64,000 bases of DNA from the IMG/VR virus record IMGVR_UViG_3300009415_000002, positions 1 through 64,000 of that record, one strand, 5' to 3'. The stretch is from a virus. The position numbers were made by a program, and so were the translations under genes. Every line of letters starts with the position of its first letter. The stretch's first letter is position 1. Shown here in pieces: positions 1 to 64,000 of the stretch. Under the pieces are notes generated by a model. The model was given only the letters and a program-made list of their open reading frames with translations, was not told the DNA's origin and ran no database searches.

Positions 1-185
1 CAATCTATTGGCATGCTAAATAGCACTACAGGTTCATTATATTTACTAAAACCTAGTGTTTTTACAGTGGCAAAGTTAACATTGTACATTCTATATACCA
101 AATCCATATGCTGTAAATACTGATGTACTATAGGATCTGGATTATTCCTTAGTTGTATTACTTCTCTTCCTGCTGGTGGTTTCAT
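1..185 (-). CDS. partial small ORF, 3' end beyond window
   Basis: Starts at ATG 185 (MKPPAGREVIQL) and stays open for about 61 residues to the left window edge, so the C-terminus is missing. Its ATG shares bases with the TGA of the gene before it (ATGA), as elsewhere in this chain of tiny genes, which supports translation by coupling. The stretch PVVLFSMPI only loosely resembles the L-Y-x-P-F core of its neighbours. No known domain is recognised. Confidence 0.55.
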   Translation of the reverse strand, partial: MKPPAGREVIQLRNNPDPIVHQYLQHMDLVYRMYNVNFATVKTLGFSKYNEPVVLFSMPID

Positions 186-376
186 ATTACTAAGTCTTTT
201 AAAAGGTTTACTTTTATTCCTGCATGATAAAAAGGATAATACAACACTTTCTTGTTATTATTTATATCGGGTCTAAGAGCAAATAATCTGGTTTTTATAT
301 TTCGACTTTGGCCTTGCCTATAATAATCTTTCTCTACATATAGTGAAGACTGAAATTCTTCTAGCCATAAATACAT
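182..376 (-). CDS. small protein of tandem LYxPF family
   Basis: 64 residues. The ATG at 376 lies inside the end of the upstream gene (16-base overlap), and the stop overlaps the next ATG as ATGA. KKVLYYPFYHAGIKV near residues 42-56 carries the K-x-L-Y-x-P-F core also found in the genes at 361, 537 and 718. The protein is charged and aromatic, with no membrane segment. The function is unknown; the family resemblance and the overlaps make it a real gene. Confidence 0.65.
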   Translation of the reverse strand: MYLWLEEFQSSLYVEKDYYRQGQSRNIKTRLFALRPDINNNKKVLYYPFYHAGIKVNLLKDLVI

Positions 377-540
377 TGTATAGGTCGTCCATCTTTATAG
401 TAAAAAGGTAAGTATAAGTTTTTTTTTCTATGACTAAATAAATATATATGATAAAGATCTCTATCGTTTCTTTTATAAGCTGATATATTACAACCTAGTA
501 TATTTAAACACGCATAAGTTGATATTAATTTTATATTCAT
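361..540 (-). CDS. small protein of tandem LYxPF family
   Basis: 59 residues, read by hand from ATG 540 to TAG 361. LNILG at residues 12-16 and KNLYLPFYYKDG at 40-51 fall at exactly the same positions as in the 59-residue gene just upstream (537-716), so the two are a tandem duplicate pair. The start overlaps the upstream stop as ATGA. No function is recognised. Confidence 0.65.
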   Translation of the reverse strand: MNIKLISTYACLNILGCNISAYKRNDRDLYHIYLFSHRKKNLYLPFYYKDGRPIQCIYG

Positions 541-716
541 AAATACGTAGCCTTTATTTCTAAACCATCATTATATTTAAAAGGTAAATATAAATTCTTT
601 TTGAATTCAGAAAATATATGTACTTCATATATTTTTAAATCTTTTATGTAAAAAGAATTTACTTCTTTGCCAAATATATTTAGTAAAGCAAAATCTACTT
701 TTGGGTGAGGGCTCAT
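537..716 (-). CDS. small protein of tandem LYxPF family
   Basis: 59 residues, ATG 716 to TGA 537. It has LNIFG at 12-16 and KNLYLPFKYNDG at 40-51, matching the downstream copy residue for residue in spacing. The 4-base ATGA overlap with that copy suggests translational coupling. No transmembrane segment or known domain was found. Function unknown. Confidence 0.65.
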   Translation of the reverse strand: MSPHPKVDFALLNIFGKEVNSFYIKDLKIYEVHIFSEFKKNLYLPFKYNDGLEIKATYL

Positions 717-717
717 A

Positions 718-882
718 TTAATATATTGCGCTAACTATTATTCTCTTTCTATCTCTATATCTAAAAGGCATGTATAAAACATGTTTATGTCTTTTATACA
801 TTCCTATTTCATATTCATTACCTGTTGCTGAAAGATAACCACAAGGTCTTTCATCTATTGTTTCTATAGTTAATATTTTCAC
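718..882 (-). CDS. small protein of tandem LYxPF family, GTG start
   Basis: 54 residues starting with GTG at 882 (VKILTIETIDERPCG) and ending TAA at 718, one base before the next ATG. Residues 33-43, KHVLYMPFRYR, are the family core. No ATG exists in this frame upstream of the core apart from internal ones, so GTG is the likely start. It is the first gene of the chain as transcribed. A degenerate further copy (SLYIFKYNKD) can be read at about 900-975 without a start codon. Function unknown. Confidence 0.55.
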   Translation of the reverse strand: MKILTIETIDERPCGYLSATGNEYEIGMYKRHKHVLYMPFRYRDRKRIIVSAIY

Positions 883-984
883 TCTAAAACTTAGTTATGT
901 TTATTTTTGTAGGAACGTTGCTGTCTTTATTATATTTAAAAATATAAAGGGAAAGATGCTGTCAAACAATAGTTTACATTTAGT

Positions 985-1020
985 AAAAATAAGAAAATAT
1001 AGACACTGCAGATGTCTATA
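985..1020 (-). terminator. rho-independent terminator
   Basis: On the minus strand an 8-bp stem (TATAGACA/TGTCTATA, 998-1005 with 1013-1020) is followed by a T-rich tract at 985-997. It lies just past the stop of the membrane protein gene 1040-2071 and before the chain of tiny genes, so it separates the two groups. Confidence 0.7.
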
Positions 1021-1039
1021 TTTAAAATTTTATACAGTT

Positions 1040-2071
1040 TTAACCTAGGAATACACCACTTAATAAAAGGGCGGGGACTGCAGCAGCTCTTAAAGCTTGC
1101 TTATCTTTAACTATTATATTTGCTATTAATCCACCAATGCTCATCACTAGAACAATTGGTAGTGATAGATTAATTACACCTATAGTTAAACTTAGAATAC
1201 TAATTAAAAGAGATATACCTCTTTTTTCTTTTTTATTCTTTTTGTGATTATTTACTGCCTTTAATATGTCTTTGCTAAAAAACATATAGTTATATATTAA
1301 TGCGAATATTATAACTATGAAAGCAATAGCAATACGATTGGGATCTAATATTATTGAAGCATCTCCATTAATAATAGTACCAAGTGCGTCTTTACCAGAA
1401 CCCATAAGGATTGTTTGGTTAAGAATAATTGGTGCTACTAATAGATTACTTCCTGCACCATACAAAAAAGCACTTTTAAGATTTAATCTTTCTAGTACTC
1501 CATTATTTGATGTCTTAGTTTTATTTTTAATGAACATTGATGGAATTGATATTACACTAAGGAAATATGTGAATACACCACCGCTTGTTGGTTGTTTTAC
1601 TGCTATTACTGCTAGTACACTTATTATTAATACTGCAATGGTATTTCTAATTACTCCTTTTTCACTCTTTGAATTGAAAAGATATGATATTGTATTTAAT
1701 AATATTACAATAATAGAAGTTGGCATTAGAAAGGTATGCAAACCTGTTAGTTGGCTTAATAAACCTATACAAAATCCACTACCGATTAATAGTAGTATGA
1801 ATTGTTTGTATTTGTCACTAACTTTGTTAATAACTTTTACATACTCTTGATCTGTTGAAGCTTTTATTTTATTTGCTTCTTCATTTACTGCTGTTTTTGT
1901 ATAGTTTTTTAAGAAAGCACTAACGCCTAGACCTAAGATGGCTACTGCGTATACTGCTGTTAAATGTGGATTTATGATTGAAGAAATCATTCCCACTGCT
2001 ATGATATGCTCAAATGAAATTGGTAGGATTAGACCTGCTGCTAATCCTATTAATAGTGCTACTATAACCAT
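1040..2071 (-). CDS. polytopic membrane protein
   Basis: 343 residues with roughly eight or nine hydrophobic segments, beginning at the N-terminus (VALLIGLAAGLIL) and ending AAAVPALLLSGVFLG. A charged soluble loop spans about residues 55-85 and another lies near 185-200, so the protein is probably a transporter-like or channel-like inner membrane protein. I do not recognise the family. It stands between a homing-endonuclease-like gene and the tiny-gene chain and is closed by its own terminator. Confidence 0.8.
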   Translation of the reverse strand: MVIVALLIGLAAGLILPISFEHIIAVGMISSIINPHLTAVYAVAILGLGVSAFLKNYTKTAVNEEANKIKASTDQEYVKVINKVSDKYKQFILLLIGSGFCIGLLSQLTGLHTFLMPTSIIVILLNTISYLFNSKSEKGVIRNTIAVLIISVLAVIAVKQPTSGGVFTYFLSVISIPSMFIKNKTKTSNNGVLERLNLKSAFLYGAGSNLLVAPIILNQTILMGSGKDALGTIINGDASIILDPNRIAIAFIVIIFALIYNYMFFSKDILKAVNNHKKNKKEKRGISLLISILSLTIGVINLSLPIVLVMSIGGLIANIIVKDKQALRAAAVPALLLSGVFLG

Positions 2072-2095
2072 AATAAATAATAGTAGCTTTGCTAC

Positions 2096-2734
2096 TTACC
2101 AGATTTTGTTAATAATAATATGTCTTATTGTTGTAATACTTACATTGTATTTTTCTGCAAGCATTTTTTGTGTAATAACATATGGCACATATTCTGATTT
2201 TATCTGATCTGCTAGTGCTTGTGTTAATTTGTTATTGCGCTTATTAGCGTGTTGTTTTTTATGTGATAACCATTTACAGTTAGACGGTTCATAATTACCA
2301 TTAACATTTATACGCTCTAATTCTGCTTCTTGATTAGGTTTACTACCTAAATCATTTATAAATTCTGTATACGAGTTTAACCATTTATTGCATACAGTAA
2401 TACCTCGCCCACCATAATTTTTATATGATGTATGTGTTGGGTTGTAGCATCTTTGTTTCATGCTTACCCATGTTCTATATTCTGGTATATCTTCAGCTTT
2501 TACATCACCATATTTTTTACGATAGGGACATTGTCTAGAACATACTACACTACTTTCTTTATTATTTGGATTAAGTTTATCTCCTATTTTATTAACTATA
2601 TTTCCACATTTGCATTTACACTGCCACTGTGATTTTTTAGTTTTACCAGAAGGACTTATATATGATTCTAACTGAGACACTACGGTTAGATAACCAATAG
2701 TATCTCCTACGTTTACTTTTGTTTTATTAGTCAT
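2096..2734 (-). CDS. HNH-type homing endonuclease-like protein
   Basis: 212 residues in three parts. The N-terminus has a Cys-rich ribbon (WQCKCKCGN, then VCSRQC). The core reads MKQRCYNP, YKNYGGRGITVC, W and ERINVNGNYEPSNCKW, the arrangement common in phage proteins annotated as HNH or AP2-like endonucleases. The C-terminus has a helix-turn-helix (MLAEKYNVSITTIRHII). Such genes are usually selfish elements that cut DNA at homing sites. It is one of five relatives here (others at 3705, 5723, 7854 and 25776), inserted between unrelated small genes. Activity is inferred from family resemblance only. Confidence 0.75.
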   Translation of the reverse strand: MTNKTKVNVGDTIGYLTVVSQLESYISPSGKTKKSQWQCKCKCGNIVNKIGDKLNPNNKESSVVCSRQCPYRKKYGDVKAEDIPEYRTWVSMKQRCYNPTHTSYKNYGGRGITVCNKWLNSYTEFINDLGSKPNQEAELERINVNGNYEPSNCKWLSHKKQHANKRNNKLTQALADQIKSEYVPYVITQKMLAEKYNVSITTIRHIIINKIW

Positions 2735-2776
2735 TTATGATGTTATTTAAGCTTTACAACTAATATAAGATAACGT

Positions 2777-3097
2777 TTATAGAAAATGCCAGTTTAAATT
2801 TAGTCTTGCTTTGACAATCTTATTTTTAAGACGGTCTACTGTATTCATCTTTTCTGCAATTTGACTTACTAGAGGTGAATTGGGATTATGGGTACGTTGA
2901 TGTTCCCAAAGTTTATGCAATGTGCCATCAATAGTTGTTAATTCTTTCTCAATTTTTACTAGAATAACTACTAATCTTGCAATTTTTACTGATTTATCTT
3001 CTTGAGTATTATTACTAGCTTGTATTTGACGAGAGTTTTGAATAGCACTCTGGATCTCTTTTGCTAATTCATCGCCGTTGTTGAATGGAGTTGTCAT
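2777..3097 (-). CDS. hypothetical protein
   Basis: 106 residues starting MTTPFNNGDELAKEI. Mostly helical and charged, with heptad-like leucines and isoleucines in residues 36-65 (VKIARLVVILVKIEKEL) and 80-100, so a small coiled coil is plausible. No membrane segment or catalytic motif. It stands alone between a homing-endonuclease-like gene and a terminator hairpin. Confidence 0.65.
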   Translation of the reverse strand: MTTPFNNGDELAKEIQSAIQNSRQIQASNNTQEDKSVKIARLVVILVKIEKELTTIDGTLHKLWEHQRTHNPNSPLVSQIAEKMNTVDRLKNKIVKARLNLNWHFL

Positions 3098-3130
3098 GTT
3101 TATTTTTACTGTGTTTATACAAATAATATA

Positions 3131-3160
3131 AGAGTACCTAAATTGGTACTCTTATTTTTT
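3131..3160. terminator. bidirectional terminator-like hairpin
   Basis: AAGAGTACC and GGTACTCTT form a 9-bp stem around a 6-base loop. The plus strand continues ATTTTTT and the minus strand ATATTATTTGT. The genes on both sides run leftward, so it most likely ends transcription of gene 3181-3726. Confidence 0.6.
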
Positions 3161-3180
3161 AACCTAGACTAATTTATTGT

Positions 3181-3726
3181 TTAGAATTCAGTTTTTACAA
3201 ATTCACGTGCCATAGCAATACTACGTTTAAATACGTTAGCGCTTTCACGAGCAATACTTGTTTGAGCACTTGGCTTTTTGGCAGCATTAGCTTTTAGTTT
3301 AGCAATGTTATCTAACACTGTTGCAGAGTTATCTACAACTTGAGTGTCAGCATCAACGTGAACTGATTTAACATTAACTATAAGAATGTTAGTTTCACGA
3401 GGGCGCACTGATTTACATTCAAACAGAACATCAACAGCAGGATTTAAATCTCCTTTAGCTGCACGTTGTTCAAAGATTTCAGCACATTTAGATACTAAGG
3501 CATCGCCCATTGCATCATTGAATAATAACATTGTTGTTGGGCAATCGATACTAACTAGTTCTTGTGATAAGTCTTGTCCATCACGAGTGACGAATCCTTC
3601 TAGTTCTACAAGATTACCTGTGATGTTATAAGAGCGGAAAGAACCGTCATCATTGTGGCTAATAGTTCCAGTGATGTTAGATTTAGCTTGAGCTTTAGTT
3701 AATTTTAGAGTTCCTGTGATTGACAT
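3181..3726 (-). CDS. hypothetical protein with C-terminal AxESA motif
   Basis: 181 residues. The body (1-130) looks beta-rich with alternating hydrophobic residues (ITGTLKLT, ITGNLVELEGFV, ILIVNVKSVHVD). The tail from about 150 is Ala/Lys-rich and contains QTSIARESANV with Glu161-Ser162. The same A-x-E-S-A pattern occurs in the proteins at 8505, 10999, 12164 and 13366, so they may share a processing site or docking peptide. The start overlaps the end of the upstream endonuclease-like gene by 22 bases. Family not recognised. Confidence 0.75.
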   Translation of the reverse strand: MSITGTLKLTKAQAKSNITGTISHNDDGSFRSYNITGNLVELEGFVTRDGQDLSQELVSIDCPTTMLLFNDAMGDALVSKCAEIFEQRAAKGDLNPAVDVLFECKSVRPRETNILIVNVKSVHVDADTQVVDNSATVLDNIAKLKANAAKKPSAQTSIARESANVFKRSIAMAREFVKTEF

Positions 3727-4382
3727 AGTTTTATTTCTTTTAGATTGTTATATATTTTATTGGCAAACGCAATGCTTGCGACAAGACTTGTGCTAATAGA
3801 TAATTCTGAAGCTATTTCTTTATATGTTAAAGAGTTGGCTTCTAATTTTTCTATTGCTAGTCTTAATAGCTCATTGTCTATTTGATTATTCATAGAGTTT
3901 CTGGTATTTCTACCTTGCTCTATTGTTGTTGCCCACTTGCAATTTTCTTTGCAGTAGTTTTTATTATTATTTATACGTTCTAAGGTTAGGTTGTTTGAAT
4001 CTCCCATATCATTATAGAAGTTTATAAACAATTCCCAAGATGGGTGATATGTTATAGCTCTACCACCGTAATTTTTATATTGATTATAGTTTTTATTGTT
4101 GCATCTATCTTTCATTGCATTCCAACATTGGTATGTATGTGATTTATACATTCCATGCGTTTTGGATGATGCTGCTATTTCTTTTTGCAGACATCCGCAC
4201 GACTTTGATTCATTATTAGTTAGGCTAGTTTCTCTAACACTTTTAGTTTTGCCACATTCACATTGGCAATCTACATAGTATTTTAGTCTTTGATTTTTAC
4301 CTTTAGGAATAGCAATAGGGTCTGATATTACAGTCCATCTATTGTATTTATCACCGATTGATGTTAATTTAGTTTTCTTCAT
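3705..4382 (-). CDS. HNH-type homing endonuclease-like protein
   Basis: 225 residues with the same order of parts as the gene at 2096: an N-terminal Cys ribbon (CQCECGKTK, then SCGC), a core with MKDRCNN, YKNYGGRAI, W, and LERINNNKNYCKENCKWA, and a C-terminal helix-turn-helix (YKEIASELSISTSLVASI). The usual G of the NGNY box is replaced by K (NNKNY). A long inverted repeat lies directly upstream. It overlaps the start of gene 3181-3726. Confidence 0.75.
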   Translation of the reverse strand: MKKTKLTSIGDKYNRWTVISDPIAIPKGKNQRLKYYVDCQCECGKTKSVRETSLTNNESKSCGCLQKEIAASSKTHGMYKSHTYQCWNAMKDRCNNKNYNQYKNYGGRAITYHPSWELFINFYNDMGDSNNLTLERINNNKNYCKENCKWATTIEQGRNTRNSMNNQIDNELLRLAIEKLEANSLTYKEIASELSISTSLVASIAFANKIYNNLKEIKLCQSQEL

Positions 4383-4390
4383 AGTTATAG

Positions 4391-4438
4391 TATATTGTCC
4401 AATAACTACATTGTATCATAATTATAGTTATTGGACAA
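4391..4438 (-). promoter_or_regulatory. 16-bp inverted repeat in leader of endonuclease gene
   Basis: TATTGTCCAATAACTA and its exact complement TAGTTATTGGACAATA flank a 16-base loop, ending 9 bases before ATG 4382. The minus-strand loop contains TATAAT and TACAAT boxes. It may be a terminator/promoter pair, an operator, or a translation-masking hairpin. The perfect 16-bp stem is far stronger than expected by chance in AT-rich DNA. Confidence 0.5.
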
Positions 4439-4493
4439 TAAGATGCCTGACTCAGAGTTTTAAGACATACAGAACGTTATATTGGTCTATTGA

Positions 4494-4667
4494 TTAAGAT
4501 TGATTATTTTTAATATTTGATACCAGAACTTTATTTAGATATTCATAATACTCATTTAGAAGAGCTGAATATGTTGGCTCACTAAGAACTGCTTTGCTGT
4601 CTATACTGTTTAGTGTTGAGCTGTTGCTCCTATCTGATAGCGATTTACTAGGCGTTGATTGTTGCAT
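4494..4667 (-). CDS. small hypothetical protein
   Basis: 57 residues read from ATG 4667 (MQQSTPSKSLSDRSNSSTL) to TAA 4494. Ser-rich N-terminus, then a helical segment YSALLNEYYEYLNKVLV. It overlaps the end of the gene at 4610 by 58 bases in another frame, so this region is read in more than one frame or one of the two is not translated. No family recognised. Confidence 0.4.
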   Translation of the reverse strand: MQQSTPSKSLSDRSNSSTLNSIDSKAVLSEPTYSALLNEYYEYLNKVLVSNIKNNQS

Positions 4668-4861
4668 TCCCATATTATATTGTGAAGACTACTTTGAGCT
4701 ATTAATTGGAGTTCCATGAACTGTGAAGGACTTACAATTTTAAACCTTGGCGGATCTTTTTGGAAACTGTAGAATGTTTGATTTTGATGGCAGGCATACA
4801 TTAGATACATTGGACGACCAAGTTCTTTGTGGATACCTTTTATTCTGTATAGATTTCTCAT
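4610..4861 (-). CDS. small hypothetical protein
   Basis: 83 residues from ATG 4861 (MRNLYRIKGIHKELG); a TTG at 4867 would add two residues. It contains LGRPMYLMYACHQNQTFYSF and is not obviously related to its neighbours. It overlaps gene 4740-4964 by 122 bases at its start and gene 4494-4667 at its end. Function unknown. Confidence 0.5.
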   Translation of the reverse strand: MRNLYRIKGIHKELGRPMYLMYACHQNQTFYSFQKDPPRFKIVSPSQFMELQLIAQSSLHNIIWECNNQRLVNRYQIGATAQH

Positions 4862-4964
4862 AATCAAATCTGCTTTCTTTACTTGTGGCTACTGTTCCGT
4901 TGTTAACTGTTGTTGTGATAGCAGTATTATTTCTGTCATCAAATACTGTGAAAGTTCTAGTCAT
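4740..4964 (-). CDS. small hypothetical protein
   Basis: 74 residues if started at ATG 4964 (MTRTFTVFDDRNNTA), chosen because it follows a strong terminator and matches the MT-start habit of nearby genes. The longer reading from 5027 would run through that terminator. The last 40 residues overlap another ORF and look less protein-like, so the true gene may be shorter or frameshifted. Confidence 0.45.
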   Translation of the reverse strand: MTRTFTVFDDRNNTAITTTVNNGTVATSKESRFDYEKSIQNKRYPQRTWSSNVSNVCLPSKSNILQFPKRSAKV

Positions 4965-4980
4965 TGTTTTATTTAATATT

Positions 4981-5012
4981 AAAAAAAGAGGGTAGGTCAC
5001 AACTCTACCCTT
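4981..5012 (-). terminator. rho-independent terminator
   Basis: Minus-strand stem AGGGTAG/CTACCCT with a 9-base loop, followed by CTTTTTTT. It ends the transcript of genes 5483-5701 and 5130-5495. The 117 bases between it and 5130 hold no ORF. Confidence 0.75.
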
Positions 5013-5129
5013 TGTATACACTAACAAAGGAATATATCTTTACGACATATTCAAACACACTCTCTTTATACTTTTGGATGAGTTTATAGACAATCCCGCC
5101 CAGAGAGAGGGCTTTGGTTGGTCTTATTA

Positions 5130-5495
5130 TTATCTATAGATTGAATGGGTACTAAAGTTATTCCAGTCATCTCTAGAACCATGAAAGTTATCTAAATGGT
5201 TTACATGTGTTTTATACATATTTTCAATACGCATTGCTTCTACAGTTTTGCGATATACATACTCGTTATACAAGCAATTGGCGTAATTACTATATGCAAT
5301 CCCGTTATACTTTTGAAATTCTTGGACTAAAGGATATTTTTCTGCTACTTGTGCTTTGCCTGCTACAATACGTAGCACATTAACAAGATAGTCATCTTCC
5401 ATATCTATAATACGTGTGGCAATACCGCTACTGCTTAACCATGCTACATTTGCATAGGCTACACGTTTTGATTCTAGGCTACTTAGTGCTGACAT
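5130..5495 (-). CDS. hypothetical protein
   Basis: 121 residues starting MSALSSLESKRVAYANVAW. Helical, rich in Tyr and Asn (YNGIAYSNYANCLYNEYVYRK), with no recognised domain. Its start overlaps the end of gene 5483-5701 by 13 bases, so the two are probably co-translated. Confidence 0.65.
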   Translation of the reverse strand: MSALSSLESKRVAYANVAWLSSSGIATRIIDMEDDYLVNVLRIVAGKAQVAEKYPLVQEFQKYNGIAYSNYANCLYNEYVYRKTVEAMRIENMYKTHVNHLDNFHGSRDDWNNFSTHSIYR

Positions 5496-5701
5496 ATGAA
5501 TGTTTCCTTAGCGTTAATTAGGTTACTTGTTGATGAATTACGCACATATTGATAATGTGCATTATATTTATTTTCTACTTCTATAGCTTTATCTATATAA
5601 GTATTGGCTGTGTCCCAATCTCCATTTTCTATCCAGTATCTTGAGATACTAGTGAGATAGTCTATTTCATTTTTAAGATTGTTTAAATTGTTTGTTGTCA
5701 T
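5483..5701 (-). CDS. hypothetical small helical protein
   Basis: 72 residues (MTTNNLNNLKNEIDYL). The pattern YWIENGDWDTANTYIDKAIEVENKY resembles one tetratricopeptide-type helix pair, but a single repeat is too little for a firm call. It lies 21 bases after the endonuclease-like gene 5723 and overlaps the next gene. Confidence 0.6.
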   Translation of the reverse strand: MTTNNLNNLKNEIDYLTSISRYWIENGDWDTANTYIDKAIEVENKYNAHYQYVRNSSTSNLINAKETFICQH

Positions 5702-5722
5702 ATTGTTTGTTGAATAGTTTTA

Positions 5723-6355
5723 CTACATTTTTACCCAAGCTTTATTATTTTTTATGTTATTTATTGTTTTACGATCAACATTATATTCTAGCGCTAAATC
5801 TGATTCAGATTTATAGGATATTTCTTTTTTTATTTGGATTGCTTTTTCTAACGTTAATTTTGTGGATCTTCTATTTCTTGCTTGCGTTTTGCTTACTGCC
5901 CATATACAATTAGACGGTTTATAATTACCATTATTATCAATTCTTTCAATAGAGTGTTTACTACTAGGAGCTTTTCCCATATCTTTATAGAATTTATTGA
6001 AAGAGTTAAGCCATTTAGGACACACTGTAATACCTCTTTCTCCATAGTATTTATAACTATCTCTTGACTTTTCATAGCATCTTCTTTTAATATCAATCCA
6101 ACATTGATATTCTTTTGAAGAGCTTAGCCCATGCTTTTTATTATTATTACTTCTGTTTTTACTTGTAAGGCATCCGCAATGGGTTTTATTTTTAGTTTTT
6201 CTTGTTAGTTCTGAGCTTACAACACTTATTATGTTTCCACAGCTACATTTACATATATGCTTGCTTCTTTCCTTTCCATTTTTATTTACATGGTTTTCTG
6301 GATCTATTTTTATTACTGTTAATTCTCTAAACTTTTGGTTTATTAGATTTTTCAT
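5723..6355 (-). CDS. HNH-type homing endonuclease-like protein
   Basis: 210 residues of the same family as 2096: a Cys ribbon (HICKCSCGN, then HCGC), the core IKRRCYEKSRDSYKYYGERGITVC, then W and SIERIDNNGNYKPSNCIWA, and a C-terminal helix-turn-helix (ESDLALEYNVDRKTINNI). The core is intact, so it may be active. It overlaps the end of gene 6327-6596 by 29 bases. Confidence 0.75.
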   Translation of the reverse strand: MKNLINQKFRELTVIKIDPENHVNKNGKERSKHICKCSCGNIISVVSSELTRKTKNKTHCGCLTSKNRSNNNKKHGLSSSKEYQCWIDIKRRCYEKSRDSYKYYGERGITVCPKWLNSFNKFYKDMGKAPSSKHSIERIDNNGNYKPSNCIWAVSKTQARNRRSTKLTLEKAIQIKKEISYKSESDLALEYNVDRKTINNIKNNKAWVKM

Positions 6356-6596
6356 TTAGTTTTTCTAGTGCTATTTCATGCATTTGGTCGCAGTATCTTT
6401 CAAATGTGGAAAGGTATTCTGCTGCTACTATTATAACACTCCAATGATTAAATCCACAATCTTCTTGTTTAACAATTACACCATCTTTGTTAATAATTGT
6501 TGCTTTTGCATTTAATCCATCTGATACAACAATTGCTGCATTTTTTGTCTCTGGATTATAGAATGTGTCTATATTTTTGCTGTTTATATTTATCAT
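6327..6596 (-). CDS. hypothetical protein
   Basis: 89 residues from ATG 6596 (MININSKNIDTFYNPETK); the ORF extends upstream, but those codons look like leader. Short beta-like segments (AAIVVSDG, KATIINKDGVIVK) precede a helical tail. No family recognised. Upstream, 6597-6740 holds no gene; an 8-bp inverted repeat GTATAACT/AGTTATAC (6642-6649 with 6677-6684) is the only structure seen there. Confidence 0.6.
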   Translation of the reverse strand: MININSKNIDTFYNPETKNAAIVVSDGLNAKATIINKDGVIVKQEDCGFNHWSVIIVAAEYLSTFERYCDQMHEIALEKLNEKSNKPKV

Positions 6597-6740
6597 TATT
6601 TTTATTTGAATTATACGGTACAATTGAGTACTTTTAACTTAGTATAACTGTTTAATTGCATCTTTTTTACTTTAAAAGTTATACAATCTGACACAGTAAT
6701 ACTATGCAATACTAATAGTATATCTGTACTAGTTTAAATG

Positions 6741-6835
6741 TGGTGGTCGTCCTAGGATTTGCACCTAGATTGCACGTAGGCGCCGAGTTATTTATTATTT
6801 ATAACGCTGTTCTTTAAAACTCTTACAGCTTATTT
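6741..6835 (-). pseudogene. tRNA-like 3' half, probable tRNA remnant
   Basis: The minus strand shows a T-arm (CTAGG, loop TGCAAAT, CCTAG) followed by GACGACC, A and an encoded CCA, as at the 3' end of a tRNA with a long variable arm. Upstream a D-arm-like hairpin (GCTGT/ACAGC) and an AT-rich stem-loop occur, but no 5' strand pairs with GACGACC and no standard anticodon loop is formed. A decayed or split tRNA fits best. Confidence 0.35.
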
Positions 6836-6866
6836 ATCTTTTGAGTCTGTTTTATATCAAGACTAT

Positions 6867-6938
6867 AGTGCGTACGGGGTACGATCCCGCAATCTCTCGG
6901 GTGAAAGCCGAGTGTGTTATCCAGTTCCACTAACGCAC
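6867..6938 (-). tRNA. tRNA-Glu (UUC)
   Basis: 72 bases. The acceptor stem GTGCGT pairs with ACGCAC. The anticodon stem CTCGG/CCGAG encloses CTTTCAC, giving anticodon TTC. The T-stem is GCGGG/CCCGT with the unusual loop ATCGTAC in place of TTCRANY. CCA is not encoded. Phages often carry tRNAs to offset codon bias differences with the host. Confidence 0.8.
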
Positions 6939-6944
6939 CAAGTT

Positions 6945-7139
6945 TTATTTGTTTATATATAAAACAGCACTAATTCTATAATTGCTATCTATATAATCAA
7001 TCAATTCATATTTATTATTGAAAAATTCGTTATTTATTTTAAGTGCTACTTCTGAGGCAGCATAATTACTTAAACACGCATGCTTCTGTGCGTTATTAAC
7101 TATTTTATAATAATTTTCTTTATTACTTATTTCATACAT
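6945..7139 (-). CDS. small hypothetical protein
   Basis: 64 residues (MYEISNKENYYKIVNN), lying between the two tRNA genes and read in the same direction. Helical, Asn- and Tyr-rich, no recognised motif. The base composition matches the surrounding DNA. Confidence 0.5.
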   Translation of the reverse strand: MYEISNKENYYKIVNNAQKHACLSNYAASEVALKINNEFFNNKYELIDYIDSNYRISAVLYINK

Positions 7140-7199
7140 TGGTTTATTTAGGTTTATATATTAAAAAGACTATAACGTATACACGCTATAGTCTATAAG

Positions 7200-7272
7200 T
7201 CTGAGTGCTCGGGGTCGAACCAAGAACCTCCAGCTTCCAAAGCCGGCCGTCTACCATTGACAATACACCCAG
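7200..7272 (-). tRNA. tRNA-Pro (UGG)
   Basis: 73 bases. Acceptor CTGGGTG/CACTCAG begins with the C1-G72 pair and ends with discriminator A, both typical of bacterial tRNA-Pro. The anticodon stem CCGGC/GCTGG encloses TTTGGAA, giving anticodon TGG. The T-arm is CTTGG, TTCGACC, CCGAG. CCA is not encoded. Confidence 0.8.
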
Positions 7273-7327
7273 TTATTACTGCTTACAATACATAACATTA
7301 TATTACAATGTAAACAGTGTGTCAATA

Positions 7328-7420
7328 TTATTGTTTTTGCTCTAGATGGCTATCTACTAATTCAAAGATGATAGTTAGGAAGAATGCCCATACGATTGCG
7401 AACATAATTAGACTTGTCAT
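7328..7420 (-). CDS. 30-residue membrane peptide
   Basis: ATG 7420 to TAA 7328 gives a short peptide with one hydrophobic helix (SLIMFAIVWAFFLTIIF) followed by a charged tail ELVDSHLEQKQ. It starts 2 bases after the stop of gene 7422-7601. Too short for family assignment; called on hydrophobicity and position. Confidence 0.4.
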   Translation of the reverse strand: MTSLIMFAIVWAFFLTIIFELVDSHLEQKQ

Positions 7421-7421
7421 G

Positions 7422-7601
7422 TTATTTAATTGTTAAGGTTATTTTGTTTAGATATAGACTATGATTGTTTTCTATATAGTCTAATGCTTCCTCAAATGAA
7501 TAGCCTACTGTTTCTATTACATTAATAGTTTCCAGTGCTTTTTCTAAAGGAAGCGCTTCTTTTATACTTTCAGATAATTGTGCTAGCAATTCTTTATACA
7601 T
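7422..7601 (-). CDS. small hypothetical protein
   Basis: 59 residues from ATG 7601 (MYKELLAQLSESIKEAL) to TAA 7422. Acidic and helical (EALPLEKALETINVIE, FEEALDYIENN). Its first base is the last base of the upstream stop codon (TAATG), indicating coupled translation with gene 7601-7873. Confidence 0.6.
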   Translation of the reverse strand: MYKELLAQLSESIKEALPLEKALETINVIETVGYSFEEALDYIENNHSLYLNKITLTIK

Positions 7602-7873
7602 TATTCATCATCTGGTGCATTTTTAGGTTTAAGTTGAGCTACGTGTGCTGCTAAATTATTTCCTAGGTTTACTGATGTCTCCATGATTGTTGCCCACTTA
7701 TAATTTGTGGATTCACCAACTCTCTGGATTTTTATATGATAGGCATCTGCTAACGTGATTAATGCTCTTGTACTACGGTTATAGTCATAGGACACAACCA
7801 TATTACCTTCTTCAATTTTTAGTCCTGCACAAAACTTTTGCAGAAAGATGAAATTAAGCTCTGTATTTAACAT
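7601..7873 (-). CDS. hypothetical protein
   Basis: 90 residues (MLNTELNFIFLQKFCAG). It contains MVVSYDYNRSTRALITLADAYHIK and an acidic tail NAPDDE. No recognised fold. Its start overlaps the upstream endonuclease-like gene by 20 bases and its stop overlaps the next start. Confidence 0.6.
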   Translation of the reverse strand: MLNTELNFIFLQKFCAGLKIEEGNMVVSYDYNRSTRALITLADAYHIKIQRVGESTNYKWATIMETSVNLGNNLAAHVAQLKPKNAPDDE

Positions 7874-8447
7874 ATATATACCTTGCTGTGTTTTTACTTA
7901 GGTTTAATTCTTTCTCTATTTCTTTGTATATGTAGCCTGCATTACGTAGTTTAATAACTTCTTCTATTAAATCTTTTGGAATATTATTTCTACGATTATT
8001 GGCTTGTTCATCCCAGGTAGCCCATTTACAGTTAGATGGCTCATAATTGCCATTAACGTTTATACGGTCTATTGTATGGTCTTTAGTAGGTCTTTTTCCC
8101 ATATTATTAAGGAATGTCTCTACGTTATTTAACCACTCTGGGCAAACACTAATACCTCTTTCTCCATAATTTTTATATGCTGGATTATTAGGATTAGTAC
8201 ATCTATCTATCATATTAATCCATGCATTGTATTCTGATGTATGGCTTAGTTTATGAGTTCCTTGATTACAGCCACAGGATAGGCTTGTACCGCTTTTTAA
8301 TGAGCAGCTTTGTATAACTTTTTCAGTTCCACATTTACATTTGCATAACCATGCAGTGTGCTTTCTTGAGGGGCTAATAATAGGCTCTGATTCACTTATT
8401 ACTAGCCAGTCTCCAAACTTTTGATTTAATAGATTTTGCTTTCTCAT
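7854..8447 (-). CDS. HNH-type homing endonuclease-like protein
   Basis: 197 residues. Cys ribbon WLCKCKCGTEK then SCGC; core MIDRCTNPNNPAYKNYGERG, W and HTIDRINVNGNYEPSNCKWA; C-terminal helix-turn-helix YKEIEKELNLSKNTARYIY. All signature residues shared with the copy at 2096 are present. It is followed in the same direction by two overlapping small genes. Confidence 0.75.
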   Translation of the reverse strand: MRKQNLLNQKFGDWLVISESEPIISPSRKHTAWLCKCKCGTEKVIQSCSLKSGTSLSCGCNQGTHKLSHTSEYNAWINMIDRCTNPNNPAYKNYGERGISVCPEWLNNVETFLNNMGKRPTKDHTIDRINVNGNYEPSNCKWATWDEQANNRRNNIPKDLIEEVIKLRNAGYIYKEIEKELNLSKNTARYIYVKYRA

Positions 8448-8504
8448 ATGTTTTTAATTGATTCTTATACAATAATAACACATAAGTAAAGAATTAGTCA
8501 TCTA

Positions 8505-8687
8505 TTAGTCACTATCACTAACCTCTACATTATTAATTACATTTGCACTTTCGATAGCAATTCTAGTCTGAGCAACAATTGGGCGCTCTAGTCTAATCAT
8601 ACTACCATCTCTATCTACTACCCATTCATTATTCTTATCAGAATAACTACCTTGGAACATTTCTAATACTCTTCCGTTATTAACCAT
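8505..8687 (-). CDS. small protein with AxESA motif
   Basis: 60 residues (MVNNGRVLEMFQGSY). The C-terminal third reads VAQTRIAIESANVINN, with Glu46-Ser47, nearly the same peptide as in proteins 3181-3726 (QTSIARESANV) and 12164-13255 (QTSVAVESAEV), although the codons differ. It overlaps the stop of gene 8680-8889 by 8 bases. Role unknown. Confidence 0.6.
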   Translation of the reverse strand: MVNNGRVLEMFQGSYSDKNNEWVVDRDGSMIRLERPIVAQTRIAIESANVINNVEVSDSD

Positions 8688-8889
8688 TGTTTGAATCCTC
8701 TAATTGTTTTATTGATATTTGGTTTAATGGGACACAATAGTCATACTCTAATGTACCAGCTAACGCATAGTAATCTGTGTATGTTCTATCTGCTAATTTT
8801 ATATAGTCTTCTTTATCTATTAGTCCCATTAATAATAGATTGTTTAGCATTGACTCTACATTGGCTTTTTTAAGCATTATTAACACCAT
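8680..8889 (-). CDS. small hypothetical protein
   Basis: 69 residues (MVLIMLKKANVESMLNN; a second Met at 5 may be the start). Helical, acidic C-terminal half (YDYCVPLNQISIKQLEDSNNG). No family recognised. It overlaps the following gene by 8 bases. Confidence 0.55.
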   Translation of the reverse strand: MVLIMLKKANVESMLNNLLLMGLIDKEDYIKLADRTYTDYYALAGTLEYDYCVPLNQISIKQLEDSNNG

Positions 8890-8932
8890 AACGATGTGTG
8901 AGTCCTAATTTATATTAAGACACGTATATGGA

Positions 8933-9340
8933 CTATTTATTATTGGTTGGGGCTTTCTTAAGAGACTCTATCTCTTTGGTTTTTTGCTTAAGCAATATTT
9001 CTAATACATCTACACGGCGCTTATGCTTTGCTGATTCTTGTTCTAGGGCTTCTACTATGCATTCTAAAATTACGTCATTAGTGCGGTTTGAAACACTGTG
9101 GATTATTTCTTGGGCTAGTCCATGTGATTCAGGTGTTAGCCATCTTTTTTGGATTTCTCCTACTACTTTATCGTACGAGTTGAAGCGATCTCCGTGGCGA
9201 AAGCGTCCTAGTTCTATTCTTTTTTCTTCTAAGAATACTTTTTTAATTTCCTCTCTGTCTGTTTTAAGCATTGCTCTATACTTTTTAGCTTGAGTCTTAA
9301 CGCATCTCAAGAAGGCTTTATTACGAATCTGGCATACCAT
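8933..9340 (-). CDS. hypothetical coiled-coil protein
   Basis: 135 residues. Basic N-terminal half (VKTQAKKYRAMLKTDREEIKK); the C-terminal 40 residues form heptads (VDVLEILLKQKTKEIESLKK) typical of a coiled coil. No membrane segment. It is preceded by a terminator-like hairpin at 9369-9405. Confidence 0.65.
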   Translation of the reverse strand: MVCQIRNKAFLRCVKTQAKKYRAMLKTDREEIKKVFLEEKRIELGRFRHGDRFNSYDKVVGEIQKRWLTPESHGLAQEIIHSVSNRTNDVILECIVEALEQESAKHKRRVDVLEILLKQKTKEIESLKKAPTNNK

Positions 9341-9368
9341 AGTATAATTTCTAATACAATTTCCAATA

Positions 9369-9405
9369 TAATAAAATACTAGGTAGCAATTCCAAAACTA
9401 CCTAG
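9369..9405 (-). terminator. terminator-like hairpin
   Basis: Stem ACTAGGTAG/CTACCTAGT (9 bp) with an 11-base loop. On the minus strand it is followed by ATTTTATTATATT. It lies downstream of gene 9444-9770. Confidence 0.55.
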
Positions 9406-9443
9406 TACTACTTGCAAACTTTTATGTCATTTAACTACAAATA

Positions 9444-9770
9444 TTATTTGCGGGGCAATCTTTTACCTTTCTTGGTAAGTCCATGCTTCCTTAAATGATA
9501 TCTGATTGTGCTACCACTAACTCTAAATTGAAACGCTAATGCATTAATACCAGAACTTGTTCCGTCGAACATCTCTAATATATATTCTACATTTCCAGGC
9601 GTTAATTTATAATTTGATGGCGCAACTTTTAATTGGTTGTCTCTCTGCTCTCTATATACACAACCTAATTCTAACGCGCGCGTTTTCTTTAATACTTTCA
9701 TGAAGTTAGTAAACCCCTTAAAATATTCTTTACGTGCTTTCTCTAATTCTCTCTCAATTACTTCACTCAT
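9444..9770 (-). CDS. helix-turn-helix protein
   Basis: 108 residues. The C-terminal half (LTPGNVEYILEMFDGTSSG, then ALAFQFRVSGSTIRYHLRKHGL) looks like a helix-turn-helix of the kind attached to homing endonucleases, but no nuclease core is present. It may be a small DNA-binding regulator or the remaining end of an endonuclease gene. A Shine-Dalgarno-like AAGGAGAG precedes the ATG. Confidence 0.65.
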   Translation of the reverse strand: MSEVIERELEKARKEYFKGFTNFMKVLKKTRALELGCVYREQRDNQLKVAPSNYKLTPGNVEYILEMFDGTSSGINALAFQFRVSGSTIRYHLRKHGLTKKGKRLPRK

Positions 9771-9817
9771 ACTATCTCTCCTTATTTGGTTATTAAGTTA
9801 TTAGGTTATTCTAATTC

Positions 9818-9985
9818 TTAGTCTATACGCTTTCTATACCCTATTACATACGCATACCCTAGGTGACTATTGAAACTGTTGTTTCTATCACACTCTGCTT
9901 GTGCACTTTCTTTACTATTGAAAGGTCTTACGTTTATACTTATTTGACCATTAGGTGTCTGAATTGCTGTCTTATATACTGCCAT
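9818..9985 (-). CDS. small hypothetical protein
   Basis: 55 residues from ATG 9985 (MAVYKTAIQTPNGQISI) to TAA 9818. A compact beta-rich pattern followed by GYAYVIGYRKRID. No family recognised. Its composition and codon use look coding, unlike the opposite-strand ORF in the same place. Confidence 0.55.
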   Translation of the reverse strand: MAVYKTAIQTPNGQISINVRPFNSKESAQAECDRNNSFNSHLGYAYVIGYRKRID

Positions 9986-10052
9986 AATGCTTATCTTATT
10001 TCTATTATTTTAGTATCTGTATTAGAATGTACTTCTGAAATTGGCTTTTATG

Positions 10053-10136
10053 TATTAATGTATAAGTATATATTATGGTATATACATTAATATGAGCTGT
10101 ATTTATTGATTTAATATACTATTATAAGTTAAAATA
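10053..10136. repeat. two adjacent inverted repeats
   Basis: ATTAATGTAT/ATACATTAAT (10 bp, about 10055-10090) is followed at once by AGCTGTATTT/AAATACAGCT (10 bp, about 10094-10134), the second with TTTTT on the plus strand. No gene is seen between 9986 and 10183. These could be a terminator, operator or replication signal. Confidence 0.45.
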
Positions 10137-10183
10137 CAGCTTTTTACTCTAGGGTTTATACTTTAATTAATAAGCTATACTTA

Positions 10184-10432
10184 TTACAACATAGGAACAT
10201 TGCTGGACTTATCATAAGTCTGGAGTCTTTGGTTAAGACGGTGCATTGTTTTGTTATTAAAGTTAGGATCTGAAATAATAGCCTTAGCATCCAAGAATTC
10301 ATGATGAGAAATACAATAATGCCTTTGCATAAGGATTAATTGCTCTACAAGATACTCTTTGAAGATTTGAGAGACACCTTCACTAGTGTCTAGGATGTTG
10401 TTTAGTTTGTGTCTAGTGTGATAGTTGTTCAT
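10184..10432 (-). CDS. hypothetical protein
   Basis: 82 residues (MNNYHTRHKLNNILDTS). Helical, His-rich centre (MQRHYCISHHEFLDAK) that could bind metal, but the spacing matches no known motif. Eight bases separate it from gene 10441-10647, suggesting one operon. Confidence 0.6.
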   Translation of the reverse strand: MNNYHTRHKLNNILDTSEGVSQIFKEYLVEQLILMQRHYCISHHEFLDAKAIISDPNFNNKTMHRLNQRLQTYDKSSNVPML

Positions 10433-10440
10433 AGTTAGGG

Positions 10441-10647
10441 TTATACCTTGTGAATGTTTTTTAAAGACCAGAGATTTCTAGTTAGAAAGCAATTTACTAT
10501 ATGACTAGCATCATAAACATCTACATGATATAAGGACTTACCGACCCTATCAATTGTGAAGTCATGTGTGGGCCCGTCATACAAATAACTATCACTGTTG
10601 TTAACAGCTTTAGTGCATCTAGACGATAGAAATAAATTGTTTAACAT
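10441..10647 (-). CDS. small hypothetical protein
   Basis: 68 residues (MLNNLFLSSRCTKAVNN). It has two Cys and several aromatics and no recognised domain. Its ATG overlaps the TAA of gene 10641-10781 by 7 bases. Confidence 0.55.
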   Translation of the reverse strand: MLNNLFLSSRCTKAVNNSDSYLYDGPTHDFTIDRVGKSLYHVDVYDASHIVNCFLTRNLWSLKNIHKV

Positions 10648-10781
10648 GTGGTTGTTGATTGTTTAGGGCGTTTAACTTTACTTTTAGTGATATTAGCAGG
10701 CACTTTAAATGATTTATACCTGTCATTAAAGAATATACAGTTGATATTCTTAATATCTATGCCGATTAGTTTTTGTTGCAT
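10641..10781 (-). CDS. small basic protein
   Basis: 46 residues read from ATG 10781 (MQQKLIGIDIKNINCIFF) to TAA 10641, with the basic tail KSKVKRPKQSTTTC. It overlaps the next gene by 7 bases, consistent with coupling. Unknown function. Confidence 0.5.
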   Translation of the reverse strand: MQQKLIGIDIKNINCIFFNDRYKSFKVPANITKSKVKRPKQSTTTC

Positions 10782-10798
10782 TGTTAAATAAGGTGTTT

Positions 10799-10921
10799 CT
10801 AACTACTAAACCCTTTAGATTTACTTAGTTTAATCTTAGGGGATTTTTTGTGTTTAGGTTGGTTATTAGGGTTAGGTTGAGGATAGTTATTTTTCTTACG
10901 TGTTGTTTTAACTCTATACAT
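10799..10921 (-). CDS. small Lys/Pro/Asn-rich protein
   Basis: 40 residues from ATG 10921 (MYRVKTTRKKNNYPQ) to TAG 10799. Strongly basic and apparently unstructured; could bind nucleic acid. AAGGA lies about 17 bases upstream, rather far for a ribosome site, so the call is cautious. Confidence 0.4.
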   Translation of the reverse strand: MYRVKTTRKKNNYPQPNPNNQPKHKKSPKIKLSKSKGFSS

Positions 10922-10998
10922 ATGAATGTGGCTGTCCTTGTTTAAATTTAGGCTATGCACAATAGCCGACCCAATTAAGGGCCGACTAACTTATATCA

Positions 10999-11571
10999 TT
11001 ACATGATATCAGCAGTTACAGAACTATTAGCAGCATTAGCTGATTCTTTAGTGGCTCTAGTGCTAATAGCATCCTGACGTTGTTGCTCTTGACGCTCACG
11101 AGCTTCTTGAGCTAACTGAAGGATTTCTTCCATATCTAAAATTTGACCTACACGTTGAACTTTCATAGGTTCAACTTCAATCATTGCACCTGGATAGATA
11201 GCAAAGCTGATAACCACACCATCTTTCTTAGTGGTTAGCTTACTGATAGCAATAGGAGAGTCTAGCTCAAATACTATTTCAGCACCGATACCTTCAACTT
11301 CATGAAGTTCAGAGTTAAGCATTTCAAACTGCTCTTGGCTTAAACGCAAGTTAGCAGTTTGACCAATTACTACGTTAGTCATTTCACTAACTCCATGTTG
11401 CTTAGATTGTCCTTGAATATTTAGACCGTCAATGATAGTGCATACAACACTATATTCTGGTCCATACATTCTATAGGAAGCCTTGGAACCTAACTTTTGA
11501 ATCATGTCTGGATTCTTTTGAAAGTTAATGCGAATTTGGATTTTGGAAGAAGTCTCTTGTTGAATAGCCAT
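10999..11571 (-). CDS. hypothetical protein with C-terminal AxES motif
   Basis: 190 residues. The body is beta-rich (IQIRINF, YSVVCTIIDGL, NVVIGQTANLRL, AEIVFELDSPIAI). A charged helix follows (EEILQLAQEARERQEQQRQD), then STRATKESANAANSS with Glu176-Ser177, the shared A/T-x-E-S-A peptide. It is the first gene after the 592-base structured non-coding stretch, which would form its leader. Family not recognised. Confidence 0.75.
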   Translation of the reverse strand: MAIQQETSSKIQIRINFQKNPDMIQKLGSKASYRMYGPEYSVVCTIIDGLNIQGQSKQHGVSEMTNVVIGQTANLRLSQEQFEMLNSELHEVEGIGAEIVFELDSPIAISKLTTKKDGVVISFAIYPGAMIEVEPMKVQRVGQILDMEEILQLAQEARERQEQQRQDAISTRATKESANAANSSVTADIM

Positions 11572-12163
11572 GATATTTTAGTCCTAATTTGTTAATTGTT
11601 TGATTATTGCCAAGCACTATCGTGCCACTTTAAAAATTATTAAAGATAACATCCAAGTACTATCGGGCCCTTTGAAACCTTTTAGGATACTCAAAGAGTA
11701 ACGCTAAGACCCATCGGGATATCTTATAAGAAATTTATAAGACCATTGCCAAGACCCATCGGGAATTTTATTAAGAATCTAACGGGGAATCTTAGGCGAA
11801 TTTTAGGGAATCACTACCGTCAACCTCCAGCCGTTATTCGCTAACACCTACCTTTCTCTGCATCTCTTTCGAGACCGTTATTCAGTAGCTGCGCTTTCTC
11901 TGCACTGGGACGGAGTTCACATAATTTATTTAGCGGAATCAAAGCACGATTATTGTTTCACGACAGTGCCGTGATAGTTTAACGTCTTATCAAGGACGGA
12001 GTAAGTTAACATCATACTCATGATGGATAGTTTGTTTTAGCACTTAACTATCAACAGTGCGGTTTGTTTATTAGACTGAATAACCAGTTCAGTAGGGCAG
12101 GCTCACACCCCATTTATGCTTATCTTCGTCAGACGAAGATAGACAAGCCTGATCAGAAGAAAA
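11572..12163 (-). other. structured non-coding region with short repeats
   Basis: No ORF. Three blocks are seen. (1) Four copies of CCAAG-N3-C-YATCG-N3 at 11610, 11653, 11704 and 11749, two forming tight hairpins (GCAC TATC GTGC; CCC ATC GGG), separated by hairpins such as TCTTATAA/TTATAAGA. (2) Direct repeats CCGTTATTC (11831, 11875) and CTTTCTCTGCA (11852, 11894) about 43 bases apart. (3) Tandem pseudoknot-like folds at 11944-12093, then a near-perfect 10-bp hairpin TATCTTCGTC/GACGAAGATA at 12121-12141. It could be a replication origin, a long regulated leader or a structured RNA; the evidence does not choose. Confidence 0.6.
11944..12093 (-). ncRNA. tandem H-type pseudoknot-like folds (four)
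   Basis: Plus-strand coordinates of pairing strands: GCAC 944-947 with GTGC 966-969 crossed by CACG 959-962 with CGTG 970-973; GATA 973-976 with TATC 988-991 crossed by CGTC 983-986 with GACG 995-998; GATAGTT 12026-12032 with AACTATC 12046-12052 crossed by GCACT 12040-12044 with AGTGC 12056-12060; GGTT 12061-12064 with AACC 12082-12085 crossed by CTGAA 12076-12080 with TTCAG 12088-12092. On the minus strand the third loop is A-rich in each (for example TAAAACA). The first two share bases, so they may be alternatives. Confidence 0.5.
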
Positions 12164-13255
12164 TTATTCTTCGTCCATGTCAATAATTGCAGTTACAGCA
12201 TTAGCACGAGCAGATGCCTGCTTAGCTTCTTGCGCTCTAAGGTGCTTCATTAAAGGACTATCTTCACTAACTATATTAGTGGCTTCACCGTTGTTATCAT
12301 TAGCGACTTCAGCACTTTCTACAGCAACAGAAGTTTGAGCAGCTGGCTCTTCATCAAAGCAAGGTGCATCATCTACGTCATCAAAGCAAGGAGCTTCTTC
12401 AACAATAGGTTCTACAATAGGCTCAGCGATTGGAGCAACAGAAGCTACAACAGCAGCAACGTGGCGTGCTTTGCGACCAGGACGACGAACACTAGATTTA
12501 GAAACAGACTCTAAGCCTACTACATTACTAGCGACAACATCCTCATCGACTAGAACTTTAGGAAGTTTAATACCTAATAGATTAGCAGAGGATTCTAGAG
12601 GAGTTTCGGCAATGGTGATAGAATGAAACCCACGAGCAGGATAGAATCTTAGTTCTTCTACAGACTCAAGAGCACCACTACCTTGAGTGAATGCATTCTT
12701 ACCCTGCACAAAGCAGCTATTAATGTCATTAAACTCAAAGACTAAAGCGCCTACGCTACCGTCTACTAGAAATTCCTTAAACTCAGCACCACTGCCGTCT
12801 AGTTTATATTGAATACGGAAGAGAGGGATATCGTCTTCAGCATCTAAACCTAGCATACTAGCCCAGAACTCAATAGTCTCAGCTTGAGATAGTTTACGAG
12901 TTTGACCGTTAGGGAATAGAAGCTCAATGATTGCGTGATAGCCAGGTTGACTACTCATTTTCTCAGGCAAAGGACGAAGATAACCAAAAGCTTCATCAGC
13001 CTTGGTGTCTAAGGAGATCATACCGTGATAAGTGGAAGTCAACTTACCAAATCTTGCACTAGCATTGATTTCAGAGCTTGATCTAGAACGCTTGAAAGAA
13101 GTTACGTTCTCATACATACGGAAGCCAGTGGCTAAAGAGAAGTCTTGAGTCATATCTACAGATGTGGAATGATTGATAGGCATAGTGTTAGTGTTGTTAG
13201 TGTTTACAGAATTGTTAGCAGCTCGTTGTTGTCTTTCTTGATCAAACTTACCCAT
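12164..13255 (-). CDS. hypothetical protein, possible polymerase-associated or virion protein
   Basis: 363 residues, directly downstream of the RNA polymerase-like gene. Residues 1-40 are Asn/Thr-rich. Residues 40-245 look folded. The tail is low-complexity and acidic, with repeated PIVE/PIAE and two copies of APCFD. It shares the 8-residue LESVSKSS (Glu249) with the polymerase-like protein and carries QTSVAVESAEV (Glu313) like three other proteins here. A pseudoknot lies 35 bases before its ATG. The shared peptides suggest a common fate, such as proteolytic processing, with the polymerase. Family not recognised. Confidence 0.75.
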   Translation of the reverse strand: MGKFDQERQQRAANNSVNTNNTNTMPINHSTSVDMTQDFSLATGFRMYENVTSFKRSRSSSEINASARFGKLTSTYHGMISLDTKADEAFGYLRPLPEKMSSQPGYHAIIELLFPNGQTRKLSQAETIEFWASMLGLDAEDDIPLFRIQYKLDGSGAEFKEFLVDGSVGALVFEFNDINSCFVQGKNAFTQGSGALESVEELRFYPARGFHSITIAETPLESSANLLGIKLPKVLVDEDVVASNVVGLESVSKSSVRRPGRKARHVAAVVASVAPIAEPIVEPIVEEAPCFDDVDDAPCFDEEPAAQTSVAVESAEVANDNNGEATNIVSEDSPLMKHLRAQEAKQASARANAVTAIIDMDEE

Positions 13256-13290
13256 TTTAATAACCTCTAAGTTGCTAGTGTGTGTTTACG

Positions 13291-13327
13291 TGTGGATACT
13301 TATTTTATGTCGACATCCACAGTCGAC
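13291..13327 (-). promoter_or_regulatory. H-type pseudoknot leader (copy A)
   Basis: Stem 1 is GTCGAC 13322-13327 with GTCGAC 13309-13314; stem 2 is ATCCACA 13315-13321 with TGTGGAT 13291-13297; the minus-strand third loop is ATAAAATAAGT. A separate 7-bp hairpin (GCTTAGA/TCTAAGC, 13331-13352) precedes it in the transcript. It lies 35 bases before ATG 13255. Confidence 0.6.
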
Positions 13328-13365
13328 AGTGCTTAGATTAGAAGCTCTAAGCCTGCTTAGTGTTA

Positions 13366-16300
13366 TTACACACCATAGTTAGCTCTATCAATGTTGGCTT
13401 GCTTAGCATCACGAATCAATCCGTGAAATTCACAAACTGCAGTTGATAGTTCACCTAACAAGGCGTTATCAAACATATGACTATAACCACCCTCGTTAAA
13501 GAGGATAGCTAAAGGCTTAGCCACATACTGACCGCTAGAAGCATACTCAGCTTCTTCAATGAAGCCCATTTCATATGCAGCACGTTGAGAACCTTGTGAG
13601 ATTCTACGAAGAGCACCGAACTTAACAGCTCCAGTTACTCCACCTTGCCACCACTTCTTAACTTCACCAAATCCTTCAAGCTTAGGCATAACACGAGTTA
13701 CGATGCGTGAGCGGATAAGTTGAGTGAAGACTTCTTCAGGAAGGTTAACACCTACAATCTCTTTGATAGCAGCTTGAAGAAGAATAGCTCCATCACACCA
13801 CTCCTCTTTAGGAGTGTTGAAACGAACATCAACTTGCTTCCAGTTGCCCATAGGAGACCAAACCATTTCAGATTCAGTGTCAGTGGATGCAGCGTTTACT
13901 AAGTTGAAGAACAACTCAGCATTTTTGGAATATCCAGATAGGCCTAGACCTTCATAGATAGCACGCCAAGCAATAAGGCTAGCATCAACAACGGTGTTGA
14001 AGCGAGCTTCATCAGGACCAACAGCACGGTCAGCAGCATCAAAGATAAGCTTAGAGCACATACCATAAGATACACCTACAGCAGACTTATAGTGCTTAGC
14101 TACACGAGCAGCGAAATCACCAAGATAAGCAGAAGTGATATAGACTTTCTCGTTAGTCTCAGGGTCTTTTAACTGAGAGTTAAGAAGACAAGCATTACCA
14201 CGAAGGGATTTCTTACCTTGCTTGTCTTTTTCAGAGATGAAGTCAATATAAGGAACGTTAGCACCATATAGATATTCATAACCAGCGATGCCCATTTTAG
14301 AAGCATTGATTGCGATTACTTTATCAGTGGTGATTTCATAACCAGCAACAGTCTCAAGGTTAATGACAGCAATACCATCGCCATCAGAATCACCTTCATT
14401 AAGAGCATGCCATACTAGTGGGTCAACAACTACGTGAGCGATTCCGCAGATTTGCTCATCATCAGTCAACACAAGACGACCAGCGCCTAGGAAAGGCATT
14501 GGAGTGCGAGTGAAGCCAATATAATAGTTAACGAATGAATCCCAATCTTTAACGCCTAGAAGACGAACGATAGGACAGTTACGGTTAAGAATAACTGTTG
14601 GGATTCCATCAGCACTGTGAAGCATAGGGTGGAAAGAAGTGCGGACTTTTCCATAGACTAAGTCACCAGAGCGAGTTGCTTTCTTAAGAACGTTATTTGA
14701 TTCAACTGCAGTGTTGATGATTTTGCTATAAGCACTGTTAAGCTTACCGACGATATCACCATCAAACTGGTTGACTCTATTGATGAATAAGTCAACAATA
14801 AAGTTAACGATAGTCGCAGTCTCACGAGCAGCAGCACCACTAGCAGCACTGAAGCTACCATAGATAGCGACTACGTTAAGGTCAAGTTTGATAGACTTAA
14901 CATTAGCACTTTTGCCAATGAAGAACTTATATTCATTTTGACCAGCGAAGAAGTTAGCAATAGAAACTAGAAGCTTACGGTGTTTGATTCCGATAGTTCC
15001 GTTAGGGAAGATAGTGCTACTAACTGCAGACATGTCTTCAGTGGTTGCATCAATAACACAAGGAGCTGTGCTAGTGTTACCAGCAAATTCATTAGCTAAG
15101 GTTAAGAAAGACTTAGTTTTATCAATAGACTCAGTGAATAGAGCATCACCAAGTTCTTTGTCTTGAATAGAGACTGCTGCAGCACTTTCAAGAGTGAAGC
15201 TGGACTTGGAAACAGACTCAAGAGCAGTGGAGATTTCCACGTCAAATACGAGCTGACCAAAGATTACGTCAATAGTCTCTTCGACTAGGACATACTCATA
15301 TCCATCAAAAGTTGTGCCTTCGCTAATAACTTTAACGCTATCAAAGAAGGAGTGGCCTTCTTCTGCATTACCAGCTTTAGCTTGCTTTTCAAACACAGAC
15401 TTAGCCATAGTCATACGAATCTTAACATCATTAAAACGCTTGGATTCTTTCCATTCTTGAACAGCGTTATTTTCATCATAGAGATTAATAACAGAACCGT
15501 CAGCACCAACTAATTCACCGTTAGCGGTGTGAAGGTTGAACTCACCTTGGTCATTAGCGAACATCTCTAGGAGAGCGCCATGGCCTTTAGTGCATTCGTT
15601 GTTAAGCATGATATCCCAGTGGTTGTTTTGACCAACGAACTCAACTTCATAAGGAAGAGTTGTGAACTTAGTGGCGAAACGACGAGTCTTAACCCACTGA
15701 GTTGTTTCAACAATTTCAACATTGATAGAGATTTCAATGGAGTTCTCATCATTAACAATATTACCAACAGTTCCACTAACAACACGAATATTAGCAGCAT
15801 CAGAGCTATTACGAACAAGTTTGTGCTTAACACCATCAACAGAGACTTCAACAATAGTTGCTTTAGGAGCAAAGGTTTGACCTTTAGCAGCATCAATCTT
15901 CTCTTGGATTTTGTTAACAAGAGCAAGTTTGTTGTTAGCATGGTTCATGAATTTATTACCAAAGATGGAAAGAGTGAAAGACTCAGATTCTTTCTTACCA
16001 ACATAATAAGTGATATAAGTTTCAGGATTGATAATACCAACACCGGAACCAAAACCTAACTTAGAGTTAGTGAATGCAACATCCATCATTTTGCCTTTAG
16101 TTTTAGCGACTTCACCAGATTGAAGAGCGAATCCAAAGTTAGATGCTACACGGTCATCAAGGTCAGCACAATCATAGTTATTAGCAGCACCACGGTTGAT
16201 GAGCTTAGCAACTTTGTTTACATCATTAGGAGTGATGATGCGGTCTAGTTCACGGTTCCAACCAAGACCTGTGGCCTCAGCACCGTCATTAATAGTGACA

Positions 16301-17706
16301 AACTTGATATTAGTTTTATCAGATGCAGCGACTATACCTTGAGCTAGACACCAGCCTAAGAAGCTAGGAGCTTGCTTACCACCAATAAACTCAAGACCAA
16401 AGTGGTCATCACTTACTAAGTTAATACCATTTGCATAGATTAAGTTAGTGCGAACGAAGTGTGCAATGTCATCAGCATCAGGCTTATGACCATAGTTATG
16501 CTCAGGCATAAATAGTTTTACAGCCAAGTTAATACGAGTCTCCAATTGCTTGGAAGTTCCAGCGAAAGCTGAAAGAGCAAATAGAAATACTGCATGATTA
16601 CCATCCAGAACCACAAATTCACTACCAACTTGACCAAAGCAAGAAGCTTTATTAGCTTTAAGAACACGACTGCCTGTGGATACAGTTGCATTAAGCATAT
16701 CAATCTCTACACGGTCGCGTTTAACGACGGTGCCGGAGACTGACGCACAGTTGTTGAAAAGAAATCCAGTGAATTGAGCACGTTCTTCAGCACTTAAGTT
16801 ATAAGTGGCAGCAGCAATAAGAGCAACCCAGAATCCGCCTGCGTTGACAGGAAGTTTATACTCAGGGTTAGAAGCATTGAATGCTACTCCAACACATTCA
16901 CGGTCACCGTTAGCTTTGATTTTAACAATAGTGAATGCAGCTTTAACAAACTTAAGAACGTTATGTGGGAAAGCAGTTAGGTTTGCGAAACCAGTTTGCT
17001 CATAAGCAAGAGAGCAAGGTGCTAGATTACCAAGTTTATTACCAAACAAAGCAAGGAAAGCATCACGAGATTCAATAGCACGAGCATTGACTTTGGACTG
17101 AGTGGCCCACTTCTTAGCAATCATTTCATCACTAGGGTCTTTGAAGTTACGTTTTAGCTTAGCAACATAAGCTTCTTCAGTTGTGACGTTAAATAAAACA
17201 TCAGCAATAATATCAGCAAATCTCACACCATAACCATTGTGATTAACAATGTTAGATACAATAGTGCTAAAACTAACTAAAGAAGAAACTTCAGAATAGT
17301 CAGCGTTGAATGCAGTGTTGAACATAGTGGATTGAACAGTTGTGTTTGTCATAGTGATTTTGTCCTCAGAAGGGTTAGTGTTAATGTCATTAGAAGGGTG
17401 TTTATCGAGCTTACCCTCAGCTCCATCAGTTTCTTCTTGCTCTACTGACTTAGCAACACAATTAGTGTTAGCCATATAGAATATAGCGTCTTCTAACTCA
17501 TCAGTTAGTTGAATACCTAATTGTTCTAATACTTCTTCATAACAGTTAAGAACTGCATCTAAATAAGATAGATCAACATCAAGTTTAGAACTAATATCTG
17601 CTTCTGCAGCGTTATGGATTTGGATCAAAATGTCTTTCTGAGTCATGTTATTACCTTCGTTAGTGTTGTTAGCAGAGTTGTTGGAAGCAGTGTTTGAGTT
17701 AGTCAT
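13366..17706 (-). CDS. single-chain RNA polymerase-like protein (beta/beta'-type barrels)
   Basis: 1446 residues. Residues 1036-1119 read like the beta' catalytic barrel: VILNRNCPIVRLLGV (compare bacterial LLNRAPTLHRLGI), then DPLVWHALNEGDSDGDGIAV (compare LHPLVC..FNADFDGDQMAV). Asp1106, 1108 and 1110 form the Mg-binding DxDGD. Residues 675-716 (RRFATKF, LPYEVEF, WDIMLNNECTKGHGALLE) resemble the beta region DMPY...VDIVLNPLGVPSRMNIGQ. The order, beta then beta' in one chain, fits single-chain phage RNA polymerases of the YonO/crAss-like kind. Between them lie TALESVSKSS and FTLESA (Glu830, Glu840), possible processing sites. AGGAG precedes ATG 17706; internal Met21 and Met119 also follow ribosome-site-like GAAGG and GAGGA. 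A pseudoknot lies in the leader. Function inferred from motifs only. Confidence 0.62.
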   Translation of the reverse strand: MTNSNTASNNSANNTNEGNNMTQKDILIQIHNAAEADISSKLDVDLSYLDAVLNCYEEVLEQLGIQLTDELEDAIFYMANTNCVAKSVEQEETDGAEGKLDKHPSNDINTNPSEDKITMTNTTVQSTMFNTAFNADYSEVSSLVSFSTIVSNIVNHNGYGVRFADIIADVLFNVTTEEAYVAKLKRNFKDPSDEMIAKKWATQSKVNARAIESRDAFLALFGNKLGNLAPCSLAYEQTGFANLTAFPHNVLKFVKAAFTIVKIKANGDRECVGVAFNASNPEYKLPVNAGGFWVALIAAATYNLSAEERAQFTGFLFNNCASVSGTVVKRDRVEIDMLNATVSTGSRVLKANKASCFGQVGSEFVVLDGNHAVFLFALSAFAGTSKQLETRINLAVKLFMPEHNYGHKPDADDIAHFVRTNLIYANGINLVSDDHFGLEFIGGKQAPSFLGWCLAQGIVAASDKTNIKFVTINDGAEATGLGWNRELDRIITPNDVNKVAKLINRGAANNYDCADLDDRVASNFGFALQSGEVAKTKGKMMDVAFTNSKLGFGSGVGIINPETYITYYVGKKESESFTLSIFGNKFMNHANNKLALVNKIQEKIDAAKGQTFAPKATIVEVSVDGVKHKLVRNSSDAANIRVVSGTVGNIVNDENSIEISINVEIVETTQWVKTRRFATKFTTLPYEVEFVGQNNHWDIMLNNECTKGHGALLEMFANDQGEFNLHTANGELVGADGSVINLYDENNAVQEWKESKRFNDVKIRMTMAKSVFEKQAKAGNAEEGHSFFDSVKVISEGTTFDGYEYVLVEETIDVIFGQLVFDVEISTALESVSKSSFTLESAAAVSIQDKELGDALFTESIDKTKSFLTLANEFAGNTSTAPCVIDATTEDMSAVSSTIFPNGTIGIKHRKLLVSIANFFAGQNEYKFFIGKSANVKSIKLDLNVVAIYGSFSAASGAAARETATIVNFIVDLFINRVNQFDGDIVGKLNSAYSKIINTAVESNNVLKKATRSGDLVYGKVRTSFHPMLHSADGIPTVILNRNCPIVRLLGVKDWDSFVNYYIGFTRTPMPFLGAGRLVLTDDEQICGIAHVVVDPLVWHALNEGDSDGDGIAVINLETVAGYEITTDKVIAINASKMGIAGYEYLYGANVPYIDFISEKDKQGKKSLRGNACLLNSQLKDPETNEKVYITSAYLGDFAARVAKHYKSAVGVSYGMCSKLIFDAADRAVGPDEARFNTVVDASLIAWRAIYEGLGLSGYSKNAELFFNLVNAASTDTESEMVWSPMGNWKQVDVRFNTPKEEWCDGAILLQAAIKEIVGVNLPEEVFTQLIRSRIVTRVMPKLEGFGEVKKWWQGGVTGAVKFGALRRISQGSQRAAYEMGFIEEAEYASSGQYVAKPLAILFNEGGYSHMFDNALLGELSTAVCEFHGLIRDAKQANIDRANYGV

Positions 17707-17744
17707 GTTATTAGTCTCCTAAGTGTTAGTGTGTTTATAGAAAA

Positions 17745-17784
17745 TAGATAGCACTTATTTAAAGACACCGCTATCTAGATGTCT
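17745..17784 (-). promoter_or_regulatory. H-type pseudoknot leader (copy B)
   Basis: Minus-strand order: AGACA (17784-17780), TC, TAGATAGC (17777-17770), GG, TGTCT (17767-17763), loop TTAAATAAGT, GCTATCTA (17752-17745). The three loops are identical to those of copy D, although all stem bases differ. It lies 38 bases before the ATG of the polymerase-like gene. Confidence 0.7.
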
Positions 17785-17791
17785 AGGTTAA

Positions 17792-18286
17792 TTAAATAAA
17801 AATGACAGGCTTTTTTCTATTTACCATTTTTATTCTTTTGCTTGGTTTATAAAATATAGACCTTAATATTTTAGAGCCATAACCAAACTTAGGCTTACCT
17901 ACGCAAGTGAATAGATATGGATCTAATTTATTTTCTATAGCCTTTTTATTTACTTCTTTATTACATTTTCTTGAAGCATAGTCAAAGAAAAAAGATCCAA
18001 TTAACTGATTTTTATAATCACCTTTATTTATAACAGCAATCTGCTGATCTTCCTTTTCCCAGCCAGGACCTTCTTTAGAAAATCTTATATTACCTAACTC
18101 AATAGTCCATCTCTCATTCATAAAGTTAAATCTTATATAAAGAGATCTATCAGTCCTAAATAATACTGCATTACTTATTTCTAACTCTTTATTATAGAAA
18201 CAAAGATATAAAGTTTCTAAATTTAATAACGTGTCATTGCTACTATAGTTAGAAATATCAGCCGAAAACAAAATCTCATAAATCAT
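17792..18286 (-). CDS. hypothetical protein
   Basis: 164 residues (MIYEILFSADISNYSSN). Mixed alpha/beta with aromatic strands (LYLCFYNKELEI, SLYIRFNFMNERWTIEL) and a basic C-terminus KPSKRIKMVNRKKPV. No recognised domain. It is immediately upstream of the polymerase-like gene in transcription order and has its own pseudoknot leader. Confidence 0.7.
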   Translation of the reverse strand: MIYEILFSADISNYSSNDTLLNLETLYLCFYNKELEISNAVLFRTDRSLYIRFNFMNERWTIELGNIRFSKEGPGWEKEDQQIAVINKGDYKNQLIGSFFFDYASRKCNKEVNKKAIENKLDPYLFTCVGKPKFGYGSKILRSIFYKPSKRIKMVNRKKPVIFI

Positions 18287-18313
18287 AATAAATCTCCAGT
18301 GTTAATGTGTTTA

Positions 18314-18352
18314 TGTAAATACTTATTTTACATCGTGATTTACACACACGAT
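18314..18352 (-). promoter_or_regulatory. H-type pseudoknot leader (copy C)
   Basis: Stem 1 ATCGTG 18332-18337 with CACGAT 18347-18352; stem 2 TGTAAAT 18314-18320 with ATTTACA 18338-18344; minus-strand third loop GTAAAATAAGT. It ends 27 bases before ATG 18286. Confidence 0.65.
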
Positions 18353-18361
18353 AGATCAGTC

Positions 18362-18487
18362 CTACCAGTTATGCGTTACAAATACAACACGTGCTTTACG
18401 CACCTCTAATCCTTTACGACGTGCTCTACCTAAGATAGATAGACGCAGTTGTGTTTGGATAGATTGTTTGATTTGTGCAATAGTCAT
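18362..18487 (-). CDS. small basic protein
   Basis: 41 residues from ATG 18487 (MTIAQIKQSIQTQLRL) to TAG 18362, Arg/Lys-rich in the second half (GRARRKGLEVRKARVV). GGTAAT precedes the start. It lies between a hairpin leader and a pseudoknot, like every other gene in this cluster, which supports it despite its size. May bind nucleic acid; otherwise unknown. Confidence 0.55.
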   Translation of the reverse strand: MTIAQIKQSIQTQLRLSILGRARRKGLEVRKARVVFVTHNW

Positions 18488-18549
18488 GGTTATTACCTAT
18501 AGATATACAAAATAAGGGTCCTAATTAGGACCCTTACGTGTTTATTTAA

Positions 18550-18756
18550 TTAATCATCTAACTTTTCCAAAATAGCTTTAAGAGCATTAAGTTGTCCTGA
18601 ATATGACTTGACCATATCTTGATATAAAACTTTACGTTGGATTTTGTCGGCCTCCGAACCGTCCATAAAGTCAGTTTCCAAAAGCTTTTTAGTCTTATCA
18701 AGTTTAAGCAATTCCAAAGCAGCAATTCTAAGTTTGATTTCATTCTTATTTGACAT
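18550..18756 (-). CDS. small coiled-coil protein
   Basis: 68 residues (MSNKNEIKLRIAALELLKL). Almost entirely charged helix with leucine heptads, so probably a dimeric coiled coil. The frame was chosen over an overlapping one because of its coding-like Lys/Glu/Leu pattern and the start context. A hairpin of the array lies on each side. Confidence 0.65.
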   Translation of the reverse strand: MSNKNEIKLRIAALELLKLDKTKKLLETDFMDGSEADKIQRKVLYQDMVKSYSGQLNALKAILEKLDD

Positions 18757-18818
18757 AATGAGTTATACCTTATTATATATTACAAAATAAGGGCCCGAAG
18801 GCCTTATCTTGCTGAATG

Positions 18819-19256
18819 TTATACCCACTCATTACGTTCAGACCACACAGGACAATCAGAAGGCTTAACGCCAAGACCTGATGTGTCAATATGTCTGCTT
18901 TTTCTGCTGAACTTATAGATCTTACAGTTAGATGCTATAAAGCATCCACTGTCATAATCCATATCAGCAATGTCGATAACCTCGTCATAGACATGAAGAT
19001 GTTCAACCTTCACTCCATTAACAAAAGCAGGCGAGATTAGGTTGAGATTTCTCTCTTCACCATCACCACGACGTTGTAGTACACCTGTTAGTGTGACAGG
19101 CTTGTCCAACGCATTCTCAAGGACTCTGCGCTTGTGCGCATTAAGTTTAACTTCGTGTTGTCTGTAGATGGATTGAAACTGAGAAGAACGAGAACCGTAA
19201 CATAAGAATGCTGTAATTGCTTGATCGATGATTGTGTTGATTGTAGTCATGGTCAT
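18819..19256 (-). CDS. hypothetical protein
   Basis: 145 residues (MTMTTINTIIDQAITAF). The centre looks beta-rich (PVTLTGVLQRRGDG, VEHLHVYDEVIDIADMDY), ending in SDCPVWSERNEWV. Four Cys are not in an obvious metal-binding pattern. No family recognised. Confidence 0.65.
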   Translation of the reverse strand: MTMTTINTIIDQAITAFLCYGSRSSQFQSIYRQHEVKLNAHKRRVLENALDKPVTLTGVLQRRGDGEERNLNLISPAFVNGVKVEHLHVYDEVIDIADMDYDSGCFIASNCKIYKFSRKSRHIDTSGLGVKPSDCPVWSERNEWV

Positions 19257-19327
19257 AGTTGTTAAAGGGAACTACCCTAAATAAATTACAAAATAAGGGC
19301 CCTTATGGACCCCTACGTGTTTAATAT

Positions 19328-19546
19328 TTATTTAAAAGGAAAGAAGCAAATTTCATCACTGCCTTCTGAATCAAAGATATTAGTTTTACATAATGGTTTA
19401 CTAATACCGATTTCTTCACAGGCTGATTCATAATTCGCAAGTGCTGAGTTAAATATAAACCTATCCTGTGAAGCATTACTACGCTTAACAGCAAAATGCG
19501 CTTTGGCAAAAGCTCTACATATTTCATAATAGTCTAGTTTGTCCAT
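19328..19546 (-). CDS. small hypothetical protein
   Basis: 72 residues (MDKLDYYEICRAFAKAHF). This frame is preferred to the overlapping one at 19321 because ATG 19546 follows AAGGTATACC, the cluster's usual ribosome site. Helical with an acidic tail FDSEGSDEICFF. Unknown function. Confidence 0.6.
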   Translation of the reverse strand: MDKLDYYEICRAFAKAHFAVKRSNASQDRFIFNSALANYESACEEIGISKPLCKTNIFDSEGSDEICFFPFK

Positions 19547-19613
19547 AAGGTATACCTTATTATATATTACAAAATAAGGGCCCCGTGGCCCTTACAAAGA
19601 TTAATATAAAGAT

Positions 19614-19916
19614 CTATCTAGATCCTGCACCAACACTACTAATAGGAGCATTACACTTAAAAGTGCGCCCTCCTCTACGTCGCCCTAAAGCACCATAGTT
19701 AACAGTGATAATGTCTCCATCACGTTGCATGTCAATATCCTTCATTTTCACAAAGGAACCACCACACTCATACTTAACTTTAAGATCAGGACCATTCCAC
19801 TCAGGAACAATCTCAACACCTACAAGGTTAGGATGAGCAAAGGAAGCAAACCAACAAGTGGATGCAACAGCAATAGCAGATACGGACACGGAAGCAATTG
19901 ATTTAAAGTTACGCAT
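19614..19916 (-). CDS. exported small protein with signal peptide
   Basis: 100 residues. The N-terminus is a typical signal sequence: RNFK, then the hydrophobic stretch SIASVSVSAIAVASTCWFASFA, with likely cleavage after about residue 27. The mature part is short and beta-like (VEIVPEWNGPDLKVKYEC) with a basic loop GRRRGGRTFKC and two Cys that could form a disulfide. A phage protein acting in the periplasm or envelope is likely. No family recognised. Confidence 0.65.
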   Translation of the reverse strand: MRNFKSIASVSVSAIAVASTCWFASFAHPNLVGVEIVPEWNGPDLKVKYECGGSFVKMKDIDMQRDGDIITVNYGALGRRRGGRTFKCNAPISSVGAGSR

Positions 19917-19996
19917 AGTTTTACCTAATGTGTTTACAAAATAAGGGCCCGAAGGCCCTTGTTAGGTTTAAGATGATAGGGATTAGGGATTAGGGA

Positions 19997-20266
19997 TTAC
20001 TTATTAACAATATGATTTGTTACATAGCACATTATTACTGAGGACCATAACTGAGATGCAACTGCATCATCTCCTTCCCAAACCATTTCTACTCCTTTAC
20101 TTTTGTTAACTAACTTGATCTGACCTTTATAAGTTTCCACATTATTAGTGAACTTAGCAAAGGAATAACCTTCATATGTGAAGCTCATTAATATATCATT
20201 TTCATACTGAAGAGTCCATACTTGAGGTTGAGTTTTGATTGAACGAAGAACTTGTGAAACTTTCAT
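19997..20266 (-). CDS. hypothetical protein
   Basis: 89 residues (MKVSQVLRSIKTQPQV). Alternating beta-like segments (VWTLQYENDILMSFTYEGY, YKGQIKLVNKSKGVEMVWEG) suggest a small barrel. AAAGGTAA precedes the ATG. Unknown function. Confidence 0.65.
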   Translation of the reverse strand: MKVSQVLRSIKTQPQVWTLQYENDILMSFTYEGYSFAKFTNNVETYKGQIKLVNKSKGVEMVWEGDDAVASQLWSSVIMCYVTNHIVNK

Positions 20267-20335
20267 GTGATTTACCTTTGTGTGTTTATATTACAAAATA
20301 AGGGCCCTGTTAAGACCCCTTACATAAGTTATTAA

Positions 20336-20596
20336 TTAAAGTTTTGATAAGTCTATAATACTAAATGGCAGATATATGACCATACCTGTGCTTGCTTTTC
20401 TAAACTCTTTAGCCTCACTAATTGGGAAGTTGTGGGAATAAATCCATATACCCATTTCGTCTCTTTCTGCAAGGAAGATATATTGTTCATACAATCCCTG
20501 CGTCGCCGAGAGGCGAGAGACCCAATTTTGCTTTTTAATAAGAATATTTTCTGCTTCAAACTTAAAGTCTTCCAGTCTTTCATTAAATAAATCCAT
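20336..20596 (-). CDS. hypothetical protein
   Basis: 86 residues (MDLFNERLEDFKFEAEN). A charged N-terminal helix is followed by a mixed region with WIYSHNFPISEAKEF. The overlapping frame at 20353 lacks a sensible leader. No family recognised. Confidence 0.6.
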   Translation of the reverse strand: MDLFNERLEDFKFEAENILIKKQNWVSRLSATQGLYEQYIFLAERDEMGIWIYSHNFPISEAKEFRKASTGMVIYLPFSIIDLSKL

Positions 20597-20650
20597 AACT
20601 TGTTTTAACTATTATATACTACAAAATAAGGGTCCGAAGACCCTTAATTA

Positions 20651-21184
20651 TTAAGTTAATGTTTGAGCATCTATAGTTAGATAACCTGCAAAGTCTTTTT
20701 TACTAACAGCTTTATCTATCTTCTTTAACATTTTATAGATAGCTTTAGCTAGTTCAGCACTAGATAGTTCATCTAATACTTCTTCATACTCTACATATAC
20801 TACACAAGTAATATCTACTACTTGTAAGATGGCCTCTTTTAATCTTTTATGCTTATCAACTTTACTAAGCATTTCATTAGGATTAACTGTCCAGTCTATG
20901 CCTATCGCTATGTTAGCCTCATCATTATACAGAATGTCATCTATAGTTAGAAAATGATCTAACCTACTTACTGTGGTTTTATTACTATATCTACGAGCAC
21001 TTCTATACCTATCAAAGTCAATACTTTTTATAGTATCACAAGCACTATTTACTCTATCTTTCATAGAGTTTATATCTCTTTCTTGAAGAAGAGATAAGTT
21101 AAATGTTTTATATTTCTTTATACTGTTCATAGCTTTCTTAGCATTAATTACTATTCCTTCTAAGTAATCTCCATTGTATCCCAT
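20651..21184 (-). CDS. hypothetical protein, paralogue of next gene
   Basis: 177 residues. It shares DDIL, IGIDWTVNPNEM, an AIYKMLKKIDKAVSKK segment and AGYLTIDAQTL with the 176-residue protein at 21245-21775 (DDIM, AAIDWTDDPMKL, ALFEILLKVEDMVSKQ, AGYLTLNMEKL). The two are therefore a diverged tandem duplication with the same length and layout. A conserved I-D-W-T box might be functional. Family unknown. Confidence 0.7.
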   Translation of the reverse strand: MGYNGDYLEGIVINAKKAMNSIKKYKTFNLSLLQERDINSMKDRVNSACDTIKSIDFDRYRSARRYSNKTTVSRLDHFLTIDDILYNDEANIAIGIDWTVNPNEMLSKVDKHKRLKEAILQVVDITCVVYVEYEEVLDELSSAELAKAIYKMLKKIDKAVSKKDFAGYLTIDAQTLT

Positions 21185-21244
21185 TGTAGTTTCCCCTATT
21201 TTGTAATTAAATACAAAATAAGGGCCCGAAAGCCCTTATATAAT

Positions 21245-21775
21245 TTAAACTAGTTTTTCCATATTAAGAGTAAGATAGCCTGCATATTTTTGCTTACTAA
21301 CCATATCTTCTACTTTTAAAAGAATTTCAAATAAAGCAGCCATAGCAAAGCGAGCTTTATCTATTTTCCTTTCTAATAAAACATGATTAGTAATACATAC
21401 TGACAAACATACATCTACCTGTAGTTTGTCCATCACAGACTTACGTGATGTAAATCTATCTCTTTTTTGTTCTAACTTCATAGGATCATCAGTCCAGTCT
21501 ATGGCAGCAAATAAAAGATTTCCATCTTCTAATTCACATTCCATAATATCGTCAACACCTAGTATGTAGTCCATACGTGTTTTAATACTATTACCATCTT
21601 TCTTAGCATATTTATTAGCAGTACAATAATGAACACTATCATACTGTTTCATTTCTTCAATAGCTAATTTAATCTCATCTTCAAATATAGAAGCATCTAC
21701 TAATAAGCAGTTGTTTTCTAATAAAGAGCAAGTTGTTTGCATTAGGTTTTCTGTATCGTACAATGACATAATCAA
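21245..21775 (-). CDS. hypothetical protein, paralogue of 20651-21184
   Basis: 176 residues (first Met at 21775; MSLYDTENLM at residue 3 is also possible). It is collinear with the downstream paralogue across the DDIM, IDWT and AGYLT boxes. More Cys-rich than its partner (TTCSLLENNC, VDVCLSVC). No catalytic motif recognised. Confidence 0.7.
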   Translation of the reverse strand: MIMSLYDTENLMQTTCSLLENNCLLVDASIFEDEIKLAIEEMKQYDSVHYCTANKYAKKDGNSIKTRMDYILGVDDIMECELEDGNLLFAAIDWTDDPMKLEQKRDRFTSRKSVMDKLQVDVCLSVCITNHVLLERKIDKARFAMAALFEILLKVEDMVSKQKYAGYLTLNMEKLV

Positions 21776-21828
21776 TTACCAGTATATTACAAAATAAGGG
21801 CCCGAAGACCCCTACTTTGTAATGATTA

Positions 21829-21873
21829 ATTGGCTAGAGGAGTTGCACCCCCATTAAACCGTCATGTGCCAAT
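21829..21873 (-). other. tRNA-like minihelix
   Basis: The minus strand reads ATTGGCA, 14 bases, GGGGG-TGCAACT-CCTCT, AGCCAAT. The ends pair over 6 bp like an acceptor stem, and the inner arm mimics a T-arm with a T-x-C-A-A loop. D and anticodon arms are absent. It sits directly after the stop of gene 21877-22419, so it is a 3' UTR element, a tRNA fragment or a chance fold. Confidence 0.35.
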
Positions 21874-21876
21874 TTA

Positions 21877-22419
21877 TTAAATTGAAAGGTAAGTAGCATA
21901 TAATTCTACTTCCCATCTAGCTTCTTTAACTACAGACTCAGAATAATAAGAGTTGATGTATTTAACAAAATAATCATCAACTGCATTATCAAACAATTCT
22001 TTAGAGAAATCACTAGTGAACTCATACTTATCTCCTACTTGAACACGGTCAAAAGAAGATAGATAAGAACGGACTTCATTTATTACTTCAAAGCATAAAA
22101 CACCATATCCTGTTAAAGAACGGTGTATAGCTTCTACTTCTTCTGCAGATACTTTAGAAGAACCTTCTTGTGTATCAACTTCAGATAAATAAACTAATCC
22201 AGTTAAGATTACTTCTTCATTTACAGGATTAAAATCTAATCTTGTATCAGAAGTAAGTTTAACTTTATATGTTTTTGTATAAGTCTCATCCTCTACAATA
22301 GTGTAGTGGCGAGAAGCAGATACAGTGCAATACAAGTTGTTAGCTTGTAGTTCACCCTCAGAAAGAACTTCTTTGGAGGAATGATATAAAAACATAATTT
22401 TACCTAGTTTGATGTACAA
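21877..22419 (-). CDS. hypothetical protein, weakly ADP-ribosyltransferase-like
   Basis: 180 residues. The start FLYHSSKEVLSEGELQ, then LYCTVSASRHYTIV and TKTYKVKL, resembles the YH-S...G...LY-S...A..Y layout of small phage or toxin ADP-ribosyltransferases, but the catalytic Glu region cannot be fixed by eye. The rest is acidic. AGGTAAAATT precedes the ATG region. Treat the enzyme idea as a lead only; the gene itself is well supported. Confidence 0.65.
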   Translation of the reverse strand: MYIKLGKIMFLYHSSKEVLSEGELQANNLYCTVSASRHYTIVEDETYTKTYKVKLTSDTRLDFNPVNEEVILTGLVYLSEVDTQEGSSKVSAEEVEAIHRSLTGYGVLCFEVINEVRSYLSSFDRVQVGDKYEFTSDFSKELFDNAVDDYFVKYINSYYSESVVKEARWEVELYATYLSI

Positions 22420-22446
22420 AATAAGGGCCCGATGGCCCCTACATTG

Positions 22447-22593
22447 TTATTCATCGTCATCATCAAGCAATGCTAGCTGATCTAGCATTACCTTCTGAGA
22501 CTGAAACTGTTTATCCCATTGCTCCTGTGTGCTACCCTCTGGAAGAGAGCATTGTTCACCGGTTAGTGGGTTAGTTTTAGTTTCGTATTTCAT
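22447..22593 (-). CDS. small acidic protein
   Basis: 48 residues from ATG 22593 (MKYETKTNPLTGEQCSL) to TAA 22447, ending LLDDDDE. TAGGTGTAATC precedes the start and array hairpins lie on both sides, exactly as for larger neighbours. Unknown function. Confidence 0.6.
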   Translation of the reverse strand: MKYETKTNPLTGEQCSLPEGSTQEQWDKQFQSQKVMLDQLALLDDDDE

Positions 22594-22653
22594 GATTACA
22601 CCTATATTATTGATCATAATAAGGGTCCGAAGACCCCTATTATGTTTAAATGT

Positions 22654-22980
22654 CTATTCTCCTTTAAGATTAAAGAAGTAAGACATAACCTCAACGTGTA
22701 GCTCAGTTAAGTTCACGACACCAGGAGTAAAGTCTTTAACTTCACTCTGGATACGCTCTAAAGAATAACCGTTCTTGATAAGATTTTGTACTATGAGTAC
22801 ATCATCTTCAATCCCGTCGTTATCCCACTCGTCATCTGTTAGGTCAAGACCTAAGATGTCGTGTAGAGCATCGTGACAGATCATCTTTCCTATGAGCCAT
22901 GATGGTCCTTCCTCACGGAGAGTTAGGTCATTACGGTCACAGAAAGCTGCTGCACGTTGGTTTAATTTAGCGAAAATCAT
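22654..22980 (-). CDS. HDxxH-motif protein
   Basis: 108 residues. ICHDALHDILGLDLTDDEW carries an H-D-x-x-H followed by acidic residues, the layout of metal-binding HDxxH...E proteins (as in the COQ4 family). A second protein with the same box (VHDAIHAWCGLSTTLADEE) is at 25010-25318. The acidic centre and helical C-terminus give no further clue. Metal binding is inferred; the substrate is unknown. Confidence 0.65.
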   Translation of the reverse strand: MIFAKLNQRAAAFCDRNDLTLREEGPSWLIGKMICHDALHDILGLDLTDDEWDNDGIEDDVLIVQNLIKNGYSLERIQSEVKDFTPGVVNLTELHVEVMSYFFNLKGE

Positions 22981-23033
22981 ATCATTAAAAGGTATAGGAC
23001 AAAATAAGGGCCCGAAGGCCCAAACAATGTTAT

Positions 23034-23270
23034 TTATACAGTTTCAAAATTAACTAATAACTCACTTAAGTTACAGCTGTGTTGGATGCCTAGATCATAA
23101 AGACCTGTTAAAGCTTCTCTTACAGTTGCATACTTTTTGTCAAGTTGGATCTTAGCAGATCTTTCTTCATAAGCACCAAGACCAGAAGTCTTAATAGTGT
23201 TTAGTTCAATAGCATAACGGTTGTTTAGAAGTCTGTTGTCGATGTTGATAGAAGCAGTTAAGTTAGTCAT
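23034..23270 (-). CDS. hypothetical protein
   Basis: 78 residues (MTNLTASINIDNRLLNN). Mixed strand/helix, ending CNLSELLVNFETV. AAAGGTATATT precedes the ATG. No family recognised. Confidence 0.6.
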   Translation of the reverse strand: MTNLTASINIDNRLLNNRYAIELNTIKTSGLGAYEERSAKIQLDKKYATVREALTGLYDLGIQHSCNLSELLVNFETV

Positions 23271-23336
23271 AATATACCTTTGTGTTTGTTAGTGTTTAAT
23301 GAACAAAATAAGGGCCCGAAGACCCTTACATATTTA

Positions 23337-23939
23337 TTAACAAGTGAATGTTCCTTTATTCTTTTGAGCTTTTTTATGTGCTGATATGTTATTAGTGATA
23401 ACAACAGTGGCAATACTACCTATAGCAGCATGACCAAATCTCTCTTCCCAATCATTTAAGAAGATGAATCCACCAAAGATTACATATAGAAGAGGCAATA
23501 AAGCTATAAGACCTAATAAGATATAACCTTTATTATCATTATCTTTTCCTTTATTAAGATTATCTATCTTCTCTTGTTTTTGAACTTCTTTTTCTTCTTT
23601 CCATATTTCAAGTTCCCAAAGTTCTAAATGAACACGAGCTGAATCATTATAAAAGTTTAAAGTTCCATCAAGATCAATAGTTAATGGTTCATTTTTATAG
23701 GTTATAAATTCTACTCTAGTTGCTCTTTCTGAATTCCACTTAGGAGTGCAATCTCTTCCTGTGGGAGCAATACCGTCATCATAACTTCCTGCATCGTAGA
23801 TATAACTTCTTTTTAACTTTGAACTAAAGGTTTCAGGATTAGTTATGGGAAATTTAATATTCATTAAATTATTTACAAAATCATAAAGATCTCCAAGAGA
23901 GTTAAAGTTAATAGTGTTTCCGATGTGTGTATAGTTCAT
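23337..23939 (-). CDS. membrane protein
   Basis: 200 residues. A soluble N-terminal region (1-125) ends in a charged coiled stretch (WKEEKEVQKQEKIDNL), followed by a strong membrane segment YILLGLIALLPLLYVIFGGF near 140-159 and a second weaker one AAIGSIATVVITN. The tail is basic (AHKKAQKNKG). It has a pseudoknot leader 39 bases upstream. Unknown function. Confidence 0.7.
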   Translation of the reverse strand: MNYTHIGNTINFNSLGDLYDFVNNLMNIKFPITNPETFSSKLKRSYIYDAGSYDDGIAPTGRDCTPKWNSERATRVEFITYKNEPLTIDLDGTLNFYNDSARVHLELWELEIWKEEKEVQKQEKIDNLNKGKDNDNKGYILLGLIALLPLLYVIFGGFIFLNDWEERFGHAAIGSIATVVITNNISAHKKAQKNKGTFTC

Positions 23940-23978
23940 AATTTTACCTTTTGTGTTTAATGTTTATTAGTGTTTTTT

Positions 23979-24018
23979 TGTAAAGTACTTATTTAAGGAC
24001 CCCACTTTACAGAGGTCC
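23979..24018 (-). promoter_or_regulatory. H-type pseudoknot leader (copy D)
   Basis: Minus-strand order: GGACC (24018-24014), TC, TGTAAAGT (24011-24004), GG, GGTCC (24001-23997), loop TTAAATAAGT, ACTTTACA (23986-23979). A 2-base first loop and a 10-base A-rich third loop are the classic geometry of a stable pseudoknot. Confidence 0.7.
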
Positions 24019-24024
24019 AGTTAA

Positions 24025-24333
24025 TTACCAGTTTTGTGAAACTAAGATAACGCCTTTAGCTTTAGCAATACGGTACTTACTAGAAGCACGCATTTCTTTA
24101 TTAAAGTTTTGATCAGCAGTGAAAGTATGCCCTTCACGTTTATTAACTTCAAACAAACTATTACTTCTTCTGTACTTAGCTAGTTCACGGAAGTAAACAG
24201 CTTTGAATAAAGGAGAAGATGTAGCACAGTCTATGAACTGTTGTACTATTGAGAATGTGTTATTAGGTTGTGCTGTAGCAGTGTAGTCCATATCAGTGTT
24301 ATCAGAGGAGATGTTTAATGTAGTGTTAGTCAT
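24025..24333 (-). CDS. hypothetical protein
   Basis: 102 residues (MTNTTLNISSDNTDMDY). The polar N-terminus resembles that of other MTN-starting genes here. The body is helical (FIDCATSSPLFKAVYFRELAKYRRS), ending KAKGVILVSQNW. No family recognised. Confidence 0.65.
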   Translation of the reverse strand: MTNTTLNISSDNTDMDYTATAQPNNTFSIVQQFIDCATSSPLFKAVYFRELAKYRRSNSLFEVNKREGHTFTADQNFNKEMRASSKYRIAKAKGVILVSQNW

Positions 24334-24380
24334 GATTGTTATATGTAGTAGTGTATGTGTATATAGGTGTGTATGTGTAT

Positions 24381-24412
24381 GTGTATCTACCGTCGTCTAT
24401 GGATAGATACAC
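24381..24412 (-). promoter_or_regulatory. hairpin in leader of 24025-24333
   Basis: GTGTATCTACC (24381-24391) pairs with GGATAGATACAC (24401-24412) with one bulge and a 9-base loop. It takes the place that pseudoknots occupy before neighbouring genes but has no crossing stem. The surrounding bases are TATG/TGTG repeats. Confidence 0.5.
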
Positions 24413-24425
24413 ATGTGTGTGGTTA

Positions 24426-24971
24426 TTACTTAACTAGTGCACGACAGTTAGCCATGCTAGTTAGTAGTGCTGCTTGATCAGCCTTGATACCTTCTTTGAT
24501 ATCAGCACTGTAGTCATCTTCACCGAACGTATCTACCATGACACTAGCATTCCAAGAGGAAGCCATGTCAATGATGTATACAGTACCATTGCTGATCATG
24601 ATGTTGTTGCAGTGCAAGTCACCATGTACAATGCCACTCTTCCACATGACTAGTAGTGCAGCCTTGACAGCAGCTAGTAGTTCAGTAGTTACTCTACCGT
24701 GCTGGTAGTAGTCCCATAGTGTCTCTCCATGTGGAAGGAACTGTAGGCTGAGTGTGTTGTCATCAATCTGTGTAGCATGAGGTACACTAACACCACACTC
24801 ACGTGCAGTAGTTAACATCTCTAGTTCACGCTCAGTCTGACCTACCTTAGCTCTCTTGATAACACGGTTACCTGATAGTACTAGTTTGCTGTTGCGTGCA
24901 CGGTCGAAGCGTGCTTGTGTGTGAGTAGATGTGATGCCTTGATCAACGAAAGAATAAAGTGTGTTAGTCAT
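24426..24971 (-). CDS. small protein kinase-like protein (Bud32/RIO/APH-like)
   Basis: 181 residues. VIKRAKVGQTERELEML gives an ATP-anchoring Lys and a helix-C-like Glu. GIVHGDLHCNNIMI is a catalytic loop with HGDLHxxN, and VYIIDMASS supplies the metal-binding Asp in place of DFG. The length and HGD form fit minimal kinases such as Bud32 or RIO, or small-molecule kinases. It may phosphorylate host or phage proteins. ATG 24971 follows TAGGAGACTACTGAC, a strong ribosome site shared with 25318 and 17706. Confidence 0.7.
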   Translation of the reverse strand: MTNTLYSFVDQGITSTHTQARFDRARNSKLVLSGNRVIKRAKVGQTERELEMLTTARECGVSVPHATQIDDNTLSLQFLPHGETLWDYYQHGRVTTELLAAVKAALLVMWKSGIVHGDLHCNNIMISNGTVYIIDMASSWNASVMVDTFGEDDYSADIKEGIKADQAALLTSMANCRALVK

Positions 24972-25009
24972 GTCAGTAGTCTCCTATGTATATATGTGTG
25001 TGTATGTAA

Positions 25010-25318
25010 TTAAGCGTAGTAGTGAGAGCAAGCAATGGATAGTTCTACTAGTGTGTCAGCAGGTAGAAGAGAGATAATAAAAGCACATCTCTCAGTTAAG
25101 TATGCTGAAGTATCTAGTCCAGCTAACATATTAGCTATGTTAGATACTACCTCTTCATCAGCTAGTGTAGTAGAGAGACCACACCATGCATGAATAGCAT
25201 CATGCACCATAGCAATCTCAGTAGTAACAGGATCTAGATCGGGAGAAGAAGCATGCCATTCATTGATAAGAGTAATAGTGTCAGAAGAAAGAAGTGAAGT
25301 GTTGATGTTAGTAGTCAT
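25010..25318 (-). CDS. HDxxH-motif protein
   Basis: 102 residues. MVHDAIHAWCGLSTTLADEE resembles the metal-binding box of protein 22654-22980 (HDALHDILGL...DDE). The remainder is helical and Leu/Ala-rich. The ribosome site TAGGAGACTACTGAC is identical to that of the kinase-like gene downstream. A pseudoknot leader lies upstream. Confidence 0.65.
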   Translation of the reverse strand: MTTNINTSLLSSDTITLINEWHASSPDLDPVTTEIAMVHDAIHAWCGLSTTLADEEVVSNIANMLAGLDTSAYLTERCAFIISLLPADTLVELSIACSHYYA

Positions 25319-25357
25319 GTCAGTAGTCTCCTATGTGTGTATATATGTGTGATGATG

Positions 25358-25397
25358 TGTAGTACTCTTATTTATAGTTGTAGTACTACATACAACT
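25358..25397 (-). promoter_or_regulatory. H-type pseudoknot leader (copy E)
   Basis: Stem 1 AGTTGT 25376-25381 with ACAACT 25392-25397; stem 2 TGTAGTACT 25358-25366 with AGTACTACA 25382-25390; minus-strand third loop ATAAATAAG. It ends 39 bases before ATG 25318. Confidence 0.65.
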
Positions 25398-25403
25398 GTG
25401 TAG

Positions 25404-25610
25404 TTAAGACCAGAAGGAAGCTTCCATGTCCTCATATGATGTCTCTACATCAACAGCTTGATCCCAACTAGTAGTTGAGACACTTGCTGATGTATTGTAT
25501 CTCTTAGCTTGAACACGTGATCTGTTGTATCTCTTTGATGGGATGGATGCAGTGCGAGATCCTTTGTTGACGTTTCTTGCTTCGTTCATTAATTGGTAAT
25601 GATTATTCAT
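25404..25610 (-). CDS. small basic/Ser-rich protein
   Basis: 68 residues (MNNHYQLMNEARNVNKG). The centre is Arg/Lys/Ser-rich (SKRYNRSRVQAKRYN) and the C-terminus is acidic with Trp (WDQAVDVETSYEDMEASFWS). It is the first leftward gene of the left arm. The 165 bases up to the rightward gene include a GC-rich patch (25644-25665) unusual for this genome. Unknown function. Confidence 0.55.
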   Translation of the reverse strand: MNNHYQLMNEARNVNKGSRTASIPSKRYNRSRVQAKRYNTSASVSTTSWDQAVDVETSYEDMEASFWS

Positions 25611-25719
25611 AGTAATCCTAATTTTATTTTGTAATTTTGCAAATCGCGGGGTGCCAGGGGGGTCCTAACTACCTACATAACAGCCTTATTTACCTCCGTG
25701 ATATATTTTTAGGCTCTTT

Positions 25720-25748
25720 TTGGAAATCCTTAAACAGGGTGTTATAAT
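25720..25748 (+). promoter_or_regulatory. sigma70-like promoter
   Basis: TTGGAA (25720-25725), a 17-base spacer and a perfect TATAAT (25743-25748), 8 bases before a small leader ORF and 28 before the endonuclease fusion gene. It would let the host polymerase transcribe this rightward gene. Confidence 0.6.
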
Positions 25749-25755
25749 ATAAAAA

Positions 25756-25776
25756 ATGACTACAAATATAAGATAA
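25756..25776 (+). CDS. six-residue leader peptide
   Basis: ATG ACT ACA AAT ATA AGA TAA (MTTNIR) ends in TAATG shared with the start of the next gene, so ribosomes ending here could restart there. It lies only 8 bases after the -10 box, so the transcript would start almost at its ATG. Too short to be sure. Confidence 0.3.
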   Translation: MTTNIR

Positions 25777-26645
25777 TGCCGAAAAAGCAAATAAGCAAAG
25801 AAAAACAAGACGAGATTGTAAAACTATATAAAGAAGGTTTAGGTAAAAAGAAAATAGCGTCAATATTAAAGACTTCTACAAGAACAATAACGTTAGTATT
25901 ACAAGAACAAAAAATAGAGACACATAAAAGTGGAGACAATGGAAAAGGGGGCAGACCTTATACAGGAGGAAGAAAACCAAGACATTGGTTATATCAAACT
26001 TGGAGCGGGATAAAACAAAGGTGTTATAACATTAACAATAATTCTTATAATAATTACGGAGCAAAAGGAATAGGTATATATAGTGAATGGAAAAATGATT
26101 TTAATAAATTCAAAAAATACGTAGAAAAAAATTTAGGTGAAAAAGATGCAAATTTATCTTTAGATAGAATAAATCCAAAAGGAGATTATGAACCTGGTAA
26201 TATTAGATGGGCGAACAAAATAACACAAGCATATAATAAAACTAATTGTTTTAATAGAAATTTAGAAACTGTAGATACTTCTTTAATAATAAAAAATTAC
26301 AATTTAGATATTAAATACTATTCCGTAAAAGAATTACAAATTAATAAAGAAATAGAAGACTTAGAAAATACAGGAGTATATATAATAAAATGTGAATCAA
26401 ATAATAATTATTATATAGGTAGTACATCTCGTAGTTTTAGAGAAAGATGGAAAGAGATAAGAAAACAATGTAAAAATAACAAAAATAAAATTTCTAAATA
26501 CCTAAGAAAATTTTGGCAAGAATGTGACGGAGAAACTAACTTCAAGTTTGGTATTTTAGAAATTACAGACAATATAAAAGAACGAGAGCAATACTGGATA
26601 TCTAAATTAGAGCCTAGTTTAAATATTGTAAAAATAGTGTATTAA
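25776..26645 (+). CDS. fused HTH / HNH-like / GIY-YIG homing endonuclease
   Basis: 289 residues. An N-terminal helix-turn-helix (KKKIASILKTSTRTITLVL), a middle segment of the local HNH-like family (IKQRCYN, YNNYGAKGIGIY, LSLDRINPKGDYEPGNIRWA), and a C-terminal GIY-YIG nuclease (TGVYIIKCESNNNYYIGSTS, Arg in SFRERW, Glu in ILEITDN and WISKLEPSLN). Unlike the four leftward relatives it lacks the Cys ribbon and has the helix-turn-helix at the front. It sits alone and rightward between leftward blocks, as expected for a selfish insertion. Confidence 0.8.
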   Translation: MPKKQISKEKQDEIVKLYKEGLGKKKIASILKTSTRTITLVLQEQKIETHKSGDNGKGGRPYTGGRKPRHWLYQTWSGIKQRCYNINNNSYNNYGAKGIGIYSEWKNDFNKFKKYVEKNLGEKDANLSLDRINPKGDYEPGNIRWANKITQAYNKTNCFNRNLETVDTSLIIKNYNLDIKYYSVKELQINKEIEDLENTGVYIIKCESNNNYYIGSTSRSFRERWKEIRKQCKNNKNKISKYLRKFWQECDGETNFKFGILEITDNIKEREQYWISKLEPSLNIVKIVY

Positions 26646-26650
26646 TATAC

Positions 26651-26678
26651 AAAACAAAAAGGCCACCGAAGTGACCTT
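26651..26678 (-). terminator. rho-independent terminator with UUCG loop
   Basis: The minus strand forms AAGGTCAC-TTCG-GTGGCCTT (8 bp with one G-T) and runs into TTTTTGTTTTG. It ends the CTP synthase transcript between two convergent genes. The cap is the same as in the 18-23 kb hairpin array. Confidence 0.75.
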
Positions 26679-26710
26679 AAAATATACGTAGAATAATTTT
26701 TACATTTCTA

Positions 26711-26974
26711 TTAGAACAAATCGCCTAGTAATAAAATCCAGGGTTCCCATAAATCTTTATTACCTAACAAAATCCCGTAAGTAATTATTTGAGAGTTATA
26801 AAGATACATAGAAGGATAACCTAACCATAGTACTAATTTCATTGGAGGTTTAAATCTAACTATTTGTATTAATAACAACATGTGGCCAGGTATTAAAATA
26901 TAGTCTACACATTTGCAATATAACCATAATGCAAAAAAGATAGGAAAAGTAACTATTGAGAGCAATGTATTCAT
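26711..26974 (-). CDS. small membrane protein coupled to pyrG
   Basis: 87 residues with an N-terminal membrane segment (LLSIVTFPIFFALWLYC), a second (YILIPGHMLLLIQIV) and further hydrophobic stretches. Its ATG overlaps the TGA of the CTP synthase gene (ATGA), so both are made together. No family recognised; it may tie nucleotide supply to the membrane or be unrelated. Confidence 0.6.
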   Translation of the reverse strand: MNTLLSIVTFPIFFALWLYCKCVDYILIPGHMLLLIQIVRFKPPMKLVLWLGYPSMYLYNSQIITYGILLGNKDLWEPWILLLGDLF

Positions 26975-28581
26975 ATTTGATTTAAAGTATGTTGTAATAA
27001 ACTAATAAATAAAGGATGAGGGTTAAGTAACGTAGATTTAAACTCTGGGTGATATTGAACACCTATAAAGAAAGGATGGGTAAAGTAATCCACTTCTATA
27101 CTTTCTACAAGTTTATTATCAGGAGATAAACCACTAATAAATACTTTATCGCTTTTACTAAATAGTCCTCTATAACTATTATTAAACTCATACCTATGAC
27201 GATGCCTTTCGTATATAAGAGAACTTCCGTATATTCTTTTTAATAGAGTATCTTCTCTAAGTATAGTAGGGTAAGAACCTAAACGTAATGTACCACCAAT
27301 AGGTAAATCTTTCTTTTCAGGCAGTATATCAATAATAGGATTTTGACAACAAGGGTTAATTTCTGTAGAAGAACAATCTTGTAAACCTAATAATTGTTCT
27401 GCTAAGAAAATACACATTAATTGCATACCATAGCAAATACCTAAAACAGGTACCTTTTCATAAAATGCTTGTTCTAATAATTCTAAAATACCTGCAGTGC
27501 CAGATTCACCAAAACCACCTGGTATAACTATTGCGTCATAGCTTTTAACATCACAGTCAAAGTACTCACTAGTAGTATCTACAAACACAATGTCTAAGAC
27601 ACACTCAGTAGGCACTGAAGCGTGTAAAAGAGATTCTTTGATAGATAGATAAGAATCTTCTAAAGAAGCGTATTTACCTACAATAGCAATGCGTAAAACG
27701 GGATAGTTATCTCTATTATTATTTATATAAGAGAACTCGTGAGATTTAGAGTTAAAAGAATCGTCATAATTAGTTCTAGTAATAGAGAGCTTATCTTTTA
27801 AAGCATTTAATAAACCATTATTAATAAGATAGTAAGGAATTCTATATAAAGAGTCTGCATTAGGACAAGGTATGACATAATCTTCTTGAAAGTAGCAGTA
27901 CTTAGATAGTTTACGAATAACCTCATTATCAAGACAATCTTTTGAACGAGCAACTAAGATATCAGGATTAATACCTAGACTACGAAGTTCTTTACAAGAG
28001 TGTTGAGTAGGTTTAGTTTTTAGTTCACCAGTATTATCAAGATAAGGAATATAACTAACATGAATATAGCAAGTATCATTTTCATCTTGCTCTACTTGTA
28101 TTTGGTGAAGAGATTCCATAAAGGGTTGGGATTCTAAATCACCTATAGTACCACCTACTTCTACAATTAAGTAATCGCAGTTAGATTGGTCAGCACAAGA
28201 ATAAATCCGCCTCTTAATTTCATCAGTTATATGAGGAATAATTTGAACAGTACTTCCTTTATAATAACCATCTCTTTCACGCAGCATAACAGAGTTATAA
28301 GCTTGACCAGTGGTAATATTATTAATTTTTGAAACAGGAGTATTAATAAATCTTTCATAATGACCTAAATCTAAGTCTGTCTCTCCACCATCATCAGTAA
28401 CAAAGACTTCCCCATGTTGTTTAGGATTCATAGTACCAGGGTCCATATTAAGATATGGATCACATTTCATAATAGAAACTGAGTACCCTAAATTAGTAAG
28501 GATATTACCTACGCTAGCAGCTATAATACCCTTACCTATTCCTGAAACAACCCCTCCTGTAACAAATATATATTTAGACAT
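26971..28581 (-). CDS. pyrG: CTP synthase
   Basis: 536 residues, close to the usual bacterial length. Converts UTP to CTP with ATP and glutamine. The synthetase domain is intact (FVTGGVVSGIGKG P-loop, CDPYLNMDPGTMNP, DDGGETDLDLGHYERF, VEVGGTIGDLES). The C-terminal class I glutamine amidotransferase keeps the Cys nucleophile in PVLGICYGMQ and the HPE of GVQYHPEF, so both half-reactions look active. Phage copies are uncommon; it would raise the CTP pool for DNA and RNA synthesis. The start ATG 28581 follows ATATAAATAAAAT. Terminator after the coupled membrane gene. Confidence 0.95.
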   Translation of the reverse strand: MSKYIFVTGGVVSGIGKGIIAASVGNILTNLGYSVSIMKCDPYLNMDPGTMNPKQHGEVFVTDDGGETDLDLGHYERFINTPVSKINNITTGQAYNSVMLRERDGYYKGSTVQIIPHITDEIKRRIYSCADQSNCDYLIVEVGGTIGDLESQPFMESLHQIQVEQDENDTCYIHVSYIPYLDNTGELKTKPTQHSCKELRSLGINPDILVARSKDCLDNEVIRKLSKYCYFQEDYVIPCPNADSLYRIPYYLINNGLLNALKDKLSITRTNYDDSFNSKSHEFSYINNNRDNYPVLRIAIVGKYASLEDSYLSIKESLLHASVPTECVLDIVFVDTTSEYFDCDVKSYDAIVIPGGFGESGTAGILELLEQAFYEKVPVLGICYGMQLMCIFLAEQLLGLQDCSSTEINPCCQNPIIDILPEKKDLPIGGTLRLGSYPTILREDTLLKRIYGSSLIYERHRHRYEFNNSYRGLFSKSDKVFISGLSPDNKLVESIEVDYFTHPFFIGVQYHPEFKSTLLNPHPLFISLLQHTLNQI

Positions 28582-28760
28582 ATTTTATTTATATAGTATT
28601 AAATTTATTATAATCAATTGTGAATAGTAATTACTTATAAAACTTTGAAATACATAGTTAAAAAATCCGCGAGTATCTATGACTACCACTTACATATAAT
28701 AGTTTATACACTAAAAAAGTAAGGATTTAAAGGTAATAATTTATTTAAGATAGGTGTAAG

Positions 28761-29819
28761 ATGAAAGGTACTGAAACAGTATTAATAGCAAGCTTGATAA
28801 TATCAATTTATTTGTATACAAATAAAGTTAGTAAAACTATAAACTTGCCAAATAATATAATAACTCTTCAAGAGAGTACAAAGATAATAGAGTCAAGAGG
28901 AGAAGATATTGTAGTAGTATTTACTAGTGGGCCTAAATTTAACAGTTCAAATCAGTTTGCTAGATTTATAGACGAGACTTTATTTGGTAAATTAAATACA
29001 GAGTTAGGCAAAAGAGATATAACTTTTGTGGTGTTAAATACTACATGTTTAGCTAGAACAGAAGTTAGATGTACTGCTAAGTTTACTGATATAGCTTTAT
29101 CTATAGCAAAGTTAAAACCTATCGCTGTAGTATACGCTGGTATAGATTCAGGTATCGCTGCTAATTCTTTTGAATCTATAATAAAATCTGAGTCCATACC
29201 TATATATATCATAGGTACTAGAGTAGCTATAGCTAATAATGTATATATAGGTCCTGATAATGTCAAGTTAGGTAAAAGTGCTTATGAAGGGTTAAAGAAG
29301 TATATAGAACCTAATCAAGAAGCTTTGTATGTAGAGACAGTAAGAATAGTAGCTCCGCATGATAAGTTAGATAATGGATATCCTCGTATAAATAGTGCAA
29401 GGCAATTATTTGAGAAAGCAGGAGTAAAAACTAGAGAAACGTTATTTACTGTATGGAATAATGAACAAACTTATTTACAAGTAAGAGTACAGTTGTTAAG
29501 AGAAGGCCCTGTTGAATACATTATTGTTCCTTCAGGAGAAACAGCAATAGGTGCATCAAAAGCTGTCACAGAATTAGGATATAAAGGTAAGGTAAAAATA
29601 GTGGCTTTAGATTTTACAGAAGAAACTTTAGATCTCTTAAAAAGAAAAGAAATATATGGAATTGTTTCACAAGAGCTAAATAAACAAAGTGTAGCTTTAT
29701 CAGATATTATAACTACAAAAAGAAAGCCTAATACAAAAGAGATACTCTTTGCATCAGACTTAATTACATTAGAAAATGTCTATAAATTTTATGATGATGA
29801 AGGCAACGTTATATATTGA
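28761..29819 (+). CDS. membrane-anchored periplasmic sugar-binding-protein-like protein
   Basis: 352 residues. The N-terminal segment VLIASLIISIYLYTN is a membrane anchor or uncleaved signal; no lipobox Cys. The rest follows the type 1 periplasmic-binding/LacI fold: PIAVVYAGIDSGIAANSF, GKSAYEGLKKYI, YIIVPSGETAIGASKAV, then KVKIVALDFTEETLDLLKRKEIYGIVSQ at the end, as in ribose-binding proteins. AGGTGTAAG precedes the ATG. No ABC transporter gene is nearby. Possible roles are altering host sugar uptake or chemotaxis, or a virion or receptor role; none is proven. Confidence 0.7.
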   Translation: MKGTETVLIASLIISIYLYTNKVSKTINLPNNIITLQESTKIIESRGEDIVVVFTSGPKFNSSNQFARFIDETLFGKLNTELGKRDITFVVLNTTCLARTEVRCTAKFTDIALSIAKLKPIAVVYAGIDSGIAANSFESIIKSESIPIYIIGTRVAIANNVYIGPDNVKLGKSAYEGLKKYIEPNQEALYVETVRIVAPHDKLDNGYPRINSARQLFEKAGVKTRETLFTVWNNEQTYLQVRVQLLREGPVEYIIVPSGETAIGASKAVTELGYKGKVKIVALDFTEETLDLLKRKEIYGIVSQELNKQSVALSDIITTKRKPNTKEILFASDLITLENVYKFYDDEGNVIY

Positions 29820-29820
29820 T

Positions 29821-30258
29821 CTATTCTGATAGTTCTAATAGTTTTTCTATTCTATCATTTAACTCGCCGTCATTAGATATATTATCAGTGATGACATTAT
29901 CAAGTACACCAACTGAAGTAAGAACTGATACAACTATACCTGCAATTGTGATCCACTTTTTAAGATCCATAGTTTTAGTAAAGATCAAGAAACTGTTATG
30001 AATAAGTGGGTCCATAGAGTTTTCCATAGACTCTAACTTATTTTCTAACTTAGTTATTTTCTCGTCAATCTTTCTTTCTATATCCCTTACATCATTGTAA
30101 AGTTTGTTTTCTAGTTGCTGAACCCTATCTCTGAGCTTAGTAACATTCTCACCAGTTAATACGTCTTGTTCTTTGAAGTTAGTAATAAAAAAGTCTATTA
30201 CTGTTAATTTACTTTTAAGTTCATTTATTTCTTTAAAAAGATTGTAGTCGTCCTGCAT
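29821..30258 (-). CDS. coiled-coil membrane protein, lysis candidate
   Basis: 145 residues. Residues 1-85 form long charged heptads (LRDRVQQLENKLYNDVRDIE and on). One membrane helix, WITIAGIVVSVLTSVGVL near 102-119, is followed by an acidic tail. It could be a spanin- or holin-like protein or a virion membrane factor. It overlaps the upstream gene by 26 bases and its stop abuts the convergent binding-protein gene by one base. Confidence 0.65.
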   Translation of the reverse strand: MQDDYNLFKEINELKSKLTVIDFFITNFKEQDVLTGENVTKLRDRVQQLENKLYNDVRDIERKIDEKITKLENKLESMENSMDPLIHNSFLIFTKTMDLKKWITIAGIVVSVLTSVGVLDNVITDNISNDGELNDRIEKLLELSE

Positions 30259-30859
30259 TTTTCTTAGTTTCCAATATGTTTGTTACAAAGGCAGCGGCAT
30301 TTCTTACTGCTGCTGTTTCAACAGAGATTGACCCATCCTTCTTATTATTTAACCCACCTATATATCCAACTAGAGTATCGTTAACAAATATAGGGCAGCT
30401 TAAGTAAAATATGTCAGGACTTATTTCGTTATTAGATTCTAAGTTTTTGTATACTACTGAGGATTTAGATATATCAGTAGTGTTCTTTAGAAAGCAAATG
30501 TTGTTAGTATGATAAGTTAACATATCAACATAAAATGGATCATTGTCAGTCGGTTGATTAGGATTAGATAATGCTACATCAGATTTAGATATAAATACTT
30601 CTCTTTCTGTATAGTTATCTAAGTAAAAGAAAACAAAATATCTATATAAAGATCTTTCTATAGAATCTTTATCTAGAGTTTCACTTATTCTTTTTTGTAT
30701 TAATTCCGCTTTTTCTTCTGTTAAGTTTTCAAGAGCTCCTAGTTCATTTGAATTTAGTGCAGTGTATATATTGCCAAGGTGTCTAAATAAAAGAACATAA
30801 AACAATACAGTAGCACCTGTAATTAGTTGTGATGCAATAAATGCTTTATTTAGTTTCAT
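30233..30859 (-). CDS. membrane-anchored GAF/Cache-like sensor protein
   Basis: 208 residues. N-terminal membrane helix (FIASQLITGATVLFYVLLF), a helical linker (NLTEEKAELIQKRISETL), then a domain whose end FYLSCPIFVNDTLVGYIGG reads like a GAF or single-Cache ligand domain. It has no kinase or cyclase output domain. It lies in one operon with a soluble GAF-like protein (30862) and a coiled-coil membrane protein (29821). Function unknown. Confidence 0.6.
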   Translation of the reverse strand: MKLNKAFIASQLITGATVLFYVLLFRHLGNIYTALNSNELGALENLTEEKAELIQKRISETLDKDSIERSLYRYFVFFYLDNYTEREVFISKSDVALSNPNQPTDNDPFYVDMLTYHTNNICFLKNTTDISKSSVVYKNLESNNEISPDIFYLSCPIFVNDTLVGYIGGLNNKKDGSISVETAAVRNAAAFVTNILETKKNAGRLQSF

Positions 30860-30861
30860 TA

Positions 30862-31320
30862 TTAATTTGATTTGTCAGTTAGAATACATTGTTTATAGTT
30901 TTTAAGCAATGTGTAAAAGTTAGGATCTAAGACCCCCTCTTTTATAAAAGAAGGACAAGTCTTAAATTGAAAAGATAAGATTCCCCATACATAGTTTTCT
31001 TGTATTAGTAATTGATTAACAATAACTTGTATACCAATTCTTTTTAAATGACTCGTACATTTAAGTTTATTCTCTAAGTTTGAATCACCTACAACAATTG
31101 AATCTAAATCATCTCCAAATTCAGTTGCTATAACAGAAGTAGGAACATTTTGTACTATAGGTTTAATACTAAATATGTCTTCACAATGCTCAAATATAAT
31201 AGAGAAGGCACTGTCTAAAGATAGCGCGCCTTTTGAATCTTTTACTCCATGGATTTTTGCTATTACAGCTCTATCACATTTTAATTCTCTACATATAGTC
31301 TTTAAGTAGTTAGTGATCAT
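30862..31320 (-). CDS. GAF-like domain protein
   Basis: 152 residues. CDRAVIAKIHGVKD near the start and IGIQVIVNQLLIQENYVWGILSFQF near 110-134 match the first and last core strands of a GAF domain. Cys residues could bind a cofactor, but no known signature is visible. ATG 31320 overlaps the TGA of the upstream gene (ATGA). Confidence 0.6.
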   Translation of the reverse strand: MITNYLKTICRELKCDRAVIAKIHGVKDSKGALSLDSAFSIIFEHCEDIFSIKPIVQNVPTSVIATEFGDDLDSIVVGDSNLENKLKCTSHLKRIGIQVIVNQLLIQENYVWGILSFQFKTCPSFIKEGVLDPNFYTLLKNYKQCILTDKSN

Positions 31321-31502
31321 TTTGTATTCTCAGTATTTTCAATTTGCTTAATATTTTTATAAGGATGGTCATCTCCAAATACAGCAAACAAAAGAGTACC
31401 TAGTAATAGTACTATTAATAAACAGCTTGTAGCTAGGCCAAAAACAGAATCATTACTCTTTTTATTTGTACCTGGAGTAGTATACTTTGCAGGATCTTTC
31501 AT
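31317..31502 (-). CDS. small single-pass membrane protein
   Basis: 61 residues with one helix (GLATSCLLIVLLLGTLLFAVF, about 22-42), a positively charged N-terminus and an acidic C-terminal tail. The start is preceded by TATAAATAAGAAAA. It could be a holin-type peptide. Coupled to the GAF-like gene. Confidence 0.6.
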   Translation of the reverse strand: MKDPAKYTTPGTNKKSNDSVFGLATSCLLIVLLLGTLLFAVFGDDHPYKNIKQIENTENTK

Positions 31503-31523
31503 TTTTCTTATTTATATAATATT

Positions 31524-31546
31524 AAAGGCGGTTATTAACCGCCTTT
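31524..31546. terminator. strong hairpin terminator
   Basis: AAAGGCGGTTATTAACCGCCTTT: a 10-bp perfect stem with a minimal loop, with TTAAACTTTTAC on the plus side and TAATATTATAT on the minus side. It separates the lysine-rich gene group from the GAF group. Confidence 0.7.
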
Positions 31547-31552
31547 AAACTT

Positions 31553-31615
31553 TTACAAAAGTACTATTAGTAATAAAATAACTAGTACAGAACCAAGGCT
31601 AATATTTAAGTACAT
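31553..31615 (-). CDS. 20-residue membrane peptide
   Basis: ATG 31615 to TAA 31553 encodes MYLNISLGSVLVILLLIVLL, almost entirely a membrane helix, ending just before a terminator. It starts 4 bases after the previous stop. Translation is unproven. Confidence 0.3.
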   Translation of the reverse strand: MYLNISLGSVLVILLLIVLL

Positions 31616-31619
31616 TGTT

Positions 31620-31751
31620 TTAGTTACAGTAATTTGGTGAATTGAGTAAACAGTTATGGTTGTGACAATAAGTTCCTATAGTACTAACTAGTATGCAGAT
31701 AGATAATAAAGCTCCTACTCTAATTAGATGATGTTTAAGTATAGGATTCAC
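31620..31751 (-). CDS. small single-pass membrane protein, GTG start
   Basis: 43 residues starting GTG directly after the TAA of the lysine-rich gene (TAAGTG). One helix (VGALLSICILVSTIG), then a Cys/His-rich tail (YCHNHNCLLN...YCN) that would face outward or bind metal. Unknown function. Confidence 0.45.
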   Translation of the reverse strand: MNPILKHHLIRVGALLSICILVSTIGTYCHNHNCLLNSPNYCN

Positions 31752-32030
31752 TTATACGCGTCCTTTCTTTTTGTGCTTAACAGTCTTAGGTTTTTTAGCA
31801 GTGATAGACATTTTCTGTCCTTTCTTTTTTGATCCGTAGCTAAGCTTTGTTTTTTTACTAGAAGCCTTCTTAGATTTCTTAGCAGTAACAGAAGCTTTTT
31901 GTTTACTTCCTGATTTCTTCTTTTTAGCTTCCATCATCATTTTGAATCTGTCTTTAGGAGACATCTTCTTCATATCGGTTTTTTTACTTGACGGAGCAGC
32001 TTTCTTTTTAGAAGCCATTTTCTTTTTCAT
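31752..32030 (-). CDS. lysine-rich DNA-binding-like protein
   Basis: 92 residues, with close to half of all residues Lys and many Ser/Ala (KKKAAPSSKKTDMKK, KASSKKTKLSYGSKKKG, SITAKKPKTVKHKKKG). The composition resembles histone H1 tails and small phage DNA-packing proteins. It probably binds DNA or another polyanion, perhaps inside the capsid. No folded domain. Confidence 0.7.
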   Translation of the reverse strand: MKKKMASKKKAAPSSKKTDMKKMSPKDRFKMMMEAKKKKSGSKQKASVTAKKSKKASSKKTKLSYGSKKKGQKMSITAKKPKTVKHKKKGRV

Positions 32031-32076
32031 AACAAATATATAGTTAGTTTTATACTTTTATATAGTATAGTTAATG

Positions 32077-32208
32077 TCAAATCATAAAGTAAGCAATTTT
32101 AATACTGGATTCTTTATTTGAGTCTACTTCCATATAAGTAATTACCCAAGCAATAACAGACAATATTAAAAGCATAGAGCAAAGTCTAGTAATAGTAGCC
32201 TTGTTCAT
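32077..32208 (-). CDS. small single-pass membrane protein
   Basis: 43 residues (MNKATITRLCSMLLILS) with one helix up to WVITYM, then a short charged tail. Its ATG overlaps the TGA of the upstream Lys-rich gene (ATGA). Unknown function. Confidence 0.5.
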   Translation of the reverse strand: MNKATITRLCSMLLILSVIAWVITYMEVDSNKESSIKIAYFMI

Positions 32209-32360
32209 TTTTTCTTCTTTGCTGTTCTATAAGCTTTTTTAAATTGTTTTTTAGTAGGTGCTTTTTTAGATCCTTTTTTACGCATGGTCTCACCACTTCC
32301 TTTTTTTATGCGTTTGCGTTTTCTATGAATATTGGCATAGAGACCTTTCTTTTTAGCCAT
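32205..32360 (-). CDS. small conserved-type basic phage protein
   Basis: 51 residues starting MAKKKGLYANIHRKRKRIKK and continuing GSGETMRKKGSKKAPTKKQF. I recognise this pattern (GLYANIHxKRxRIKxGSGExMRKxGxKGAPT) from short uncharacterised proteins in many aquatic phages. Strongly basic, so probably nucleic-acid-binding or a minor virion component. It follows the virion-like gene 32377 by 16 bases. Confidence 0.7.
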   Translation of the reverse strand: MAKKKGLYANIHRKRKRIKKGSGETMRKKGSKKAPTKKQFKKAYRTAKKKK

Positions 32361-32376
32361 TATTTTTTATTTGAGA

Positions 32377-32817
32377 TTAAGCTCCTATGCTATAAATAGC
32401 TATATTAGAACTACCTGTAGCAGTTATTGCGTGGATTTCTGCTTGTGCAAATTGAGGAATTTCAGAACTCCAACTAGCATCTGAACTAAGTTTTAACCCA
32501 CCGTTTACAGCAGAAGGAGCACCAAAGTTAATGTAGATTGCTTCTGATTCTAGGTTCTGAATCATAATATAATCTCTGTTAGTATCCTGTGTAAGAATAA
32601 CAGAATCTGTATCACTTACTGAAGTAAAAGTACTAGATATATCTCCTTCAGGATAATTATCTGATTTACCCTTTTCTACAGTTTCAGAGTCAATAGTGCC
32701 TGATAGTAAATTAGTATAGTGAGAGAGAACATCTCTAGGGACCTTTTGACCATTATTAACATAACGGTTCATTTGACGTTCAGTGGTTTTTATATCTTGT
32801 GAAAAATCTACAGCCAT
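32377..32817 (-). CDS. virion-associated beta-domain protein
   Basis: 146 residues from ATG 32817 (MAVDFSQDIKTTERQMN); the longer ORF runs into the divergent gene and is unlikely. The C-terminal half (YIMIQNLESEAIYINFGAPS, GLKLSSDASW, EIHAITATGSSNIAIYSIG) has the pattern of small beta domains found in phage head or tail accessory proteins. Role inferred. Confidence 0.6.
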   Translation of the reverse strand: MAVDFSQDIKTTERQMNRYVNNGQKVPRDVLSHYTNLLSGTIDSETVEKGKSDNYPEGDISSTFTSVSDTDSVILTQDTNRDYIMIQNLESEAIYINFGAPSAVNGGLKLSSDASWSSEIPQFAQAEIHAITATGSSNIAIYSIGA

Positions 32818-32860
32818 AGTTATAATTGTATATAATGTAATTAAGATTAATAAAGAGCTT

Positions 32861-33166
32861 ATGCGTAATTTTATACTAAAGATAATTCGGCTGTACAAGA
32901 TGTTCAATTTTACTAAAAGCGGTGACTTGATAATCTCTTTCGCTGGTAGCAAAATTGCTATGACAAAGAAAGGAGACATTATAGTTAACTCAAAGAGACA
33001 TACTATTCATCATAGAATATTATTTTTAGATGGTTGTGATCAAACTTTCATTGATGAAATGGTTCATGAAAGAGAAAAAGGGAAAGAACATTTTGAAGAT
33101 TATGTAACAAGAAAGAATATGGCGACCCATGCTAATGTAGCTTGTAAAGCAAAGGAGTTAGTTTAA
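32861..33166 (+). CDS. hypothetical tail-cluster protein
   Basis: 101 residues from ATG 32861 (AAAGAGCTT before it); ATG 32900 (MFNFTKSGDL) is an alternative. Beta-like N-terminal half (GDLIISFAGSKIAMTKKGDIIV), then a charged helical end. It is the first gene of a rightward coupled chain leading to the PAAR protein. Family not recognised. Confidence 0.6.
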   Translation: MRNFILKIIRLYKMFNFTKSGDLIISFAGSKIAMTKKGDIIVNSKRHTIHHRILFLDGCDQTFIDEMVHEREKGKEHFEDYVTRKNMATHANVACKAKELV

Positions 33167-33432
33167 TGGTAATGGCAACTAGAGTAGGAGATTTTGTAGC
33201 TTACACATGTCCACCGCCACCACCTCCTACACCAGGTCCTTTCTTTAAAGGCAGTATGGATACTTTTACAAATAATAGACCCCAAGTAAGAATGTCAGAC
33301 CCTTCTTTACCAGGTATTGCTATAGGAGGATCTTTTAAAAGATTTACTAATAACTTGCCCACTGTTAGATTAATTGATCCAGTAGTATGCGGTGTAATAA
33401 CAAGAAGTAGTACAGATACCTTTATATTTTAA
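33166..33432 (+). CDS. PAAR-like tail spike tip protein
   Basis: 88 residues. After a Pro-rich loop (CPPPPPPTPGPFF) come two imperfect repeats: DTFTNNRPQVRMSDP and KRFTNNLPTVRLIDPVVCG, the N-x-x-P-x-x-R-x-x-D-P pattern of PAAR domains that sharpen contractile tail spikes. The start overlaps the upstream stop and the stop overlaps the next start (TAATG both times). Confidence 0.75.
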   Translation: MVMATRVGDFVAYTCPPPPPPTPGPFFKGSMDTFTNNRPQVRMSDPSLPGIAIGGSFKRFTNNLPTVRLIDPVVCGVITRSSTDTFIF

Positions 33433-34607
33433 TGTTTCCTTTATTTGATAAATTTGATGATAGTAACTTTGATATAGATAATCAAGAGTTACAAATAGGA
33501 GCTAGAACTTTAGCTACTATTAATAGAGAGTACTCAGAGTTAGGCACTCTCAAAACTTGGGTACATGGAGAACAAGAAGCTGATCAAGACTTAAACATAC
33601 TCAGCAGAAAGTATGCTGAATTAATATTTGATGACGTAGCGTGCGATTTTGACTTTAATGATGCTGGTTTTAATGATGATTCTTTTGGGGGTAGATACTA
33701 TTGGAGAGTCGTACATAAATTTACAGAACATGAATTCTATTCTGAGGATACTCCTGAATTTAAAAACTTCTTGATATGGGAAGAAGCTGATCATAGATTT
33801 CAAATGGATATTATATATAAACACCAAATTGGGGAAACTATAGAGTGGTTAAGACCTCGTACAGAAACTACTGGAGTTTCTACAGGAGCTCCAGGAACTT
33901 CCCCATGCCCTCTATTTGGAGGTACCTCAGCTACTAATGATAAAACAGGTGATAGTAGCTGGATAACAATTCCTAGCCTAATTCCTTTGAATCCCCCTAC
34001 TTGTAGACAGTATAAATCTGTATCTATTCCTTACTATAAAGTATTTGATGCAGGTGGTTTTTTAGGGGCTGTAGTAAGTGGAGATACTCCAGATAATGTT
34101 TATATATTTGATGTAAATCCTACGTTGCTAGAACAAGATCCTAATTTAGATATAGGAGCTTTATTAAAGACTTCTTTAGATAGCGTTAACTATGGTTCAG
34201 GAACTAAAGTAACTTTAACAGAAGCTTTAGCATCAGTTACATCTTCTAGAGGTATAAGTTCAGTAGGTACAGGTAGTGTGTCAGATCCTATTAGACTAAG
34301 ACAAAGATATATTTTAGTAGAATATCTTTCTCCAACAAGCACTACTCCTAAAGAAGGAAAGATAGATTTTTATGGTGTTGAATTTTACAGATCATTTGTA
34401 CCTGTATCAAGAGATCAAGAACCTTTATTAAGAGAACACCCTCCTGCTACACTTGAAAATCCTCACACAAATGATACAATTACATTAACTAGATTTAAAC
34501 CACCTAGTAGAATGGATTTTCCAGATAACTTCTGGAATGATAATAATGTAGATACTATAGAAGCTTATGGTTCTAGAGTAGGAGCAACAGGAGGAGAATT
34601 ACTTTGA
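33432..34607 (+). CDS. probable baseplate/tail protein
   Basis: 391 residues (MFPLFDKFDDSNFDID). Acidic N-terminal region rich in Phe and Asp, a Gly/Ser/Thr-rich middle (GVSTGAPGTSPCPLFGGTS) and a beta-rich end. No known fold recognised. Placed between the PAAR tip and further coupled genes, it is probably a baseplate or tail component. Confidence 0.6.
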   Translation: MFPLFDKFDDSNFDIDNQELQIGARTLATINREYSELGTLKTWVHGEQEADQDLNILSRKYAELIFDDVACDFDFNDAGFNDDSFGGRYYWRVVHKFTEHEFYSEDTPEFKNFLIWEEADHRFQMDIIYKHQIGETIEWLRPRTETTGVSTGAPGTSPCPLFGGTSATNDKTGDSSWITIPSLIPLNPPTCRQYKSVSIPYYKVFDAGGFLGAVVSGDTPDNVYIFDVNPTLLEQDPNLDIGALLKTSLDSVNYGSGTKVTLTEALASVTSSRGISSVGTGSVSDPIRLRQRYILVEYLSPTSTTPKEGKIDFYGVEFYRSFVPVSRDQEPLLREHPPATLENPHTNDTITLTRFKPPSRMDFPDNFWNDNNVDTIEAYGSRVGATGGELL

Positions 34608-34879
34608 ATAAACAACTAGTAACTAAAGATGGTCGAGTTGTAGTAAGATTACCAATTGGATATAAACTTAAATATATCGACGGTATGAAAGATAAAAAAC
34701 TAAATCAAAGTGAGTACTTAATGTACTTATTAGATAATTATGAAGGAGATAACTTAGAAGTGCTAAAACAGTTTAGACATAATTTAGCAAAAAGGATAAA
34801 GAAAGGAATTAACTTTTTATATATTAACGAACTAAAGAAAATAAAGGACTTAATTGATCCAGTCCTAGAAAGACTATGA
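34604..34879 (+). CDS. small basic protein, TTG start
   Basis: 91 residues. The TTG at 34604 overlaps the upstream TGA (TTGA) and follows GGAGGAG by 10 bases, the strongest ribosome site in this cluster; no ATG is available. Basic, with a ribbon-helix-helix-like front (VTKDGRVVVRLPIGYKLK, then helices). Possibly DNA-binding or a tail assembly factor. Confidence 0.6.
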   Translation: MNKQLVTKDGRVVVRLPIGYKLKYIDGMKDKKLNQSEYLMYLLDNYEGDNLEVLKQFRHNLAKRIKKGINFLYINELKKIKDLIDPVLERL

Positions 34880-35127
34880 TAAAAAAACCAGCATTCATAA
34901 CTGTACAAGAAGGTAGTGGTGTATCCCTAAGAGGAATTGTATCTCTAATCCTAGATGATTTTCCTAATACAGACATGTTTATAATGGAAGATACCGAATA
35001 CTACTTTGTGATAAAGTTTATATACGATGACTTTGTTGAAGTGCAAGAAATTGCAGCTGCAATCAGTTATTTATTAATACAAGAAGGAATCTGTGAATTT
35101 ACAACTACATTAAACTGCGATGAATAA
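34876..35127 (+). CDS. hypothetical protein
   Basis: 83 residues (MIKKPAFITVQEGSGVS), acidic and alpha/beta. The ATGA overlap with the upstream gene and an 8-base overlap with the downstream gene place it firmly in the operon. Possibly a baseplate assembly part; not recognised. Confidence 0.6.
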   Translation: MIKKPAFITVQEGSGVSLRGIVSLILDDFPNTDMFIMEDTEYYFVIKFIYDDFVEVQEIAAAISYLLIQEGICEFTTTLNCDE

Positions 35128-35413
35128 TATTTCAAAATACATGCTCGTATATAACATAACAGCATTGCCTGCTATTCTATATGCTTCAATGACACCCGCT
35201 GACGAACCTTTAACATTTGATTCAGATAAATTAGAAATACCACCAGATCTAAATGGTATTCCTATAGAGTTAAGAATTAGTATATATAATCCAGAAGGTA
35301 AGTTAATAGAGTTAGCAAGTAATATGTTACCAGCCAACTCTGTAGTAATTGCTCAAACTGCACAACTCACTGGACTAAAGTTAGTAAAGAAGTTAATTGA
35401 CAACTTAAGCTAA
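35120..35413 (+). CDS. hypothetical protein
   Basis: 97 residues (MNNISKYMLVYNITALP). It has ELRISIYNPEGKLIELAS and a C-terminal helix. Last gene of the rightward chain; its end overlaps the end of the giant leftward gene by 9 bases, so transcription converges here. Unknown function. Confidence 0.6.
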   Translation: MNNISKYMLVYNITALPAILYASMTPADEPLTFDSDKLEIPPDLNGIPIELRISIYNPEGKLIELASNMLPANSVVIAQTAQLTGLKLVKKLIDNLS

Positions 35414-38400
35414 CACATCAGTATAAATTGTCCCATCCATACTGGGTTCTACGTCTTGAGCTTCTTGTAAGTCAGCTAGATGAGCAAAGTTATCTGGATT
35501 GTAAGTAGAATCAGTCATAACCCAGTAATCACTTATTTCACTATTAGTACCGTCAGTCTCAGCAGCAATCTCTTCATAAGCTGCTTGTTGATTTCTTTGA
35601 CGAGATATTCTCTCTGCTACACTAGCACTTAAGTTAGCTACAGGAGCAAAAGAGTCTAGTATATTCTTAACTCCTCCGTTTTGCATTCTAGCTGCCGTTT
35701 TCATAAACACTCCACTAATTAAAGTAGAACTAACAGCAGATATAATAGAGGCCCCTATATTACCAGCAAGCTGTTTACCTGCAGCGTATTTCTCCATGCC
35801 CATAGCACTTAAAGATGGATGAGCTTTCATACCCAAAACATTTCTTTCTATTTTCTGATTAATCCAAGGAGTAGCTACAGCATTAAAACTAGTAGATACT
35901 ACTTCTTGAACAGCCATCTCCGCCACAGCCATGCCTATATTATCATCACCATGCCTAGCTAAAGCATTTTTAAATTTGAATACTCCTGTTAGAGCTTTAG
36001 CACCTGATACTTTTCTCTTATAAGCATTGGGATTAGGATCATCAATTGAACCTGCTCTAGCGTATTGAAAAGCTGTTACAGTAGCTCCACCTAAAGCTTG
36101 AAGCTGGTTATCATCAACATTACCTTCTGATATCATTCCACCAACACCAGTTAAAAGAATAGGAACTAAAACATCTAGTCCAGTAGAAACCTTGTTTTTA
36201 GACATAGCTCTAAGACCTGCATCTCCTACTTTATTTAGTACAGATCCTTTCTTAGTAACATCACTCATGTCCATATACATCTCTCTTGCCATCTTTTGTT
36301 GTCTGATGACCTGTTGATTTCTACGAGCAGCCTGATACTGAATATTGTCCTTAACCATCTTTTTACCTTCCATAGTGATTTGTTCATCACCAGGTAAAAA
36401 GTCTCTAAGAATTTTATCTACTTCCTCATCGTTATTAAATGCATACTCATATAAAGCTTCTCTACCCATCATCTCAGCACTAGCAGCTTGTTGACCAGTA
36501 AGACTTCGTTCATTCATTTCTACAAAAGCATCTAATATATCATTCTCTACTCTTATTAATTTACCACTACCTTTGTACTCACTAGAATCCTTAACTACTG
36601 TAAGAGACTCATCAGCTTCTTGATAAACAAATCTTTCATCAGCCTCGTCTATCATACGAGCATTAAACCCTTTCCAATCTTTAGTCTCATCAGAAGTAGC
36701 CCTACTCCATAGTTGACCTTTATCTTCTGTACCAACTAAGTTTTTATAAACTACTTTTTTAAGAATATAGTCTTGTTCTACTTTATCAGCAGTAGTAAAA
36801 TCTTTACCGTCTACGCTAAGAACTTCTTTATTAGCATTAACAAGCTCACTAAGAACACCTCTGTACATTGCACTAAAGATTCCCATACCTTGTGCACCTA
36901 ACTTCTGCTGAGAAGCAAGTTGAGCCATTGTAGTCATTAACTCAGAACCAGCCATGTCTCTAATATTATGAGACCCTTCTTCTCCTGGCATATTACCAGT
37001 CTCTTGTGCATTAGCTACATTCTTCCTCATAAGTTCAGTAAGAGTAAAGTTTTCCATTCTTTCTCCATCTTTACCAAACAAAGGATCAATTTGTTGTCTT
37101 GTAGTTTCGTATACAGAATCAAACTGTAGTAAGTAGGTTTCAACACTTACTCCTTGCTTTCTTGCAACGTCAGTCAATTCTTTTTGATACTCAGAAGTTA
37201 ATACTCCTTTGTCATCATAAGCACTATCTAAATCTAGCTTCAAATGCTGAGCTAAGGCTGATTTCTGATCTAAGTGAATATCAAATTTATCCCCTTCTAT
37301 ATTAAGATTAGACAAGTATTTTTTATTTAAATACTCTAACATCTCATGATCTTCAGACATAGGTTGCCCATTCTCAAATCTGTTAACTAAAGCAACTTTA
37401 GAAACTTTGTGAATCTGTTTGTTCTGACTAGCAAGTTTTAGTTTTTGAGAAGCAGCAAAACTAGTCATAATTTCAGAACTTTGTTTATTAGAGTTATCCA
37501 TATGATATGAAGTAACCATTGAAGCTACGTTTCTAGCAGTTTGATATCTAGCCACTGCCATTAGAGAATGACTATCAGCCGATATATCATCACGACTACC
37601 AATAGATTTATAGTTAGGATCTCTAGCAGCTAACTTAGCATTAATCTGTCTAAACTCATAACTATTACCAACCTCTTTTCCTCCCAGGAATCTAGATTCA
37701 TAATCCATTAAGTTCATGCCTTTGTTAGTAGATTGATTAATTAAATAATCCATATCCATAAGAGACTTAAGACCAGGTCCTGGACCTAGTTGAGAAGCCA
37801 TACCATCAATAACGCTATCTCTTTGACGTTTAAGATCTTCATACTCAGCTCTATCTTTTTTACTTAAGTCAGCTATATCCCCAGATTCAAAAGCAGCAAT
37901 CTGAGAAGACTTCTCGTTATATACTTTTGAGTTTTCCTGTAGAGAGCTCATCATATCTCCATCAGTTTTTAATTTGATGCTATCTCTTAATAACTGGTGG
38001 ATATTCTTCATAAAGCTTTGGGTACCTTCAGCATTACTAACAGCTTGTCTAGTGGTTTCTTGATATTGATTAAACTGTTCAGCATATATTTCTTTTGCTG
38101 CTTGAGCTTGAGTCACACCAGTTTTATTAGCATAATCTACAACTTCATTTCTACGATCTTCAGATAATCTACTTATATCAAAAGAATCTTCATCTTGGAA
38201 ATAATGTTTTCTTACTGCTTGATGTAGTTCACTATCAGTGTCCATCATTGCTCTACCACTACTAATAGTAGGAGCATCTTGAAATGTACTACCAATAATA
38301 GTGTTATAAGTTTTACCTAGGATTTCCCCACCAGCTTTACCCAACGTTTTAAGTACAATATCAAACACTGGCTCAGTCATATCCATACCCACGGCTTGAC

Positions 38401-41400
38401 TAGTAAACTTAGATAAAGTATCAGCTTCTTGAGTTTTATTAAATATTTCTCCACCAATCCATTGACCTAAGAAAGCTCTTTGACCTGCTTTACGTTTCTC
38501 ATCATCAGAAGCAACATTCTTAAGCATGTCTACATATCTAAGCATGTTATCTTGATCGTTAGCAAAGTTAGATAGTGTTCCAGCGTAAGCTTTAAGAGTA
38601 ACAGAGTCTTCTCCTTCTGCTTGTAATGCTCTTAGAAAATCTACTTGGCCCTGTTTTTCAGATCCACTAGATACTTCTGCCTCTAATATTTCTAATCTCT
38701 TAGATATTTGCTCTCTAACTAAAGCAACATTAGGTTGGGCAGTCTCTCCTTTAGCAGTATTAGTATTAGGATCTAACTTAAGTTTGTGTAAGAACTCTAT
38801 TCCTTCAGCAGGATCAGTGCCTTGGTATCCTAGTAAGGCATCCATAGCAGTATTTACAGCCATCATTTTTCCTGCTTGACCGTATAAGCCTTCTATAATA
38901 TCAGTACCTTGGCCCATTAGAGCATTAAGTTCATCAGCACCCATAGTACGACCACCAAAGCCAGTTATAGCTTTATCTTGATCATCAAATCTTTCTTCAC
39001 CAGTAATAGCATCTCTTAACTGTTCTCCTTGTTCAACAAAGAATCTTTCATCCATTCCAAGATAACCAGCAACTTGCTTACGCATTCTTTCTGTCAAAAG
39101 TCTACTACCAGCTGCAGACTGTTCTTGTAGTTTTTGTTGAGCATATTTAAACTTAGCTTCTGCTTGCACTTTCTTTCTTCTAGACTTAGCATACTCTTGT
39201 TGAAGAGTCTTACCTTCGTCTTCATTAGAAGCCCCCTCTGCAATTTGTTTACTATATGAATTAGATAAAGCGGTTTGTTTATCAACTTCTAATCTAGCTT
39301 CACTCATATACTTTTGGTAATCAGATGCTCGATTCATAACAGTGGTATAAGGGTCACCATCCCAGTCACCACCACCAAAGGTAACAATACCTAGAGAAGC
39401 CATCCAAGACCCTGTTTGACCTCTAGAAATATCGCTAGTCATCTTTGTAGTTTCTATACCTGTTTGACCTACTTGTATCTCACCAGAAAGTTGAGCCACC
39501 CTATTTAAAGCGTGAACTCCTTCCATCAATCTATAAGTATGTAAACGAGGATCTGTACCACCTGGAGTAGGAGAACGAAATACCTCTGCAAGCTCTAAAT
39601 TACTTCTATCTAAATCTTCCATCTCCATACGAACATAACTAAAGAGATCTTCGTAATCTCCTATATTCATATGCTTTTCATTAAGATCCAATTTAAGACT
39701 TTCTAGCCTTTGAATAATAGTTTTAGTTCTTGTTTCATATTCACTATGAGCTGCTGTAATACGAGACTCTTGCTCTGAATCTGTTTTGACTTGAGTAGTG
39801 CCATCTTTGTTCTTGAGTTTAGATTGAGACTCTCTAGTCATAGAGAACTTTTTCATATCCTCCATTCTATTCTTATACATTTGAATAGTTTCGTTAATTT
39901 GCTTTTCCGCAAACTTCTTCTGGACTGCATCTCGACTACCTGAAGAACCAGACTTATTAAATGCTTCCCCTATTTCTTTAATAGCATTAACAACACTCTT
40001 TGTAGGATCTTCATAATCTGAAGTACCAGCAGCTTTAGTCTTACCTGTAAATAATGTATGTTCAGCTAACTGAGTACTTGTTTTACCAAGACCTTCAAAG
40101 ATAGTTCCATCATTCATTATCATTCCTACTTCCTTAAAGCGAGCAACTTTTCTATTAAGATATCCTACTTGCTCACTACTTAAATGTTGTCTAGCAGGAT
40201 TAATACTAGATAGCTCAATACGAGCCAACATAGCATCGTAGTTCATTACAGTAGCATGATATATAAATGCATTAGCAGGATCTAATCTGTTCTTTATACC
40301 TTCTTTATCAAAGTAGTTTATTCTCTCTGCTGCTTCGTTTCTAAGTTTTAGTATAGAGCTTTTTAAAGTATCATAACCTTTACGTCTATCATCTTGAGAC
40401 AGTCCTTTAGCACTTTCATAAGCAACTACTCTCTCAGTAATATTAAGAGATTGTCTCTTTATCTGTTTAAACTCATCTCTATGTGCAGCATCAATACCTT
40501 CTCTAAGAGCAGAAGCTTGTCTTCTGTAGAACTGACGAATCTTTCTAACATCGGTTAAATCATCATCTCTAATAACTTCACCATTTAAAAACTCTGTTTT
40601 ATCTCTAGTGCGACGATTATCATATACAGTTTGAGCCATTTGAGAACCATCTACTTCCATAGCTACTTCTCTAGTGACTACTTTATATGTATCAGAATAC
40701 TCAGTAGCTTCAGATATTGTATTAGTTTTTATTACAGTTCTATTAATTTCTCTTTCTCGACCTACAGTAGCTATATAAGCCTTAGTAGTATCTTCAACAA
40801 TATCATCTGTGATAATACTTTTTATCTTAGCTGTCTCACCTGGTTTTCTAGTAGCCTTAGTAGTATCATCTTCTTCATAAAAGAATTCTCTTCTAGTTTG
40901 TTCTTCCTGATATTCAAAGACATCAAAAGCCTCAACTCTGTAATTAAGCTTATGTATTTGTGCCTCTACTTCTCTTATAGTAGAAGTTCTTTCACCATCA
41001 TGTACAACACTCTGTACTCTACGAGTTTTACCTTTAACCTTATTAAGAAGTTGAGACTCTTGATCTTCTGTTATAGCTCCCCTTTCTACAAGAGCACTTA
41101 AAGTTAGATTAGATTTAACATCATTTCTAGCCCAAAAATCAGGAGTATTCTTAGAGATATCTAGTTCTGCATCAGCATACTGTCTTAGTTCTGCAGAACT
41201 ATCTACTAAGTATTTCTGCATATTTCTAATGTCTTCTTTATTAGCTGCCATCTCAGGTAAACTAACAAGACTTTCTAATTGATCATAAGCTCTTTGTAAA
41301 GTTGTAACTGTAGTAAATACATTATCACGTTGTACATCTTTACTCATACCAGAAGCACCCGCTACGTAACCTAACTTTCTTAAGTCATGTAACTGATAAA

Positions 41401-44400
41401 TAGTATCTTTAACTTCTTTAAGATGCTTACTATTACTATTAGTTTCTACTGCTTTACTTAAAGATGAGAAGCTATTGTATAAACCTGAACCCATTTCTAT
41501 ATAGACTCTTTCAACAGCACTGCCGGCATACTTGCGACTGCTTCTCATTGACCTCATATTCTGAGTTGTTTCTTTTAGAAGTGCAGTACGCTCTTCATAA
41601 ACTTCTAATCCTAACTCCTGTTGTTTTGATACAGCCATAGCAGCAGAACCAAATGGCATTAAGTTGCTACCAATACCTGTACTTGTAAAACCTTGATATT
41701 TAACTTTACCAGCGTTGGCCTCTTGCATACGAGCACCAGCTACTGCTTTCTCAATTTCTACTTCCATAGTAGCTGCTGCCTCCATTACAGATTGTAAAGC
41801 TTTAGTCTCATCTGTAGTAAGAACAATACTTATACCTGTTTGAGCTCCTGCTCTTACTTTTTCAAAGGCTACGTTAGCTATATTACCTGGAGTAAAGATT
41901 GCAGTTAAAGCTTTATAGTTTTGTACTACGGGATCTACAAAGTCAGCATGCTGTGCACCTAAGTTTCTCATTATCTGAGCACTAGGAATAATAGTAGACA
42001 TGCCTTTAGATTTATCTATATGTGCAACTACCTGACCATACTGTTGATCAAAAGAAATACCAGGTAATGTAATATACATACTTTCATTACTCATATTAGC
42101 TAAGTATTCTTTTGTATTAGTTTTACCTATTACTTTACTAGCATTTTGTTGATGAGAATCATTCATAGCCATAAGTCCTCTTTCAACATCATCTAGTTGT
42201 TGCATAGCAAACTCACGACCACCTTTTTCAATGATTCTTTGTACATGTCTTTCTCTATCAGTAGAAGTTAAGTACCCATACTTAGCCTTTACAAAGTTTT
42301 CAACCTTAGTACGACCATCATCTGTAATAGAGTTAGCTTTCCACTCATAAGCACCCTCAGTTATATCTTTGTTAATATTTGTGTACATATCAACAAAATC
42401 CTGGGTATAAACCCCTGTTGTTCCACCTTGGTAAAAACCTAAGAACTTTCTCTTCTCAAAAGAACTAAATAAGTAATTAGATTCTGCTTCTACTAAGTTG
42501 CGGGCTTTTCTTGAACCAAATTGATTAGCGTTTTGAGTTCCATACATAGTTAAACCAGACTTCATATTAGAAGTCATAGCAGCTAAGCTAGCAACAGTAT
42601 GTTTAATCTTACCTAACTGACCTGTCTCTTTATATTGTTTAATATCACCTAGATAAGGAGTTATTAAATGCTGCCCTTCATGTCTAGCTACAGATTGAGT
42701 ACCAGTTGGATCCTTACTATAAGAGAATGTAATATCACTAAAGATAGAAACAGCAGTTATCTGAGTAGAGAGACCTTCAATCATCTGCATTAGCATTTCT
42801 CTATTTTCATCATCTATATCAGTAGGAGCTCCTAATACATTTAACATTACAGCTCTGTAATCTGGGTTAGATATGTCTATATCTCCAGGTACTCTCATAC
42901 TAGAACCACTAGCTGATAATTGATGCATAAAGTCAACAGCAGTAGTAATGATAGTCGCCTGTCTATCCATTTGACTATCAAAGTTAATAGATCCATAAGC
43001 TGCTGCATTTTTAGCAGTAGGGTCTACCAAGCTTCTAACTGCATGTAGTAATTCATTAGATTGAGAACCATCACCTGCTAATACATTAGACAGCATAGTA
43101 CTAGTAATACCTCTAAGACCACCTACTGATATATCAGAGAATGCTGACTTAGAAGTTAAGCTTTCAAATAACAAATCAGAACTAATTTCAGATCTTGATC
43201 TACCGTACTTATCTTTAGCCATTGCTTTGTCAATACTACCATCCATACCTATTTGTACAGCAAGAGCAGCAGTAAGCTTTTGATAATGTTTTCCATACTC
43301 ACCTTTAGCCAAGCCTTCTATTAAAGCTTGTTGTAATTTACGGGCTTCTGCAGGTTCAGAGTTATAACCAGATATATCTTTTCCTTTTTTTCTATCTTCA
43401 AAATAACCTTTCATATTCAAAGCTTCACCAGAAGCACTTGTAGTTATAAAACTACCTCCGAACTGAATAAGTAAAGCTCCTGCTACCTTTTTAGCTGCAG
43501 CAATATCCGCTTCACCTTTAGCTCCAAATAACTCATCTAACATAAAGTGAGATTTAGTTCCATCTTCACCAGTTCTTAGTGAGCGCATTATAGTAGCACC
43601 GTGACTCCAGAAGAAAGACTTGAAGTTATTAGAGTTATATAGTCCATGTACTGTAGATGATAAAGGAGTATAACCATAAGTACCGTCTTGGAGTTTAGTA
43701 TAATCACTAGCCTCGTTTACAGTAGCTCCTAGTACACCGTCTTTTCTCATATCTAAGTAAGCTTTTAAAGAACCACCAACTTCATTAGCATACATTTGCT
43801 GCTCTAAGTGCTGGAAAGTATTCATTTCTACTTCTCGTCTTTCACCATCTATGTGAGTCATAAATTTATTACGACCTGCAAAGTTAGCTACACCTTTAAT
43901 TAATGCACCACTATCTGTACCTTCAACTCTTCGACCACTTCCTGGCATAACAGAACGTAATCTGTGGAACATTCCTACATATTCGTTGTTATCAAAATTA
44001 CCACCTCTATGATAAGCATCCATTAAGTAGTCAATACTTTGTTCTCCACTACGTCTGTAAGTAGCCATTTCTGAAGTACCGAGAGTAGGAGAACCAACTG
44101 GACTAAATGAGGTATTGTCAACAACATTTTTTATAGTAGACATATTACCTTTATGGTCAGCAACACCTACTATCTTCCAGTCTCCATCAATCTTTCTCTT
44201 TAGAACAGTAGAATTAGTATTAGGATCTTGAACAATTATGTCTCCTCTCTTTTGGAGAACCTCATAACCACCTTCACCAATCATTGAGCCTTTTATACTC
44301 TGTTGTTGAGTTTCTATATAACCTTCTCTCATTCCTCTTGCCAAGACTCCTTCACCAGGTTCTAACTGCCCAGGTCTTTCTAACACTAAGTCAGGGTCAT

Positions 44401-47400
44401 CTATATGCCATTCATTAGCAAGACGTCTATTGTAAGCACCTTTACTTGTGTATACAGAGCCGTATAAAGGGTTAGCAAGGAAAGTATCAGTATACGTACC
44501 TCCAAGCTGTATAAGAGCCATAGAGTAGCGCATATGATCACTACCAGCTAACATCTTACCTAAGTTTAGATCTAAACTAGCTTTAAGAACTTCTACTCTT
44601 AACAATTCCTCCTTCATTTCATCAGTAACAGAGTCACCAACAGTATCTTCTATATCTTTTCTAGTACGCATTAAGAAATTCATCTGTTGTTGATTCATAA
44701 CAGATTTAGTATTACCAGAGAACACAGCTCCTAAAGAAGAATGTGAATCAGCAAAAGCGTTTCTAGAGACAGTACCTATATTAGTAACTTGTCTAGCTAA
44801 TCTTATAACTTCTATATGATCATCACCTAATATTTTTCTTTTAGCCTCAAGCTCTTTCATAAGAGCTTCTCCACGAGCTTGAAGACCCATTTTTCCATCA
44901 CTACCTTTAAGTAGCTTTTCTCTATTTCTCTTAAGGTAATTATCAGTTAGCTGAGACATACTGTCACCAGTAGAATACTCACCATCTAAACTTCTTTCTG
45001 ATACAGCTTGTGCAGCTACCCCAAATTGATAAAGAGGTCTAGCACCTAAAGCATTTTTTATACGCTGAGGCAACTGTGATACTTTCTTAGCGTCTCCAGT
45101 GTAAAACTGTAAAGCAGTATCTTGACCTTGGAATGTATTTTTTAATCCCTCTCTATAATGTTGAATTGCAATTTCAGCAGCATCTTTGTTAGTGATATTA
45201 CCTTGGGAATCTCTTCTAAAGAACATTTCCATTTGCTCGTCCTTAAGAAGCATTTGGCCTTCAGCATCTCTTGCAAACTCCCCATTACCATCTTGAGAGA
45301 AATAAGCATTGGCATGTACCATATTACCTATACCAACAGAAGACAGTACACGAAGATTATCTGCTGTACCCATTTGTCTAGCTTCTTGAGCAAAGAATAC
45401 AGAGTCTAATGCATCATCATACTTATTCATAGAAGTAGACTTACTAGCGATACTTCTATATAAGACTGCATTAATATCTGTAGTAGGTCTATAAGCTAAA
45501 GGAGTAATACGAGCAAACATTCCTACATTCTTTATAGAACTAATAACTTGCCCATTTTCATCTCGTGGTTGTTCTCCAAATAAATACTGAACACTATCTT
45601 TATCATTTCTATTACCAGCAAACCCCATCATTACTGTACGGTAGACAGCCTGTTGTCCACCATAAGTTCTTCCCTCTCTACCCTGTAAGAAAGAATCAAA
45701 TAGACTAGCTTGAAACTGTTTAAACCTATTAACTTCTAATGCTTCTCCAGCATTTCCTCTGACGCTATTCATCATGTCTGAAGCTAAAGAAGGAGATAGT
45801 AAAGCTAAGGTTTCTAAATGCTTAGCAACAGAACCATCCATGATTCTTTGTCTTTCTTCATAATCTCCACTAGCAGCCACTCTTCTTAAAGCACCTACTA
45901 AACCTTCCTGACCTTCTTGACTACCAGAGGCAGCTAGACCAAAGAATGCTTTATGTAATCCTAAAGTAGTATCTATCTCTGAACTACCCAGTTTCTTCTG
46001 ACCAAATAGAGACACACTAATATCACCTATTAACTTTTCTGTCTCTAAGTTAAAGGCTTCTTTACCATCTTCTGTTCTACTTACACTGATATTAGATATG
46101 AAGTTTTGCATAGAGCTTACTTTAGCACCAGTTTCAGTGTTCATAGTATCACCATAACCAGTAAGCATCTTGGACATATAACTAGTAGCTATATTTCTTC
46201 TATCTGTTTGACTAGTAATTGATGCGTACTTAGCTTGTTGAGATTCTACTCCAAAACGACTATCTGCTTCACCTAATATAGTTGCAAATAGTTGAGGAAC
46301 TATATCTAGAGCACTCATGTAAGCACTTTGTCCAGACTGAAGATCTACTCTTCCATCTTCCAACCCTGACTTAAAATCATCATCATAATTATTTCTACCT
46401 AGAACACTAATAGCACTTCCACTATTATTAGCAAATATACCATTACCTACTATTTGACTTTTATCTACAAAGTAAACAAATGCACCTGCATCACCATCAT
46501 CAGTACGAGCGTTAAATAGGTTACTACCTCTATTAGGTCCATTAAGTACAGACAACTCAAATTGTAGTTTAGGTAATCTTGAAGTAGATGCTAAATATCC
46601 TTTTGCTCCTAATGCCTGAGTTAGATCTAAACTTACATTAATAGAAGTAAGACCACTACCACTTGTGTCGCCGTATCTATCAACAATCTTAAAGGCCGAT
46701 TCAGACACACCTAAAGTCTTGCGCATTTGCTCTAGTCTATTTTTAAGAATAACTAGTCCACCTGTATTAATATTACGCTGCCATAGAGGTTCAGTTCTAA
46801 TAGCATTGTAGTTAGGATTAGTAATCTCGTTATTACCTAGTTGATTCCAAGTAGTGCTTAAATGCTGCATTGCTAGATTTAATTCATACCTTTCCTCTTC
46901 TTGGTCTAAACTAAAATCATTATTAAGAGGAGTAAACTCTGGATCGTTATCCATATAATAAGCATCATATCTTTGAGCCACTCTAGCTTGATGAGCTGAT
47001 GCTCTACTTAGACTAGTAGATACATTTCTGTCTCCAAGCATCAATCCTATTTCAGTATTAGTTCTATCACCATCTCCAGGAATATACATAGGCGTACCCT
47101 GTTTTGATGTACCACCTTCTATACCCATAGAATATTGACCCATGTTAGAAGACCCCATGTAGTAAGATACTAATTTAGGATCTACGCCCTTATTGTTATA
47201 TTCCATTAATCCAAAGCTCTTAACGTGCTGTCTAGGAGCTTTAGCCATAGTAATATTATCTGAAGCCATACCAATAATTTGCTTCAAATCAGACTCACTA
47301 AATCCAGCTTCTTTTGTGAAACCTTGTACTCTAAGTAAAGTCATCATCTTACCCATTTGAGTAGAGTAAGAACTATCACTTGTAGAAGTAGACGGGTTAA

Positions 47401-49531
47401 ACAAAGAGTACCCAGCCATTAGACCTAGATTTCTACCATACTTATTATAGTTAGATTTAAGTCTTTCACTCCCACTCTTTTCTATCTTTTGAACAAGAGG
47501 ATTAATAATTTGTTCTCTATAGTTTTTAGCATCAACAGTAACAGATGCTTTTCCGGTTATTAATAAGTCAAATAATTTATCTTGAGCTTGATAATATCTT
47601 TGAGTTTGGAAGTTTTCTTTTCCGTAAGCACTAGAAACTTCTTTACCCATTTCTCCAGCTAAAGCAATGTTTTTAGAAGTATCACCTAACTGAAGCATAA
47701 AAGCCTGATCAAGCACCATAAACATATGAGTACTTGTACCAGTGGTAGTTTCTTTTGCGTACCCACCTCTAGTATTACCACCAACTACATCAAATCTTTT
47801 CTCATGAGCATAGTTCAGAGTGTTCTTTAAGTGCTGCCAAATATCTCCAGCGAATCCTACCTGCATACCTCTAGATTGAGAAAGAATAGGAGTAGCGGTA
47901 CTACCTCCTTTTCTACCTACATCATTTCGGCTATAAGTTAATTCCTCGTTAGAGATACTTTCTATTTGTCTATATAGTAAAGACTGAGTTACATCTCCAG
48001 TTTTAAGAGCTACATCTCTTTGTTCAGTCCAAGTATCTCCTCTACCTTGTCTAGTATTAAGACGAGCAGCATTTAAACTTCTATCATCTTTATATTTATT
48101 AACAACAAACCGCATAGTTTCAAAGTTGCTACCAGCTTGGTTAACACTATTACCTACAGGTCCTGTTAAGTTTTGAGTACCTATCCCTGCTACATTATCT
48201 GTTAAGTAAAGTTTGGGGTGGAACTTCTTATCTCTAAACTGTATATTTAATTTAAAGTAATCCTTAATATCAACTCCAGTAATACCCATTTGTTGTAAAG
48301 TACCTTGAAGTTGTTCTTGTATAGCCTGTAGCTTTAAAGCTTCAATTAAGTTAGGACCTAGTATATTGTAATTAGTTGAACCTACACCGTACCTTCCTTC
48401 TTCAGTGGAAGTACCATCTAAGTCTCTTTGACGAGGATAAGCTAAAACAAAATCTACTTCAAATGCTTTGTTATTACCTGATGCTACGTTTTCTAATACT
48501 CTACGTTGAATTTTATCTATTAAAGCAGCACTGATAGCCTCGTTCTGAAACTGGAAGGATTGTATACTAATTTTATTTTCTGCTGTATTCACTAAATCCA
48601 CAAAATTAGCAATACCAGCTTTATCTACATAACCACCTTGAGTAGCTGCACTACTTCTATTACCTAAATTATTATTAATGAGTTCAAGAGCGCTAACTAA
48701 ATCTTTTGGATCAGTTTTTTGTTGAAGAGCACTAGCATGTATATCTGCAGAGTTAGCTAGTCTATTACGTTCACCTACTGTACCATTAACTAAAGTATTT
48801 CTTATAGTTCTACGAGCACTTGATAAACCACTACCTGTCATAGATAATTGATTTATCATTGACTCTCCATGGAATCTTTGAAATTCAACATCTAATCTAT
48901 CTACAATATTTTGACTATCGTATAAAGATCTATTCACATTATCTTTAAGAACTCTAGCTGCAGCAGTAGCAGCCATGTCATCTGGATTAGTGTTAGCCAA
49001 TTGAGTTGATAAAGCAGAAGTACCATCTTCTAAGTTTTCATAGGGTGCAAATACATTATCGTATAATGCTCTTGAACCAAAAAAATCTTCATCATCTCCT
49101 CCACCAAAACCACCTCCACTTAATATTTCACCAGTAAATCTATTAAAGGCATTACTAGTACCAAATCTAAAAGGAGATGAATTTACTTCAGCAAACTTAC
49201 TAGCGTTCATTACAGTTTCATCTGCAATAGTTGCTCCTAGTCTACTATTAAAAGCTCTATTGTGTCTTGCTTGCTGAACTGTACGATTATCACTATCAGA
49301 ATCTATACCTAATTCATTATTCCAATCTCTTTCAAGTTCTCTAACAGAGTTTTCCATTTGAGGAAGGAACTCATCTCTATCAGCAAATGCACGGCCATCT
49401 ATGCCTTCATTTAACACATTAATCATTGTGTGAAATCTGACAGCATTACCTAAAGCAGTACGTTGATACTGATTAGTTCCCAAGGTACTTTTAAGGGAAT
49501 CTATTCTATGTTGTGATCCTTCTCTTGACAT
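35405..49531 (-). CDS. giant virion-type protein with PLD, HExxH and DxDGD motifs
   Basis: 4708 residues, a fifth of the window, unbroken. FHPKLYLTD...GTQN (His438, Lys440, Asp445) is a phospholipase D-type active motif; a second one, 164 residues later (His602), has lost its Lys. HEGQH at 2284-2288 is a zinc-protease motif. GGGDWDGDPY (Asp3389, 3391, 3393) resembles the metal-binding loop of single-chain RNA polymerases. Long coiled stretches fill 2500-4400; two Gly-rich hydrophobic segments lie near 4450-4470 and 4590-4610. The likely role is an internal or tail protein ejected with DNA; a tape measure is possible but would be extremely long. It runs against the flanking structural genes. 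Confidence 0.8.
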   Translation of the reverse strand: MSREGSQHRIDSLKSTLGTNQYQRTALGNAVRFHTMINVLNEGIDGRAFADRDEFLPQMENSVRELERDWNNELGIDSDSDNRTVQQARHNRAFNSRLGATIADETVMNASKFAEVNSSPFRFGTSNAFNRFTGEILSGGGFGGGDDEDFFGSRALYDNVFAPYENLEDGTSALSTQLANTNPDDMAATAAARVLKDNVNRSLYDSQNIVDRLDVEFQRFHGESMINQLSMTGSGLSSARRTIRNTLVNGTVGERNRLANSADIHASALQQKTDPKDLVSALELINNNLGNRSSAATQGGYVDKAGIANFVDLVNTAENKISIQSFQFQNEAISAALIDKIQRRVLENVASGNNKAFEVDFVLAYPRQRDLDGTSTEEGRYGVGSTNYNILGPNLIEALKLQAIQEQLQGTLQQMGITGVDIKDYFKLNIQFRDKKFHPKLYLTDNVAGIGTQNLTGPVGNSVNQAGSNFETMRFVVNKYKDDRSLNAARLNTRQGRGDTWTEQRDVALKTGDVTQSLLYRQIESISNEELTYSRNDVGRKGGSTATPILSQSRGMQVGFAGDIWQHLKNTLNYAHEKRFDVVGGNTRGGYAKETTTGTSTHMFMVLDQAFMLQLGDTSKNIALAGEMGKEVSSAYGKENFQTQRYYQAQDKLFDLLITGKASVTVDAKNYREQIINPLVQKIEKSGSERLKSNYNKYGRNLGLMAGYSLFNPSTSTSDSSYSTQMGKMMTLLRVQGFTKEAGFSESDLKQIIGMASDNITMAKAPRQHVKSFGLMEYNNKGVDPKLVSYYMGSSNMGQYSMGIEGGTSKQGTPMYIPGDGDRTNTEIGLMLGDRNVSTSLSRASAHQARVAQRYDAYYMDNDPEFTPLNNDFSLDQEEERYELNLAMQHLSTTWNQLGNNEITNPNYNAIRTEPLWQRNINTGGLVILKNRLEQMRKTLGVSESAFKIVDRYGDTSGSGLTSINVSLDLTQALGAKGYLASTSRLPKLQFELSVLNGPNRGSNLFNARTDDGDAGAFVYFVDKSQIVGNGIFANNSGSAISVLGRNNYDDDFKSGLEDGRVDLQSGQSAYMSALDIVPQLFATILGEADSRFGVESQQAKYASITSQTDRRNIATSYMSKMLTGYGDTMNTETGAKVSSMQNFISNISVSRTEDGKEAFNLETEKLIGDISVSLFGQKKLGSSEIDTTLGLHKAFFGLAASGSQEGQEGLVGALRRVAASGDYEERQRIMDGSVAKHLETLALLSPSLASDMMNSVRGNAGEALEVNRFKQFQASLFDSFLQGREGRTYGGQQAVYRTVMMGFAGNRNDKDSVQYLFGEQPRDENGQVISSIKNVGMFARITPLAYRPTTDINAVLYRSIASKSTSMNKYDDALDSVFFAQEARQMGTADNLRVLSSVGIGNMVHANAYFSQDGNGEFARDAEGQMLLKDEQMEMFFRRDSQGNITNKDAAEIAIQHYREGLKNTFQGQDTALQFYTGDAKKVSQLPQRIKNALGARPLYQFGVAAQAVSERSLDGEYSTGDSMSQLTDNYLKRNREKLLKGSDGKMGLQARGEALMKELEAKRKILGDDHIEVIRLARQVTNIGTVSRNAFADSHSSLGAVFSGNTKSVMNQQQMNFLMRTRKDIEDTVGDSVTDEMKEELLRVEVLKASLDLNLGKMLAGSDHMRYSMALIQLGGTYTDTFLANPLYGSVYTSKGAYNRRLANEWHIDDPDLVLERPGQLEPGEGVLARGMREGYIETQQQSIKGSMIGEGGYEVLQKRGDIIVQDPNTNSTVLKRKIDGDWKIVGVADHKGNMSTIKNVVDNTSFSPVGSPTLGTSEMATYRRSGEQSIDYLMDAYHRGGNFDNNEYVGMFHRLRSVMPGSGRRVEGTDSGALIKGVANFAGRNKFMTHIDGERREVEMNTFQHLEQQMYANEVGGSLKAYLDMRKDGVLGATVNEASDYTKLQDGTYGYTPLSSTVHGLYNSNNFKSFFWSHGATIMRSLRTGEDGTKSHFMLDELFGAKGEADIAAAKKVAGALLIQFGGSFITTSASGEALNMKGYFEDRKKGKDISGYNSEPAEARKLQQALIEGLAKGEYGKHYQKLTAALAVQIGMDGSIDKAMAKDKYGRSRSEISSDLLFESLTSKSAFSDISVGGLRGITSTMLSNVLAGDGSQSNELLHAVRSLVDPTAKNAAAYGSINFDSQMDRQATIITTAVDFMHQLSASGSSMRVPGDIDISNPDYRAVMLNVLGAPTDIDDENREMLMQMIEGLSTQITAVSIFSDITFSYSKDPTGTQSVARHEGQHLITPYLGDIKQYKETGQLGKIKHTVASLAAMTSNMKSGLTMYGTQNANQFGSRKARNLVEAESNYLFSSFEKRKFLGFYQGGTTGVYTQDFVDMYTNINKDITEGAYEWKANSITDDGRTKVENFVKAKYGYLTSTDRERHVQRIIEKGGREFAMQQLDDVERGLMAMNDSHQQNASKVIGKTNTKEYLANMSNESMYITLPGISFDQQYGQVVAHIDKSKGMSTIIPSAQIMRNLGAQHADFVDPVVQNYKALTAIFTPGNIANVAFEKVRAGAQTGISIVLTTDETKALQSVMEAAATMEVEIEKAVAGARMQEANAGKVKYQGFTSTGIGSNLMPFGSAAMAVSKQQELGLEVYEERTALLKETTQNMRSMRSSRKYAGSAVERVYIEMGSGLYNSFSSLSKAVETNSNSKHLKEVKDTIYQLHDLRKLGYVAGASGMSKDVQRDNVFTTVTTLQRAYDQLESLVSLPEMAANKEDIRNMQKYLVDSSAELRQYADAELDISKNTPDFWARNDVKSNLTLSALVERGAITEDQESQLLNKVKGKTRRVQSVVHDGERTSTIREVEAQIHKLNYRVEAFDVFEYQEEQTRREFFYEEDDTTKATRKPGETAKIKSIITDDIVEDTTKAYIATVGREREINRTVIKTNTISEATEYSDTYKVVTREVAMEVDGSQMAQTVYDNRRTRDKTEFLNGEVIRDDDLTDVRKIRQFYRRQASALREGIDAAHRDEFKQIKRQSLNITERVVAYESAKGLSQDDRRKGYDTLKSSILKLRNEAAERINYFDKEGIKNRLDPANAFIYHATVMNYDAMLARIELSSINPARQHLSSEQVGYLNRKVARFKEVGMIMNDGTIFEGLGKTSTQLAEHTLFTGKTKAAGTSDYEDPTKSVVNAIKEIGEAFNKSGSSGSRDAVQKKFAEKQINETIQMYKNRMEDMKKFSMTRESQSKLKNKDGTTQVKTDSEQESRITAAHSEYETRTKTIIQRLESLKLDLNEKHMNIGDYEDLFSYVRMEMEDLDRSNLELAEVFRSPTPGGTDPRLHTYRLMEGVHALNRVAQLSGEIQVGQTGIETTKMTSDISRGQTGSWMASLGIVTFGGGDWDGDPYTTVMNRASDYQKYMSEARLEVDKQTALSNSYSKQIAEGASNEDEGKTLQQEYAKSRRKKVQAEAKFKYAQQKLQEQSAAGSRLLTERMRKQVAGYLGMDERFFVEQGEQLRDAITGEERFDDQDKAITGFGGRTMGADELNALMGQGTDIIEGLYGQAGKMMAVNTAMDALLGYQGTDPAEGIEFLHKLKLDPNTNTAKGETAQPNVALVREQISKRLEILEAEVSSGSEKQGQVDFLRALQAEGEDSVTLKAYAGTLSNFANDQDNMLRYVDMLKNVASDDEKRKAGQRAFLGQWIGGEIFNKTQEADTLSKFTSQAVGMDMTEPVFDIVLKTLGKAGGEILGKTYNTIIGSTFQDAPTISSGRAMMDTDSELHQAVRKHYFQDEDSFDISRLSEDRRNEVVDYANKTGVTQAQAAKEIYAEQFNQYQETTRQAVSNAEGTQSFMKNIHQLLRDSIKLKTDGDMMSSLQENSKVYNEKSSQIAAFESGDIADLSKKDRAEYEDLKRQRDSVIDGMASQLGPGPGLKSLMDMDYLINQSTNKGMNLMDYESRFLGGKEVGNSYEFRQINAKLAARDPNYKSIGSRDDISADSHSLMAVARYQTARNVASMVTSYHMDNSNKQSSEIMTSFAASQKLKLASQNKQIHKVSKVALVNRFENGQPMSEDHEMLEYLNKKYLSNLNIEGDKFDIHLDQKSALAQHLKLDLDSAYDDKGVLTSEYQKELTDVARKQGVSVETYLLQFDSVYETTRQQIDPLFGKDGERMENFTLTELMRKNVANAQETGNMPGEEGSHNIRDMAGSELMTTMAQLASQQKLGAQGMGIFSAMYRGVLSELVNANKEVLSVDGKDFTTADKVEQDYILKKVVYKNLVGTEDKGQLWSRATSDETKDWKGFNARMIDEADERFVYQEADESLTVVKDSSEYKGSGKLIRVENDILDAFVEMNERSLTGQQAASAEMMGREALYEYAFNNDEEVDKILRDFLPGDEQITMEGKKMVKDNIQYQAARRNQQVIRQQKMAREMYMDMSDVTKKGSVLNKVGDAGLRAMSKNKVSTGLDVLVPILLTGVGGMISEGNVDDNQLQALGGATVTAFQYARAGSIDDPNPNAYKRKVSGAKALTGVFKFKNALARHGDDNIGMAVAEMAVQEVVSTSFNAVATPWINQKIERNVLGMKAHPSLSAMGMEKYAAGKQLAGNIGASIISAVSSTLISGVFMKTAARMQNGGVKNILDSFAPVANLSASVAERISRQRNQQAAYEEIAAETDGTNSEISDYWVMTDSTYNPDNFAHLADLQEAQDVEPSMDGTIYTDVLA

Positions 49532-49636
49532 ATTAGTATGTACTTAGTGTAATATGTATATATAGTCTACTATTATTCTAATATACAAAACTAATAGACT
49601 ATAAGCAAAAAAACTTTTAAATTAGAGATTAAGCAT

Positions 49637-49993
49637 ATGTTTGAAGTAAAATTACCTAGCGGCATCAAAGTTTCAGTAAAAGCACCTTCGTTCAATGATC
49701 GTATGGAAGCAGTTAAAGAATTCCGTTCAGTCAAAGATGAAGCTGGTTATTCAGTAGAAGAACTAATGGCTGCTAAAGCTATTGGTTCAGTTAACGGTAA
49801 CGTAGTAGATACTGGCATGATGTTAGACCCAATCTTCTTAATGGCAGACTGGCCTAACCAAGACGTTCAATATTACATTGAATTCTTTATGACTGCTTTC
49901 TTCCTTGATGATAAGATTCGTGAACGTGCAGCTACTGAAGCAAAAAAGCTGATGACTGGCCAGCCTTCCACAGAAACACCCTCCAAGAAGTAA
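49637..49993 (+). CDS. tail assembly chaperone-like protein, short form
   Basis: 118 residues. VKLPSGIKVSVKAPSFNDRMEAVKEF resembles the start of small phage tail or hub assembly chaperones (the gpG or gp26 kind). Near its end A AAA AAG at 49942-49948 is in the correct frame for -1 slippage, and the -1 frame stays open to 50466. The first rightward gene after the giant leftward gene. ATG 49637 follows AGAGATTAAGCAT. Confidence 0.65.
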   Translation: MFEVKLPSGIKVSVKAPSFNDRMEAVKEFRSVKDEAGYSVEELMAAKAIGSVNGNVVDTGMMLDPIFLMADWPNQDVQYYIEFFMTAFFLDDKIRERAATEAKKLMTGQPSTETPSKK

Positions 49994-50466
49994 GTCATTT
50001 TAATGATGACTTTAATCATTGCCGTGCCTTAAGCTATTTAATACACGGCGATACACAATTTATCGCACATAATGTCTCCATCTTACCTGTCTATAATAAA
50101 ATATACTCAGATAAGATAGCGCATTTTGTGCCACTTGGGTTCAAAGGATACAATTGTTCTATAGACCCTGACTTACCAATCTACTACCAAAACTGGGTAG
50201 AGCATCTTGCTAAATCATTCGTAAAAGAATTTAGACTAATAGACTTTATTCGTATTAACGGTGGTAGTTTAAGTATGAGTGTTGATGAATGGATGAATCT
50301 AGATTTGTTTATGAGAGAAGCTGTAATTATGGCTAGCAATACTGTAGCTAAAGAACAGCAGAAACATGAATCACAATTAAAGTCTGACCTAGAATCAAAA
50401 CTCGAAGCTCAGAAAGAATATAAGAGTCCATTTGAAGGAGCACCAAAGCCATCATTTATACCTTAA
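49637..50466 (+). CDS. tail assembly chaperone-like protein, predicted -1 frameshift form
   Basis: Residues 1-104 as the short form, then a shift at A AAA AAG and 172 residues in the -1 frame (ADDWPAFHRNTLQEVSHF onward, ending GAPKPSFIP), 276 in all. The -1 frame has no stop between 49939 and 50466 and only a weak GTG (50128) as an independent start, so fusion is the simpler reading. Programmed frameshifting of this kind is conserved in long-tailed phages. The C-terminal part is acidic with a Lys/Glu-rich end. Confidence 0.55.
49942..49948 (+). promoter_or_regulatory. slippery heptamer for -1 frameshift
   Basis: The zero frame reads GCA AAA AAG CTG, so A AAA AAG matches the X XXY YYZ rule and is a highly efficient bacterial slip site. 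No strong downstream hairpin was identified by eye. Confidence 0.6.
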
Positions 50467-50472
50467 AGAAAT

Positions 50473-52062
50473 ATGACTGATACAAACTTTCTTGATGAAG
50501 GTAAGACTTCAGTAAAGACAAACCCTAAAGAAAAACTAAAGTTAGAAGATAAGCCTCTGTCTGCGTCAGCAATAAGACAGAGGCCTGCTAACTATGGGCA
50601 AACAGGTTTAGCTACATCTTATATAAGTACAGGTGATAACTTTACACCTATACGAAAGCCTCATCATTATCAATTGGCTGCATGGGATAACGCAAGATTA
50701 AAAGAACCTATTATTAATAATGGATTAGAAAAGCTAGTACTTTATATATGTAGTAAAGTAGGAGAATATCATCATCCTAATTCTATGATAGAAGACTTTG
50801 TTAATGCCAATATAAAAGGCAAAGTTAAGAAGTGGATACAAGAAATTGCTACTACTGCTTACTGGTCAGGTTTTGGGGTATCAGAAGTTCTTTGGGAAAA
50901 GAAGATGGGCCCTGATAAGATTAGACAAGTTTGGATTGATGATGTAGTTAACTACCATCCAACACAAATCCAATTTAGATTAAATGATTATAGTAGGCTT
51001 ACTCATGGAGAAAAGACTAGCTATGGTCAGTTGTACAGTGGTATTTGGGTTCCTGCTCCTAATGCTATTAAAACAAAACGTAAAAAGTTAAGCAGGAGCT
51101 ACACTGGTGGAATGGTTAGACTAGAAAAGTCTAAAGTTTTTCATGTTGCTTTTGGTGGAAGTTCTAATAATCCTTGGGGTATTTCAAAACTACACCCTGT
51201 ATTAGACTATCACTTATTCAAAGAAGCTTTCCGTGACATGATGGCAGTTGCACTAGATAGATACGGCACACCTCTTTTATACGCTATTGTTCCTCCTCAA
51301 ATTACTAATGAAGTAGTAGAGGAGGCCGATGGCACTTCTAGACCAAAACAATATAGAGAATCTGTTACAGAAGCTCTTGAAAATGTCAGAGGCAATCAAG
51401 GTATTGTACTAGAACAATTGAGTAAAGAATATCCAGTAACTATAGGTTCACTAACTACAGGAAACAACTTTGCTGATGCGTTTGCACAAGCTATAGATCT
51501 TTGTGATTCAAACATGATGGTAGGAATGGGAATTCCTAATTTAATCATGCGTGATGAATCAAGTGGACTTGGAAACGGACAGAGTTCTGAAAACCAAGTA
51601 GAAATGTTCAATATGTTAATTGGGCATTATTTTGAGTTAGTAACATCTGCTTTTGTTAATCAGGTTGTACGTCAACTTATAGCTTATAACTTTAATCCTG
51701 ACACGGTTAAAGATATTAGTGATCCAGGTTATATATCTGAGATTCCTTTAAGACCTACAGAGATTGAAACGTTAATGAAGGCCTTTAGTGAATTAACTAC
51801 ACTAGGTTATATGAATCCAGGTAATCAAGAAGATTACAATCATGTACGTACTATGGTTCAATTACCTCAACGTGATGTTGATAAGTTTGCTAAAGATATG
51901 ATCAAAGTACATACTGAACAAACTGACCAAGAAGTAGCTAAAGAAAGTATTACAGTTAAAAGAGAAGACATAGCAGCTAAAGAGCGTATGAATAAACAAA
52001 AGACAAGTGCAGCTAAAGCTACTGCTAAAAGTAGACCAGCACCTACAACTACTAATAAATAA
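50473..52062 (+). CDS. portal protein (Mu gp29/DUF935-like)
   Basis: 529 residues. KKWIQEIATTAYWSGFGVSEVLWE, NPWGISKLHPVLDYHLFKEAFRDM, ALDRYGTPLLYAIVPP and GIPNLIMRDESSGLGNGQSS followed by QVVRQLIAYNF are the hallmarks of the DUF935 portal family. It would form the dodecameric DNA gate of the head. The C-terminal 45 residues are a Lys/Ala-rich tail. The terminase must lie outside the window. Six bases after the frameshift gene. Confidence 0.85.
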   Translation: MTDTNFLDEGKTSVKTNPKEKLKLEDKPLSASAIRQRPANYGQTGLATSYISTGDNFTPIRKPHHYQLAAWDNARLKEPIINNGLEKLVLYICSKVGEYHHPNSMIEDFVNANIKGKVKKWIQEIATTAYWSGFGVSEVLWEKKMGPDKIRQVWIDDVVNYHPTQIQFRLNDYSRLTHGEKTSYGQLYSGIWVPAPNAIKTKRKKLSRSYTGGMVRLEKSKVFHVAFGGSSNNPWGISKLHPVLDYHLFKEAFRDMMAVALDRYGTPLLYAIVPPQITNEVVEEADGTSRPKQYRESVTEALENVRGNQGIVLEQLSKEYPVTIGSLTTGNNFADAFAQAIDLCDSNMMVGMGIPNLIMRDESSGLGNGQSSENQVEMFNMLIGHYFELVTSAFVNQVVRQLIAYNFNPDTVKDISDPGYISEIPLRPTEIETLMKAFSELTTLGYMNPGNQEDYNHVRTMVQLPQRDVDKFAKDMIKVHTEQTDQEVAKESITVKREDIAAKERMNKQKTSAAKATAKSRPAPTTTNK

Positions 52063-52064
52063 TC

Positions 52065-52940
52065 ATGGTTCAGCATAATAATATACCAGCAGGTGAAATT
52101 CATAGTCTTGTAAACTGGGTATTTGCTACACAAGCAGATAGAGATAATGAGCCAGTTACTTCCGATGACGTATTTAAATTAGCTTATCAGCAAAGTAATG
52201 GCCAATTCTATTACCTACTAAACACAACTCCTACTTGGGCCCAACAGTTAACAGAGGGATCTACGGCAGCACCTACAGGACTTGCCGGTGGAGACTTAAC
52301 AGGGACTTACCCTAATCCTTCTGTTAGTAATGACAGTCATAACCACACACCAGGCTTATCAATACCAGCTTATCCTACTACATTACCTCCATCAGGTCCT
52401 GTTACTGGAACTGATATAACAGGTACTTACCCTAGTCCTCAGTTATCTACAACAGGAGTTACTCCTGGACAATACAATAGAGCTACAGTAACAGTAGATA
52501 ATAAAGGCCGTATAACTAATATTACATCTAATACAAATCCAACTACAGGAGGTACAGTATTTCCTGGGTTTAATGATGTAAATTTAACAGGAGAACCTAC
52601 GGCACCAACAACTGTATATCAAGACTCCTCAACAAAGATTGCTACTACAGCCTACGTTACTAAAGGACAAGTAAGACAAGAAGAGCTTCCCAATGGAGAA
52701 GCTTTAACTATATTACCTGGTAGACAAAAAGTAGTACATAAAAGATATAAAGTTAGTGGTATCCTAACAGTAGGAGGTAGTCTTATTATAGATGACTTAC
52801 CTTATACAGAGATAGAACCTAACTTTAGACCTGCTAATGCTGATGTATTAGTTATACCTCCTGACTATTTTAAGATAGTATTAAGTGGTTATAGAATAGG
52901 ATCCCCTATTCATATTTACGGAACATTAAAAATTATATAA
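52065..52940 (+). CDS. tail-fibre-like structural protein
   Basis: 291 residues. A small N-terminal domain (about 1-65) is followed by GGDLTGTYPNPSV and TDITGTYPSPQLS, the G-D-L-x-G-T-Y-P-x-P box typical of phage fibres, and by VTVDNKGRITNIT. The C-terminus is beta-rich. Begins 2 bases after the portal stop. Confidence 0.7.
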   Translation: MVQHNNIPAGEIHSLVNWVFATQADRDNEPVTSDDVFKLAYQQSNGQFYYLLNTTPTWAQQLTEGSTAAPTGLAGGDLTGTYPNPSVSNDSHNHTPGLSIPAYPTTLPPSGPVTGTDITGTYPSPQLSTTGVTPGQYNRATVTVDNKGRITNITSNTNPTTGGTVFPGFNDVNLTGEPTAPTTVYQDSSTKIATTAYVTKGQVRQEELPNGEALTILPGRQKVVHKRYKVSGILTVGGSLIIDDLPYTEIEPNFRPANADVLVIPPDYFKIVLSGYRIGSPIHIYGTLKII

Positions 52941-52949
52941 TAAAATATC

Positions 52950-54371
52950 ATGCCTGAAATAAGAATGCCTGTTGGAGGAACAACTCCACCTACCCCATCA
53001 ATTAATGAAGTATCTCTATATGTCAAAGGTGACAAGAGATTTTACATGCAAGACGACTCTGGAGCAGAAGTTAAGCTACTAACAGATGAAGCTACTCTTG
53101 CTGGACTTAATGCTCAATTACCTCTTACTAGTAGTGGAGGATCAACACCTACTTTAGCAGTTAACACAGTTAGCACTACTAGTAATGGTGTAATGACTTT
53201 CCAAGACAAAGTAAAGTTAAATAATGCTACTGCACTTAATACAGTTAATACAATTGTATCAAGAGATGCTTTAGGAAACTTTACTGCTAATGAAATTACT
53301 GCCAATTTAAAAGGGCAAGCTACAACTGTGGCTACTGCACCTGCTTTAATAGGAGAAGTTACTAGTAACGGAACTACTAATGCTACTGTTATCTCTAATG
53401 GTGTTATTAATAATGATAAGATTTCAGCTACGGCTAATATAGCATTAACTAAATTAGCAGTGGATCCAAGAGATAGAAGTACTCATACAGGTCTACAGCT
53501 TGCTTCAACTATTAGTGACTTTGGTACATCAGTTAATGATCATCTATCTAATAACTCACCAGTTGTAGATGCAATGATTTCATCTGGAGCTAATATTTCA
53601 TTAAGTAAGTTAGCTTCTGATCCTCTTGATAGATCTAACCATACAGGTACACAAACCTCAGCAAGTATATCTGATTTTACTACACAAGTAGATATTGACG
53701 TAGCTAACTATATTGCTAGCAATCCTTTTACAAATAATGAAATTGATGCTTCTGCTAATATTGAATTAAGTAAGTTAGAGACAAATCCTCTAGACAGAAG
53801 TAATCATACAGGTACTCAACTAGCTTCTACAATTTCTGACTTTAATGCTTCAGTACCACTAGCTTTAACTGAAGGTAATGGTGTTGATATTACATTAGGA
53901 ACTATTAGTGTAATTGGTACTAGTAATAAGATTGACGTAACTGGAGGTACTATTGATATTTCTTCTGGGTATGTTGGACAAACTTCTATTACTACACTTG
54001 GTAACATTACAACAGGTACTTGGGGCTCTACTACAATTGGTATTGGAGTAGGAGGTACAGGTGCTACTAGTCCTGGTAGTGCTTCTAATAATCTTATTGC
54101 ACTAAGAACTATTACTTCCTCAGATACTTTAGATGATGACGATACTTATGTAATTGCAGATGCAAGTACTTCTGTTATTACAATCGCTCTTCCTTCAGCA
54201 TCTGAAATATATAAGTTTGTAATCAAGAAAATTGATGCTAGTAATAATGTAGTTATTAATGCAGATGCTGGAGACCTTATTGAAGGTAATGCCAGCACTA
54301 CTTTAACAACTCAATACCAAGACATTACTTTAGTAAGTGATGGTGTTACTAGCTGGTATACTACGAGCTAA
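52950..54371 (+). CDS. tail-fibre-like protein with repeats
   Basis: 473 residues. Three repeats of about 55-60 residues carry I-x-A-N-I-x-L-x-K-L, D-x-x-D-R-S-x-H-T-G and ASxISDF (near 155-190, 210-245 and 270-300), a pattern of trimeric fibre shafts. The C-terminal domain (DTYVIADASTSVITIALPSA onward) resembles fibre-tip or capsid-decoration beta domains. It may be part of the fibre with the preceding gene. Confidence 0.7.
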   Translation: MPEIRMPVGGTTPPTPSINEVSLYVKGDKRFYMQDDSGAEVKLLTDEATLAGLNAQLPLTSSGGSTPTLAVNTVSTTSNGVMTFQDKVKLNNATALNTVNTIVSRDALGNFTANEITANLKGQATTVATAPALIGEVTSNGTTNATVISNGVINNDKISATANIALTKLAVDPRDRSTHTGLQLASTISDFGTSVNDHLSNNSPVVDAMISSGANISLSKLASDPLDRSNHTGTQTSASISDFTTQVDIDVANYIASNPFTNNEIDASANIELSKLETNPLDRSNHTGTQLASTISDFNASVPLALTEGNGVDITLGTISVIGTSNKIDVTGGTIDISSGYVGQTSITTLGNITTGTWGSTTIGIGVGGTGATSPGSASNNLIALRTITSSDTLDDDDTYVIADASTSVITIALPSASEIYKFVIKKIDASNNVVINADAGDLIEGNASTTLTTQYQDITLVSDGVTSWYTTS

Positions 54372-54819
54372 GGTTTCTTTGTTTCCATTGATTCATACGA
54401 GCCCTTTGTAGCAATATAGCATCTCTATATATAATATGTTTACAAGGCTCTTGTGAATTATTAAGAAAGGCAGGACAAGTACATTCATTTTCTTTTATGT
54501 TGTACAGCTCTTCTCCACCAGCACATATATAACCACCTTGAATAGGAATAATCATATAACCAGCAACTAGCATTTCCGCTGCTACTAATGTCTTAAATAG
54601 ATTTTCAAGACCACCGTGATTATGTACGTACTTAGTTATATCATTCTTATATAATTTAACTAAGGCTTCCCCATCTTTTTTAGACTTACCTGTGTCAAAC
54701 TTAAAGACAAAGTAAATCTTACCGCTATCTTCTTCAAGAAGAATATCTGGTTCTGAGACTTTGGGTAAATGTTTTTTAGCAAGAAGTTTACTTGCTAGTA
54801 AGTTTTCTAAATTGAACAT
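54361..54819 (-). CDS. SWIM-type zinc-finger protein
   Basis: 152 residues. ECTCPAFLNNSQEPCKHIIYRD is a C-x-C-x(n)-C-x-H SWIM zinc finger, used for nucleic acid or protein contacts. The only leftward gene in the capsid region; its stop overlaps the end of the convergent fibre gene by 11 bases. The N-terminal part is a small alpha/beta domain. It may regulate or assist recombination; function not established. Confidence 0.75.
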   Translation of the reverse strand: MFNLENLLASKLLAKKHLPKVSEPDILLEEDSGKIYFVFKFDTGKSKKDGEALVKLYKNDITKYVHNHGGLENLFKTLVAAEMLVAGYMIIPIQGGYICAGGEELYNIKENECTCPAFLNNSQEPCKHIIYRDAILLQRARMNQWKQRNLSS

Positions 54820-54866
54820 AATATGCCTACTATTTTTAACTAATAAAATTCTATAATAAATTCATT

Positions 54867-55295
54867 ATGGCAGAATTACCACTATCTAAATTTGCACCTT
54901 TTAATAAAGAAGAGTGTAAATTCCAATATGAAGTATCTAATAAACTAGATGAGATTGGAGTTAAGTGCTCTAACTGTATCTACTTTGGTAAAGAGCTTCC
55001 TAAAGAAGTTGATGAATATGCACTTAGACATCCTATGGAGGATAAAACTATGTATAGCTGCAGTATCTTAACCGATTATGACAACGGTGTTTGTGATACT
55101 AGCTTATGTAGATTCTTTACAAATCAAGAAGAGATTGAAGATGTAAAAGAGGATAACTCAGAATTAGAAGACTCTAATGATTCCTCAGATGAAGAACTAA
55201 GTATTCAAATTCAAAAGCTAGACTTCACTAATAGTGATATTAGTAAAACTATTAATAAATTAAGAGAAAGACTTATAAATGAACAATCAGAATAA
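54867..55295 (+). CDS. Cys-rich putative zinc-binding head protein
   Basis: 142 residues. VKCSNCIYF, then YSCSIL and GVCDTSLCRFF give five Cys in a likely metal-binding cluster, followed by a very acidic stretch (EDVKEDNSELEDSNDSSDEE) and a C-terminal helix. The position between portal/fibres and protease, with a 17-base overlap into the protease gene, suggests a head assembly role. Confidence 0.6.
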   Translation: MAELPLSKFAPFNKEECKFQYEVSNKLDEIGVKCSNCIYFGKELPKEVDEYALRHPMEDKTMYSCSILTDYDNGVCDTSLCRFFTNQEEIEDVKEDNSELEDSNDSSDEELSIQIQKLDFTNSDISKTINKLRERLINEQSE

Positions 55296-56874
55296 AGGTA
55301 CCTTTCTTCAAGAGTTTTATGGAGTACAAGATATTCCAGAGCTTGTTGATGATCAAGGTAAACCAACCAAATTTGCAGAAGCTGCAAGATTCTGGGGTGA
55401 GAAGATACCAAAAACACTTAACGATGTTAAGATGTTAGTATCTAAAGGAGCAGCCCTTACTGCCACAGAAAACCTATCAGTGTCCCAGAAGTTTAGTCAT
55501 AACTCCGTATATGGAGGAAGACAAGATCTATCTTTGCTAAGACCTAATCAAGTTAAAGTTCCTTTTGTTAAAACAGGTGCTTGGAAACATGATGTGTATG
55601 GTGAAGTAAAGTTTACAGACTCTGATATTGACCAATTAGTTGAAAACTTTAACAAGGGTGTTGTAGGATTTACTCCTTACTTAACTTTAGGTCATCTAGA
55701 TGAAGAACCAGGATCAACTGATTCTCATCGTAAAAGAGGAGACCTTACAGACATTGTTGTAGAAGGTGAGACAGCTTATGGTATATTTGAAGTTAATGAT
55801 GAAATTTATTCTTCAATTCAAAAAGGTGAATACGAATATTCCTCTGGGGAATTTAATCGTAAGTTCACAGATAAAGAATCAGGACAAGATGTTGGTACAG
55901 CAGTTATTAGAGTAGCTCTTACTAACTCACCTTTCTTACCATTTGGAAACGCGAAAGTCCAGGCATTATCTGATAATGTAGAAAGTTGCCCAGAAACTAA
56001 AGAGAATTATGTGTTTCTATTGTCAATAGATACATCTAATACTAGCAATGTCTCTGACGAAGACAAGACAGTTGAGCCTGAAGTTTCAGAAGAAAAAGCT
56101 CAAGCTTTATCTGAAACAACAGAAGTAGAAGCTGCTCCTACTACTGAGTCTGACGATGTTAACAATACTGATACAAGTAAATTAAATAATAAACAAAGTA
56201 TTATGCCACAAGAAAAAACACAAGCAGCTTCTACAGAAGCTAACGTAGCTCCTGCTGTAGTTGAAAAAGTTGAAGACAAAGCTGTTGAACCTGCTAAGTT
56301 AGAAACTGAAGCTGTAGACGTAAAAGACAGTGATTCTTTAAAGACTGAAAAAGTAAAAGAATCAAATAAGACTGATGATGTAATTGCCAATTTAACTAGT
56401 CAATTAGCAAAAGTTCAAGAATTGTATACTTCTCAATTAGAAGTAGCTAATAAAACTATCACTGATTTAGGAACTAAAGTTTCTGCATTGACAGACAAGC
56501 TTGCTGGACAAGAGAAAGTAACTCAAGCATTTTCTACTTCTATGAGTAAGGCACAAGAATCTGCTCTTATTCAAGACTTGCAAGTTAATGGAGTTCAACC
56601 AGCAACTGTTCAGAAATTCCTTAGCTTTAAATCTTCTTTTGAAAATGCAGACAACAAAAACATTGTTAAGTTCTCTGTTACATCTGGAGATGAAACTAAA
56701 GAAGTTGAACAAACTGTTATTGATAGCGTAGCTGATATGCTTAAAGCTGCTGCTGGACAAGCTCCTCTTATTGAGCAACAACTTGGATACAGTGCTGGAC
56801 GTAAGAGTGGAGCCTTTGATTTTAGCTCTATTATCGAGCGTAACGCTGAAGCTGCTTCTAAATTAAAAGCCTAA
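55279..56874 (+). CDS. prohead protease and scaffold (Mu gpI-like)
   Basis: 531 residues. Residues 80-235 match the Mu gpI protease layout: HDVYGEVKFTDSDIDQLV, TPYLTLGHLDEEP, GIFEVNDEIYSSIQKGEYEYSS, IRVALTNSPFLPFG. From about 260 the chain is acidic and then coiled-coil (KVQELYTSQLEVANKTITDLG) like a scaffold. Met309 (MPQEKTQAAS, position 56203) could start a separate scaffold as Mu gpZ does. It would cut head proteins during maturation. Confidence 0.8.
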   Translation: MNNQNKGTFLQEFYGVQDIPELVDDQGKPTKFAEAARFWGEKIPKTLNDVKMLVSKGAALTATENLSVSQKFSHNSVYGGRQDLSLLRPNQVKVPFVKTGAWKHDVYGEVKFTDSDIDQLVENFNKGVVGFTPYLTLGHLDEEPGSTDSHRKRGDLTDIVVEGETAYGIFEVNDEIYSSIQKGEYEYSSGEFNRKFTDKESGQDVGTAVIRVALTNSPFLPFGNAKVQALSDNVESCPETKENYVFLLSIDTSNTSNVSDEDKTVEPEVSEEKAQALSETTEVEAAPTTESDDVNNTDTSKLNNKQSIMPQEKTQAASTEANVAPAVVEKVEDKAVEPAKLETEAVDVKDSDSLKTEKVKESNKTDDVIANLTSQLAKVQELYTSQLEVANKTITDLGTKVSALTDKLAGQEKVTQAFSTSMSKAQESALIQDLQVNGVQPATVQKFLSFKSSFENADNKNIVKFSVTSGDETKEVEQTVIDSVADMLKAAAGQAPLIEQQLGYSAGRKSGAFDFSSIIERNAEAASKLKA

Positions 56875-56908
56875 TTGTAAAAAGTATTACTAAATAAATA
56901 AAACTCTT

Positions 56909-58207
56909 ATGAACGGAATATCATACCCACCTCTAAATTTTGATGGTAACGTAACTCCTTACGCTATCACTGGCAATACAGAGAATCCAGGTGAGCCTTC
57001 TTTGACCGAACTTGCCAAGTCTTTTCAACCTATTGTAGGTCGTACTCCTCTATCGGAAGTTTTCCCAGATGAAAACATCGGTGAACGACATGTGTACATT
57101 CAACAAGAAATGAGTACTGTTGACACAATCTTTCCTCTAGTTAAGTTTGGTCAGCCAGATGTTATCTTGGGCCATAATTATGGAACCATGAGAGCATTCA
57201 CAGTACAACCTCTATATATTAGACGTTCTTCATTCGTTTCATACGGTGAAATTAACTCTAAGATTAAGCCTGGTTCTACTAATGACAAATGGTCTCCAGA
57301 AGAACAGATTTCCAATGTTATCCAAGGGATGGTGCGTGAGCATAATCTTACTTGGGATGTATGGCGTGCTTCTATGCTATTGGGTGGTATTAATTATACT
57401 GACCCACGTTCTGGTGTAGGTGCTTCTGTTAATGCACAAATTCCTGCTCGTAACTTCTTCCATTATGGAGTAACTGCTGGATACCGTGGTCGTCCTGAAG
57501 CTCAATTATTCAAAACTCTTTCAGACTTCAATGACACCGAGCCTAATAACGCTGGTGTACCTTGGACTCATCCTGATGCTGACATTGTAAACAGTGTTGC
57601 TCGTTTTGTCCGTTGGTTCCGTGAAACTAACAAAGGTATTGTAACTCGTATGTATATGCATCCAGAACTTAAGGAAGTTCTTATGATGTCTAATCAAGTT
57701 CGTCTTGTTACTGGTGGTTTACTAGGTAATCCTGGTAAAACTGAAACAGTTACAGACCCTACTAAAGATATTGTTGGACGTGACCATATGGGTCTAAGCG
57801 GATTCCAATTAGGTTTATCTGCTGACGGTCTTACTTCTATTGCTGGGGTACCTATCTACACTGTAGAGACTACTTATAAAGATCCAGTCGATGGTATTAA
57901 TAAACGTGTATGGCCTAAGAATAAGGTTGTATTTGTTGCTGATCGTACTACTAATGGTGAATCTATCCAAGTTGGTCGTACTCAGTTCTGTGTATCTGAA
58001 GAAAGTGGTGGAGCTCCTGGTCTATGGACTCGCCGTCAGACTGAAACTCAAATCCCTGCTGCTCCTGGTATGCATGTACAAATGGGCAACGCCGGGATGC
58101 CTTACTTAAGATATCCGTACATGGTTGCGCACATGACTGTGTGTGACGTTGAGGATATCAACAACAGACTTGGTGTATTAGGTGACCTACACTTCGGTCA
58201 ATTCTAA
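56909..58207 (+). CDS. major capsid protein
   Basis: 432 residues. The start TELAKSFQPIVGRTPLSEVFPDENIGERHVYIQQ and the segments EHNLTWDVWRASMLLGG and RYPYMVAHMTVCDVEDIN fit a lambda gpE-type capsid protein. It follows the protease/scaffold as usual. An 11-bp hairpin follows the stop. Codons use many T/C-ending forms (CGT, GGT), suggesting high expression. Confidence 0.8.
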   Translation: MNGISYPPLNFDGNVTPYAITGNTENPGEPSLTELAKSFQPIVGRTPLSEVFPDENIGERHVYIQQEMSTVDTIFPLVKFGQPDVILGHNYGTMRAFTVQPLYIRRSSFVSYGEINSKIKPGSTNDKWSPEEQISNVIQGMVREHNLTWDVWRASMLLGGINYTDPRSGVGASVNAQIPARNFFHYGVTAGYRGRPEAQLFKTLSDFNDTEPNNAGVPWTHPDADIVNSVARFVRWFRETNKGIVTRMYMHPELKEVLMMSNQVRLVTGGLLGNPGKTETVTDPTKDIVGRDHMGLSGFQLGLSADGLTSIAGVPIYTVETTYKDPVDGINKRVWPKNKVVFVADRTTNGESIQVGRTQFCVSEESGGAPGLWTRRQTETQIPAAPGMHVQMGNAGMPYLRYPYMVAHMTVCDVEDINNRLGVLGDLHFGQF

Positions 58208-58228
58208 ATAACCCTTTCTGATTAATAT

Positions 58229-58254
58229 AATGTAGCCTAGTATTAGGCTACATT
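58229..58254 (+). terminator. hairpin after capsid gene
   Basis: AATGTAGCCTA/TAGGCTACATT, an 11-bp perfect stem with loop GTAT, followed by ATTAGAC and no true T-tract. It may attenuate transcription or protect the capsid mRNA 3' end. Confidence 0.55.
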
Positions 58255-58297
58255 ATTAGACTAGAATTTTACTATTGGTAATTTAAAAAATAAAACT

Positions 58298-59449
58298 ATG
58301 CTTAATTCACATCAAATCCTTGCTGGTGCTCGCACTAAAGGTGGTATCAAAACTTATGTTGATGCCGATTATGTTGTACGCCCCGAAGTTACATTAGCCT
58401 CAGACGCCCTTTCTTTTGATGGTGCAATTGAACTTGATGGCGAAGTCTTTGACCTTAACACTTACGGCTTAGATCTATCTACTATTAGTTCTCTATTAGT
58501 TGATGGTGATTATATTGTTGGAGCTGTTCCTTCTTATGATGAACCAGCTGACCGAGCTGAGGCTGAAGGTGCAGGTAAAAACTACTATGTAAGTGCAACT
58601 GCTACTGGAGACACTATTCTTCATTACTTCCTACCTTCAGCATTGGAAGCTGAAATGGCTGCTGCAGGTGGTTACGATCAACTTTATAAGTTGAGAGCAA
58701 TGGGTGCTGCATCTCCTCTTGAGATTCAGTTAATTAACCGTTACTCTGATGAACTAGAAAGATTGTCGGACCCTCGTTATGTAGGTCAATTATTAATTCC
58801 TACTGGCGTTGAGTATGTACTAAGACGTGTATTCCCTCAAGATAATAAATCCAAACGCGATGCATTAGTTGGTCTTACTAATCAACAAATTGAATTGTTT
58901 ATTGCTACTCAAGGTTATATTGCAGCTCAACGTGCTATTTATGCTATTGGTGATGCTTATATTACTAGCGATAACGACGGTGTTCTAGCTAAAGTTAAAC
59001 GTGCTTTTGCATATGATTCTGAAGCTGATGCTGCTGCTGACGTAAATGGTACAGAGATTCGTCTAGACTACAAAACTGGAGACACTCTTTCCAGCCCTGT
59101 AGATTTAGATGGAGATGCTATTACTGGTCATAGCCACATTGCTCTATTTGAATACTACCAACCTACTTATATGTCTAAAGGACATGAAGGAACTAACCCT
59201 GGTATTCTAGATACTTATACTAAGCAAGATAGCTTACTATTAGGTCGTTTGAATCCTATTTACTTAGCACGTGACTTTGAAGTTGCTCGTGTAAGTGCAG
59301 GACGTGGTAAACCTTTAAGTGCGTTGACTAAGTACGGACATCCTCTAGCTGTAGCCAAGTTTAATCTTGATGGTGGTACATTTAGTGCTTCAAGCAAGTA
59401 TACTCCAGGTGCGTTCATTCCTTCTGGTGGTCCAACTCCTACTCCATAG
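58298..59449 (+). CDS. probable head decoration or capsid-associated protein
   Basis: 383 residues (MLNSHQILAGARTKGGI). Acidic, with balanced alpha/beta, ending in a Pro/Thr-rich tail (PSGGPTPTP). Codon choice resembles the capsid gene next to it, suggesting high expression. Its place right after the capsid suggests a decoration or vertex protein. No family recognised. Confidence 0.6.
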   Translation: MLNSHQILAGARTKGGIKTYVDADYVVRPEVTLASDALSFDGAIELDGEVFDLNTYGLDLSTISSLLVDGDYIVGAVPSYDEPADRAEAEGAGKNYYVSATATGDTILHYFLPSALEAEMAAAGGYDQLYKLRAMGAASPLEIQLINRYSDELERLSDPRYVGQLLIPTGVEYVLRRVFPQDNKSKRDALVGLTNQQIELFIATQGYIAAQRAIYAIGDAYITSDNDGVLAKVKRAFAYDSEADAAADVNGTEIRLDYKTGDTLSSPVDLDGDAITGHSHIALFEYYQPTYMSKGHEGTNPGILDTYTKQDSLLLGRLNPIYLARDFEVARVSAGRGKPLSALTKYGHPLAVAKFNLDGGTFSASSKYTPGAFIPSGGPTPTP

Positions 59450-59481
59450 AGTATAATAAGAAAAATACACAGAGAGAATAA

Positions 59482-60252
59482 ATGATTAGAATTCAAATTA
59501 CAAGCCCATTCAGACATCAGTTTCGTACAAGCGACTATGATGATAAGACTGTGGCTGATAAGATGATTAAAGACTGTTTCTTAACTGCTGGTAGTTATTA
59601 CCACTTAGATCTCAAAAAAGATCGTGAAGAAATTAAGTTTATTCTCTCTCCTAACTTTGTTTTTAAAAGCTATATTCATGTAGACCTTGAATCCATCCCA
59701 GCTGACCTAGCTAAAGAGCTAGAGTTAGAGGGTGGATTTACTAATACGTTTACACTACCAAGAGATGAAGAGTATATTCCTACTCTTATTCAAGACAATA
59801 AGTTTGTACATAGTCCTGATGACTATTACCCAACTTTAATTGAGGCTAAAGACGAACAAGATTATACTGTTCGAGAACCTAAGCCAAACATCTTTGATAA
59901 GACTACTTCTGTTGCTCCAGAACCTGAAGTTGAAGAAGTCGTTGATACAGTAGAAGAAGAAAAGAATCAAGGTGCTTTAAATACACCAGACCTCGAACCA
60001 GTTGAGGAACCTTCTGAAGAAGTAGAAAACGTAGAAACTAAAGACGTTAGTAGAGAGACTCGTAAAGACGAACTAGATGGACTTCATTATATGAAGATCA
60101 AAGAGATATGTGAACTCTATGATATTGATTATACTAATAAGAAAGAAGTCGTCAGCCAGATTCTAGATTTAGAATTTGGTAATCCTGACTCAGAAATCAG
60201 TACTAATATTGATGTAAAAGAAACTGAGAAAGGAAGCCCAACCAATATTTAA
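59482..60252 (+). CDS. hypothetical head/neck protein with C-terminal HeH-like motif
   Basis: 256 residues. Folded N-terminal domain (1-105), a long acidic linker (PEPEVEEVVDTVEEEKNQG, about 150-195) and a small C-terminal helical unit (LDGLHYMKIKEICELYDIDY, then KKEVVSQILDLE) resembling HeH/LEM or Rho-N modules that bind nucleic acid or protein. AGAGAGAATAA precedes ATG. Confidence 0.6.
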   Translation: MIRIQITSPFRHQFRTSDYDDKTVADKMIKDCFLTAGSYYHLDLKKDREEIKFILSPNFVFKSYIHVDLESIPADLAKELELEGGFTNTFTLPRDEEYIPTLIQDNKFVHSPDDYYPTLIEAKDEQDYTVREPKPNIFDKTTSVAPEPEVEEVVDTVEEEKNQGALNTPDLEPVEEPSEEVENVETKDVSRETRKDELDGLHYMKIKEICELYDIDYTNKKEVVSQILDLEFGNPDSEISTNIDVKETEKGSPTNI

Positions 60253-60265
60253 ACCAGGATAGATA

Positions 60266-62413
60266 ATGGCTAACATTTCTCAAGTACAACTCATAGCAAA
60301 TACACTGGCTCCAGCCGGCACTTTTACAACCGTTGATGTTGAACCAGACTTTGCTAAGTTAGTACGCTCAGCAAGTGTTTTGCTTAAAGACAATGGAGCT
60401 TTATCTTATGAAGATATAAGAAGAGCAACTCCTGGTGAAATTCACACAATCTTTCTACGTATCGCTACAGGTCGTAATGCTAATAATGATTTTCTTTATA
60501 CAGCAGACGATATTGTAGAAATGATGCAGCCTACAGGTGGTACTGGGGCTACTAAAGAAAGATACAATATGTACGGACAAGCTTTAACATGGGCAGCTGC
60601 TAAACTAGTAGCTTCCCATCTTTTAGCAACTATACCTCTTCAATCTAATCTTAAGTTTTACGACGTTGCTAAAGACTTAAAAGAGACAGCTATTGAAGAT
60701 GTTGAAAGAATTATAAAACTCCTTGATAACGATGTAGCTCAACCTACAGACATTTCTACAGACGAACAAGGACAGATAAGTTTATATATAGCACATGATT
60801 TAAACTTAGCGACTATACCTGAGTCATCATTTAATATACCAGATACTAGCTCTAGTTCTGTGCCTTTATCACAGCAGAACGGCCCTACATACGATGCACC
60901 AGTAGAATTAAAAGATAGCGTATTCACCCATAGAGGAGTAGAAATACCTACTGGACAAGTAGGCTTTTGTTATTTCTATATGACAGGCCAAGCTATTGAT
61001 GCAGATAAAGATGCAATACTAGCTGCCAACGAAGTCAATAACAGTTCCTCAGTATCCTATAAAATAGAAGATGTATTTAGAGTTCCTGATAATGCTGATA
61101 TAGATACCATTATTACATTAGTATCAGATGCTATAAATATAAAAACATTAGAAGTAATCCCTAACACTGCAATAGGAAACATTCTAGTAGGTCCTGAAAG
61201 AGGACAGACTATTGCAAGACCTCAATTTGCTGTTAAAGGAGAGTTATATCCTGAAACAACAAGTTTAAAAACAAGGCCTGCCACTTTTGATTTAGTATAT
61301 AGAGTTAACAGACTTAACTTTGAAGTTAGAAGATCGTCAAGTAAAGTGACCGCTGAGCTTCTAACTATTATGTTTTATACTGTAGATGAAGCTAGTTGGA
61401 ATACTTATCAGTTTGATAATAATGTTAGCAACTTAAGAAACTCTGGAAGTTTTGGAATAAAAGGTTTGATCTTTGGTCAGACTCAAAACTATAGTTCTCT
61501 TAGCACAACATCTCCTTTTTCAGTCTTACTTAAAGTAGATAAAGGAAGCGTAATACCAGTATCTATACAATCTGATCAACTAGGTAATGGAGATGATCCT
61601 GATCTTAGTGCAGATGGAAATCTTTTACCTATAGATTCTTTTTACTTCCATGCTCCTAATAGTCATGCAGGCTTTTCTAAGAACTTAGTTTTGAGAGTAT
61701 CTTCAACAGCTTATGGTGCTAAATCACCTGATCTAATAGAAGTAGATTTAGTTAATCCTCCAATATTACCTAGACCCATTATTCCTGGAGAAGTAAGAGA
61801 AAATGAATGGACACCTCCTAATTGTATAGGAGAAGAAGTAGCTAAGAGAGTAACAGAAGCTATCTATAAATATACTAGAGTTACTAATACAAATGAAGAT
61901 GATAGCGACAACACTAATATTCTAGCTGTTCATTTAGGAGAGTATAGTCTTAAGACTCGTAGAATTAATGAATCTGAAGAAGAAGTCTATGAAATTAATC
62001 TTCGTAATTTGCGAACAGATAATGCAGATACTAATGAAGTAGAATACAAAATGGACTTTGATGCAGGTCGAGTTCAGATAGTAGGATTTAAATATAAGAG
62101 TCGTGAATTTAAAATTGTAGTAGATATTATACAGATACCTTCTGAGCTATACGTTGCTACAGGTAACTATAAAAACAGAAGAACTATCTGGGTAAAAGGT
62201 AAACCTAGGTCTATTACAATAGAAACAAAAGTACTTAATCCAGCGAGTGAAACAGTGGCAGAAACTATATCTCAACAACTAAATTCAGTAAAGGCTAGTG
62301 TAGGAAAAGCTAGTGCTTCTAATTCACCTTTACTGCAGTCAGTATATGACAAACGTAAATTATTAAGAGAATCACTAAGAGGATTTCCTAACAGATGGCA
62401 CGACAAGTATTAG
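60266..62413 (+). CDS. large structural protein, probable neck/connector
   Basis: 715 residues (MANISQVQLIANTLAPA). The first 190 residues are helical, including ALTWAAAKLVASHLL; the rest is beta-rich. Gly-poor, with no fibre repeats. It lies between head genes and the tail-completion/sheath genes, with AGGATAGATA before the ATG, so a head-tail connector or neck role is likely. No family recognised. Confidence 0.6.
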   Translation: MANISQVQLIANTLAPAGTFTTVDVEPDFAKLVRSASVLLKDNGALSYEDIRRATPGEIHTIFLRIATGRNANNDFLYTADDIVEMMQPTGGTGATKERYNMYGQALTWAAAKLVASHLLATIPLQSNLKFYDVAKDLKETAIEDVERIIKLLDNDVAQPTDISTDEQGQISLYIAHDLNLATIPESSFNIPDTSSSSVPLSQQNGPTYDAPVELKDSVFTHRGVEIPTGQVGFCYFYMTGQAIDADKDAILAANEVNNSSSVSYKIEDVFRVPDNADIDTIITLVSDAINIKTLEVIPNTAIGNILVGPERGQTIARPQFAVKGELYPETTSLKTRPATFDLVYRVNRLNFEVRRSSSKVTAELLTIMFYTVDEASWNTYQFDNNVSNLRNSGSFGIKGLIFGQTQNYSSLSTTSPFSVLLKVDKGSVIPVSIQSDQLGNGDDPDLSADGNLLPIDSFYFHAPNSHAGFSKNLVLRVSSTAYGAKSPDLIEVDLVNPPILPRPIIPGEVRENEWTPPNCIGEEVAKRVTEAIYKYTRVTNTNEDDSDNTNILAVHLGEYSLKTRRINESEEEVYEINLRNLRTDNADTNEVEYKMDFDAGRVQIVGFKYKSREFKIVVDIIQIPSELYVATGNYKNRRTIWVKGKPRSITIETKVLNPASETVAETISQQLNSVKASVGKASASNSPLLQSVYDKRKLLRESLRGFPNRWHDKY

Positions 62414-63126
62414 CACCCCCTGCACCTGGGTTAACCAATTTAGTAAGATGCTTATTTATCTATCTATCAAATCATCCTTTATTTATTAATCCTATTGTTA
62501 GACATCCATTAACAAAAGATTTAATAGGGATAAGCAGATATAGGCTGCATGATGGACAAGAAGTAAGAAACGGATTAACTTGTAGTATTTTTGCATATGC
62601 AGGATCACAAGGAGGTATCCCCACCCCTTCCAGTAGAAATGTATCGTCTATGTTTGAACCTTATAGTTTAGGTTCTGAAGGAACTGATATGGCACAATTC
62701 CATATCGTTATAAAGTTCTCTTTTAATGAAGTTTCTTTAAATAGAAAACTTAATGATGAGAATGTAGTAGAGGTACCAGCCTGGAGTTCATTTGGTGTTG
62801 GGCAAAGATTGCTCACATCCAACACAAAAAAGAATGTATCATTAGAAATAAATCCGGGTATAGATATTATCCAAGATTATCTAATGATAACTAAATATAT
62901 TTTAGATGATAGTATCCATAGAAAAGATTTTCCTCTAGAAGGAGTCAGCTCATTCGAGATGTTGTCACAAAATGTAAAATCGATAAGATGGGAAGAACAA
63001 GATGCAATCTACTTCCAAGAAGGTGTAGCTATGACAAGATTCAATGCTTACATCTCTAGAGGATGGAGAGATAGTTTAAATCCCCTATATCTTTCACAAT
63101 CAAATATTAACAATACTATTAATTAA
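62395..63126 (+). CDS. probable tail completion/terminator protein
   Basis: 243 residues (MARQVLAPPAPGLTNLV). It overlaps the previous gene by 19 bases and precedes the sheath by 9, the usual place of tail terminator or neck proteins in contractile phages. Alpha/beta with a conserved-looking end AMTRFNAYISRGWRDSL. Family inferred from order rather than motifs. Confidence 0.6.
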   Translation: MARQVLAPPAPGLTNLVRCLFIYLSNHPLFINPIVRHPLTKDLIGISRYRLHDGQEVRNGLTCSIFAYAGSQGGIPTPSSRNVSSMFEPYSLGSEGTDMAQFHIVIKFSFNEVSLNRKLNDENVVEVPAWSSFGVGQRLLTSNTKKNVSLEINPGIDIIQDYLMITKYILDDSIHRKDFPLEGVSSFEMLSQNVKSIRWEEQDAIYFQEGVAMTRFNAYISRGWRDSLNPLYLSQSNINNTIN

Positions 63127-63135
63127 TAAATAGAT

Positions 63136-64000
63136 ATGCTCATACCTCAAATTACTTTTAATGAAGCTAATGTAGGTGTTCAACCTATTCAACCTAATGT
63201 TCGTAACAGAATTGGCATCGTTGGTCAATTTAGTCGTGGACCTGCAAACGTTTTTGCATACGTAAATGGATTTAGCGAATTCGCTTCTATTTATGGATCT
63301 GACTCATCTACTGGTTCAGTTGGTTATCAAGCTGCATACGATCAAGGAGCGAGAAACTTTGGTCTTGTCCGTGTATTAGGACGTAGTCAGCCTGCCTTTG
63401 GTGAAATCATCGTAGGCGGTGTCTCAACTAAAGAGAACAATATTGACTTTAGAATTACAGGTGTTCAAGAACCTTTTTCAGAACTTCAGTCTACTTTTAA
63501 AATGGACATTGAGACCAATGGTACATTCACTGGTCAAAGCTCAGGACGTTATGTATTTGTAGTAACAGATGCTACTCCAAATGCTACCGTAGTTAAATAT
63601 AAATTTTACACAAACTCCGAAGCAACTAGCCGACTAGATGCTCTTGCTAAATTCACTAGTGCTGAACAAGCATTAGTAACTACTGCTGCTGGAGTTACTC
63701 CATCAGAAGGTGTTCTTACCTTTGATGCTAGTACAGTTACAGTACCTCACTCAGAACCTATTGAAAATGGGTTTAACGTAATCTTTGGAGATGTAGGAGA
63801 TACACTTTTCTTTTCATTAGACCAAAAGTTTACAGTTGATGTATTTTCTAAGAGCTATAACATTCCAGTTAACATTGGAGACGGTGCTGTTGAAATAGCT
63901 AACAGCTTTGTTAATGCAACTCAAGGAGCTGACCCACTAGGAACAGTTACTAACTCAGTTAACTATGTAACTACTGGTTCAAGTAACTACACAGCTAATG
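63136..64000 (+). CDS. contractile tail sheath protein, 5' part
   Basis: Open from ATG 63136 to the window edge (288 residues seen). The N-terminus NRIGIVGQFSRGPANVFAYV, FSEFASIYGS, YQAAYDQGARNFGLVRVLG is the classic sheath pattern (VGIVG-A-RGP, F---YG, A---FF-NGG--L-VVRVLG). This identifies the phage as a contractile-tailed one. The C-terminus lies outside. Confidence 0.85.
   Translation, partial: MLIPQITFNEANVGVQPIQPNVRNRIGIVGQFSRGPANVFAYVNGFSEFASIYGSDSSTGSVGYQAAYDQGARNFGLVRVLGRSQPAFGEIIVGGVSTKENNIDFRITGVQEPFSELQSTFKMDIETNGTFTGQSSGRYVFVVTDATPNATVVKYKFYTNSEATSRLDALAKFTSAEQALVTTAAGVTPSEGVLTFDASTVTVPHSEPIENGFNVIFGDVGDTLFFSLDQKFTVDVFSKSYNIPVNIGDGAVEIANSFVNATQGADPLGTVTNSVNYVTTGSSNYTAN

Follow-up and report, generated by a model that had tools for sequence, protein, structure and literature searches.

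The window analysed here (64,000 nucleotides, positions 1 to 64,000 of the IMG/VR virus record IMGVR_UViG_3300009415_000002, which has 65,435 bases) encodes a giant protein of 4708 residues. Our data suggest that this protein is probably a two-barrel RNA polymerase (RNAP) fused to a phospholipase D (PLD) phosphodiesterase, carried in the virion and injected into the host. Its gene lies next to the portal and head genes:

35405..49531, minus strand: giant open reading frame of 4708 residues with an ATG start and no Cys, orthologue of Ma-LMM01 gp080 (PHROG 31006).
35702..36187, minus strand: C-terminal region with conserved hydrophobic segments at residues 4449-4467 and 4592-4610.
37967..37996, minus strand: conserved Q-x-x-R-D-x-x-K-x-K, residues 3846-3855.
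45038..45085, minus strand: conserved K1483xxQxxQRxKNxxGxR, role unassigned; Q1486, R1490 and N1493 in 22/22, the rest in 20-21/22.
50473..52062, plus strand: portal protein, orthologue of LMM01 gp083, in the divergent head module adjoining the giant gene.
56909..58207, plus strand: major head protein, orthologue of LMM01 gp086 (E 3e-123).

The gene reads from 49531 to 35405 with no internal stop. The original prediction of a single unbroken gene for a 4708-residue protein was therefore right, with exact coordinates; the strand is the minus strand, and the plus-strand reading of the same span is full of stops. A Pfam scan of the whole protein gave no matches. PHROG 31006, a profile of 3562 positions, matches it with E=1.7e-36, and tblastn with the giant protein recovered Ma-LMM01 gp080, orthologues of it in Microcystis phages and a partial homologue in the Microcoleus phage My-WqHQDG; a match in a Parabacteroides phage was disregarded (E=6). 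Further relatives were taken from IMG/VR in four scans, using alignments with the LMM01 and Microcoleus phage proteins. A single-sequence search for related loci gave no matches, and the bacterial genome contigs searched contained no relatives. The distinct complete members of the family range from ~3360 to 5400 residues, and some of the IMG/VR records are fragments. In two relatives the frame is interrupted: a single in-frame TGA (L015:5933-5935) breaks the giant frame of L015 after residue 1471, downstream of the PLD part but ahead of the polymerase motifs, and a frame change splits that of L021 after the PLD domain. These interruptions are either assembly errors or true gene splits.

Most of the neighbouring genes are collinear with LMM01 gp081, gp083 (portal), gp084, gp085, gp086 (major head), gp087, gp089 and gp090. 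The portal and head genes adjoin the giant gene in the window, in LMM01 and in the relatives L008 and L017, and in both of these relatives a portal gene comes after the giant gene. A terminase, sought in the relatives' loci for context, was not found there. Elsewhere, the window carries a CTP synthase gene (26971-28581, minus; CTP_synth_N E 6.4e-115, plus glutamine amidotransferase) beside a Peripla_BP_4 domain gene (28761-29819, plus; E 3e-17), an HNH/homing-type endonuclease gene that is possibly mobile (25776-26645, plus), and genes for tRNA-Glu and tRNA-Pro (6865-7272, minus). In LMM01, an annotated array of 42-bp repeats (43271-43551; L230:7272-7552) adjoins gp064, and a tandem repeat search of the window found no counterpart.

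The N-terminal part of the protein contains a genuine two-site PLD domain within one chain, as confirmed by HMMs, Foldseek and invariant residues:

47042..48667, minus strand: PLD superfamily domain, residues ~289-830, identified by the PLDc_2 HMM, AlphaFold/Foldseek and invariant residues.
48119..48220, minus strand: PLD half-site 1, H438xK440x4D445...G451TQN454...E471.
47051..47227, minus strand: PLD half-site 2, H769xK771...G793SSN796...E827, with H, K, S, N and E each in 20/21 aligned relatives.
47684..47740, minus strand: residues 598-616, a conserved strand of the PLD fold and not a half-site, according to the family alignment.

The HxKx4D...GTxN motif that had been predicted at residues 438-454 is present as HPKLYLTD...GTQN and is kept in all relatives, except that its D is sometimes E. 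Both HxK pairs, both Asn and both downstream Glu are present in 12 aligned relatives, and nearly throughout the wider family. The window protein by itself has no Pfam PLD match; PLDc_2 was found in 11 of 17 family members, with a best E of 1.8e-7. Modelled by AlphaFold, window residues 200-1130 have a mean pLDDT of 67.8, mostly 75-93 across the PLD core. Domain-wise structure prediction thus places the motifs in a PLD fold: the top Foldseek matches of the model belong to the PLD superfamily (best E 1.6e-5, prob 1.00), and the structural matches include Streptomyces PLD, the PLD3/PLD4 exonucleases, F13, phosphatidylserine synthase and Tdp1. The model also matches that of an LMM01 'PLD phosphodiesterase domain-containing protein' with E 9.9e-36. 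The PLD part of gp080 is already flagged by automatic annotation and hence is not new.

The second half-site differs from what the original prediction described. The 'degenerate partner' proposed at residue 602 falls in the conserved strand at 598-616, where the family pattern is M-x-L-[DN]-Q-x-x-L-L and a His is peculiar to the window protein and a few relatives. Half-site 2 is in fact located at 769-827 (HVK...GSSN...TNTE). Its Lys, which had been thought lost, is K771, kept in 20 of the 21 aligned relatives, and since both half-sites are in the same chain, there is no need to postulate the dimer that had been thought necessary. The Asp of half-site 2 is not conserved in the family, so the motif does not tell a lipid from a nucleic acid substrate.

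The candidate polymerase lies C-terminal to the PLD domain and comprises three conserved regions:

43562..43939, minus strand: candidate barrel B (DPBB-B), R1868...K1879-G-V...L/F-K1971-S; R1868, K1879 and K1971 in 22/22.
39353..39577, minus strand: candidate barrel A (DPBB-A), R3319-S-P...G3324...D3389-W-D-G-D3393 metal motif; DxDGD in 20/20 alignable members.
38282..38350, minus strand: candidate bridge-helix region, G-x-x-G-x-x-x-L-G-K-T-Y-N at 3731-3743; G3734, G3739, Y3742 and N3743 in 21/21.

The metal motif, DWDGD at residues 3389-3393 of the window protein, has the form DxDGD in every one of the 20 alignable relatives, with a chance expectation of 0.12 from composition alone; like the PLD residues, it is invariant among relatives of 20-30% identity. 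In most members, RxP..G lies 58-70 residues ahead of it. The invariant DxDGD, the RxP..G, and the lysines K1879 and K1971 far upstream together correspond to the motif signature by which two-barrel RNAPs of the single-chain kind are known.

We compared these motifs, after the sequences had been seen, with those of three known single-chain enzymes, and the alignments are consistent but weak. The barrel-A profile places DxDGD on the DxDxD of phi14:2 gp66, P23-45 gp96 and YonO; the scores with gp66 and gp96 exceed 15 column-shuffled controls, and the score with YonO does not. In gp66, the single-chain two-barrel virion RNAP of a crAss-like phage, AIGYRIPNQG precedes DFDID by 38-39 residues. The best alignment from an unguided HHalign comparison with a 60-sequence profile of the gp66 family brings both RxP and DxDxD into register, AIGYRIPNQG...DFDID with AIGFRSPPFG...DFDGD of the relative L005, although its score is not significant. 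gp66 differs in having DFDID instead of DFDGD, in its size (2180 residues), in having no PLD half-sites in a motif scan and in its much shorter motif spacing. In P23-45 gp96, the RxP..G (FRNPVMG) is likewise 38-39 residues before DxDxD, compared with 58-70 in the giant-protein family. In YonO, the single-chain two-barrel RNAP of SPbeta, RSP stands 43 residues before DNDGD, without the G. The best alignment of the barrel-B profile is to KGLLVPFDFRKF of YonO at the segment of K1971, with a score of 21.3 against a maximum of 19.1 in 15 shuffles, and this alignment suggests that K1879 and K1971 belong to barrel B. YonO differs from the giant protein in being a non-virion enzyme of 839 residues without a PLD domain. 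The candidate bridge helix resembles AGGKSGVGITANMLV of gp66 and IGEYSNNI of YonO by eye only; the bridge-helix profile gave no alignment with gp66 or YonO where the eye suggests one.

The most serious alternative, though we consider it unlikely, is that the giant protein is an injected protein, of the ejection or internal head kind, with an active PLD and no polymerase. DxDGD and the lysines would then be structural or metal-binding, and the rest of the chain a scaffold. PLD is the sole domain supported by both profile and fold, whereas the polymerase fold was not recovered by AlphaFold, Foldseek or profile searches of the PDB. For the putative polymerase region, an AlphaFold model was made from the relative L005; it has a pLDDT of 53.6 and a pTM of 0.33, and Foldseek returned no RNAP among its matches. 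Because the model is poor, we give this Foldseek result no weight. Searches of the PDB with HMMs of the three motif regions recovered no RNAP, and the matches that they gave were set aside as chance (antibody light chains with D[YF]DGDSY, pentatricopeptide repeats and a resolvase). HHalign of the family against gp66, gp96 and YonO gave no significant score, and the ~1000-1500 residues between the two candidate barrels far exceed the spacing in gp66. Against a protein without a polymerase, DxDGD, RxP..G and the two lysines follow the order of two-barrel RNAPs and are conserved far above their surroundings. In addition, the distant giant relatives L045, L046, L047, L048 and L049 retain DYDGD or DFDGD together with the lysines, and in L046 and L047 DxDGD is kept while the PLD catalytic residues are missing or unaligned. 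Thus, DxDGD is conserved independently of the PLD.

The absence of cysteine is in line with passage through the virion. The giant protein has no Cys in 4708 residues, compared with 1.22% in the other open reading frames of the window (57 expected, P about 8e-26), and the family has a single Cys in 88,263 residues, compared with 0.97% in flanking frames. Among known RNAPs, P23-45 gp96 has 0 Cys in 5002 residues, phi14:2 gp66 has 2 in 2180 and the non-virion YonO has 14 in 839. N4-like virion RNAPs are also Cys-free, which their authors link to injection and to passage via the tail and periplasm (PMC3715699, PMC3915230, PMC2784036). Some nearby structural proteins of the window phage are Cys-free as well, so the lack of Cys points to the virion and not to a polymerase as such; together with the synteny, it suits any injected protein equally. 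The orthologue of LMM01 gp064 (1446 residues, window 13366-17706, minus), unlike the Cys-poor structural proteins, has 16 Cys. The virion RNAPs of N4-type phages (Schitoviridae) further resemble the giant protein in their size of about 3400-3500 residues and in being injected in one polypeptide (PMC3715699, PMC3915230). They differ in their T7-like polymerase fold: of the T7-type motifs (T/DxxGR, A, B, C), five members of the giant family showed only scattered [TD]xxGR and no comparably placed set with motif B.

It is less probable still that the giant protein is the tape measure of the tail and carries a fused RNA polymerase, on the model of the Thermus phage P23-45. It and gp96 of P23-45 are similar in size, in DxDGD and in the hydrophobic segments, and gp96 is a Cys-free tape measure with an RNAP at its N terminus (PMC10770324). 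gp96, giant like the window protein, has a DFDGD that follows FRNPxxG; its RNAP is N-terminal and fused to the tape measure, and a motif scan found no PLD half-sites. In the window protein, by contrast, the RNAP motifs lie in the C-terminal part, and its gene adjoins the portal gene on the strand opposite to the head module. The length of a tape measure corresponds to about 0.15 nm of tail per residue. By this rule of thumb, the 3562 residues of gp080 would specify a tail of ~530 nm, against the 260 nm tail of the Ma-LMM01-type phage MaMV-DH01 (PMC9927357). gp96 is also a precedent for the way in which the motifs were read here: DFDGD was what gave away the polymerase in this giant virion protein, which otherwise had no detectable RNAP similarity, and proof by structure and activity came later (PMC10770324).

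The zinc protease of the original prediction is based on one short motif:

42668..42682, minus strand: HEGQH, residues 2284-2288, with the HExxH form otherwise found only in the closest relative (HEAQH).

HEGQH is present, with a chance expectation for HExxH of 0.06 from composition alone. In the family alignment, HExxH recurs only in the closest relative (L019/L044), and the same column elsewhere reads LEMQH, TEMQH, TEIQH, LEFQH, LEAQH, LEAQY or LQNAD. The equivalent region of L005 was modelled by AlphaFold with low confidence. An effector with both PLD and zinc-metalloprotease activity, directed at membrane or DNA and at protein, is very improbable, even though metallopeptidase domains are common among injected multidomain phage proteins (PMC5512222). 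Most other members have [L/T]ExQH at the aligned site and several have ALQNA, so that the first zinc ligand is absent in most of the family, and no peptidase family gave a match. We treat HEGQH as a lineage-specific variant of what appears to be a conserved non-protease motif. As for the broader idea of a virion effector acting on entry, the PLD fold, the lack of Cys and the portal/head linkage lend it good partial support; the zinc protease is not supported, the argument for a dimer fails, and what would be the principal function was missed.

What is known of transcription in these phages has to be set against the polymerase reading. MaMV-DH01 was stated to lack an RNA polymerase (PMC9927357), and all phases of Ma-LMM01 transcription were attributed to host sigma70, with early promoters that are host sigma70-like (PMC5780444). 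With such promoters a phage polymerase is not required, and this counts against an RNAP in the giant protein. A full-text literature search found no paper assigning a polymerase or PLD function to gp080, and the annotations that we found for it are hypothetical or 'PLD phosphodiesterase domain-containing', none of them polymerase. Between consecutive minus-strand genes at 18506-23317 (minus), the window also holds twelve copies of a hairpin, and a weaker thirteenth at 22605, each followed by the near-invariant tail CCCTTATTTTGTA (0.09 expected by chance). The stem varies, with pairing mostly kept. These hairpins are intrinsic terminators or, alternatively, promoters of the hairpin type used by a phage RNA polymerase. 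As a repeat, they were tested for a role as the cognate promoter, but are absent from LMM01 and the other relatives searched, and we therefore did not count them as evidence.

According to the injected two-barrel polymerase that we favor, the giant protein would be packaged in the particle and enter the cell together with the phage DNA or before it. Its N-terminal PLD (residues about 289-830) would cleave phosphodiesters at entry, in either membrane phospholipid or nucleic acid. The C-terminal hydrophobic segments (4449-4610) may anchor the giant protein in the envelope during DNA transfer. A large C-terminal part of the chain would form the single-chain two-barrel RNA polymerase. Lysines 1879 and 1971, in KG[V/P] and [L/F]K[S/G], would lie in barrel B, and the magnesium site, DxDGD at 3389-3393, in barrel A. 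This core would transcribe the first phage genes without the host polymerase.

The Ma-LMM01 gp080 protein and those of other Fukuivirus-type cyanophages share ~25% identity with the window protein in the PLD region and have the same half-sites. gp080 has DFDGD, and its synteny with gp081-gp090 is common to the window phage; it differs in its length of 3562 residues and in having LEMQH instead of HExxH. We lean, by a modest degree, towards the view that Ma-LMM01-type cyanophages harbor an unrecognised lineage of giant, Cys-free, injected two-barrel RNAPs fused to a two-site PLD, which would prepare the envelope or attack host nucleic acid and start transcription. If gp080 is a virion polymerase, the host-dependent picture of transcription in these phages would be wrong for its earliest stage, which is testable in a cultured phage. 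The giant protein would then represent a further architecture of giant virion RNAP beside those of N4, crAss-like phages and P23-45, and PLD phosphodiesterases would gain a place in phage entry. In addition, a search for proteins that combine Cys absence with DxDGD suggests itself as a simple way to screen for further hidden polymerases of virions.
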